37,334 nt of DNA from Lachnospiraceae bacterium (GTDB lineage: Bacteria; Bacillota; Clostridia; Lachnospirales; Lachnospiraceae), in contig JAFYWD010000211.1 of assembly GCA_017558205.1 (NCBI GenBank), forward strand, positions 1 to 37,334, written 5' to 3'. Below, one piece after another: positions 1 through 37,334 of the stretch; within the stretch, counting starts at the first letter, position 1, and each line of letters starts with the position of its first letter. The notes beneath the pieces are model-generated. The model saw only the letters and a list, made by a program, of their open reading frames with translations, did not search any database and was not told the DNA's origin. The position numbers and the translations under genes were made by a program.

Positions 1-2
1 AA

Positions 3-485
3 GGAATGGATGCATTTAAAAAAGAAACCATGAAACTGACCGTTCAGAATATTATTGATACAGCAGTGTCTTTTGATAAAGATACTAATATAAGTTTGCA
101 TGGAGCTATGGGGCTTAGAACTGCTCCTTCAGTTTTAATACGAACTTTAATGGGAGTATTTTTTGGAGCTCATCTGGGAGGAAAGAACAAAGAATATCAT
201 CAGAATGATGAATATAATACAGAAAATATGTCCTGGAATGAATTTTACGGTGAAGCCAATCGAAGAAATTTCAATGATAAATTATGGAATGTGTTTGATG
301 CCATGATAGAAGCTTCCGGAGAAGAAGGAGATACCGTGGAGCAAAGAAGAGAGTCTGTATGGAAAAAAATGGAAAAGCTCAGCTATATAAAAGACAGACC
401 GGAAGAAGAAAAAAGAATAATAAAGGATATGTTTATCAGAGGAAGAACTGCCATGTATGGTATGTGGAATTTGAAAGATGAATAA
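3..485 (+). CDS. 3' end of an unrecognised protein (partial)
   Basis: The reading frame is open to the left edge. The first in-frame ATG (position 6) directly abuts the only purine-rich stretch, leaving no usable ribosome-binding spacing, so I read this as the C-terminal part (about 160 residues) of a longer gene cut by the window. The visible part is soluble and helix-rich, with a short Gly/Phe-rich patch (around residues 48-60) and many acidic and basic residues near the end. There is no signal peptide or clear membrane segment and no family I recognise. It lies 47 bases upstream of the AAA+ ATPase on the same strand, so it may share its operon. It could instead be a complete small protein starting at 6 or 10; the function is unknown. 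Confidence 0.55.
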   Translation, partial: GMDAFKKETMKLTVQNIIDTAVSFDKDTNISLHGAMGLRTAPSVLIRTLMGVFFGAHLGGKNKEYHQNDEYNTENMSWNEFYGEANRRNFNDKLWNVFDAMIEASGEEGDTVEQRRESVWKKMEKLSYIKDRPEEEKRIIKDMFIRGRTAMYGMWNLKDE

Positions 486-532
486 TCCGATGACTGTATT
501 AGTTAGAAAAAAGAAGAAAAAAGGACGTAATA

Positions 533-2557
533 ATGCAATATTGGCTTAATATCTTAAATACCCTTATTCTTGCTAAATTAGGAAGTATGGCAGGAGACAG
601 GGAGCAGCTTCCCTATAAAGTCAGAGAGCTGCTGCCCGTAAGCAGCAAAGAAGAGGTGGAAACTGCCAAAATACATTACAGAAGCAAAGTAAATCAGGCA
701 AGAAAACAGGGGATTACGGTGCCCTTTGAAAGGCTATGTGAAATATGTGAATACGATTCCACAGCTCAAAGACTGTTAGAGCTTTCGCTGGCAGTTTATA
801 CCTATCCGGTACTGAAAGAATTTTTCCGCTGGCTGGGGATGAAGGAAGATATTACTCTGCAGCTGGTGACGGAATTGTTTTTTGGAAACGAGGAAATACC
901 TCCCACCTATAGTCAACTGAAAAAAAGCTATGGATTGCTGGAGCGGATTTTCATACCTTCCATAACCGGAGAATCTTTTTTAAACCATCCCTTTGTTATG
1001 GATGACAGGCTTTACGGATATTTGCTAGGGCAACAGCAGCCTGAGGAGGAAATAAGTTTTTTTCTGAATCCTAAGCCTGATACAGATAAGCCTTATCTTT
1101 GGATACATCAGGAGCAGGCAAAGGAGCTGGAGGAATATTTACGGAGTGGTATTACTTTTTTACAGGTAAGAGGAGAACCGGGAGCAGGGAAACGTCATCT
1201 GGTACATTATGTCTGCGATAGATATGGTTTCCCATTGATGGAAGTGAACGGAAAAAAGCTGGGCTATCTGGAATTAGGAAAGCTGAAGGCAGTGATCCGT
1301 AAGCTGAAAAGAGAAATCCTCTTTCAGGAGTCAGCTCTTTGCATTTATGGTATAGAACAGGAAAGTAAGAATACAAAAGGCTGGGAGATACCATATTTCC
1401 TGGAGGAGGTAATGTATCCTCTGCTGGAAACTGATTACCCCATCTTTGTCTGCAGTAATGGGGAAACAAATCTGATAGGAGAGACGGAAACTTTTGTAGG
1501 CCAGATCCCGTTAGAGTCTTTAAACAGAACAGAAAGATATGCCTTATGGAAAGGCTTTAGTGATTTATGGGGCTTGCGGGACTTACAGGAAGAGATTTTG
1601 AGCAGTAAGTTCCGGCTAAATGCAAAAGAGATAAAAAAGGTTGCTTCCCGTCTTGCCTTCCGACAGGAGAGAGAAGAACTCACCGAGGAAATCATCCATC
1701 AGGAATGTATGCTTTTAATGATGGATAATGCCATGGGTACCCTGAAAAGTGAGAAAACACCTCAGACACTGGAGGAACTGAAGCTTCCACAGATTCAGAA
1801 GGATATTATCCGTCATATTGTTTCCCATATCACTTATCGCTATCAAGTTTATGATGAGTGGAAGCTGGAAAAGAAATATCCCTACGGAAAAACAGTATCT
1901 GCTCTTTTTACAGGACCGCCCGGAACCGGGAAAACCATGGCAGCCCATGTGATTGCCAATATGCTGAGGCTTCCCCTGTATACTGTTGACCTCTCCCAGG
2001 TGGTAGATAAATATATCGGAGAAACACAAAAGCGTCTGGAAGAAATCTTTGTGGCAGCAGAAAAAAGTAGCAGTATTTTATTTTTTGATGAAGCAGATGC
2101 TATTTTTGGAAAGAGGAGCGAGGTAAGTGATTCCAAGGATCGTTATGCCAATGCGGAAGTAGCTTATATTTTGCAGAGAATGGAGCAATATGACGGTGTA
2201 GTAATCATGGCCAGCAATCTGCAAAAAAATATAGATGAGGCCTTTATGAGAAGAATCCGATATTTAGTTCATTTTGAGATGCCGGAGGAGGACGTAAGAA
2301 AAGAGCTATGGAAGGGCTGCTTTACCAAAGAGACACCCATGGAAAACATAGATTTTGACTTTTTGGCTAAAACCTTTGAATTTTCCGGCGGTTCCATAAA
2401 AAATGTAGTACTGAATTCCGTATTTTTGGCGGCCGAGGAAGGTACCGGGGTGGGTATGAGCCAGATTATCAGAAGTATCAGACAGGAATATGTGAAGCAG
2501 GGAAAAAGTGTTTTTGTAGCAGACTTTGGTCCCTACGGATATTATTTGCAATTATAA
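533..2557 (+). CDS. CIS-associated AAA+ ATPase (Afp15/Pvc15-like), tandem AAA domains
   Basis: 674-residue cytoplasmic ATPase of the CDC48/FtsH-like class that accompanies contractile injection systems. The C-terminal AAA domain is complete: Walker A GPPGTGKT at residues 461-468, Walker B ILFFDEAD around 515-522, and a sensor-type Asn (ASN) and paired arginines (MRRIR) further on. An earlier P-loop-like GEPGAGKR at 214-221 lacks the usual Ser/Thr after Lys and is followed by a degenerate domain, so only the second domain is likely to be active. The N-terminal 200 residues are helical and unassigned. Start ATG 533 has an AAAAGGA site upstream. In Afp/PVC loci a similar ATPase sits at the end of the cluster and is thought to act in assembly or remodelling. 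A related ATPase is encoded at the other end of this window (35230 on). Its role here is inferred from family and context. Confidence 0.85.
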   Translation: MQYWLNILNTLILAKLGSMAGDREQLPYKVRELLPVSSKEEVETAKIHYRSKVNQARKQGITVPFERLCEICEYDSTAQRLLELSLAVYTYPVLKEFFRWLGMKEDITLQLVTELFFGNEEIPPTYSQLKKSYGLLERIFIPSITGESFLNHPFVMDDRLYGYLLGQQQPEEEISFFLNPKPDTDKPYLWIHQEQAKELEEYLRSGITFLQVRGEPGAGKRHLVHYVCDRYGFPLMEVNGKKLGYLELGKLKAVIRKLKREILFQESALCIYGIEQESKNTKGWEIPYFLEEVMYPLLETDYPIFVCSNGETNLIGETETFVGQIPLESLNRTERYALWKGFSDLWGLRDLQEEILSSKFRLNAKEIKKVASRLAFRQEREELTEEIIHQECMLLMMDNAMGTLKSEKTPQTLEELKLPQIQKDIIRHIVSHITYRYQVYDEWKLEKKYPYGKTVSALFTGPPGTGKTMAAHVIANMLRLPLYTVDLSQVVDKYIGETQKRLEEIFVAAEKSSSILFFDEADAIFGKRSEVSDSKDRYANAEVAYILQRMEQYDGVVIMASNLQKNIDEAFMRRIRYLVHFEMPEEDVRKELWKGCFTKETPMENIDFDFLAKTFEFSGGSIKNVVLNSVFLAAEEGTGVGMSQIIRSIRQEYVKQGKSVFVADFGPYGYYLQL

Positions 2558-2578
2558 TGGTAACTGTCGGCCAATCAG

Positions 2579-2621
2579 CAAGTGATTAACTGAACAATGA
2601 ACTGTAATGTTGCATCACTTG
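2579..2621. promoter_or_regulatory. 8-bp inverted repeat upstream of the main promoter
   Basis: CAAGTGAT (2579-2586) and ATCACTTG (2614-2621) are exact reverse complements separated by 27 bases, ending 27 bases before the -35 box of the promoter at 2648. There is no T-run after the second arm, so it is not an intrinsic terminator. It could be a two-site operator for a regulator or an mRNA stem at the end of the upstream transcript. Only the symmetry is directly seen; regulation is inferred. Confidence 0.4.
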
Positions 2622-2647
2622 TAATTAGAGGAAATACAATAAATAAA

Positions 2648-2676
2648 TTGCATATATTTGCCCAAAACGTTATAAT
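2648..2676 (+). promoter_or_regulatory. Sigma-A-type promoter for the CIS operon
   Basis: TTGCAT (2648-2653) is followed after exactly 17 bases by a perfect TATAAT (2671-2676) in the longest intergenic gap of the window (2558-2750). The predicted start near 2683 leaves a leader of about 68 bases before ATG 2751. A second, poorer pair (TTGTCA at 2691, TATACT at 2712, 15-base spacing) lies downstream. Since the following genes to 33577 run on one strand with small gaps or overlaps, this may drive the bulk of the cluster. Confidence 0.65.
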
Positions 2677-2750
2677 AATAAGGTTAAATGTTGTCAAAAA
2701 AACATATAAAATATACTTAAGCAGGAAATGAAAAGACAAAGGGGAAAGAA

Positions 2751-4556
2751 ATGAAAAATACAAAATTATATCCTTTTGAAAGGAATCGCTATTATCCGGG
2801 AAAAATGCTGGTATCTGCAGACTTTCAGGCAGAGCAGACCTATTTTAATAATAAAAGAAGGTTTATTAATAACCTGATGTACGGAGCCGGTATTGTTTGC
2901 GGCTGCGGAGTTTTTAATCTGGATGATCTGTCAATTATGGTAGAAAGTGGAGTTGCCGTTGATGGTATGGGAAGAGAGATTATTATTGACAGCTCCGTGG
3001 TAAAAAAATTATCTGCCATTGAAGGCTTTGACTCTCTGCAGACAGAGCATGCTGCCCTTTGTCTTCAGTACAAGGAAGAAGAAGTGCATACGGTATACAG
3101 CATGAATACCTCCGCTGCAGAAGAGGGACGGGAGTATGAGTATAACAGAATCAGTGAAAGCTATCGTCTGTTTTTAATGGATGCCCAGGATGATCCGGAA
3201 GAATACATGATGGAGACAGAATTCCTGACACAGCTGGGACTGCTGTCAGGTGATGATTATGAAGTAAGGATTCTGGTTCCTTCCGGTGTAAGTAAAGGAA
3301 GAAACACAAAGCTGGTACTTGAGGTAGAAAAGCTGTCAGAAAAGGATAAGAGCCTGAGCTATAAAGCAAAGCTTCAGACACCTGTATTTTTATCAGAAAA
3401 TGGGGAGCATGAGCTGGATCTGTGTATAGAAGGAGTACGTCTTTTACAAGGAGAAAAATTAAGAAAAGAATACTGGATGTATGTGGAAAAATGTGAAAAT
3501 GATACTACCAGCCTTGTAGTAAAAAGCGGCAGTGTCTTTGCAGAAATTGAAGGGGAGGAGATAGCTGCACCTACAGGAATTTCCGTAGACGTAATGCTCT
3601 CTGCAGAAAGTCCCAAATCCATTGTAAACAGAGCCATCGGAAGAATGAGTCTGGAAATTAAGAATATGGGAGGGGTGAAGGAATATATCCGTTTAGCAGA
3701 TCTTTTCCTGGTAAGAACAGGAACTGCCTATGTTATTGAGGATATTAAGGAACAAAGCTGTAAGAATTATATTATCGCTCCTGCCCAGGAGAATTTAAGA
3801 AATGAATATCTGGAATTTTTCGAAAAGGACTATGATATTGTAAGGACAAATCATTTGTCAGAAAATGGAGAAAAAGAGAAGGAGACTGCAATAGCCAAGG
3901 AAAGGAAACCGGAGTTTGCTACCGGAACCTTAGAAATTCCTTTAGGAGAAAATGCCAAAAAGGGTGATATCAAATATTCCGGAGAGATTATGCATGGCTT
4001 AGGTACCGGCAATGTCTATGTGGAAATCGGATATGAATATATTACTTCAGATGAAGCAAGAGGAGCAGGGGTTAAAAATACTATTTATGGTAATCCCGAT
4101 CTGTTTAAGGGAGAAGACACCATTGGTGTGGATGCCCAGACAGCAATTAAGGTATTAAATGATAGAGGAAGCTTTATTGTGGCAGCCAAGCTGTTGAAAA
4201 ATGTGGATTCTCTTGTATTAACATACCGCTGGGTAGCAATCCGTTTTCCGTCCGGTAATGATTTGGAAGAGGAAAACAGCTTAAAGGAAATGAGTATATA
4301 TACAGAAACACCCACAGTAGTATTGGGTACGAAAGACAGCCATTATTTTAAGGTGAAATTTAAAAATATGGAACATTGTGGTATTGTCTATGAATTGACC
4401 GAGCCCGGAAGCGGAGAAATTACTACAGACGGTGTATATACAGCTCCCTCCAAGGAAGGTGTATATGAAATCCGTATTTATTGTGCAGAAAAACCCGTAA
4501 TCTGTACTTATGCATATGCCATTGTTAAAAAACAGGAAGAATTAAAAGAAGAATAA
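2751..4556 (+). CDS. CIS-locus conserved protein with N-terminal RYYPGKM-type motif and C-terminal Ig-like domain
   Basis: 601 residues, no signal peptide or membrane segment. The first 60 residues carry the pattern FERNRYYPGKM, then ADFQAEQ.YFN.KRR.INN and a GAGIVCGCGV stretch. I recognise this start from proteins that recur in eCIS and phage-tail-like loci in many phyla, whose biochemical role I do not know. The middle is mixed beta-rich and includes a segment rich in Lys and Glu (about 370-390). The last 80 residues (TTDGVYTAPSKEGVYEI pattern) look like a bacterial Ig-like beta-sandwich. ATG 2751 has an AAAGGGGA site 5-6 bases upstream and follows the promoter at 2648. It could be a baseplate- or cap-associated structural component. 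Membership of the CIS is well supported; the function is not. Confidence 0.7.
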   Translation: MKNTKLYPFERNRYYPGKMLVSADFQAEQTYFNNKRRFINNLMYGAGIVCGCGVFNLDDLSIMVESGVAVDGMGREIIIDSSVVKKLSAIEGFDSLQTEHAALCLQYKEEEVHTVYSMNTSAAEEGREYEYNRISESYRLFLMDAQDDPEEYMMETEFLTQLGLLSGDDYEVRILVPSGVSKGRNTKLVLEVEKLSEKDKSLSYKAKLQTPVFLSENGEHELDLCIEGVRLLQGEKLRKEYWMYVEKCENDTTSLVVKSGSVFAEIEGEEIAAPTGISVDVMLSAESPKSIVNRAIGRMSLEIKNMGGVKEYIRLADLFLVRTGTAYVIEDIKEQSCKNYIIAPAQENLRNEYLEFFEKDYDIVRTNHLSENGEKEKETAIAKERKPEFATGTLEIPLGENAKKGDIKYSGEIMHGLGTGNVYVEIGYEYITSDEARGAGVKNTIYGNPDLFKGEDTIGVDAQTAIKVLNDRGSFIVAAKLLKNVDSLVLTYRWVAIRFPSGNDLEEENSLKEMSIYTETPTVVLGTKDSHYFKVKFKNMEHCGIVYELTEPGSGEITTDGVYTAPSKEGVYEIRIYCAEKPVICTYAYAIVKKQEELKEE

Positions 4557-4565
4557 AAAACAAGA

Positions 4566-4597
4566 GGGCAGGATGCCCGATCATAAAGATTCGGGCA
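4566..4597 (+). promoter_or_regulatory. Two overlapping, mutually exclusive hairpins before a ribosome-binding site
   Basis: GGGCA-gga-TGCCC (4566-4578) can fold as a small hairpin. The same TGCCC also pairs in TGCCCGA (4574-4580) with TCGGGCA (4591-4597), a 7-bp stem with a 10-base loop. The second stem ends four bases before the AAAGGGA site (4601-4607) of the next gene. There is no T-tract, so it is not a classical terminator. A translational or attenuation switch is possible but unproven. Confidence 0.35.
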
Positions 4598-4615
4598 GGG
4601 AAAGGGAAGTTGGAC

Positions 4616-5461
4616 ATGTTTTATCAGTCGAATAAAATGATGCTGGAATGTATCCGTACTGTATTTCAGGGAAAAGTAAATGATGTGTATGTTTGTAGGG
4701 ACAGAAATACCGGTGGAGATACACCCTATACCTTACTGGTAATTAAGGATCATACTATCGCAAGAAAGTACCTGGAGGTATTTGAAAACCGGGAAAAAAG
4801 AATAGGTTCTTCCTATATTGAAAGCTTCTCTGATAATGGACAGCTTTGTATGGTTTTTGAATATAAACAGGAGCGTCCCCTGGAAAACTTTTATATGGGA
4901 GCAGGAATGTCACTGGCTGAAAGTGAAGAAATCTGTATCAGACTGATTTTGCATTGCATGGAGTCCTCTCTTCCGTACCCGATTTTATATTTGCTTTTAG
5001 AACAAAAGCAAATTCATTTGGCAAAGGACCATACAATCTACTGGAGTTATTTTTTAAATCTGGAAAAGCTGGATCAGAATAAAGATGAGAAGGATTGTGT
5101 ACTTCTGTGTGCTGTAATCCTAAAGAAGCTTTTAGAATCAAAAGTTGCATCAAAAGGCTTCGCCTATCGGGTATTAGAAAAGAAAATACAACGTGAGAGC
5201 TATCGTCATTTTGCAGAAGTGTATAAGGATCTTAGAATTTCAGCCACGCCGGCAAAAGAAAAAGGACTGGGCCATAAGCTGTTATCTAAAATCAGAAAAA
5301 AAGAGAATATCTTATTAAGAATGTTTTATACGGTATGTACAATTCTTATTATTTTAGCAGTGGTTTCCCTTGTATCCCATCTGCTGTTTGGAGATATTCC
5401 GTGGCTTAGAGTTATATTTAACGGATTCAAGCAAATTGGATCTGAAAGTTTATTGCAGTAA
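4616..5461 (+). CDS. Kinase-fold-like (pseudokinase-like) single-pass membrane protein
   Basis: About 281 residues from ATG 4616. A TTG at 4610 is also in frame, but AAAGGGA at 4601-4607 sits only 2 bases from it and 8 from the ATG, so I choose ATG. The N-terminal part resembles a degraded protein-kinase N-lobe: a beta-hairpin (VYVCRDRNTGG), a strand with a VAIK-like Lys (TLLVIKD), and a hinge-like VFEY. I find no HRD or DFG motif, so catalysis is unlikely. A basic stretch (about 216-234) precedes one hydrophobic helix (about 238-259), placing the large domain in the cytoplasm and a short tail outside. It heads a five-gene block of membrane or exported proteins inside the CIS operon, 17 bases before the next gene. 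A role as membrane anchor or scaffold is inference; the kinase-fold assignment is tentative. Confidence 0.5.
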   Translation: MFYQSNKMMLECIRTVFQGKVNDVYVCRDRNTGGDTPYTLLVIKDHTIARKYLEVFENREKRIGSSYIESFSDNGQLCMVFEYKQERPLENFYMGAGMSLAESEEICIRLILHCMESSLPYPILYLLLEQKQIHLAKDHTIYWSYFLNLEKLDQNKDEKDCVLLCAVILKKLLESKVASKGFAYRVLEKKIQRESYRHFAEVYKDLRISATPAKEKGLGHKLLSKIRKKENILLRMFYTVCTILIILAVVSLVSHLLFGDIPWLRVIFNGFKQIGSESLLQ

Positions 5462-5478
5462 ACCGGGGAGGAAAACAA

Positions 5479-7926
5479 GTGAGAAAAACAATTCCTGCAA
5501 TATTATCATTTATCTGGCTGGCTGTTGTTGCATGCCTGGCCTTTATGGACGGAAGTGCCTGGAGTCGTCAGGAAAGTATGAATTTATGTCAGGATGGCTT
5601 ACAGGTAGAAAATCGTTTTTATATTATGGACAACCGGGAAAAAGAAGGGGTTATCTATCAAATTGATGAAAGTCATCAGGTGACAGATATGTTTTTAACG
5701 GGAAGCTATAAAGAGAATATTTCCATAGCCAGACTTTCCTATTCAGACAGCTTATATGTATTGGTAGAAGAAGGTGAAGAACATCGGATTATAAAATTGG
5801 ATGAACTTATGACACCTGTAGAAGAAAGTAGAAAAATAATTACCAAGGAAGAGGGAGAAATTTCTTCTTTTCTTGCAGATGATACCGGATTTTATCTGAC
5901 TATGGTTCTGCCTGAAGGTGATCAGGCCGTTACTTACTTTGCAGAAAAAGAGGAAATCATGAGGAGTATTCCGGCTCCCCGGGAAACTGCGGCACTTCAG
6001 GAAGTAACTGAACTTCAGGAAGAGGAAGAGCAGGCTTTTCTTCGTATGGTTAGAATGATAGAAGCCCCGGTGGGTAGAAAAATTGTAGATGCTTCCTTTA
6101 AGGAGGGGGATTATCAGGTTCGCTATGATGATGGCGTGGGAAAAGAGGAGTTTCTGTTAAAAGAAGAAATTTTAGATGCTTATTACGGAAGAAAATTAGA
6201 TTTATCCCAGACCTTGGAATTTCAAAAGGAACAGCTGATTTTTTATCTGGAGCTTTTGGTGGCAGGCTACGCAGTCCTGATTTTAGGAACTATTCTTTTG
6301 AGAAACAGAAACCATATTGTATATACCCTGGTAATGGTAGAATTGGTTCTTTTGGCCATTACTGCTCTTGGAACAGGAATTACTTATCAGGTAGCTGAGG
6401 AAACGGTAATTAACCAAAATAAAAAATTTGGTGTTTATTATTTAAAAGAGTTAAAACGACAAATAGGGCCTAACTACAAAGAATTTATTCAGGAAGAGTC
6501 ATTTTATAATAGTGAAAGCTACTATCAGCTTCTGGAGAAACTGGAAGGCTTTGTAAAAGCTGAAGGGCCGGATGAATTGTTTCATAGTCTGGCAGTAGTC
6601 CGTTTAGAGGATAACAGAGTCATGGTAGCTTCCAACAGTAAAAATAGAGAGCATGTGGCTTATCAGTACAGCACCTCAGTACTTCCCATATTAGAGCAAA
6701 TCAAGGATGGTGGGGATAATGCTGCAATCCAGGTATGGCTGGAGGGGAAAAGCCATTTGGTAATAGCAGTAGCTGATAAAGAAGGCTTGAAGTCACGGTA
6801 CTGCTATGTGGGACTGTTAGAAGCAGATAATTCTGTGGCAAAGGAAGAGGAAGCAGGTCGTTTTATTTATTACGGAAGCATGATTTTCATTGTGGGAAGT
6901 GCTCTATGTATTTTGCTGATTCTTTTCCAGGAAAGAGATTTGAGAAAATTAAACCAAACCATGGTGAAAATGGCGAAGGGTGATTATGAGATTCAAAAAG
7001 AAACAGTACATGGTAAAGATGTGGAAACTATGTGGAACGCATTGTTGGAGATTAAAAAAAGAATTTCCAGAATAAATCATGCAAAGTTTCAGCTGTATGA
7101 ATCCTGTTATCGGTTTGCACCCAAAAATATAGAGAAAATATTAGGAAGAAAGTCTATCACAGAGGTACAAAGCGGAGATGCCATCGAATTATACGGAACC
7201 TTAGCCATGATTAATACCGCTAAAACCTTTTATATGGATGTACCTACCATGCATCAGGTAAACAGCTATATAGAGCTGATGGAAAAACATAAGGAAGACA
7301 GGGAAGTATTTTTCCTGTCAGGAAACAATAATCTGAAGAATATGAAAATGCTTTTTCTTCAGGATTGTCGTGACAGCAGCCGTTTTGGAATTAATTTCAT
7401 GAAGGAATTTCAACAGATGGCAGTTTATGACCGCTTTAAAGCAGGAATTCTTTTACATCATGATCACTATGTTTACGGAGTGGCAGGCAGTGACAGTCAG
7501 TGCTTTTCCTTTCTCTTTTATCAGAAAATGGAGAGGCTGGAAAGACTGGGATATTGGCTGCAGCAGCAGGGAATTAAGCTGGTAATGACAGAAGCTGTAA
7601 AGAACAGGGAAGGTATACATACAGGAGTACGTTACATAGGATATATACTTTTTGAAGGAGAAGAGAAGGTAAATCTTTATGAAGTACTGGATGCCTGTAG
7701 CGAAGAAGAAAGAAAAAAGAAAATTGCATTGGATGCTAAATTTCAAAAGGCTTTGGAATTATTTTATCAATATGATTTTTATCTGGCCAGAAGTACATTT
7801 TCAGAGATTATCAAAGAGAATCCGGAGGATCAGATAGCAAAATGGTATTTATTTACCTGTCAGAAATATTTAAATCAATCATATTCCGGAGAAATAAGCT
7901 TTGAGCTTTGGGAAAAAGAAGAGTAA
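5479..7926 (+). CDS. Polytopic membrane protein with degenerate class III nucleotidyl cyclase domain and TPR-like tail
   Basis: 815 residues from GTG 5479 with a GGGGAGG site 7 bases upstream. Hydrophobic helices lie at about 7-24, 255-275, 281-303 and 462-483, leaving two large outer segments (25-254 and 304-461). A HAMP-like stretch (about 485-535) follows the last helix. Residues about 545-735 match the start of adenylate/guanylate cyclase domains (RFAPKNIEKILGRKSI.EVQ.GD) and end with the cyclase-like EVLDA strand. However, the segment that normally carries the first metal-binding Asp (FSDIR-type) reads AMINTAKT, so it cannot bind metal normally. The last 65 residues resemble a TPR helix pair. 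Family knowledge says active relatives make cAMP or cGMP; here a sensor or scaffold role in the CIS is inferred. Confidence 0.72.
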   Translation: MRKTIPAILSFIWLAVVACLAFMDGSAWSRQESMNLCQDGLQVENRFYIMDNREKEGVIYQIDESHQVTDMFLTGSYKENISIARLSYSDSLYVLVEEGEEHRIIKLDELMTPVEESRKIITKEEGEISSFLADDTGFYLTMVLPEGDQAVTYFAEKEEIMRSIPAPRETAALQEVTELQEEEEQAFLRMVRMIEAPVGRKIVDASFKEGDYQVRYDDGVGKEEFLLKEEILDAYYGRKLDLSQTLEFQKEQLIFYLELLVAGYAVLILGTILLRNRNHIVYTLVMVELVLLAITALGTGITYQVAEETVINQNKKFGVYYLKELKRQIGPNYKEFIQEESFYNSESYYQLLEKLEGFVKAEGPDELFHSLAVVRLEDNRVMVASNSKNREHVAYQYSTSVLPILEQIKDGGDNAAIQVWLEGKSHLVIAVADKEGLKSRYCYVGLLEADNSVAKEEEAGRFIYYGSMIFIVGSALCILLILFQERDLRKLNQTMVKMAKGDYEIQKETVHGKDVETMWNALLEIKKRISRINHAKFQLYESCYRFAPKNIEKILGRKSITEVQSGDAIELYGTLAMINTAKTFYMDVPTMHQVNSYIELMEKHKEDREVFFLSGNNNLKNMKMLFLQDCRDSSRFGINFMKEFQQMAVYDRFKAGILLHHDHYVYGVAGSDSQCFSFLFYQKMERLERLGYWLQQQGIKLVMTEAVKNREGIHTGVRYIGYILFEGEEKVNLYEVLDACSEEERKKKIALDAKFQKALELFYQYDFYLARSTFSEIIKENPEDQIAKWYLFTCQKYLNQSYSGEISFELWEKEE

Positions 7927-7944
7927 TAGAAGGAGGAAGAGATC

Positions 7945-9177
7945 ATGGGGAATAATCTGCTGACGGTTTTATTGGCAACGGCAAAAGCAAAAATCACTCC
8001 GTTAGTAACCAAAGTCAGATTATGGACAAGCTGGAACTTTATACGTACCAGACTGATTGCAGGAATACGTAATTTCTTCGCTTCTATTTTAACTATAAAG
8101 CCCAGGCATAAACGGGACTACTATGAAGTTTTCGGATGGCTGATCAGCAGAAGATTGGTATTTGCAACTATGGTAGTATTAGGTCTGGTAAGTGCCTTCT
8201 ATCTGTATAGTATCAGGCAGTCCTTTGGAGAAAGTAAGTCAATTACCGGGATTCCTACTTATGAGTATGATTCCCTAATGCTGAGATTTACTAAAGGAAA
8301 GGTTAGAATCAAAGGGAAATCAGGCTATTTGGCCTATGAAGGAAATGTACAGTCAGGGGCTGTAAATGGCTTCGGAATTTTGTACTCACCTGATGGAGAT
8401 ATGGTTTATCAGGGGAATTTTGAAAATAATAAATACCAGGGAAATGGAACCAGCTATTATCCTGAAGGAATACAGGAATATACGGGAAGCTTTGAACAGA
8501 ATAAATTTCACGGAATCGGTAAGCTGTACCGTTCTAATGGCAGTCTAGATTATGAGGGAGAGTTTGTCAGTGGAATAAAGGAAGGAAGCGGTAAGCTTTA
8601 TGATAACGGTAATAATCTGGTTTATCAGGGAAGCTTCCGTTCGGACAGGATTCTTTACAGTGAACTGCTGGGTAAAAATACAAATGAGGTCAGTGATTAC
8701 TATACCGGAACAAGAAAGATTTTTGAAAGTGAAGAAGGTATGGCAGTAATCATGGAGGATATCGGCGCCATGTATCTGGCGAAAAGTAATAGTGAGGCTC
8801 TGGATAATACAAATAAGGTAGAGAAGATACTGGTTTTAAATAATACGATAGGAATGGGAACTCATACTTATTCCCAAATGAGTGAACTGGATCAGTTATT
8901 TGAGGAAAAGATTTATGAAGGAAATTCCGTAGTCACTCTGGCAGAAGCTCTGGGAATTAACCGGTTGGCAGACACACAGTATTCACCGCTGAAAAAGGTG
9001 GAAATGAAAATAAACGAAAGCTTTACTGACTATAGTTATGTGGAAGATATGGAGGAGAATTATATTGTATCCATTGATTCCTACTATAAAGACGGGCTGA
9101 TTTATACCTTTGTCAGAGATTTGGAGGAAGAAGGCTTTCTGTTTTATACCATTGAAACAGATAATGAGGAGCAATAA
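7945..9177 (+). CDS. Membrane-anchored MORN-repeat protein
   Basis: 410 residues preceded by a strong AAGGAGG site. A basic, amphipathic N-terminal 70 residues precede one hydrophobic helix at about 71-89; the rest is predicted outside the membrane. Residues about 128-235 hold roughly five MORN-type repeats (YEG.V..G..NGFGILY, YQGNF...KYQGNG, YTGSFEQNKFHGIGKLY, YEGEF..G.KEGSGKLY, YQGSF). MORN repeats form elongated beta-hairpin rods that bind protein or membrane. The C-terminal 170 residues are acidic and unrecognised. The stop codon overlaps the next start by one base (TAATG), implying coupled translation with the exported coiled-coil protein. I infer a structural part of an envelope complex associated with the CIS. 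Confidence 0.75.
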   Translation: MGNNLLTVLLATAKAKITPLVTKVRLWTSWNFIRTRLIAGIRNFFASILTIKPRHKRDYYEVFGWLISRRLVFATMVVLGLVSAFYLYSIRQSFGESKSITGIPTYEYDSLMLRFTKGKVRIKGKSGYLAYEGNVQSGAVNGFGILYSPDGDMVYQGNFENNKYQGNGTSYYPEGIQEYTGSFEQNKFHGIGKLYRSNGSLDYEGEFVSGIKEGSGKLYDNGNNLVYQGSFRSDRILYSELLGKNTNEVSDYYTGTRKIFESEEGMAVIMEDIGAMYLAKSNSEALDNTNKVEKILVLNNTIGMGTHTYSQMSELDQLFEEKIYEGNSVVTLAEALGINRLADTQYSPLKKVEMKINESFTDYSYVEDMEENYIVSIDSYYKDGLIYTFVRDLEEEGFLFYTIETDNEEQ

Positions 9178-11177
9178 TGATAAAAAAGAGGTTATTGGCA
9201 ACAGCCATAATTCTTTTAATGACATCGCTTAGCTTCCCCGTAAAGGCGGCAGACAGCCTTCTTACCAGGACGGCTGCCCAGAAGCTGGCTATTCAAAACA
9301 GCAATGATTATCAGAAGCTGGAAAGCGAACTGGCATTAAAGGAAGTAGAGCTGACACAGGCTGTTAAGAATATTAAATTGAAAAAAAAGAATATGTCTAC
9401 CTTTCGCTGGTCTCCTCTGATTAATTTTAAATTGCCGGAGAAGGCAAACTTGGAAGAGGAATATGAATTTACCTTTAAGCCCATTCAGCTGGAATCAGAA
9501 ATTAATGTATTAAAGCATCAACTGTCTGACCAGAAGCTGGCAGATCAGGAAAAGGTAAATCAGGTATATACCAGGATTGTTGTGGCTGGGAAATATCTGG
9601 AATACTACAAGGAACGGCTGCAGGAGCTGGAAACAAGAACTGAGAGGACGAAGCTGGCTGTAAAAACAGGAAATGCAGCCCAAAGTCATGTGGAAGCCCT
9701 GGAGGAAAAGATTAAGACCATAAAAGAAAAGCAGATTGCTGAGGAAAGCAAGCTGATCGCAGCTAAAAAAGAACTATCAGATATCTGCGATATGGACGTT
9801 ACTACCGGATATCGTTTTGAAGAGGGAATGGCATGGATTAATCTTTCAAGAAGTCAGCTTCCCGGTCTGATTCAAAACACCCTGGATAAGGATGCGTCCT
9901 TTTATGAAACAAGTATGACTGTAGTAACAGAAAAAATATCATTGGAAACAAATTACCGGCTGATGGAAAATCAGTATGGAGATAAAATGAATTATGTTTC
10001 TGACTACGTGAAAACAGCATTAGAAGGACAGAAAATTGACAGTAAGGCATTTAAACAAAAGTATGACGAATTTTTAAAGGCTATTGATGAACCCTGGCAG
10101 GGAAATATAAAGATTTTATTTTTAAAGATTCCCAAGGAATGGTTCAAGGGAGAAATTTCAGGAATTCGATATGTGGAGGATTCCTCCTATTCCCTTTTTG
10201 AGGCAGCCCTCAGCTATTTGGATGCCATACTGGAAAAGGAAAACCAGCAAAAAGAATTGGAAGGCAGGATTGAGTCTGAATATAATAACCTTGTAAGCCT
10301 GAGAAAGGCTTATGATACGGCTCAAAGCAGTCTGAAGAAAAGTAAAAATGAACTGGAAAAAAACGGGATTCTTTACCGCTTGGGAGAAATGAGCCAGGAA
10401 GAGTACCTTTCCCTATTAGACGAGCATGAAGAGCTGCAAATAGAACAGCTGGAGGCTTTGTCGGAGTACAGTAACGGCTTATATGCCTATGACAGACTTA
10501 CCTGCGGGGGGATTACGGAATTATTGATGACAGCCAAGGCGCAGGGTTCTTCCGTAGAAGCAGTTTATGCTCAGGGAGCCTACTATTATCTGGAATCCTT
10601 AATTCAAAATGAAGAGTTTCGTCTCAGTATCAGCCTGCCGGTAGATTTTCCCATTGATATAACGGATTTTGAATTATGGTGTAATAATCGTCAGATAGGA
10701 GAAAGAACCTCTATCGAAGAGAGTCTGCGTCATCTGAAGCTGGCATTATCAGATGTAGAGGAAGTAAAGATTCGTTTTTATTCTGATGATGAATTTATAG
10801 ATGACTGTCTTATCAACCCGGAAAATAACAGTGGTCCCTTGAAAATTATTCAGCAGTATAAGAGCAACAGTAAGACGGGAGCAATCGTAGGCAGCTATAG
10901 CTATACCAATAATAATATTACAGGATTGATTACTCTGAATCTGGAAACAGAACCTATAGAGAATATCGGCTATTACAGAATTTTGAATAAGAATGGTAAG
11001 CCTTTGGGACAGAAGGAAAAGCTTCCTATTAAGCAGGGCTTACAGTATTTGGGACTTCTGGCGGGAAGCTTGGAGGAACTGGAAATAGAGTTTTATGACA
11101 AGGAAGAAAATCTTTTGTACAAAGGTTATTTTGATACAGTGAACAGTAAGCTGAAAAAAGAGGATACAACAGAATGA
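9177..11177 (+). CDS. Exported TolC-like coiled-coil protein
   Basis: 666 residues. A clear Sec signal peptide (KKR, then a hydrophobic core, then VKAA; cleavage near residue 25) is followed by heptad-rich helices. The segment starting RTAAQKLAIQNSNDYQKLE resembles the repeating helix of TolC-family proteins, and I recognise the pattern KLKKKNMSTFRWSPL from TolC-like exported proteins of Lachnospiraceae. Long helices recur at about 100-210 and 340-445. The C-terminal 180 residues form two small beta domains. In Gram-negative bacteria TolC makes an outer-membrane and periplasmic tunnel; this organism appears monoderm, so the fold is probably used as a wall-spanning rod or conduit (inference). 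It overlaps the upstream MORN gene by one base and the downstream gene by four (ATGA). Confidence 0.68.
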   Translation: MIKKRLLATAIILLMTSLSFPVKAADSLLTRTAAQKLAIQNSNDYQKLESELALKEVELTQAVKNIKLKKKNMSTFRWSPLINFKLPEKANLEEEYEFTFKPIQLESEINVLKHQLSDQKLADQEKVNQVYTRIVVAGKYLEYYKERLQELETRTERTKLAVKTGNAAQSHVEALEEKIKTIKEKQIAEESKLIAAKKELSDICDMDVTTGYRFEEGMAWINLSRSQLPGLIQNTLDKDASFYETSMTVVTEKISLETNYRLMENQYGDKMNYVSDYVKTALEGQKIDSKAFKQKYDEFLKAIDEPWQGNIKILFLKIPKEWFKGEISGIRYVEDSSYSLFEAALSYLDAILEKENQQKELEGRIESEYNNLVSLRKAYDTAQSSLKKSKNELEKNGILYRLGEMSQEEYLSLLDEHEELQIEQLEALSEYSNGLYAYDRLTCGGITELLMTAKAQGSSVEAVYAQGAYYYLESLIQNEEFRLSISLPVDFPIDITDFELWCNNRQIGERTSIEESLRHLKLALSDVEEVKIRFYSDDEFIDDCLINPENNSGPLKIIQQYKSNSKTGAIVGSYSYTNNNITGLITLNLETEPIENIGYYRILNKNGKPLGQKEKLPIKQGLQYLGLLAGSLEELEIEFYDKEENLLYKGYFDTVNSKLKKEDTTE

Positions 11178-13735
11178 AAAAATATGGGAAAATGATAGGA
11201 ATACTGACGGCAGCAGCTGTCTGTATATTCCTGGGGATTTTTTCGGGAAGAAAAATCCTGACGGTAATGGGAGAAGAAAAGCCTACAATTACCTTTGGTG
11301 AATTTTCCAAAAAGAACACAATTGAAGATTCTGTACTTTTGATAGGTACTCATTTAATTCATATCCAAAGTATGACAGATGCTTTATATGAAATGGCGGT
11401 AGACAGTGGTTCGGAATCTGAACAAACTATGGTTTATTATAAATCAGAGTTGGCAGATGGCGCCTGGTTTGATATAACCGATGCCTTGGGTCTGGCAGAT
11501 ATTTCTGAGGAAGGAATTGTAGTTACCTCAGAGGATATGAAGGATGTAAAGCTGGAATATTATACCTTTAAGGATGGTATTACCCGCTCCGCCCTTACAG
11601 GCAATCCGATTAATATTTTCAATATCCGGGAGCCTTATGACCTATATCAGCTGGAGGAGCTGGAGCAGTTAAGACAACAGTTTGAACAGCAGTTTAGTGA
11701 GGAAGATACGGGAGTAAAGAAGTATTATTATGATAAGCTGAAGGCGTTTTTTGAGCAGGATGTGAGAAATGATACTACAGCAGAATGCGACAGGCAGTTA
11801 AATGCTTTACAGGAAATTTATATTGGATTACAGACTTCCGATAAAAAAGATTTGGCAGAAATTGTATCCAAGATTATGGGAAAAATAGATGCTAAAAGAA
11901 GGGCAGAAGTATTGTATGCCTTAAGTCAGTCTGAAAATCATTTATTGAATAAATTGCAAGAGCTTTGTACCGGTTCTGAATATTTGAAGGAAGATTATAT
12001 ATTAAAAATAGAGATTCCGGCTGAGAGTACGGAAGATGGTGACTCAGAGGATGGAGAAGAGAATACAGAGGACAAAGAAAAGCAGTATGAATATGAAAAA
12101 GAACAGTTTGTAGAAAACAGCGGAGTTTTGGATGCTATCGCAAATTCACTGCAAAATTGTCAAAACAGCTATACAGAAAATATTGGAAACAGTATTGAAA
12201 AGGGAAGTACGGTAATTAAAAATCTGGAATATGAAAAAACCATGCAGGTAATCAGTCAGCCGGCTTCTTCTGAGGCTGTAATTAGTCAGCTTCAGCTGCT
12301 ATTTAATATTCAGGAAAATGTAGTAAGACAGGAAACAGAAGAATTGCAAATGATCGAGTCTGAGCTTCTTTCCAAGGTGGAAAGCAAATTTAAGGAGGGG
12401 ATCAGTAAGGGAGCCGGAGAGGGATATAAGGTGGCAGTAGCCAACGGTGTCAGTCAGGCAGCAGTGGAACAGACCTTGAATCAGCAAAAAACAGAATTAA
12501 ATACAGTGCTTCAGGAACTGGAATTTGTGATTACGGCACAGACAAAGCGTCAGGCACCCCAGGATGCTTTAAATGGCATTTATGACAGGCTGGATTCCAT
12601 CAGTGGCTTGAAAACTCTGGCAAAAAAGGACGCTTTTCAGACAAAGGCTGTGGAAAGCATAGAAGAATACAGAATATGGCTGACGGAAAGAGCCAGGGCT
12701 ATTATTATGGAAAACCAGGAGCTGGCTTCTCAGATGGATAAGCTGGAGCTGGATAAGGAAGAATTAACGGCTCAGTTACAGCAGGCCTTAGATGAGAATG
12801 ATCTGGCTCTTGCCAAAAAGAAGCAGGCAATGATAGAGCTGTTGGATGAGCAGATGAAGAAAAAGCAGCAGGAGCTGACAAATATTATGGAGGATCCTGA
12901 AAGCTCGGAATCAGACAAGGCGAAGGCAGAAAATCAGTCGGGTTCTGCTACGGTTCTGAATAATATTAATCAGATTAAGCAGGAGGCTTTATCAGCATTA
13001 GCAGAAGGGAAGGAAAATATCAGCGATCAGCTGAATGCCCTGACAGAGCTGGGAGCAGAAGCAGCCTTAAAAGAAATTGCCCAAAAGGCTTCTGAGACAG
13101 GAAAGGAGCAGGTGGCAGAACAGGCAAGCCAGGCAGCAAATGACAGTCAAAACAGTAGCTTATACGGTGCCTTGGAAGGTGGAGGAGCATCCATGGAGGA
13201 ACTTAGGGTAATACAGAAGCTGGAAGAATTTTTCGGAATGGCTTTTGAAGAGCTGGATGGTAAAAAACAGGCAGAGCTGCTTGTGGTGCTGGACTGGCTG
13301 ATAGAGGAGGGCTATATTTCCCTGGAAAGTCTGTTTCTTCGTTACTATGAGGCTGCCAGGGAAAGTCTTCCCGACTTTGATAAAATTAAACGTCAGGAGC
13401 AGGAATATGTCCCCCTGCTTACACTGGCACAGCTGATAGATTATCGCTATGTATTTGAAGATTCCGGGAAGGAAGTAACCCTTTCAAAAGGAAGTAAGGC
13501 TTATAAATTTAAGGCCAACAGCAGTAAAATGGAATGCTACCCTAAGAAGGAAGAAAGCTTAAAGAAAAATGTTCTTTACCAAAAGGATTTATATCTTTAT
13601 GAAGAGGATGCCGGGAATTATTTTGGCTGTCAAATAGAGTATTTGGAAAAAACAGAAAAAGGAATCTGCCTTACAGCCAAGATGTATCGGGAGGCAGAGG
13701 AGTTTTATCAATTATTAAAGGAAGGAGAAGAATAG
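11174..13735 (+). CDS. Exported long coiled-coil protein with C-terminal stalk-like domain
   Basis: 853 residues. The N-terminus is a signal anchor or signal peptide (basic KKYGK, hydrophobic about 7-23). A mixed domain (about 35-150) follows, then a very long Gln/Glu/Lys-rich coiled coil (about 155-700), strongest near 515-570 where E/K/Q heptads dominate. The acidic linker at about 285-305 is rich in Glu and Asp. The C-terminal 120 residues (GKEVTLSKGSKAYKF, then LYLYEEDAGNYFGCQIEYLE) resemble the copper-amine-oxidase N-terminal-like domain often found on Firmicute surface proteins. Its ATG overlaps the TGA of the TolC-like gene, and its stop directly abuts the cap gene, so it is firmly inside the CIS operon. 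Because it appears exported, I do not regard it as the tape measure. Confidence 0.65.
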   Translation: MKKYGKMIGILTAAAVCIFLGIFSGRKILTVMGEEKPTITFGEFSKKNTIEDSVLLIGTHLIHIQSMTDALYEMAVDSGSESEQTMVYYKSELADGAWFDITDALGLADISEEGIVVTSEDMKDVKLEYYTFKDGITRSALTGNPINIFNIREPYDLYQLEELEQLRQQFEQQFSEEDTGVKKYYYDKLKAFFEQDVRNDTTAECDRQLNALQEIYIGLQTSDKKDLAEIVSKIMGKIDAKRRAEVLYALSQSENHLLNKLQELCTGSEYLKEDYILKIEIPAESTEDGDSEDGEENTEDKEKQYEYEKEQFVENSGVLDAIANSLQNCQNSYTENIGNSIEKGSTVIKNLEYEKTMQVISQPASSEAVISQLQLLFNIQENVVRQETEELQMIESELLSKVESKFKEGISKGAGEGYKVAVANGVSQAAVEQTLNQQKTELNTVLQELEFVITAQTKRQAPQDALNGIYDRLDSISGLKTLAKKDAFQTKAVESIEEYRIWLTERARAIIMENQELASQMDKLELDKEELTAQLQQALDENDLALAKKKQAMIELLDEQMKKKQQELTNIMEDPESSESDKAKAENQSGSATVLNNINQIKQEALSALAEGKENISDQLNALTELGAEAALKEIAQKASETGKEQVAEQASQAANDSQNSSLYGALEGGGASMEELRVIQKLEEFFGMAFEELDGKKQAELLVVLDWLIEEGYISLESLFLRYYEAARESLPDFDKIKRQEQEYVPLLTLAQLIDYRYVFEDSGKEVTLSKGSKAYKFKANSSKMECYPKKEESLKKNVLYQKDLYLYEEDAGNYFGCQIEYLEKTEKGICLTAKMYREAEEFYQLLKEGEE

Positions 13736-14326
13736 ATGGCGGATTATCCCATTATAGCAGATGTGAGTGCACATATTGTAAGAACCTTAAGACAAAAAAT
13801 GTGTCCGGAGCCTATTCCTTCTCCGAACAATATAGAAATTTCTTCGCCTGCAGACCAGGATGTAGACTATATCCTTGGACTTTATCTTTATGATATTAGG
13901 GAAGAAAGCGATGTGGTACAGCCACCCTTTTTACAAAGAGGAAGGGTGCAGTTACAAAAGCCGCCAAGACCATATGGTCTATACTATATGGTATTTATTA
14001 ACGGTTCCTCTCAGATGGGTCTGAAGGCACCGGATATACAAAAAATTATCGGAAGGGTAGCTCAGATTGTTAATGATAATAATTCTGTACTTCCCAACCA
14101 GCTGCAGTCATGGTTAGATACCCAGGAACCTCCGATTGTACTGTCTCAGGCGAAGATAAGTCTGGAGGAAAAGGTAAGGGTGTGGCAGGCAATCAATAAA
14201 CCGTATCAGATTAGCCTGTTCTATAAGGCGGCACCTGTATTTCTATCCAGTGAAGTTATTATTGATACTCCAAGAGTAGTGGATGTCAATATCGGACTGC
14301 AGATTGCAGGAGAAGAAGGGAGGTAA
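13736..14326 (+). CDS. Pvc16/DUF4255 family tube cap or terminator protein
   Basis: 196 residues. The whole chain follows the Pvc16 N-terminal (DUF4255) pattern: an ADVSAHIVRTLR-like helix, I.ISSPAD......LGLYLYDI, a PP...LYYMVF strand and the P..LSQAKISLEEK..VW..I segment, ending with PVFLSSEVI. In Afp/PVC particles the corresponding protein caps the distal end of tube and sheath and sets termination. The ATG follows the previous TAG with no gap, and a GGAAGGAG site lies within the end of the upstream gene. This is a cytoplasmic assembly component, and the assignment is firm at family level. Confidence 0.88.
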   Translation: MADYPIIADVSAHIVRTLRQKMCPEPIPSPNNIEISSPADQDVDYILGLYLYDIREESDVVQPPFLQRGRVQLQKPPRPYGLYYMVFINGSSQMGLKAPDIQKIIGRVAQIVNDNNSVLPNQLQSWLDTQEPPIVLSQAKISLEEKVRVWQAINKPYQISLFYKAAPVFLSSEVIIDTPRVVDVNIGLQIAGEEGR

Positions 14327-14335
14327 AGAAAAAAG

Positions 14336-15076
14336 GTGAAAGCATCTGTTATTCATCATAGTCTGGATCTTTTGGTCAGACTGATTGATACCACCAACGG
14401 CTATCCAATAGGGGAAAGAGATGTTCACTTCTATGAGGATGAAAAAGAACTTTTTCCCAGAGCAAGGGGAGTCGGTAACTATGTTTTTATTAATTATGAG
14501 CGCAAGAACCGCAGAATAATGGTAAAAACCTATGGCTATGAACCAATTACCGTGGATATCAACTATGAGAATATGGATTCTGTAGTACCTGTCCGGGAAA
14601 TATTCCTGATACCATCAGAGAATTTATCCAGAGGAGGACCTGTAATCAGTTTTACGGGAACGCTTTCCGGAATCTCAGAAATTGAAGCTGTCAGTCTTGA
14701 ACCGTCCGGTTGCACCATTAATTCCTATGATGAGCGCAAACGGTTGATAAAAATGTTTAAAACAAGACAGACAAACTTGGAAAATCTTTACTACGGACTA
14801 ATTAACATGGAAAAGATGAACTATGAAAAGTTTGTAGTTGAAAAAGAAATGCCGGATTGTATCCTGAAAATCCGGGAACCCTTAAAAGAAGGATTTTCCA
14901 TTAACTCACCCATTGCACGTATTGTGTTCGGAATGGTAGACGAGAGAGGAAATTATTGTCTCAGAATACGGGATGACAGAGAGAATCTGAAGTATATTAT
15001 CCGATATGTGGTCAGTGGAAAGGAAAACTTTCGGGAAATTGATTTTCGAAAACCGGAGGAAACAATCTTAGAGTAA
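14336..15076 (+). CDS. Unrecognised beta-rich CIS-locus protein
   Basis: 246 residues from GTG 14336. A GGGAGG at 14318-14323 lies 12 bases upstream, somewhat far, so the start is uncertain. There is no signal peptide or membrane helix. The first 90 residues read as a transthyretin- or carboxypeptidase-regulatory-like beta-sandwich (VRLIDTTNGYPI, YVFINY, VKTYGYEPITVDI, REIFLIP). Residues about 150-180 are helical, and the rest is beta-rich. It sits between the cap gene and the PAAR-like tip gene with 9-base gaps on each side, so it is probably a structural or adaptor part of the particle. I cannot name a family. Confidence 0.6.
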   Translation: MKASVIHHSLDLLVRLIDTTNGYPIGERDVHFYEDEKELFPRARGVGNYVFINYERKNRRIMVKTYGYEPITVDINYENMDSVVPVREIFLIPSENLSRGGPVISFTGTLSGISEIEAVSLEPSGCTINSYDERKRLIKMFKTRQTNLENLYYGLINMEKMNYEKFVVEKEMPDCILKIREPLKEGFSINSPIARIVFGMVDERGNYCLRIRDDRENLKYIIRYVVSGKENFREIDFRKPEETILE

Positions 15077-15085
15077 GGAGAGGAT

Positions 15086-15469
15086 ATGGGACAATTAATT
15101 ACCGGCGGTGCCGTTTGTACCTGTACTTTTGGAACAGCACCGGGAAATCTAAACGTAACATCACAGATAACCTGTCTGGCAGAGGGAAGGCCTTCCGCCA
15201 CCATTCAGGACTGTACACCGGCAAATATCACACCCTTTGGGATGTGTACCACCATGTCGAATCCGCAGGTGGCAGCTGCAACGGCAGCAGCCATGGGAGT
15301 ACTGACTCCTCAGCCCTGTACGCTTGTGGCAGCAGGAGGATGGATTCCCACAAAACCCAATGTTATCATTGGAGGAAAACCATGTCTGACCAGTGACAGT
15401 AAGCTGATGTGCAGCTATGGAGGCTGTATCAGTATTACCTTGCCGGGGCAGATGAAGGTTTTAGTATAA
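15086..15469 (+). CDS. DUF4280 PAAR-like spike-tip protein
   Basis: 127 residues, small and Gly/Pro/Cys-rich. The pattern GGAVCTCTFG near the start, the alternating CM/TPFGMC segment, and the ending CSYGGCISI match DUF4280, a PAAR-like family. In T6SS and eCIS, PAAR proteins form the sharp tip on the spike trimer and often carry or recruit effectors. Here there is no C-terminal toxin extension. It lies upstream of the sheath, away from the spike genes at 23474-25465, unlike Afp, where the PAAR gene follows gp25. A GGAGAGG site precedes the ATG. Confidence 0.85.
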   Translation: MGQLITGGAVCTCTFGTAPGNLNVTSQITCLAEGRPSATIQDCTPANITPFGMCTTMSNPQVAAATAAAMGVLTPQPCTLVAAGGWIPTKPNVIIGGKPCLTSDSKLMCSYGGCISITLPGQMKVLV

Positions 15470-15498
15470 TTATTATGTAATTGAAAGGGGAAAAAAAT

Positions 15499-17205
15499 AT
15501 GGCAGAATATTTTTCACCAGGAGTATATGTGGAAGAATATGATAATTCTCCGCGTAGTATTGAAGGTGTAGGAACCAGTACTGCAGGCTTTATTGGCTTT
15601 GCTGAAAAAGGAAGTGCCCAGGGAGCACCCTTACTGGTAACAAATTTTAAAAGCTTTACAAAACAGTTTGGTGGATTCTTAAGTGAGTTTACTCATGGAG
15701 AATATCGTTATCTTGCCAACAGTGTGGAGCAGTTTTTTGTAAACGGAGGAACAAGATGTTATGTATCCCGTGTTGTACCTGCTGATGCAAAGAAAGCGTC
15801 TGTGAAAGCCGGCATCTTTACTGCAGAAGCTGCAAACGAAGGAAAATGGGGTAACAGAATCCAGATTTCCATGAATACCGTAACAAAAAGAAAACTGCAG
15901 CTGATTGCCAGCAATCAGACAGGTTATGTGGCAAAATCTGTAGAAGGCTTCCGGGAAGGTGATTTAGTAGAAGTAAACGGTGAGTATAACAGAATTGTTA
16001 CGATTTATGATAACTCTGTTACTTTTGAAAATAAATTCAACCAGGAAGTAGTAGATGCCGGTATTATTCCTAAGACAGTACTTTATCTGGTAACCGCTGA
16101 TATGAGTATCCGTTATAACGATGAAGTAGAAAATTATGGGGAAATCAGCTTTAATACAGCATCTCCCAACTATATTACCTCAAGACTGGCTACCAGTGAG
16201 CTGGTTAAGGTTCAGGTAGAACAGATGACAGAAATCGGCAATCCTGTTGAGGCCATTTTAGGAAAAGAAATGACCAGCGGAATGATTTGCCTGGAAGGCG
16301 GATATGACGGTTCCATGAATCAGGTAAATGCAGGAACCTTTATTGGTGTAGATGATGGTCCCGGAAAACGTACAGGTATTCAGTCCTTCTTAGAAAATAC
16401 AACAGTAAGCATGATGGCAATTCCCGGTGTGACAGATCCTGAGGTAATTGTATCCTTAGTGGCACATTGTGAAGGTGTAAAAAGCAGAATTGCAGTTTTT
16501 GATATGCCCAAGGAAATGTATAAGACAAAGGACCTGATTGAATATCGTGGTATCATTGATTCTACTTATGCAGCAATGTATCATCCATGGATTCAGGTAT
16601 TTGACCGTTCTGCCAATAAATCTGACTACATTCCTCCCTCAGGAGCAGTACTTGGAATTTATTCCAGAACAGACAGCAACCGCGGAGTACATAAAGCACC
16701 TGCTAACGAAGTAGTATTCTGTACAGGCTTAAAGACAAATTACACCAAAGGAGAGCAGGATATCCTGAATCCCGAAGGAATTAATCTGATTCGTTCCATT
16801 CCCGGTCAGGGAATCCGCGTTTGGGGAGCAAGAACTGCCAGCAGCAATTCGGCCTTCAAATATGTCAACGTAAGACGTTTATTTATCTATGTGGAAGAAA
16901 GTATCAAAGCAAATACCAACTGGGTTGTATTTGAACCTAACGATCCTACCTTATGGCAGAGAGTAAGTCTTACCATCACCTCCTTCCTGGATGGAATGTG
17001 GAGAACAGGTATGTTGACAGGTAATTCACCTTCAGAGGCTTACTTTGTAGAAATCGGACAGACAACCATGTCCAGAGATGATATTATGAACGGACGTTTA
17101 ATCTGTAATGTAGGTATTGCACCTTCCCGTCCTGCTGAATTTGTAATCTTCAGAGTAACACAGCATACTGCAGAAGCAGGTGGTGGAGATGCCGGAGAGG
17201 AATAG
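15499..17205 (+). CDS. Contractile sheath protein
   Basis: 568 residues from ATG 15499. A TTG at 15481 is in frame, but the GGGGAAA ribosome-binding site lies between the two, so ATG is the start. The N-terminus YFSPGVYVEEYDNSPR.I.GV.TS.AGFIG is the hallmark of phage-tail-like sheath proteins (Afp2-4/Pvc2-4). The C-terminal half holds GVHKAPANE, RSIPGQGIRVWGART and WVVFEPND..LW.RV, which form the conserved sheath core used for subunit interlocking. Only one sheath gene is present, whereas Afp/PVC have several. Contraction of this polymer drives the tube. It is followed after 43 bases by the tube gene. Confidence 0.97.
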   Translation: MAEYFSPGVYVEEYDNSPRSIEGVGTSTAGFIGFAEKGSAQGAPLLVTNFKSFTKQFGGFLSEFTHGEYRYLANSVEQFFVNGGTRCYVSRVVPADAKKASVKAGIFTAEAANEGKWGNRIQISMNTVTKRKLQLIASNQTGYVAKSVEGFREGDLVEVNGEYNRIVTIYDNSVTFENKFNQEVVDAGIIPKTVLYLVTADMSIRYNDEVENYGEISFNTASPNYITSRLATSELVKVQVEQMTEIGNPVEAILGKEMTSGMICLEGGYDGSMNQVNAGTFIGVDDGPGKRTGIQSFLENTTVSMMAIPGVTDPEVIVSLVAHCEGVKSRIAVFDMPKEMYKTKDLIEYRGIIDSTYAAMYHPWIQVFDRSANKSDYIPPSGAVLGIYSRTDSNRGVHKAPANEVVFCTGLKTNYTKGEQDILNPEGINLIRSIPGQGIRVWGARTASSNSAFKYVNVRRLFIYVEESIKANTNWVVFEPNDPTLWQRVSLTITSFLDGMWRTGMLTGNSPSEAYFVEIGQTTMSRDDIMNGRLICNVGIAPSRPAEFVIFRVTQHTAEAGGGDAGEE

Positions 17206-17248
17206 AGAAAAACCTAAGGAAAAGATAAGATAAAAGGAGAGATAAAGC

Positions 17249-17746
17249 ATGGCAACATATGAAAGTGATGGAAAGCAGTTGGCATATCCATTAACTAAAA
17301 TGAATTTTCTGGTGACTGTGGATGGAATCTCAGGAACTGCTGCTTTTAGTGAGGTAACCGGTGTAGAATCTTCAGTAGATGTAATTGAATTTCGTCAGGG
17401 AAATGCAAACAGTCTGTCACCGGTAAAAATTCCCGGTCTGGTAAAACACGGAAATGTAACCCTGAAAATGGGCTATACATTAGACAGTGCTTTCAAAACA
17501 TGGATTCAGGAATGTGTAAGCGAAGTGCGTGGTGAAATGCCCAGAAATAACGTTCAGATTGAAATGATCGATATTAACGGAGGAGCACCTCAGCAGATGG
17601 CTCAAACCGTAACCGGAACCAGAGTATGGATTTTAACCAATGCATGGGTTGCAAAATACAATGCACCTGATTTAGATGCAAAAACAAGTGATGTAGCAAT
17701 TGAAAGTGTTGAAATTGCTTATGAAGAGCTGATAATTCCTAACTAG
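17249..17746 (+). CDS. Inner tube protein (gp19/Hcp-like)
   Basis: 165 residues with a good AAAGGAGAG site. The pattern FLVTVDGI.GTAAFSEVTG, IEFRQGN......KIPGL.KHGNVTLK.G and the closing SVEIAYEELI match the T4 gp19-like tail tube and Afp1/Pvc1 family. Hexamer rings of this protein stack to form the rigid tube inside the sheath. It sits just after the sheath, as in other CIS loci, and is followed by a 119-base gap with stable hairpins that may protect the sheath-tube message. Confidence 0.95.
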   Translation: MATYESDGKQLAYPLTKMNFLVTVDGISGTAAFSEVTGVESSVDVIEFRQGNANSLSPVKIPGLVKHGNVTLKMGYTLDSAFKTWIQECVSEVRGEMPRNNVQIEMIDINGGAPQQMAQTVTGTRVWILTNAWVAKYNAPDLDAKTSDVAIESVEIAYEELIIPN

Positions 17747-17759
17747 TATAACGGTTTTT

Positions 17760-17789
17760 GTATAACTGCAATAGTATTAACTATTATAC
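17760..17789 (+). promoter_or_regulatory. AT-rich stem-loop / possible weak promoter after the tube gene
   Basis: AATAGT (17770-17775) and ACTATT (17780-17785) form a 6-bp stem with a 4-base loop, flanked by GTAT/ATAC arms (17760-17763, 17786-17789). The same bases contain TTGTAT (17758) and TATTAT (17782) with an 18-base spacer, a weak promoter-like pair. I cannot tell which, if either, matters. Confidence 0.3.
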
Positions 17790-17800
17790 AGGAAGAATAA

Positions 17801-17829
17801 GGGAAGCACTGAGAAATTCAGTGTTTCCC
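17801..17829 (+). promoter_or_regulatory. Stable 12-bp hairpin between tube and assembly genes
   Basis: GGGAAGCACTGA (17801-17812) pairs with TCAGTGTTTCCC (17818-17829) over 12 positions with one G-U, with loop GAAAT. No T-run follows, so it is unlikely to be a full Rho-independent terminator. It is well placed to protect the 3' end of the sheath-tube message or reduce read-through, which would help give far more sheath and tube than baseplate proteins. Confidence 0.6.
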
Positions 17830-17865
17830 AAGCTTCTGAGAATTGATACAGAAAGGAAATAAATC

Positions 17866-18228
17866 GTGGAAACAGTTTATGAATTTACGCTTCCCAAGGG
17901 CTATATGGATAGTATGGGAAATCTTCACAGAAAAGGTAAGATGCGTCTGGCAACGGCAGGAGATGAAATCAGTGCTACCAGAGATCCCAGAGTATTAAGT
18001 AATCCCTCTTATTTAACCATTGTAATCTTAGGAAAGGTAGTTACCCAGCTGGAGGGTGTAGAAATGGTAAGTGCCAGTCTGATAGAAAAATTATTTACCG
18101 CGGACCTGGCATTTTTACAGGATATGTATCAGAGAATAAATGATATTGAACCTCCTACCATGGAAGTAGTATGTCCCGATTGCGGGAAAATACATCAGGT
18201 ACCCATAAATTTTACCGTGGAGGGATAA
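17866..18228 (+). CDS. CIS/phage tail assembly protein, with a CxxC-H motif at the C-terminus
   Basis: 120 residues from GTG 17866 with AAAGGA 8 bases upstream. The opening FTLPKGYMDSMGNLHRKGKMRLATAGDEI and the following DPRVL.NPSYLTIVILGKVVTQL and DLAFLQDMYQRIN blocks match the small tail-assembly protein found beside the tube in eCIS and some Myoviridae-like loci. The final 25 residues add a CPDCGKIH zinc-knuckle-like half-motif. It has no membrane or export signal. Its stop is two bases before the inferred start of the DUF6760 gene and its end holds that gene's ribosome-binding site. Role in assembly is by family; the exact function is unknown to me. Confidence 0.8.
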   Translation: METVYEFTLPKGYMDSMGNLHRKGKMRLATAGDEISATRDPRVLSNPSYLTIVILGKVVTQLEGVEMVSASLIEKLFTADLAFLQDMYQRINDIEPPTMEVVCPDCGKIHQVPINFTVEG

Positions 18229-18233
18229 GACTG
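18219..18233 (+). promoter_or_regulatory. Ribosome-binding site and probable CTG start of the DUF6760 gene
   Basis: GGAGGG (18219-18224) is followed after six bases (ATAAGA) by CTG (18231-18233), and the next codons encode YPEEELYKEM, where homologues normally begin. The only in-frame ATG codons are too early (18171, deep inside the previous gene, with no clear site) or too late (18261, removing conserved residues). This favours initiation at CTG coupled to termination at 18228. Confidence 0.45.
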
Positions 18234-18434
18234 TATCCGGAGGAGGAATTATATAAGGAAATGTCATTTATTTCTTATTATTTTCACTGGAGCAGTGAGG
18301 ATGTTATGGGATTGGATCATGCCAGCAGAAGACGATGGTGCGGCCAGATTTCCCAGATCAATCAAAATCTTAATCCCTCAAAAGAAAATAAAAAAGAAAA
18401 AAGTATTTTAGATATGAAAGCAACCAGAAGATAG
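18231..18434 (+). CDS. DUF6760-type small CIS protein (probable non-AUG start)
   Basis: About 67 residues. The core LYKEMSFISYYFHWSSEDVMGLDHASRRRW matches the short eCIS family I know as DUF6760 (LYEE.A.IAYHFHW....ILDLEH..RRRW). It is a soluble helical protein with a basic, Lys/Asn-rich tail. The frame extends back to ATG 18171, overlapping the assembly gene by 58 bases, but the best ribosome-binding site points to CTG 18231. ATG 18261 is a conservative alternative. The gene sits between the assembly protein and the second tube-like protein, as usual for such clusters. Function is unknown; its fixed position suggests a chaperone or adaptor for tube or sheath assembly. Confidence 0.72.
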   Translation: MYPEEELYKEMSFISYYFHWSSEDVMGLDHASRRRWCGQISQINQNLNPSKENKKEKSILDMKATRR

Positions 18435-18446
18435 GAGAGCAGTAGC

Positions 18447-19751
18447 ATGAGTGGCGGCAATTATGTAGCATATAATCTGGGGTTAAATCCGGCAGTAAAT
18501 TTTAATTTTATGCTAAGGGTAGAAGGTGTTTTTGATTTGCCCTGTAAAAGTGTCCGTGCCTTTCAAAAAGAAAATGAATATGAATATATTCAGGAGGGCG
18601 GATTAAATGATTATGTACATATGAGAAGAAAGCCCATTTCCAAACCTTTTACCATACAGATAGAAAGATATGTGGGAGTGGATATGCTGGATCCTTTGGC
18701 CAATGGAACGGAGCTGGTGCTTCCTTTAATTCTTTATGTAAACCGTTACAGTGTTTATAAAGAATTTCATCCTGTAAGGACCTATGTATTTTCCGGCTGT
18801 ACCGTAATGTCCAAGGAATATGGGGAGCTGAATGCTGAACAAAGCGGTCTTTTAGTAGAAACTACCACCATTGCTTATCGTGAAATGTATACTCTGGAAA
18901 ATATTGCTACCAGCTTTGTCACTGAAGATACTTGGGAATTCAATGGTACTTCAAAAGAAGGCAGAGGTAAGAGGAAGGCAAATACCGAAGGTCATGGAGA
19001 AAAAGAAAGCAGTAAGGCTGCCATGGCAGAGAAAGCAAAGAAATGGATCTTCAGTGGCGGAAATACCCATAAGGAATTAAGCAGGCAAGAAGAAACAGGG
19101 GAGCCAAAAGATCAGGAAGCTATTCCTGCCTTTATGGGAATCGGTCACAGCAGTAAAAGTGCAGAAGACAGCTATAAAAAAGAGATTAGAAAGGCATCAA
19201 TGCCAAGGGAAAAATACAGCTTTAAAGAAAATTATAAAGAGAATCTTCGAGCCAAGACAGATGAGAATGAGGCAACCATAGAGGAGAGAAGAAAAGAAGC
19301 GAAAAAATGGACATTTTCCGGTGGAAATACGGAAAAAGCAATAAAAGAAAATGAGAAGGAAAACCATCTCATAAGTGATAATGAGCAGCAAACAGGCGTG
19401 CAGGCATCCTCAGGATTTTTGGGAAATAATGCACTCAGTAAGAGTGCAGAATATACAAGAACTCAGGAAGTCAGAAAGAGTCAGATGCCTAATTCAAAAT
19501 ATAAATATAAAGAAGATAAAACGAAAAATAAGCGGGCAGTCATCAATGAAGCAGAGACTTCCAAAGAAACAATGGAAGGAAAAGCAAAAAAATATGATAT
19601 TGTCATGAACACCGGTAAAAGTGCCAAGGGCAGTGACGGTGCCAGAGAAAAAAAGGCATTTGAAAAGCAAGCCAAACGTTGGCCTGATGTATCCAGTGCC
19701 ATGACAGTAGAGAAATTTATGAATACGAAAAAGATGGGTGGCAAACAATAA
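18447..19751 (+). CDS. Second tube-like (gp19-fold) protein with a repetitive, charged C-terminal tail
   Basis: 434 residues. Residues 1-155 are a tube-fold protein of the Afp5-like class (LNPAVNFNFMLRVEGVFDLPCKSV, then PISKPFTIQIERYVG, then LLVETTTIAYREMYTLENI), which typically links tube to baseplate. The remaining 280 residues are polar and probably disordered: AKKW.FSGGNT occurs at 197 and 285 and in decayed form at 380, and SKSAE......EIRK..MP..KY.FKE at 236 and 331. Afp5-class proteins are normally only about 150-170 residues, so the extension is unusual. It could bind the long coiled-coil protein encoded next, fill the tube lumen, or carry cargo; these are inferences. AGGAGAG precedes the ATG. 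Confidence 0.85.
   Translation: MSGGNYVAYNLGLNPAVNFNFMLRVEGVFDLPCKSVRAFQKENEYEYIQEGGLNDYVHMRRKPISKPFTIQIERYVGVDMLDPLANGTELVLPLILYVNRYSVYKEFHPVRTYVFSGCTVMSKEYGELNAEQSGLLVETTTIAYREMYTLENIATSFVTEDTWEFNGTSKEGRGKRKANTEGHGEKESSKAAMAEKAKKWIFSGGNTHKELSRQEETGEPKDQEAIPAFMGIGHSSKSAEDSYKKEIRKASMPREKYSFKENYKENLRAKTDENEATIEERRKEAKKWTFSGGNTEKAIKENEKENHLISDNEQQTGVQASSGFLGNNALSKSAEYTRTQEVRKSQMPNSKYKYKEDKTKNKRAVINEAETSKETMEGKAKKYDIVMNTGKSAKGSDGAREKKAFEKQAKRWPDVSSAMTVEKFMNTKKMGGKQ
19032..19620 (+). repeat. Imperfect tandem protein-coding repeat (about 88-95 codons)
   Basis: Within the tube-like protein, two related units (about 19036-19298 and 19299-19583) share the order AKKW.FSGGNT, then SKSAE, then RK..MP..KY..KE. 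A third, partial unit starts at AKKYDIVMNTGKSAK. Divergence between units is high enough that slippage is unlikely; this looks like an old duplication. Confidence 0.6.
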
Positions 19752-19775
19752 AACAATATCGGGAATGAAAACAAT

Positions 19776-21713
19776 ATGCTGATAATAAAGGAACCTATTA
19801 AGCTGAAATGCCGGGAAAACATAAAGACGGTCAATCAGAGCTTTTATCATAAGATTATGGATCATTATCATCTTATGAATGCGAATTTTAAAGAAGGTGA
19901 GTTTTTACATCTTGTAACCTCGCCTCCGGAGGTATACCTGGCAACTCAGGAAATGCAATCGGTTATAAATCAAACTTCAATTTATGATAATAAAGAACTA
20001 AAAATAGAAATGATTAATAATCTGTTAAACCGTATGTCTATGTCGGAACAGGTTTCTATCACTTATCAGGATAAAATATATATAGATAATATGCTGAGAA
20101 AGCTGGGGATAAAGAATACATCTTATTTTATTCAGCAGATAAATCAGCAAAAGACAGTAAATCAGAATTTGGAAAATAAGATTGAAAGATACTGGAATCT
20201 GTTGACCAATATTAATAAAGAATATGACTATGAAGAAGAAATTACCAGCCTCATAGAGAAAAAGAATGAGGAACAGAAGACAGAATACCAAAATTATCTT
20301 CATCAATGGATTATGAACCGTTTAAATACGGGAGTTATCTATCGTATAATGGAGAACTTTAATAATACCTCTAATTATGATCAAAGAAGCATTAACAGAA
20401 ATCAGCTGATACTTTCTGAACAAAAGAAGATATCTCACCAAATCTTTTTAAACCAGCTGGAGAATTATTTTAGTGAAGAAGAAATTCCGTTTGTATATTT
20501 AGAAAATAACTCTTATGAGAGGGTAGAAAATATAGAAGAAAGCCATCGGGAAGAAAATATTAACCGTCAGCTCACCCAGGCAGTGTTATACCGGCTGTTG
20601 AACAGTATTCACATGGAGAGGATTACTAATCACCGTAAAGAAGAACAGAGCTGGATAAACATGAAAGAAAGTCTGTATGAGACTGCAGAAAATACCTTGT
20701 TTAGAATGGAAAATCAAGTAGTAAATTATTTTAATGACAGTAGGAAAAGTGAGTTTTTTACAGCCAATAACTACGAGAAGACTTCTGTAACATCAAATAA
20801 TAGTTTTATACAGGAAACACGGATTCATCCGGAAGCAATCAGTGAAAAGAGAAGAGAAGAGGAAGCTTCCCTACAGCAGGAGAAAGAGATAGAAGAGGTA
20901 AACCGGATTTATCAGCAGCTGGAAGAAATTAATAAAAAAAATCTGGAAAATCTGGAAATTTATCAAAGCTTTTTAAAAGATAACAAAGAAACAGTTCAAA
21001 GAAATATAAAAACGGTGGAAGAAAGAAGGGAAGAAAGTCTCAGAGCCCTTCATGCACCACAGGAACTGTTGATGGAATATAGACAGGAAGCAAGCCGCCA
21101 ACAGGAGGAAGAACAGAAGGAAAAGAACCAGAGACATCGTCTTCTTCCGGAGGAAACGAGAAAAATCTATGAAGTCATAGAACAATATCAGAAAAATGGC
21201 GGAGGAGAGTTTTCCGCACAGATAGTAAAAAATGATTTGGAAGGTCTGGTGAGAGATACTCATATTATTCACACTCACCAAAAGCAAAGAGAAGAAGATA
21301 AAGAAGAACTTATTATAAAAGAACGGGAAGAGAACAATAAGGTTCTGGAAAAGTGGAAGCAGGAAAAACAGGTAACAGCCACTCCTGTGGAAACGGTAAA
21401 AAAAGAGGCAGGAGTTTCCCTGGTACATAAGCAGATGCAGCAGACGCTGGAGGAAGAGGTACTGCAAAGGCTGCTGGAGGAGAACAGAACCATCCTTGAA
21501 AAACAAAGTAATCAGGAAGTAGTTCATCAGGAGAAGATAAAGGTTACTACCATTCAACAGGAAGAGAAGAACTATATTGTTCAGAATAATAAAAAAGAAA
21601 TTACGGAAATGATTGATCAGGGAGTAAGACGTCAGATCGGAAGTATTTCAGAGCAGGTTTATAACCGTTTAGAAAAGAAGCTTAGTAATGAAAAAAAGAG
21701 AAGAGGTTTTTAA
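19776..21713 (+). CDS. Long Gln/Glu-rich coiled-coil protein, candidate tape measure or tube-associated protein
   Basis: 645 residues. After a short start, the segment HLVTSPPEVYLATQEMQSVINQ is followed by almost unbroken helix rich in Glu, Gln, Asn, Lys and Arg, with repeated heptads to the end. There are no signal peptide, membrane helices or enzymatic motifs. Initiation at ATG 19776 is uncertain because the nearby purine site (GGGA) is weak and about 12 bases away. It lies between the tube-like adaptor and the CIS tube-adaptor pair. No Afp14-like tape measure is otherwise present and this is the only long helical non-exported protein, so it is my best candidate for length control. It lacks the hydrophobic stretches common in phage tape measures, so a scaffold is equally possible. 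Confidence 0.6.
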   Translation: MLIIKEPIKLKCRENIKTVNQSFYHKIMDHYHLMNANFKEGEFLHLVTSPPEVYLATQEMQSVINQTSIYDNKELKIEMINNLLNRMSMSEQVSITYQDKIYIDNMLRKLGIKNTSYFIQQINQQKTVNQNLENKIERYWNLLTNINKEYDYEEEITSLIEKKNEEQKTEYQNYLHQWIMNRLNTGVIYRIMENFNNTSNYDQRSINRNQLILSEQKKISHQIFLNQLENYFSEEEIPFVYLENNSYERVENIEESHREENINRQLTQAVLYRLLNSIHMERITNHRKEEQSWINMKESLYETAENTLFRMENQVVNYFNDSRKSEFFTANNYEKTSVTSNNSFIQETRIHPEAISEKRREEEASLQQEKEIEEVNRIYQQLEEINKKNLENLEIYQSFLKDNKETVQRNIKTVEERREESLRALHAPQELLMEYRQEASRQQEEEQKEKNQRHRLLPEETRKIYEVIEQYQKNGGGEFSAQIVKNDLEGLVRDTHIIHTHQKQREEDKEELIIKEREENNKVLEKWKQEKQVTATPVETVKKEAGVSLVHKQMQQTLEEEVLQRLLEENRTILEKQSNQEVVHQEKIKVTTIQQEEKNYIVQNNKKEITEMIDQGVRRQIGSISEQVYNRLEKKLSNEKKRRGF

Positions 21714-21737
21714 AAGTAAAAACCGGAGATAAGGTTT

Positions 21738-22598
21738 ATGAATAGTTTAGCTAATCTGGGAAAAGGAATTACCGGAAATATTTCAAAGGCCATGATATTT
21801 GTAAGGGATATTAAACCGGGAGAACAGGTATCCACCTTACAGGAAGGAAAGGCTAAGGCAGAGGATTTACAAAAAAAATTGTTGGCAGAAACGAAAAAAG
21901 CTTTAAATTCTGCCGGAGTTTCTCAGTCATTAGGTACCAAAAGTTTTTCTTCCCTTACAGGAAAGAACGGAATTATGAATAATTCCGGTTTTATTGCCCT
22001 GGAGGTACAGTTCAATCCAAGCAGTATCCAAATGGAAACAGTAGCAGGTAGAGAGGTTGAGTATGAGGGAGGTAATCTGGGAAGCAGAAGCGGCAATCAG
22101 TTTGTACAGATTCATCATCCGGCTTCCACAACTATGAACTTTCAGTTGATCTTTGATGAAGTAAATCCTGCAGATGCTTTTATGCTTGAAAATCTGGCAC
22201 CTACAGCAGGAAATGCACTTTCAACAGTAGCCAGTGGATTTAAAAAGCTGACCAATCACGATTATACGGTACAGGATAAGATGGATGGCTTTATGTCTCT
22301 GTTGACCAGAGATATTACAAGGCAGGTAATCTTTTTTTGGGGAAAAACCTGTTTTGCAGGAGAATTAATCGGAGTCAGCAGTAAATATACCATGTTTAAT
22401 AAAAAGGGCAGACCTATACGCGGACTTGTAAATCTTTCCATCAGACAGGGAGAAGATGAGGGATACAGCCAACAGGCAAAGTATTGGAAGGATGCCTTTG
22501 ACAAAAGCTTTGGAAAAGCAGGTGTCAATGCAGCTACAGGGAAGGCAGGAACTTTGATGAAAGCCACTAATAATAATTTCCTGAATTTAAATTTATAG
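21738..22598 (+). CDS. CIS tube-adaptor protein (Afp7/gp53-like N-domain), copy 1, no LysM
   Basis: 286 residues. The core (FIALEVQFNPSSIQMET, then TTMNFQLIFDEVNPADAFM, then RQVIFFWGK..FAGEL.GVSSKYTMFN..G.PIRG.VNLSIRQ) matches the Pfam-style CIS tube protein family that is normally fused to a LysM domain in Afp7/Pvc7. Here the chain stops after a short Gly/Asn-rich tail with no LysM. In known particles this protein sits between tube and spike. A helical, Lys-rich stretch (about 20-60) precedes the core. It lies 24 bases downstream of the coiled-coil gene and directly upstream of a paralogue. Confidence 0.88.
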   Translation: MNSLANLGKGITGNISKAMIFVRDIKPGEQVSTLQEGKAKAEDLQKKLLAETKKALNSAGVSQSLGTKSFSSLTGKNGIMNNSGFIALEVQFNPSSIQMETVAGREVEYEGGNLGSRSGNQFVQIHHPASTTMNFQLIFDEVNPADAFMLENLAPTAGNALSTVASGFKKLTNHDYTVQDKMDGFMSLLTRDITRQVIFFWGKTCFAGELIGVSSKYTMFNKKGRPIRGLVNLSIRQGEDEGYSQQAKYWKDAFDKSFGKAGVNAATGKAGTLMKATNNNFLNLNL

Positions 22599-22617
22599 TA
22601 ATACAGGGTGAAAAGAT

Positions 22618-23463
22618 ATGGATGTAAAAAGAGGCATAGCAGAGGCCGCCAGCGGTGCACTGGGAAATATTGAAAAAGCGATTATAGAAATTATTGACTG
22701 TCGCAAAAGAGAAGTGGTCAAGGATGCCCCGGTATTTGCAGGTGGCGGAAAAGCCCCGGCTTTGGGAAAAAGTACAGGAAGCTTGGTCCTGGCAGATACT
22801 ACCATGGCAAAGCTTACAAAAAATGGAATTCTTGACAATAGCTATCAAAAGATAGGAACAACAAGGAAGTTTTTTTATGTACAGTTTAATCCTTCAGAGT
22901 TATCCCTGTCAGGGTATGGAGGAGGTATGATGCCGGTACATAACTTTGCCCAAAATCCTTCGGGAGAAGGGAAGGATTCCTCAGCTATGAAGGAGCTGAA
23001 GGTAAGAATTACCATGGATATCAAGCTGATCTTTGATCATGTCAATGTAAAGGATGCTTTTATGGCAGAGCGCTTAAATACAGCGCCCACCGCGGTGACC
23101 ACCGGAATGGTGCAGGCAGGCTTAAAACTGGCCAATAAACTGGATTATTCTGTACAAAAAGAGGTAGAGGGATTTATTGCTGCTCTTCGCTGTCCCAGTA
23201 CAAGAAAAATTAATTTTTACTGGGGAGATATGTTTTACGGGGGAATTTTGCACAGGGTATCCAGTCAGTATACTATGTTTAATCTGGATGGAGAGCCCAT
23301 AAGAGGAGAAGTACATCTGTCCCTTACCTGTGCCGATGAGGAAATCTCGGAACTTAAAATGGGAAGGTGGCAGAAGCAGTACCAAAAGGCTTTTCAAAAT
23401 CAAAGTCAAAGCTATGTAAAAAATGCTCAAAAAGTTGGAAATTTATTGAATTTTAATATCTAG
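22618..23463 (+). CDS. CIS tube-adaptor protein (Afp7/gp53-like N-domain), copy 2, no LysM
   Basis: 281 residues, paralogous to the upstream gene: both share a QFNPS strand, MDIKLIFDHVNVKDAFM versus MNFQLIFDEVNPADAFM, FYWGDMFYGGILHRVSSQYTMFNLDGEPIRGEV versus the equivalent block in copy 1, and an LNFNI-type C-terminus like LNLNL. A Gly-rich stretch (GYGGGMMPVHNFA) after the first strands is unique to this copy. No LysM domain is present. Two such adaptors probably form successive rings, or a mixed ring, between tube and spike hub. ATG 22618 follows the previous stop by 19 bases with an AGGGTG site. Confidence 0.88.
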   Translation: MDVKRGIAEAASGALGNIEKAIIEIIDCRKREVVKDAPVFAGGGKAPALGKSTGSLVLADTTMAKLTKNGILDNSYQKIGTTRKFFYVQFNPSELSLSGYGGGMMPVHNFAQNPSGEGKDSSAMKELKVRITMDIKLIFDHVNVKDAFMAERLNTAPTAVTTGMVQAGLKLANKLDYSVQKEVEGFIAALRCPSTRKINFYWGDMFYGGILHRVSSQYTMFNLDGEPIRGEVHLSLTCADEEISELKMGRWQKQYQKAFQNQSQSYVKNAQKVGNLLNFNI

Positions 23464-23473
23464 GGGAAGAATA

Positions 23474-24637
23474 ATGGCTACCTTTAATTATACAGAACTG
23501 AAAAATAAATATGACAATTTTGCTTATCCTTTTTCTGTGGTTGAAATTAATAATAAGGATATCAGTAAGGATAAGAATGGTTTGGTGGTTTCGGACCTTA
23601 TGATTGAGCTGACCAGTGGCTTTGAAGCTTCTCTTGCTAATTTTTCTATCTATAACTGCTATGATAATGACAGCAGTCAGTTTGAAATTGATAAGGTAAA
23701 AAAGTACATTATGCTGGGAGCCTTAGTAAAAATTTATGTAGGCTACGGAAAAAGCTGCCGAGAGGTTTTCAGAGGCTTTATTTCCCAGATACGTTTTTTT
23801 TCGGGAAAATATAATGTACCAGGAATAGAGGTTACAGCCATGGATGTAAAGGGAATTATGATGGCAAATAATAATTCCTGCCAGCTGAAATCAGAATATT
23901 TTTCAGATGCAGTTCGTGAAATCTTTCAAAAAAAGGCTTATACAGGACTCCAAACCTCGGATATCATCAGTAGACTGGATATTAGTGCTACCCCGGACAA
24001 GGTTTCTTTGGGAGGCACCTCCCAACAGAGCAAGGCCAGTGATAAAACTATTGAAATGGTTTGCGAAAGTGATTATGAATTTGTGGTAAAGGCAGCCAAG
24101 AAATTTAACTATGAATTTTTTTCCATTGGCGGCACGGTATATTTCAGAAAAGCCAAGGAAAATAGTGATATTTTGCTGGAAGCAGCTCCTAATACCGGCT
24201 TAAGAGGCTATGAAATTACTTATGATATTACCGGTCAGACAGAGTCCATTGAGGTAAGAAGTATGGATGCAGGAAAGGCTCAGGTGATTACTACCCAGGC
24301 CAGGCTGAATCCTAAGCTGACCCAGGGAGGAAAGGCAAAAGCTTTACTGAGAGAGTCTAAGAAGAGTTATATCGACCCAACTGTCAGTTCCCGGAAAGAG
24401 GCACAGTATCGTCTGGATTATCTGAAGGAAGAAATGATGTTTCGCCTGGGAAGTCTGGAAGCAGAGTTTTTAGGTTTACCGGAGTTGATTCCCGGTAGAT
24501 TTATAAAGATGAAGGAGATGGGAGATATGGTTTCCAATACCTTTTATATTGTTTCAGTAACTCATACCTTAGACACGGAAACAGGCTTTACAACAAAGAT
24601 TAAAGGAAAAGCATCAGGGATGGGAAATATAATCTAG
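23474..24637 (+). CDS. Spike hub protein, gp27 / phage late control D-like
   Basis: 387 residues. The N-terminal beta domain (FNYTELKNKYDNFAYPFSVVEIN..D, then LASNFSIYN-like, then VKIYVGYG..CREVFRGFIS) and later VKAAKKFNYEFFSIGGTVYFRK and RLGSLEAEFLGLPELIPGRFIKM are typical of the gp27/late-control-D half of VgrG-type spikes. It is the trimer hub that binds the tube adaptor. In Afp8/VgrG this is fused to the gp5-like half; here it is a separate gene, 15 bases from that partner. ATG 23474 has a GGGGAAG site. Function is by family homology. Confidence 0.9.
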   Translation: MATFNYTELKNKYDNFAYPFSVVEINNKDISKDKNGLVVSDLMIELTSGFEASLANFSIYNCYDNDSSQFEIDKVKKYIMLGALVKIYVGYGKSCREVFRGFISQIRFFSGKYNVPGIEVTAMDVKGIMMANNNSCQLKSEYFSDAVREIFQKKAYTGLQTSDIISRLDISATPDKVSLGGTSQQSKASDKTIEMVCESDYEFVVKAAKKFNYEFFSIGGTVYFRKAKENSDILLEAAPNTGLRGYEITYDITGQTESIEVRSMDAGKAQVITTQARLNPKLTQGGKAKALLRESKKSYIDPTVSSRKEAQYRLDYLKEEMMFRLGSLEAEFLGLPELIPGRFIKMKEMGDMVSNTFYIVSVTHTLDTETGFTTKIKGKASGMGNII

Positions 24638-24652
24638 GCTAAGGGAGGCTTT

Positions 24653-25465
24653 ATGGCACTTTTTGATATTATAGATGATATTGCAGAAAAGCAGGTACAA
24701 AAAACAGAAACCGGTGATAACAGAATTTCAGGTATTGTAATCGGTATTGTAGCAAAAAATTATGACAGGGATATGCCTGGCAGGATTTGTGTGGAAATTC
24801 CAACCAGAGACAACAAGGCCAATGAGCTAAAATGGGCTAGGGTAGCCATGCCTTACAGCGGCAGTCAATGGGGGTTTTATTTTTTGCCGGAAATAGGAGA
24901 CCAGGTATTACTGGCTTTTGAACAGGGAAATATAGAAAAACCATATGTAATAGGGAGTATACCCAAGGATAGTAATAAATTTTTAAGACAATCAGCAGAT
25001 GAACATAATCAGTTTAAGAATATTATGACAAAAAACGGTAATCTGATTGCCTTCGAAGATGAGGCTACCGGAAAGGGAGCCAAGGATAGTATCAGGATTC
25101 AAACAGCAACAGAGGAGCATCGTCTGGAGCTGGATAATGCCAGGCATGTCATCAGGCTTTCCGATAAGAGTGGAAGAAACAGTGTGGAAATGTTAACTGA
25201 GACAGGCCATATGACGATTAAGGCTGAAAAGATTTTAAAGATTCAGGTAGGGACTACCATAGAGCTGACTCTAAACGGTAATAACGGAACCATAAGTCTT
25301 TCAGGAACAAAACTGGATTTAGATTTAAAAAACAGTATTGTGGCTCAGGCCAATGCTTCCATAAAAACAACGGCGGCTAATATTTCCCAGGAGGCAAACG
25401 GTATGATGAAAATCAGTAGTAACGGACTGGTAAATGTGCAGGGAAATCCCATTAAGCTTGGATAA
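24653..25465 (+). CDS. Spike needle protein, gp5-like OB fold plus beta-helix
   Basis: 270 residues. An OB-fold (about 25-115: GIVIGIVAKNYDRDMPGRI.VEIP and WARVAMPYSGSQWGFYFLPEIGDQVLLAFEQG, with KPYVIGSI) is followed by a repetitive beta-region (about 120-265: RLELDNARHVIRLSDKSG, MLTETGHMTIKAEKI, TIELTLNGNNGTISLSG) that would trimerise into the spike needle. No lysozyme domain or toxin extension follows, so tip chemistry must come from the DUF4280 protein or another partner. A strong GGGAGG site precedes the ATG. It forms the second half of a split VgrG. Confidence 0.93.
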   Translation: MALFDIIDDIAEKQVQKTETGDNRISGIVIGIVAKNYDRDMPGRICVEIPTRDNKANELKWARVAMPYSGSQWGFYFLPEIGDQVLLAFEQGNIEKPYVIGSIPKDSNKFLRQSADEHNQFKNIMTKNGNLIAFEDEATGKGAKDSIRIQTATEEHRLELDNARHVIRLSDKSGRNSVEMLTETGHMTIKAEKILKIQVGTTIELTLNGNNGTISLSGTKLDLDLKNSIVAQANASIKTTAANISQEANGMMKISSNGLVNVQGNPIKLG

Positions 25466-25476
25466 AGGAGAAAACA

Positions 25477-25962
25477 ATGTCAGATAAAACTTTTTTGGGA
25501 AAAGGAATGAAATTCCCACCACAAATCAACCCTGCCACCGGAAGATTTGTTGTTTCCTCAGAAGCAGAAAGTGTAAAGGAATCTATCTATCTGATTTTGA
25601 TGACACAGCAAACAGAGCGCTTTTTAAGGCCGGAATTCGGAAGTGACCTGATGGCTTATACCTTTATGGATATTAATCTTACCTCTATCAATATTTTGGA
25701 AAGAAATATTACGGAGCAAATTTTATCACAGGAGCCTCGTATACAGAATTTAACAATAGAAACAGACAGTATAACAAAACCCGGCTGTTTGATAATTGAT
25801 ATAGGATATACTTTGATAGACAGTAATGTTAGGGATAATTTAGTATTCCCTTTTTATTTGGATAATATAGCAGAGGATAACGAGGATGAACAACAATACC
25901 AATCAGAAGAATACAGCCCTTACAGTCCGGAAGATGGAACGTCAGACCTACTGGAGGGATGA
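25477..25962 (+). CDS. gp25-like baseplate wedge protein
   Basis: 161 residues. The sequence KFPPQINPATGRFVVSSEAESVKESIYLILMTQQTERFLRPEFGSDLMAYTF matches GPW/gp25 proteins (T4 gp25, Afp9, TssE), which seed sheath polymerisation at the baseplate. The signature T..GER..RPEFG-like block is at about 45-60. The C-terminal 30 residues are acidic and Gln/Ser/Tyr-rich, encoded where the next gene overlaps. ATG 25477 has AAAGGAG at good spacing. It overlaps the following J-like gene by 77 bases, implying translational coupling. Confidence 0.94.
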   Translation: MSDKTFLGKGMKFPPQINPATGRFVVSSEAESVKESIYLILMTQQTERFLRPEFGSDLMAYTFMDINLTSINILERNITEQILSQEPRIQNLTIETDSITKPGCLIIDIGYTLIDSNVRDNLVFPFYLDNIAEDNEDEQQYQSEEYSPYSPEDGTSDLLEG

Positions 25963-28900
25963 TAAGTTAAAATACTATACAGCCCCCGAGATTGAAGGGC
26001 GTATTGGTGACCTGGCAAAGCTGTATGTACCGCAGTGGAGCTTCGATCCGAAAGATCCTGATATCGGCGGTACCATTGCAAAAATTTTTGCGAAACAGAT
26101 GGAAGGGAATTTGAACAGGTATTACCAGGTTTTAGATAAGTACCATGAAGAATTTGTAAATATGATGGGAATTACCCTGACACCGGCGAAACCTGCCTAT
26201 AGTGGAGTTAATATCCAATTGGCAGAAGATACTATTCCCGGACTTCAGCTTTATAAAGGAACAAAATTTCTGGCACAGACAGAAGATGAGCCTATAGTTT
26301 TTGAAACCAGGCATAATCTGTATGTTACCAATTCACGGTTGGTAACTGCTTTTATGACAGAGGAAAAGACCGGAAAAATTGTTCCTATATTAGGGGATAT
26401 TCAGCCGGCAGCCTATCTTCCACAAGAGCAGGAGGCAGCCTGGCAGGAAAAAGAAGAAGAAGGGAGGAACAATGCCTTTCCGTTCCCTTTATTTTTTAGT
26501 GAGAAAAAAGGGATTGAGCAGAATGTACTTCTGATTTATCACAGTTGTGCCTTTGATATTGAAAATGATGCAATTTATCTAAGGCTTGAAGGAAATGAGA
26601 AGCTGATTAGGTTAATAGAAGAGGGAAAAATTCAATTGACCTACTATACCAAGGAAGGGCTTGTACAGGTAGAAGAGCTACTCGTTCTGGAGGACAGGGT
26701 TACCCTTCAGATAAAAAAACAAAAAGAAACGGAAAAAATCACCCTGGAGGATGGAAGAGAATATGGCTTATTGGTTCTTTTAGCAACGGAACCCATAAAA
26801 AATAATTATGAAATAAGCAGAATAGGAGTTTCTTCTAAAGGGAGTGCCGTACCAATGGAAGCAGTCAGTAATGGAAGCTCTGATCTTAATCAAAATGATT
26901 TTGAGATTTTTGGAGATACGTTGACACTCTTCCAGGAATGTTATGTAGGACATAACAGATACTTTGGGAAGGCAGGAGCCAAAATAAGAATTAAGTTTCA
27001 GACCTCCTATTTGGAAAATAGGATGACAACAATACAGCTTACGGAAGAAGATAATCTGAAGGTGATTAAAAGAAAGCCGAAAAATACCCTGGTAGAAGTT
27101 TTTGCAGAGGTAATGCCGGAGGAAATATCTTTGGAATATTTTAACGGTATTGGCTGGAAGAAGCTGGATGGTGCAGCAGTGTATCGTGGCTTATTTGCTG
27201 CAAAAACAGAAGGTGAATATGAAATTTCCTTTATTTGTCCTTCTGACTGGCAGGAGACCCAGGTTGGTTCCTATCAGGGAAAATGTATTAGAATTCAGTT
27301 GCAAAAAGCAACCAATTGTTATTTAAGACCTGCCATCCACTATTATCCCAGAATACGGAATATGACGGTTTCTTATGATTATGAAGATGATTTTATGGAA
27401 CCGGAGATTTTACGTTCAGTGGCAGGAACGCAAAAGCTGGATCTGACTCCTTTTATGAAGGCAGCAAATCCTTTTTGTGCCTTCTATGCAGGAAAATATG
27501 AAAAAGACAGTCTTTATCTGGGATTGGATCAGGAAATAGAATCGGGTCCTGTCAGTTTATTTTTTAAGCTGGAAAAAGAATATCCTTTTTCTTATGTAAG
27601 CTTTAAATATGAATACAGTACTATCAAAGGCTTTAAGCAAATGAAGGTAGTTGATTATACCAAAGGGCTTAGCTGCAGCGGTATCGTTTTATTCATGCCG
27701 CCTTCTGATATGAAAAAAATAGAGCTGGAGGGAAAAACAGCTTTTTGGATACGTATTACCCCCATTTATGATAAAGGGGAATATCATAAAAACTATCGTC
27801 CCATTATTCAGGATATCCGCTTGAATGTAGCCCAGGTAGCCAATATAGAAACCAGAGAGGAAGAAGAGTATTTTCTGGAGGAAATCATCCCGAATATACA
27901 GATTCCTTTGGGAGTAGAAAATATTCTGGATTTGGAGCTTTGGGTAAACGAAATGGGACAGCATTCCGGCTATCAAATGCAGCAGATGGAAAAAGAATTT
28001 CCGGATAAAGTTCGTGCAGAATATGATTCTATGGGAGAAATCCGGTCCTTTTTTGTAAAGTGGGAGGAAAGTACATCCCTGGAGCATGAAAAGGAGCCAA
28101 GAAGCTTCTGCCTTGACAGGCTGAAGGGAATGCTGCATTTTGGAGATGGTATCCATACCTATCTGCCCAAGGTAGTGGAGGATGTTTCCTTTAAAGTAAG
28201 AATCCGTTGCTGTCAGGGAAGAAAAGGAAATGTGGAAGTAGGAGCCATAACTGAATCCATGGAAAACCTCATGTTTGTGGACTTTATTACAAATCCAATA
28301 GGTGGCTATGGGGGAAGTGATATGGAAACGGTAGAGAAGGCCTTGAAGAGAGGCTCTAATCTTTTAAGAAACCGTAAAAGAATGGTCTCTGTTAAGGATT
28401 ATACGGAAGAAATTATGAATTATTCCGATAGAATAGATAAGGTAAAATGCATTACAGGTATAAACTCTTTTGGGGAACAGGAGGAGCGTGCACTAAACTT
28501 TGTATTACTGTTAAAAGAATATTATACAGGCAGCAGTGCTTTCAGAAGTATAGCAGAAGGTGTACGAAATAAGCTTTTGGAAAATTCTGAAATAACGGTA
28601 TTAAAAACAGATCTGCATATGATTGAGCCTGTTTTTGTTGAAGTTTCTGTGGATGTCTGGGTGGAAACCGTAAAGGAAGACAGGGGCTTTGAAATTCAGA
28701 ATCTTTTACAGGAAACCCTGGAACGTTTTTTGAATCCGGTGAGCAATGAATTGTCAGCCGGTTGGGAAATTGGTGTGATTCCGGGAAAAAATCAGATTGC
28801 CATGCAGCTGACAGCAGTAAAAAGAGAGGCTGTAATCAAAAAAATGGTAGTAACAGCTGCTTATGTTGATCATACAGGGTATCATGAAGTGGATTTAGAG

Positions 28901-28969
28901 GAATTGAAGGTAACTCCCTTTATGGTATGCTGTAACGGAACTCACAGAGTTCATGTAATGTATCTATAA
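25886..28969 (+). CDS. Large baseplate J / gp6-like wedge protein (Afp11-like)
   Basis: 1027 residues. It starts with a helical plug region (YVPQWSFDPKDPDIGGTIAKIFA, YYQVLDKYHEEFVNMMGI), typical of putative baseplate assembly proteins. Later blocks such as NLLRNRKRMVSVKDYTEEIMNYSDRIDKVKCITG and VEVSVDVWVE match baseplate J. In CIS particles it dimerises with its paralogue to form the wedge around the hub. The start is not certain: ATG 25886 has AGAGG at 25872-25876, while ATG 25934 would remove 16 residues and has a weaker site. Overlap with gp25 supports coupled translation. It is longer than many Afp11 homologues because of a beta-rich central region (about 200-600). Confidence 0.88.
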   Translation: MNNNTNQKNTALTVRKMERQTYWRDDKLKYYTAPEIEGRIGDLAKLYVPQWSFDPKDPDIGGTIAKIFAKQMEGNLNRYYQVLDKYHEEFVNMMGITLTPAKPAYSGVNIQLAEDTIPGLQLYKGTKFLAQTEDEPIVFETRHNLYVTNSRLVTAFMTEEKTGKIVPILGDIQPAAYLPQEQEAAWQEKEEEGRNNAFPFPLFFSEKKGIEQNVLLIYHSCAFDIENDAIYLRLEGNEKLIRLIEEGKIQLTYYTKEGLVQVEELLVLEDRVTLQIKKQKETEKITLEDGREYGLLVLLATEPIKNNYEISRIGVSSKGSAVPMEAVSNGSSDLNQNDFEIFGDTLTLFQECYVGHNRYFGKAGAKIRIKFQTSYLENRMTTIQLTEEDNLKVIKRKPKNTLVEVFAEVMPEEISLEYFNGIGWKKLDGAAVYRGLFAAKTEGEYEISFICPSDWQETQVGSYQGKCIRIQLQKATNCYLRPAIHYYPRIRNMTVSYDYEDDFMEPEILRSVAGTQKLDLTPFMKAANPFCAFYAGKYEKDSLYLGLDQEIESGPVSLFFKLEKEYPFSYVSFKYEYSTIKGFKQMKVVDYTKGLSCSGIVLFMPPSDMKKIELEGKTAFWIRITPIYDKGEYHKNYRPIIQDIRLNVAQVANIETREEEEYFLEEIIPNIQIPLGVENILDLELWVNEMGQHSGYQMQQMEKEFPDKVRAEYDSMGEIRSFFVKWEESTSLEHEKEPRSFCLDRLKGMLHFGDGIHTYLPKVVEDVSFKVRIRCCQGRKGNVEVGAITESMENLMFVDFITNPIGGYGGSDMETVEKALKRGSNLLRNRKRMVSVKDYTEEIMNYSDRIDKVKCITGINSFGEQEERALNFVLLLKEYYTGSSAFRSIAEGVRNKLLENSEITVLKTDLHMIEPVFVEVSVDVWVETVKEDRGFEIQNLLQETLERFLNPVSNELSAGWEIGVIPGKNQIAMQLTAVKREAVIKKMVVTAAYVDHTGYHEVDLEELKVTPFMVCCNGTHRVHVMYL

Positions 28970-28983
28970 TTAGGAGGAAGCTT

Positions 28984-31077
28984 ATGCTTAGTATTCGAAG
29001 CCTGGATGACAGAACTTACGAAGAATTAATACAGGAAGCCTTGGGGAATATTCCTCTTTATACAAAGGAATGGACGAATTTCAATCCTTCCGACCCTGGG
29101 ATTACGATTTTAGAGAATTTAACAGCATTTGAAATTCTTCAGCAAAATCATATAGATGAGATTACACCTGCCATACGGAAAAAATTACTGCAGCTGGCAG
29201 GCTTTCAGGAGGAAAGGGGCCGATGTGCCAGAATCCTTATAGGAGCAGAAAATATAGAGGAAACACTTTATCTTCCGGCTAACCAGAAATTTACTTTAGG
29301 GGACTTGTGTTTTGAAACAAATAAGGCAATAGTACTTAATCCATGGGAAATTACACGGATTTTCAGTATATGCAGGGGTGAAAGAAAAGAGTTTTCCTAT
29401 CTGACGGAGAGGGAAGTTAATATACCGTCTTATATCTTCGGAGAGGAGCCTGGGGAAGGAGACTGTATTTATTTTGTTACCAATGGTCTTCCGGGGGAAG
29501 GAGAAGAGATCATCTTTCATATTACGGTGGCTGACAGAAAAGCCAGAAATGCTTTCAGTGATAAAAGTAAGAATCTTTTTGCAACTCTTAAATGGGAGTG
29601 CTTAACTGAGGAAGGATATCAGGAAATGCAGGTGAAGGATCAAACCGGTTGTTTTCTTGTCAGTGGTGACCTGAGGATGAGAATGCCGGGGACTCCGGTC
29701 TTTTGCAGTGAAGAGGGAATAGAAGGCTATGTAATCCGGGCTACCCTGGAAAGGGCTGAATATGATTGTAAGCCTAAGGTTCTTTGTGTAGAAGGATTTT
29801 TATTTGAAGCCTGGCAAAGAGAAACGGTATCCTATTGCCAGACGCTGCAAAAAGCAGCCGGTGGAGTTATTCAAAGCGAGCTGGTGGAAAACGGCTATAT
29901 TTTAGTTTTTGGAAAAGAGGAAAAGGGAGCCTCCTATCGAAAATATGAAGCAGCCATGTCAGAAGCAGGAGAAGGGCGATTCTATGATTTCGAAATTGTG
30001 GGAAAAGACAAGCTGGCAATCTCCTTTCAAAGAAAAAAATATGGATATGCTCCGGATAAGCTGAAGGCTCCGGTGAAGGTTTTGTTATACAATGAAGAAA
30101 TTATGAGAAAATATGAGCTGGGCAGAGTAAAAGGCTTTGACGGTCAGAAAATAGAGCTGCCGGTATCCAATATTGTACCGGAAACCTTTACGATTATGGC
30201 TGTACGGGAAAGGGAGGATGGAGAGCTTATTTATGACTTTGTCCGTCCCGGCTATACACAAAAGGGAAGTCTGATCTATCATTTATATGAAAAAGAAGGA
30301 GTGATAGAAATAGAGGATGCAGGAAGGTTTATCGGTGCCAGGCTTTATATGGCTTCCTGTAGTATCACAGCCGGCCCGGAGGGAAATATTCGGAAAGGAA
30401 ATTTATTAAAAGCAAAGGGAATTTCCTCTCACATCAGATTTTATAACAGACAGGAAGGAAGAGGCGGAAGATTTCGCGAGAGTCTGACAGAGGTAGAGGA
30501 ACGGTTTTTCCGTGATCTTTATCATATTTATACGGCAGTTACAGCCTCAGACTATGAGGAACTGGTAAAGCAGACACCGGAGCTTTGTATACATAAGGTA
30601 AAGGCATTTATGAAGGAAGACAGAAATATTGTAAAGCTGGTGGTAAAACCATGGACTGAGGAACGTTTCCCCATATTATCGGATAATTATAAGAAAGCAA
30701 TTTATGAATATTTGGAGGATAAGAGGCTGTTAACAACCAAACTGATCATTCAGGGGCCTCAATATGTTCCCGTGGATGTTCACGGTACCATCTATGTAGG
30801 AAGTCAGTATAAAAATGCCAAAGCGGAGATTGAAAAAGTTATTACGGAGTATATAGATACGGTATCCTCTGAAAGGAATTTTGGAGATATTCTTAAGTTT
30901 GACAGATTATACGCAGCTGTTCAGGAACTGGAATGTGTTGAATTTATCTATGATCTCCATATGGTACCGCAAAAGTCAGGCTTGGCCAGACTTCAGGAGG
31001 AGGACGTGATACCGGAGGAAGAATGTCTTTGCTATGCAGGCAATTTTTATCTTCAGATAGGCACTTACGGAAAATAA
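28984..31077 (+). CDS. Second baseplate assembly protein (J-like, Afp12-like)
   Basis: 697 residues. The opening SIRSLDDRTYEELIQEALGNIPLYTKEWTNFNPSDPGITILENL matches the 'putative baseplate assembly protein' family in detail (DDRTF..LV.EA...IP...PEWT..NPSDPG.TLLEL). The C-terminal third (FFRDLYHIYTAVTASDYEELVKQTPELCIHKVKAFM and VPVDVHGTIYVG) is the usual J-like ring domain. It partners with the preceding 1027-residue protein as the asymmetric wedge pair. AGGAGGAAG precedes the ATG 14 bases after the previous stop. There are no extra domains. Confidence 0.9.
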   Translation: MLSIRSLDDRTYEELIQEALGNIPLYTKEWTNFNPSDPGITILENLTAFEILQQNHIDEITPAIRKKLLQLAGFQEERGRCARILIGAENIEETLYLPANQKFTLGDLCFETNKAIVLNPWEITRIFSICRGERKEFSYLTEREVNIPSYIFGEEPGEGDCIYFVTNGLPGEGEEIIFHITVADRKARNAFSDKSKNLFATLKWECLTEEGYQEMQVKDQTGCFLVSGDLRMRMPGTPVFCSEEGIEGYVIRATLERAEYDCKPKVLCVEGFLFEAWQRETVSYCQTLQKAAGGVIQSELVENGYILVFGKEEKGASYRKYEAAMSEAGEGRFYDFEIVGKDKLAISFQRKKYGYAPDKLKAPVKVLLYNEEIMRKYELGRVKGFDGQKIELPVSNIVPETFTIMAVREREDGELIYDFVRPGYTQKGSLIYHLYEKEGVIEIEDAGRFIGARLYMASCSITAGPEGNIRKGNLLKAKGISSHIRFYNRQEGRGGRFRESLTEVEERFFRDLYHIYTAVTASDYEELVKQTPELCIHKVKAFMKEDRNIVKLVVKPWTEERFPILSDNYKKAIYEYLEDKRLLTTKLIIQGPQYVPVDVHGTIYVGSQYKNAKAEIEKVITEYIDTVSSERNFGDILKFDRLYAAVQELECVEFIYDLHMVPQKSGLARLQEEDVIPEEECLCYAGNFYLQIGTYGK

Positions 31078-31093
31078 AGAAGGGATTGGAAAA

Positions 31094-32191
31094 ATGCCAG
31101 GAATTAGTTATTCAGTACATAAAAACAGATTGGAAGAGGGATATTTTCCCGGCTTTGTACTAAAAGACCGCAAGCTGCTGCAAACAGGAGAGGAAGATAT
31201 CCACTATTTTTACTGTAAGGCCATTGATTCCACAGAGGAGGACAGTCACTGGGGAAGACTGAGCTTTCAGATGAACTTGGAGGAAAATATGGCCTGCTTT
31301 GTATACGTAACAGCAAAAAATGAGGCGTATTTTTACAGAGAGAATCAGCCTAAAAAAATAGAAGATTTTTTATGTGATGAAAAAGAAAGTCATGATCTTA
31401 AAAAGAAGTTTATGAAAATGGTCGGTGCAAAAAAGTCAGTGAATGAAGAAGATATTTTACTGTATGATCAGAAGGGTCGTTATCTTTACTTTTTTATTGA
31501 AGTAATCGGTAAGGGAAAGGGCAGTATAGGAAACATCAGAGTGGAGCAGCAGGGAGATACCTTTATGAATACTTTTCCTGATGTATATCGGGAACATAAC
31601 AGCTTTTTTCACCGTTATCTTTCAATATTTTCTACCATTTACAATGAGTTTGAAGAGCGGATAGATGCTCTGCCCAAGATGTTGGATCTTGACACCTGCC
31701 CTTTACATTTACTTCCTGTCTATGCTTCCTGGATGGGAGTAGAGATTAAGGAGGAATTTTTTACGGAGGAAATTCTTCGTAAGCTGGTAAAGAATATTTA
31801 TTATTTGAACCAGAGAAAGGGAACAAAGGCGGCAATAGAAAGAATTATAGAGATTATTTTTTCAGAGAAGCCTATGATATTGGAAAAAAATCAAATGGCG
31901 GATTATGTGGAGGCTTCTGAATATAAAGAATTTGAGCGTTTATACGGAAAAAGTAATTTTGATGTTACCATTCTTATAAAAAAAGAATTAACGGAAATTC
32001 AAAAGAATCAGCTAATGTTTTTATTGGAACAATATAAGCCTGTCAGATGCAGACTTCATGTAATCGGCTTGCAGCAGACAGGTACTTTGGATTCTTATTC
32101 CTATCTGGATTTGAATGCAGGTATTTGGGAAAAATCAGGTGCCAAGCTGGATGAAAAGACAACAATGGACAGTGTAATGATATTAGGGTAA
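31094..32191 (+). CDS. Phage tail protein I-like baseplate protein
   Basis: 365 residues. The C-terminal half (FPDVYREHNSFFHRYLSIFSTIYNEFEERIDALPKMLD, then LHLLPVYASWMGVE, then LRKLVKNIYYLNQRKGTKAAIERIIEI) matches the phage tail protein I-like domain found in eCIS and T4 gp7-like wedge pieces. The N-terminal 150 residues are a beta-rich domain (SHWGRLSFQMNLEENMACFVYVTAKNEAYFY) that may contact outer parts of the baseplate. It is the last recognised structural gene; no tail-fibre gene follows. The next gene, of signalling type, starts 19 bases later. Confidence 0.88.
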   Translation: MPGISYSVHKNRLEEGYFPGFVLKDRKLLQTGEEDIHYFYCKAIDSTEEDSHWGRLSFQMNLEENMACFVYVTAKNEAYFYRENQPKKIEDFLCDEKESHDLKKKFMKMVGAKKSVNEEDILLYDQKGRYLYFFIEVIGKGKGSIGNIRVEQQGDTFMNTFPDVYREHNSFFHRYLSIFSTIYNEFEERIDALPKMLDLDTCPLHLLPVYASWMGVEIKEEFFTEEILRKLVKNIYYLNQRKGTKAAIERIIEIIFSEKPMILEKNQMADYVEASEYKEFERLYGKSNFDVTILIKKELTEIQKNQLMFLLEQYKPVRCRLHVIGLQQTGTLDSYSYLDLNAGIWEKSGAKLDEKTTMDSVMILG

Positions 32192-32210
32192 GGAAAGGTT
32201 AGGATAAATT

Positions 32211-32513
32211 ATGAATATTACAGAAAATAAAATTAATGAAACGATTGTATTATCCATTGAGGGAAGAATTGATACCAACAGCAGTACACAGCTGCAGGCA
32301 AAAATTTTACAGTCCTTTCAAAAGGCAAAAAATCTGGAGTTAGATTTTGCACAGGCAGATTATATTACAAGTGCAGGTCTGAGAGCTTTACTGATCGGAC
32401 AAAAAACAGCTGCTTCTAAAGGAGGAACCATGAAGCTGCTTCATGTAAAGCCAATGATTATGAATGTTTTTCAAATGTCCGGATTTGCCAAGATTTTAAC
32501 CATAGAACCATAA
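32211..32513 (+). CDS. STAS-domain anti-sigma-factor antagonist-like protein (SpoIIAA/RsbV-like)
   Basis: 100 residues, a single STAS domain. ENKINETIVLSIEGRIDTNSS and LELDFAQADYITSAGLRALL match anti-anti-sigma proteins. Ser54 (in YITSAGLRAL) is at the position phosphorylated by SpoIIAB/RsbW-type kinases in relatives, so switching is possible. It is co-transcribed with an ABC ATPase and an RsbW-like ATPase; the latter starts only 660 bases away. In the canonical system it would release a sigma factor when dephosphorylated, but neither a sigma factor nor a PP2C phosphatase gene is in the window. A CIS-linked switch controlling assembly or firing is inference. Confidence 0.88.
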   Translation: MNITENKINETIVLSIEGRIDTNSSTQLQAKILQSFQKAKNLELDFAQADYITSAGLRALLIGQKTAASKGGTMKLLHVKPMIMNVFQMSGFAKILTIEP

Positions 32514-32520
32514 CAGATTT

Positions 32521-33201
32521 ATGAAAATAGTTTTTGAAAACGTGACCAAGAAATATGCGGACACAGAGACTGTAGTTTTAAATAATTTTAATATGACCGT
32601 TGAAAAAGGAGAGTTTGTCCTTTTAACAGGAAGAAGCGGTATTGGCAAAAGTACTGTTCTCAGATTACTGCTTCGGGAAATTCTACCTGAAAAAGGAGAG
32701 ATTAAAGTAGGAGATGATTCCCTGACAGATATGAAGGGAAGCAGAATTCCTTATTACAGAAGAAAGCTGGGAGTGGTTTTCCAAAATTCTCCTCTGATAG
32801 AGACAAAAAATGTATTCGAAAATATTTGTCTTGCCAGAGAGATTATTGGTGGAAGAAAAAAGGACAGCAGAAAAGTAGTGACTTCCATTTGTTCCTTTTT
32901 AGGAATTGCCAATCTGTATAAAAGATATCCTTCCCAATTATCCGGCGGTCAGAAGCAAAAGGTATGTCTTGCCAGAGCTTTGGTAAATTATCCGGATTTG
33001 ATACTGGCAGATGAGCCTACAGGAAATCTTTCCTATGAAGAGTCAAAGGAAATCATGAAATTATTTGAATTGATACATAAACAGGGGATTACGGTACTGA
33101 TAGCAACCCATGATAAGGAAAGCATGGGGCAGATTTCCTACCGCGAAATTTTACTGGAAGAGGAGGCGGATAATGAAAGAATTAAAATTGAAAGCAATTG
33201 A
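32521..33201 (+). CDS. ABC transporter ATP-binding protein, FtsE/LolD-like
   Basis: 226 residues. It has a complete ABC cassette: Walker A GRSGIGKST (37-45), Q-loop VFQN (Q88), signature LSGGQ (140-144), Walker B LILADE (160-165) and an ATHD H-loop. The sequence is closest in feel to FtsE/LolD/MacB-type ATPases that work with FtsX-like permeases, but no permease is present in the window. There is no clear ribosome-binding site in the 7 bases after the STAS stop, so translation is probably coupled. Its end overlaps the next gene by 29 bases. Its pairing with STAS and RsbW-like partners is unusual. It could energise a membrane process linked to the CIS, or serve a permease encoded elsewhere. 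Confidence 0.88.
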   Translation: MKIVFENVTKKYADTETVVLNNFNMTVEKGEFVLLTGRSGIGKSTVLRLLLREILPEKGEIKVGDDSLTDMKGSRIPYYRRKLGVVFQNSPLIETKNVFENICLAREIIGGRKKDSRKVVTSICSFLGIANLYKRYPSQLSGGQKQKVCLARALVNYPDLILADEPTGNLSYEESKEIMKLFELIHKQGITVLIATHDKESMGQISYREILLEEEADNERIKIESN

Positions 33202-33577
33202 TGAAAATTTAAGTGTAGTGCTGGATACGACAGAAGCTTTTTTAGAGGGACAATGTTCGGAAGAAATTAAAAATGAAATTTTAATTTCCATTGATGAGCT
33301 GTTTATCAATATTGCACATTATGCTTATGGGGCAGAAGAGGGAGAGGCATATATAAAGCTGGAAATGAAGGAGGAGCCTAAAAGTATTAAGATTACTTTA
33401 ATGGACTGGGGGATTCCCTTCGATCCCTTTGCAAAAGAAGACCCCGATATTGATCTTACCTTAGAGGAAAGAAAAATCGGGGGATTGGGTATCTTTATGG
33501 TGAAAGACTATATGGATCAGGTAAATTATGAATATCGGGATGGTTCTAATATTGTAACTCTGGTGAAAAAATTATAG
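33173..33577 (+). CDS. RsbW/SpoIIAB-like anti-sigma serine kinase family ATPase
   Basis: 134 residues from ATG 33173. A longer in-frame start at 33110 lacks a site and would overlap the ABC gene deeply, whereas AGGAGG lies just before 33173. It is a HATPase_c_2 domain: N-box SIDELFINIAHYAYG (Glu42, Asn46), G1 box MDWGIPFDP (Asp78, Gly80) and G2 box GGLGIFMVK (103-111), all kept, so ATP binding is expected. Family members phosphorylate a STAS partner and sequester a sigma factor; here the obvious partner is the STAS protein at 32211. No sigma factor is nearby, so the output may be another protein, possibly a CIS component. It is the last plus-strand gene of the main operon. Confidence 0.88.
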   Translation: MKELKLKAIDENLSVVLDTTEAFLEGQCSEEIKNEILISIDELFINIAHYAYGAEEGEAYIKLEMKEEPKSIKITLMDWGIPFDPFAKEDPDIDLTLEERKIGGLGIFMVKDYMDQVNYEYRDGSNIVTLVKKL

Positions 33578-33618
33578 CCTTTACTGACAGAGCCTGTTCA
33601 TATATGAGGAGAAAAGGT

Positions 33619-34062
33619 TTAGTAGGGATAATCCTCCTTAGAGATTTCCTCAAGCTGTAAATATTGATTAGAACAGTAGCCCTCTAAGTTATCTGTTTTA
33701 ATTTTTGACCATTCTTCCCCTTTTTCTAAAACATAGCCGGAGGAAGAGGGGGGAAGAGTTGCGATAATAGCAGCTTCCATTCCCGGAGCAGTTCTTACAT
33801 TTAAAGGTGTAAGGATATTGGTAGTGAGAAATTTATAGTAGACAACAGAAGACTTAGTAGAAGAGGTTTGTAAATCTTCGGCAATTTCTTCTACAGGATT
33901 TTCAATAATTATATTCTTTTCTGCGGCTTCAATGGAAGAAGGAGAGAAGACAGAGCTTTGTTTCTTTCCGCTTCCTATAAAAAAAAGCAGGCCGGCAGCG
34001 GCAATACCGATAGTCGTATAAAGAACAAGGGAAATTAAAATGGTCATTTGTTTTTTACTCAT
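33619..34062 (-). CDS. Membrane-anchored bacterial SH3-domain protein
   Basis: 147 residues, transcribed leftwards. The N-terminal helix (about 7-30) is a signal anchor. An acidic or polar linker (about 31-80) leads to an SH3_3-type domain (about 82-140) with LNVRTAPGMEAAIIATLPP and WSKIK...LEGYCSNQYLQ. Bacterial SH3 domains commonly bind peptidoglycan, so it is likely outside the membrane at the wall. A strong AGGAGGAAG site (34068-34076) overlaps the stop of the upstream histidine-kinase-like gene, so the two form a coupled pair. It converges on the CIS operon with a 41-base gap and no clear terminator. A role in sensing or wall docking is inferred. Confidence 0.82.
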   Translation of the reverse strand: MSKKQMTILISLVLYTTIGIAAAGLLFFIGSGKKQSSVFSPSSIEAAEKNIIIENPVEEIAEDLQTSSTKSSVVYYKFLTTNILTPLNVRTAPGMEAAIIATLPPSSSGYVLEKGEEWSKIKTDNLEGYCSNQYLQLEEISKEDYPY

Positions 34063-34074
34063 AGATTCTTCCTC

Positions 34075-34920
34075 CTAGTTTAAAGGAATCTGAATATAGA
34101 TTCCCATACCGTAATTTGGTGTACTTTTTGCATAAATGGTTCCGCCATAGGATTCTACAATGGCCTTAGCCTGGGTCAATCCCAGTCCGTTTCCGCTGAT
34201 GCGGTTAGAACCCTGATAATTTAATTCGAAAATATGAGGAGTTTCTTCTGTAGGAAGGCCCTTTCCATTATCTTTCAGAACAATGAAGATATCATCACCA
34301 ACTACAGACAGGGTAATTACTAAGGAACCGGAACGTTTCATGTACTTAATGGAATTATCAATAATATTTCGAAAAAGGATACGCATTCTTAAAGCACTTG
34401 CCTTTAGATAGAGCGGTCTTTGTATAGCAGAAATCTGCATAATTAAGCCGGCAGAATCTGCGAAGGTTTGTAATTCCGCCATGGTATCCTCTACGATTGC
34501 AATTAAATCAATGGTGTTACCTTCTTCTCCCGTTTCGGGAAGAGGAGGAAGCAAAGGATCAGTTACCGTGTTTGGTATATTTGATATTTGGTTCTCTGTA
34601 GAAAGAGGGGAAGTCGGTATTTCTTCGGTGGTCTGTTGCAGCAGCTTTTGATTAAAAGCAGTCAGCTCCTTAATTTTACTGTCATATTCCATTTCTCTTT
34701 CCTTGGCAAGAAGCAATTGTTTTTTTAGAGTCTCAGTTTCTTCATTAGAAACTGATACCTCTTCTTTTTTTAGGGAGAAAAAGGTAAAGGCTAATAAGGA
34801 TGTACTGTGCAGAAGAAAAAAAATAAGAGAAATCCAGACAGTAGGAAGAAAGAAACCAATCAGAACCAGAAGATAAGAAATTCCGGAACAAATTAATAAT
34901 GTTTTTGATATTTTTGACAT
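34075..34920 (-). CDS. Membrane histidine-kinase-like ATPase lacking a phosphoacceptor His
   Basis: 281 residues. Two closely spaced hydrophobic helices (about 7-27 and 30-50) are followed by a coiled coil (58-98) and a Pro-rich linker. A HATPase_c domain (about 135-281) has N-box FRNIIDNSIKY (Asn185, Asn189), D217NGKG and GNGLGL (243-248). The usual H-box (HEL/HD.R.PL) does not appear between the coiled coil and the ATPase domain, so autophosphorylation in the standard way is doubtful. No response regulator gene is adjacent. AAAGGGGG lies upstream of the ATG. It is divergent from the 34994 operon. It may act as an ATP-dependent switch rather than a two-component sensor. Confidence 0.8.
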   Translation of the reverse strand: MSKISKTLLICSGISYLLVLIGFFLPTVWISLIFFLLHSTSLLAFTFFSLKKEEVSVSNEETETLKKQLLLAKEREMEYDSKIKELTAFNQKLLQQTTEEIPTSPLSTENQISNIPNTVTDPLLPPLPETGEEGNTIDLIAIVEDTMAELQTFADSAGLIMQISAIQRPLYLKASALRMRILFRNIIDNSIKYMKRSGSLVITLSVVGDDIFIVLKDNGKGLPTEETPHIFELNYQGSNRISGNGLGLTQAKAIVESYGGTIYAKSTPNYGMGIYIQIPLN

Positions 34921-34942
34921 AAGAGCCCCCTTTCATTTGTAA

Positions 34943-34954
34943 TATGATATCATA
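34943..34954. promoter_or_regulatory. 12-bp perfect palindrome in the divergent intergenic region
   Basis: TATGATATCATA is its own reverse complement and lies between the divergent starts at 34920 and 34994 (73 bases apart). Either strand of it can supply a -10-like TATGAT, but I find no well-spaced -35 for either direction. It may be a shared operator or overlapping divergent -10 elements. Confidence 0.4.
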
Positions 34955-34993
34955 AACAATTTATAAAAACAACGAATATCAAAGGAATTCAAT

Positions 34994-35233
34994 ATGAGAG
35001 TAACGGAAAAGTTATTACTGCAAAATAATCAGAAAAATAATAAGAAAATTACGGATTCTTCGGAAGAAGAAACCTTGACATATCAGCAAAGAAACAGAAG
35101 GCAGAGTATAAATGATGCACAAAAAAACAGATTTGTGGGAAACATGAATCAGGGAATCAATAAAAGGGAAAGTATTTTTGACAGGACGGCAACCTTTCGT
35201 ACCCATACAAATACAACAGGGAGAGAAGCATGA
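34994..35233 (+). CDS. Small polar, probably disordered protein
   Basis: 79 residues, rich in Asn, Gln, Lys, Arg, Thr and Glu, with no hydrophobic core, signal peptide or membrane segment. It has a basic N-terminal third and an Arg/Gln-rich middle (YQQRNRRQSINDAQKNRF). AAAGGA at 34982-34987 gives good spacing to the ATG. Its TGA overlaps the ATG of the AAA+ gene by four bases (ATGA), so translation is coupled. I do not recognise it; the coupling suggests an adaptor, regulator or substrate of that ATPase. Confidence 0.65.
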   Translation: MRVTEKLLLQNNQKNNKKITDSSEEETLTYQQRNRRQSINDAQKNRFVGNMNQGINKRESIFDRTATFRTHTNTTGREA

Positions 35234-37334
35234 TTTGGAGTGATATTTTTGATAGCAGCAGAAACCTTACAGGATTTCAAAATGATGAAGAATATATGGA
35301 ATATTTATTTTCCGTAATTAATTATTCTTTAAATAACCAGCTTGCCAAAATGAAGATTATTTTTTCCAATGGTCAGGGAGATTATAAGAATGTATTATAT
35401 CCTGATTTAGAAACAGCCTATGATGTTTGTATGGAAAAAGCTACGGCATTTTTGCAAAAAAGAAGAACTGACCAATCATCAGAAGAAAGTGAAGAGGAAG
35501 AAGATTTTAAGCTGGAAGAAGATCTGGGTGAGGAGCTGCTTTCTTTATTTGCGGACTATTTTGAAGAAAATCAAATAGAGGAGTCTATCGTAGAAGAAAA
35601 AGAGAATCAGCTTACAGTGGAAGCTATGCTGGACTATCTTAGAACAAGGGCACAGCTTTCAATAGAAGAAGGGAAAAAGCTTCCCTTTTATCAATTATGT
35701 CAAAAAATGAATTATGATGATTTTACCCTATTTACCTTTGCCTGCGGAATTCTCTCCTCTCTTCAGGTAGATTATGCAGGAGTATTTCAGATTATCAATG
35801 AAAATGGAAGCTATTCAGCCCCCACCATTGAGGTTTGCGGAAGATTATATTATGGGGAAGACTTCAGTATTACAAAGGCCTATGGAAGGATGTCCCATTG
35901 TCTGGAAAGCTTAAAACCAATTATTGATCTGCAGATTGTGGAGAGTATGCCTTTTTCCACGGTAGTAGCCTTAGACAAACGTGTTATCGATTATCTTTTT
36001 GGTTATGATCCGGGAAAAACAGATGAAAATTACCGTCGTTTTTTCAGTATTCTTATGAAGGAGGAGGAGCTGGATCCCATTATGGCCAACCAGGGAGTTC
36101 TGGATGCCATGGAAATTTCTTATTCAGAGGGGGTAAGGATCTTTTCCTATTATGGTGACGAGGGAAGTGGGAGAAAGTTTTTTGTAAAGCATTTTTGCAA
36201 GAAAAACGGTCTTGGTGCCATTGCCATAGATTGTAAAAAGTTATTTGAGTATGATTACGGCTTTGTAGACAGAGCGCTTTGGGCTGTTACCAGAGAATGT
36301 ATTTTGGCCAATGCGGCCTGTTGTATGGAAGAACTCACTTACCGTGAAGATGAAAAGGAAAAGTTTTTTGGTTACATGGATTTAGCCTTTGCCAAATTAA
36401 CAGAGAATCAGATTCTTGTCTTTGCCTTAAGTAAAGATAAGATCAACTTTAAAGAAATTACCAAGCAGGAATTTACCCAGCTGGAGCTTCCAACTCCGGG
36501 AAACCAGGAAAGAGAAAATTGTTGGACTTATTTTGCGAAGAATTATGCCCTGGAAAAGGATGTCAGCTTATCGGAAATGGCTACTAAATTTCTTTTTACG
36601 CCGGGAAAAATTAAAGCGGCTCTTTCTACTGCAAGAAGCTATGCCACTATGGACAGAAATATTTTAATTCCGAGAAATACCTTGTTTAAGGGTTGCAATA
36701 ATCAGATGAGCTCAGAGCTGACACAAAAAGCTACCAGAGTAGATGCGAAATTTGGCTTTGAAGATATTGTTATGAATAAGGATCAAAGAGAGACGCTGGA
36801 GCATGCCATAGATCAGATGAATTTCCGTAAGCAGGTGTATGATAAGTGGGACTATAATAAGAAGTACCCCTACGGAAGAGGCTTATCTATCCTGTTGTTC
36901 GGAGCACCCGGTACCGGTAAATCCATGTGTGCCCAGGTAATAGCCCACGAATTAAACCTGGAATTATACAGGGTGGATTTGTCCAAGGTTATTGATAAAT
37001 ATGTTGGTGAAACGGAAAAATCCATTTCTATGATTTTCAGGGAAGCTAAAAAATGTAACGTAGTATTATTCTTTGATGAATGTGATACTTTATTTGCCAA
37101 GCGTTCTGATGATGGAGGAAGTAATCAGGCATCCAATAATAATAAGACAGCCCTGCTGCTTCAGGAGGTAGAGGCCTATGACGGAGTTTCTGTATTGGCA
37201 ACTAACTATAAGCATAATATTGATCCTGCCTTCTTTAGACGTATGAAATACATTGTAGAATTCCAGTTCCCGGATGCGGATACCAGAGAAATGCTGTGGA
37301 AGACTACTATTCCTAAAGGGACACCACTGGGTGA
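35230..37334 (+). CDS. Second CIS-associated AAA+ ATPase (3' end cut by the window)
   Basis: At least 701 residues, continuing past the right edge. The C-terminal AAA domain has Walker A GAPGTGKS (558-565), Walker B VVLFFDECD (Asp616, Glu617), ATN sensor and FFRRMKYIVEF. It aligns closely with the ATPase at 533-2557, including YDKWDYNKKYPYG versus YDEWKLEKKYPYG and IDKYVGETEK versus VDKYIGETQK. As in that protein there is a degenerate earlier P-loop, GDEGSGRK (309-316), with Arg in place of the usual Lys. The N-terminal 150 residues, with an acidic segment (about 77-97), are specific to this copy. The overlap with the small upstream gene and the GGGAGAG site support ATG 35230. Two related ATPases thus flank the CIS. 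Confidence 0.88.
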   Translation, partial: MIWSDIFDSSRNLTGFQNDEEYMEYLFSVINYSLNNQLAKMKIIFSNGQGDYKNVLYPDLETAYDVCMEKATAFLQKRRTDQSSEESEEEEDFKLEEDLGEELLSLFADYFEENQIEESIVEEKENQLTVEAMLDYLRTRAQLSIEEGKKLPFYQLCQKMNYDDFTLFTFACGILSSLQVDYAGVFQIINENGSYSAPTIEVCGRLYYGEDFSITKAYGRMSHCLESLKPIIDLQIVESMPFSTVVALDKRVIDYLFGYDPGKTDENYRRFFSILMKEEELDPIMANQGVLDAMEISYSEGVRIFSYYGDEGSGRKFFVKHFCKKNGLGAIAIDCKKLFEYDYGFVDRALWAVTRECILANAACCMEELTYREDEKEKFFGYMDLAFAKLTENQILVFALSKDKINFKEITKQEFTQLELPTPGNQERENCWTYFAKNYALEKDVSLSEMATKFLFTPGKIKAALSTARSYATMDRNILIPRNTLFKGCNNQMSSELTQKATRVDAKFGFEDIVMNKDQRETLEHAIDQMNFRKQVYDKWDYNKKYPYGRGLSILLFGAPGTGKSMCAQVIAHELNLELYRVDLSKVIDKYVGETEKSISMIFREAKKCNVVLFFDECDTLFAKRSDDGGSNQASNNNKTALLLQEVEAYDGVSVLATNYKHNIDPAFFRRMKYIVEFQFPDADTREMLWKTTIPKGTPLG

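Follow-up and report, generated by a model that had tools for sequence, protein, structure and literature searches.

The window, a stretch of 37,334 nucleotides of Lachnospiraceae DNA, carries one gene cluster for a contractile injection system (CIS) of the Afp/PVC type. The cluster encodes matches over the Pfam cut-off to sheath, CIS_tube, Pvc16_N, Phage_base_V and Tail_P2_I, which bear out an earlier note's reading of the locus as a CIS, and to AAA. It also holds a DUF4280 match (Pfam), two baseplate assembly matches (TIGR02243), both below the cut-off, and one protein outside the Pfam scan that we take to be gp25. The contractile sheath gene lies on the forward strand at 15481..17205 (Phage_sheath_1, E = 1.7e-17; Phage_sheath_1C, E = 4.9e-16), and the draft genome from which the window comes (2.68 Mb in 295 contigs, 89% complete) contains one Phage_sheath_1 match. 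A tube-like protein with a TIGR02241-type start (18447-19751) has 434 residues, compared to 613, 555 and 520 in the loci L072, L074 and L075. The window ends inside a gene for a second AAA ATPase (35230-37332) related to the first AAA gene of the operon.

Five consecutive open reading frames occupy positions 4616-13735, as the earlier note had claimed, and are followed at 13736..14326 by the gene for a Pvc16-like terminal cap (Pvc16_N, E = 1.3e-28). All lie on the forward strand. The five encode a pseudokinase with a transmembrane (TM) helix (A, 4616..5461, ATG start), a four-TM receptor with a cyclase-like domain (B, 5479..7926, GTG start), a TM protein with MORN repeats (C, 7945..9177), an exported protein of the TolC/OEP family (D, 9177..11177) and an exported coiled-coil protein (E, 11174..13735). 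The genes had been described as mostly overlapping; this holds from C onward, where C and D share 1 bp (TAATG), D and E share 4 bp (ATGA) and E directly abuts the cap gene (0 bp), but gaps of 17 and 18 bp separate A from B and B from C. Membrane or export signals, likewise claimed for all five products, appear across homologues as segments in a plain hydropathy scan, which is not a signal-peptide predictor. In the closest relative, L002 from sheep rectum, the five proteins are 58-72% identical to those of the window and the sheath is 89% identical. The relatives found with C as the query are metagenome-assembled genomes, mostly of Lachnospiraceae.

The gene preceding A (2751..4556, forward strand) encodes a protein of 601 residues. 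It is not the generic 'N-terminal CIS gene' of the earlier description: it matches CIS13_fam (NCBIfam, E = 1.6e-23), the family of Cis13 baseplate foot/fibre proteins. The match spans residues 8-156 and scores 83.6 bits against a cut-off of 370; because it stays below the cut-off and covers the N-terminal quarter only, just the N-terminal part resembles known Cis13, and we call the protein Cis13-like. Its alignment comprises 25 homologues. A PDB profile search returned nothing at E ≤ 0.01, and the Cis13-like, D and E proteins found no match in PHROGs at E ≤ 0.001. The constant pairing with A had previously been overlooked: the Cis13-like gene lies immediately 5' of A in 28 of the 28 loci that contain both, in two operon layouts, with some of these loci near-identical. 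Adjacency counts omit rows with genes that were missed by the ORF caller and seen by tblastn (Cis13 and A in L009, C in L010 and L031); the near-identical loci L008 and L013 are not independent of each other, nor are L005 and L006.

A consists of a cytoplasmic pseudokinase domain (residues ~1-214), one TM helix (~232-258) and a short outside tail of ~23 residues that carries a conserved IG(T) motif. The hydropathy scan finds the strong C-terminal segment in all 28 members, 13 of which have another, weaker segment within the kinase domain. The domain has a protein kinase fold, but the HRD and DFG triplets are missing from every one of the 28 members, and the β3 lysine is kept in 17. This confirms the earlier pseudokinase call and led us to reject A as an active kinase. 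A similar arrangement, a cytoplasmic pseudokinase of ~204 residues followed by one TM helix, is part of a secretion machine in YukC/EssB of T7SSb (PMC9600267, in the portion of that paper available); the outside domain of YukC has 141 residues compared to the ~23 of A. The EssB/YukC family is absent from the Pfam matches of the 28 members at E ≤ 0.1, and EssB structures are absent from the Foldseek/VIA matches listed for A, the latter excluding nothing. With no family match and so short a tail, A is not assigned to EssB/YukC.

B combines four TM segments, a HAMP-like linker, a class III cyclase-like domain and a weakly TPR-like tail. Four hydrophobic segments were found in 17 of 24 members, three in 3 and two in 4 (hydropathy scan). 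Pfam matches are to HAMP (6/24), Guanylate_cyc (3/24, best E = 1.7e-6), TPR_16 (2/24) and, weakly, single-Cache (1/24), with none for the window's own B; B also matches a photoactivated cyclase profile (E = 4.8e-4). The domain matches agree with the earlier cyclase-like call, and the domain is degenerate. At the two alignment positions that we take to be the metal-binding sites, the first Asp is present in 1 of 24 members, the second in 2 and both in none, so B does not qualify as a class III cyclase and an active cyclase was rejected. B-like proteins encoded at G125:C30 and G056:C8 (frames of 921 and 906 residues) represent a possible source family for B. C has an N-terminus of ~70 residues, one TM helix, MORN repeats (Pfam MORN, E = 7e-15) and a further domain. 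The helix is found in 21 of 21 members (hydropathy scan), in line with the membrane MORN protein proposed before, and the positive-inside rule suggests that both the repeats and the further domain lie outside.

D matches the OEP profile, adopts the TolC fold and ends in β-sandwich domains. The earlier note had it as an exported coiled-coil protein; an N-terminal hydrophobic segment in 22 of 24 members (hydropathy scan) supports the export, but the TolC-like nature had escaped notice. Residues 78-84 and 309-335, which lie between helices and bear on a possible outer-membrane β-barrel, have low confidence in the structure model. A search that was positive in 7 of 14 known control genomes found no Omp85 in 12 genomes that carry D (among them the window's own, but not G006; some are incomplete drafts), so D seems to work without outer-membrane insertion machinery. 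Proteins of the TolC family do occur in monoderm Firmicutes, which have no outer membrane, and many of them are encoded in efflux-pump operons (PMC8809574, as far as its available text goes); D differs in lying in a CIS operon and in having the extra C-terminal β domains. E is a coiled-coil protein with an N-terminal export or anchor segment (18 of 19 members, hydropathy scan) and a C-terminal Cu_amine_oxidN1-like domain recognized in 8 of 19 members (best E = 2.1e-5); a PDB profile search gave three weak, unrelated matches only. C directly precedes D in 21/21 loci and E precedes Pvc16 in 15/15; D is followed directly by E in 17/18, with a gap of 315 bp in the other locus. A tandem pair of E-like genes (907 and 1139 residues) is present at L028:12278-18421 (G180).

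Two operon layouts were found. The window's lineage has Cis13-A-(B)-C-D-(E) running into Pvc16, which precedes the sheath, except in G085 and G104, where Pvc16 comes after the baseplate genes. In a more distant lineage, the baseplate genes come before Cis13-A-C, which leads into Pvc16; D and E are missing, and B, where found, lies further on, with one locus (G086, L033) keeping it between A and C. Because the layouts differ in B, D and E, the minimal unit of the module, judged by gene order, is Cis13-A-C. Three loci (G085, G104 and G176) lack B but are otherwise intact, so B is no universal trigger. The absence of D from the distant lineage, and of E also from the five loci L008, L009, L010, L012 and L013, indicates that a wall extension is no general requirement. 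Mean pairwise identity across nine loci is.47 for A,.46 for C,.42 for D,.34 for E and.30 for B, compared to.75 for the sheath and.79 for the cap; faster divergence of the module than of the particle would be expected if the module faces variable envelopes.

To what extent the module travels with the injector was read from 200 genomes of the family, 21 with a sheath at E ≤ 1e-10 and 179 without. Strong A matches (E ≤ 8e-41) occur in 19 of the 200, comprising 19 of the 21 sheath-positive and none of the 179 sheath-negative genomes (Fisher p ~1e-24), making A a linked membrane protein conserved with the CIS. The two sheath-positive genomes without A are G006, whose contig ends after D, and G046, whose solitary sheath has no CIS neighbours. 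The G046 sheath (L041:4918-6642) has no other CIS gene in the 30 kb around it, in a single-contig genome of 6.9 Mb with 8% estimated contamination. Nine sheath-negative genomes have weak A matches (E = 7e-8 to 9e-4, frames of 304-618 residues), which we take to be ordinary kinases. The same 11 genomes, all sheath-positive, contain both D (E ≤ 1e-250) and E (E ≤ 1e-100); G046 has one weak D match distant from its sheath, and the 179 sheath-negative genomes contain no D at E ≤ 1e-5 and no E at E ≤ 1e-10. C matches 30 genomes: it is CIS-linked in 19 and unlinked in one (G046), and the other 10, all sheath-negative, have weaker matches (E = 4e-15 to 2.5e-4) that we read as generic MORN proteins. 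B at E ≤ 1e-20 is found in 17 genomes, 16 of them sheath-positive; in G056 the match lies on a different contig from the CIS.

The earlier note had held that its reading would suffer if the five genes regularly occurred away from any CIS or if the CIS of close relatives lacked them. Regular occurrence elsewhere was not observed, strong A, D and E being confined to sheath-positive genomes; the exception is B in the sheath-negative G125. The set as a whole is not missing from relatives, as Cis13-A-C is present in 19 of the 21 sheath-positive genomes, but the five are not indivisible, given the losses of B, of E and of D with E. Co-occurrence and gene order across genera reject a chance neighbourhood, and a defence island was rejected because seven window proteins gave no PADLOC match at E ≤ 0.01.

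The association extends beyond this sample. Among 14 loci found through C in a collection of species genomes, 11 include a sheath or Pvc16 gene, two have only the Cis13-like gene with the module and one is a 5-kb contig with module genes only. In a sample of 291 genomes of the class, strong A (E ≤ 3e-80) occurs in five genomes, all sheath-positive, of which G000, G022 and G180 also belong to the family sample. Six class genomes with weak A have no CIS gene in the stretches around it, two of these being contigs under 5 kb. The locus reading in the class sample left out five distant sheath matches (G334, G399, G417, G437 and G439). G462, from another family, has the order Cis13-A-B-C-(D-profile match)-Pvc16; the A frame called there stops short of any membrane segment, and D is represented by a short profile match (E = 5e-9) that Pfam does not support. 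G224 lacks A and encodes B and C on the other strand, a few kb at most from the Cis13-like gene, and G397 has no linked module on a contig that ends inside the CIS.

Downstream, at 32211..33577 on the forward strand, are genes for a STAS protein (TIGR00377, E = 3.1e-18, over the cut-off), an FtsE-like ABC ATPase without a permease (FtsE, E = 2.1e-65) and an RsbW-like HATPase (RsbW, E = 1.8e-9), the latter two matches being below the cut-off. The cassette resembles an RsbU-V-W partner switch. A STAS gene comes after the baseplate genes in six of six relatives read and is present in G104, with no match in G085 or the distant-lineage loci; four of the six have the FtsE-like and two the RsbW-like ATPase, and in G149 the cassette has a dCache-HAMP-SpoIIE phosphatase as its neighbour. 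The cassette closes the CIS operon, a position that might link firing and wall opening. On the opposite strand behind the operon (33619-34920) are a histidine-kinase-type ATPase and a small protein that is hydrophobic near its N-terminus; at the matching place, L072 encodes an SH3_3-like protein (below the cut-off).

We favour, with moderate confidence, the interpretation that these monoderm Lachnospiraceae retain their CIS in the cell and that the module serves as its platform for membrane docking and triggering. The envelope-spanning anchor or firing platform suggested in the earlier note is thereby partly supported and stays a proposal. The module probably docks the injector to the envelope of the producing cell; the CIS would then be a cell-mounted weapon and not a lysis-released one. 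The particle would assemble in the cytoplasm, where Cis13-like feet at the baseplate rim would bind the pseudokinase domain of A; the TM helix of A, together with C, would then hold the baseplate at the membrane. B, where present, may sense an outside signal and relay it to the docked baseplate by conformational, not catalytic, means. The lack of HRD and DFG in A and of both metal-binding Asp in B fits scaffolding or signal relay and not catalysis. The overall anatomy fits docking: a baseplate foot is always encoded beside a membrane pseudokinase, C is another membrane protein, and neither A nor B shows signs of enzymatic activity. In the window's lineage, D and E might carry the assembly into the thick wall or across it, as guide, wall-opener or surface sensor. 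A simple conduit is an unlikely role for D, because a CIS tube would not fit through a TolC trimer; guide, wall-opener or surface sensor are as likely. The STAS/RsbW/FtsE-like cassette may control expression or wall opening. A bolder version, in which an Afp-type CIS on a pseudokinase/MORN base, fired through a degenerate receptor, forms a wall-crossing contractile secretion system of monoderms, with a TolC-derived wall extension in the absence of an outer membrane and wall opening by the FtsE-like ATPase, is tentative, and we are inclined to doubt it.

Three other explanations were weighed against docking. The CIS could be free in the cytoplasm as in Streptomyces, with the membrane proteins recruiting it under stress and firing it into the cell's own envelope as a self-triggered death switch, not a launcher directed at neighbouring cells. 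Such a role is suggested by CisA, a one-pass membrane protein that is needed for firing in a monoderm and is encoded at the usual fibre place (PMC12237407, in the part of the text available), and by the RsbW/STAS stress-type partner switching in the same operon; but the exported TolC-like D and E look made for the outer face of the membrane or the wall, where self-killing would have no obvious need of them, and we consider this explanation unlikely. It is quite improbable that A, B and C never bind the particle and only relay an envelope signal for its expression, assembly or release. Although B has the anatomy of a receptor, with HAMP in 6/24 members, and the downstream cassette is a partner switch to which G149 adds its phosphatase, the pairing that varies least is that of A and the structural Cis13-like gene (28/28), whereas the receptor is the dispensable part.

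D and E, perhaps with the FtsE-like ATPase, could also be a separate tripartite-type exporter or an adhesin riding in the CIS operon. Such an origin would suit the TolC-like proteins of monoderm Firmicutes, many of which reside in pump operons (PMC8809574, within the same available text), and the absence of D from many CIS loci. It conflicts with the Pfam scan, in which no adaptor or ABC permease family was found among 20 window proteins, with the complete absence of D and E from the sheath-negative family genomes at the thresholds given above, and with the invariant C-D junction. We give this explanation the least weight.

Several described systems share features with the docked CIS that we propose; the comparisons refer to the available parts of the cited papers. 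The haloarchaeal membrane-bound T6SS likewise has a conserved linked membrane protein in its CIS cluster, Hbor_38620, a putative anchor, and its Cis12 and Cis13 are proposed as membrane contacts (PMC11566945). Hbor_38620, however, has six TM helices and a cytoplasmic domain of 150 residues, unlike the pseudokinase, MORN, exported TolC-like and coiled-coil proteins of the window. In T6SS subtype iv and Bacteroidales CIS, the Cis13 equivalent Aasi_0556, likened here by description only, is proposed to help anchor the particle to the cell's own inner membrane, but the hosts are diderm and that text describes no such module (PMC12210884). Both cases make Cis13 plausible as a membrane contact. The Streptomyces CIS also has a monoderm host and a cluster-encoded membrane protein, CisA, that is required for firing (PMC12237407), which shows that firing in a monoderm can depend on a membrane protein. 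CisA differs, by description, in that most of its cytoplasmic part is unstructured and its outside domain is substrate-binding-like, and the available description of that system mentions no kinase, MORN, cyclase or TolC-like parts. Openly licensed papers yielded nothing on contractile injection combined with a pseudokinase or with MORN and nothing on phage tail-like systems in gut Clostridia; for CIS in Lachnospiraceae they gave a mention in a reference list only.

The anchored CIS of the papers cited here are from diderms and archaea, and the Streptomyces system is tied to the death of its own cell. The injector of the window has recruited two degenerate enzyme domains, a pseudokinase and a pseudocyclase, and a TolC-family protein. 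In gut Lachnospiraceae, the module provides conserved candidates for an anchor (A, C and the Cis13-like protein), a trigger (B) and wall passage (D and E), and with these in hand the question of a cell-mounted CIS in monoderms becomes directly testable.
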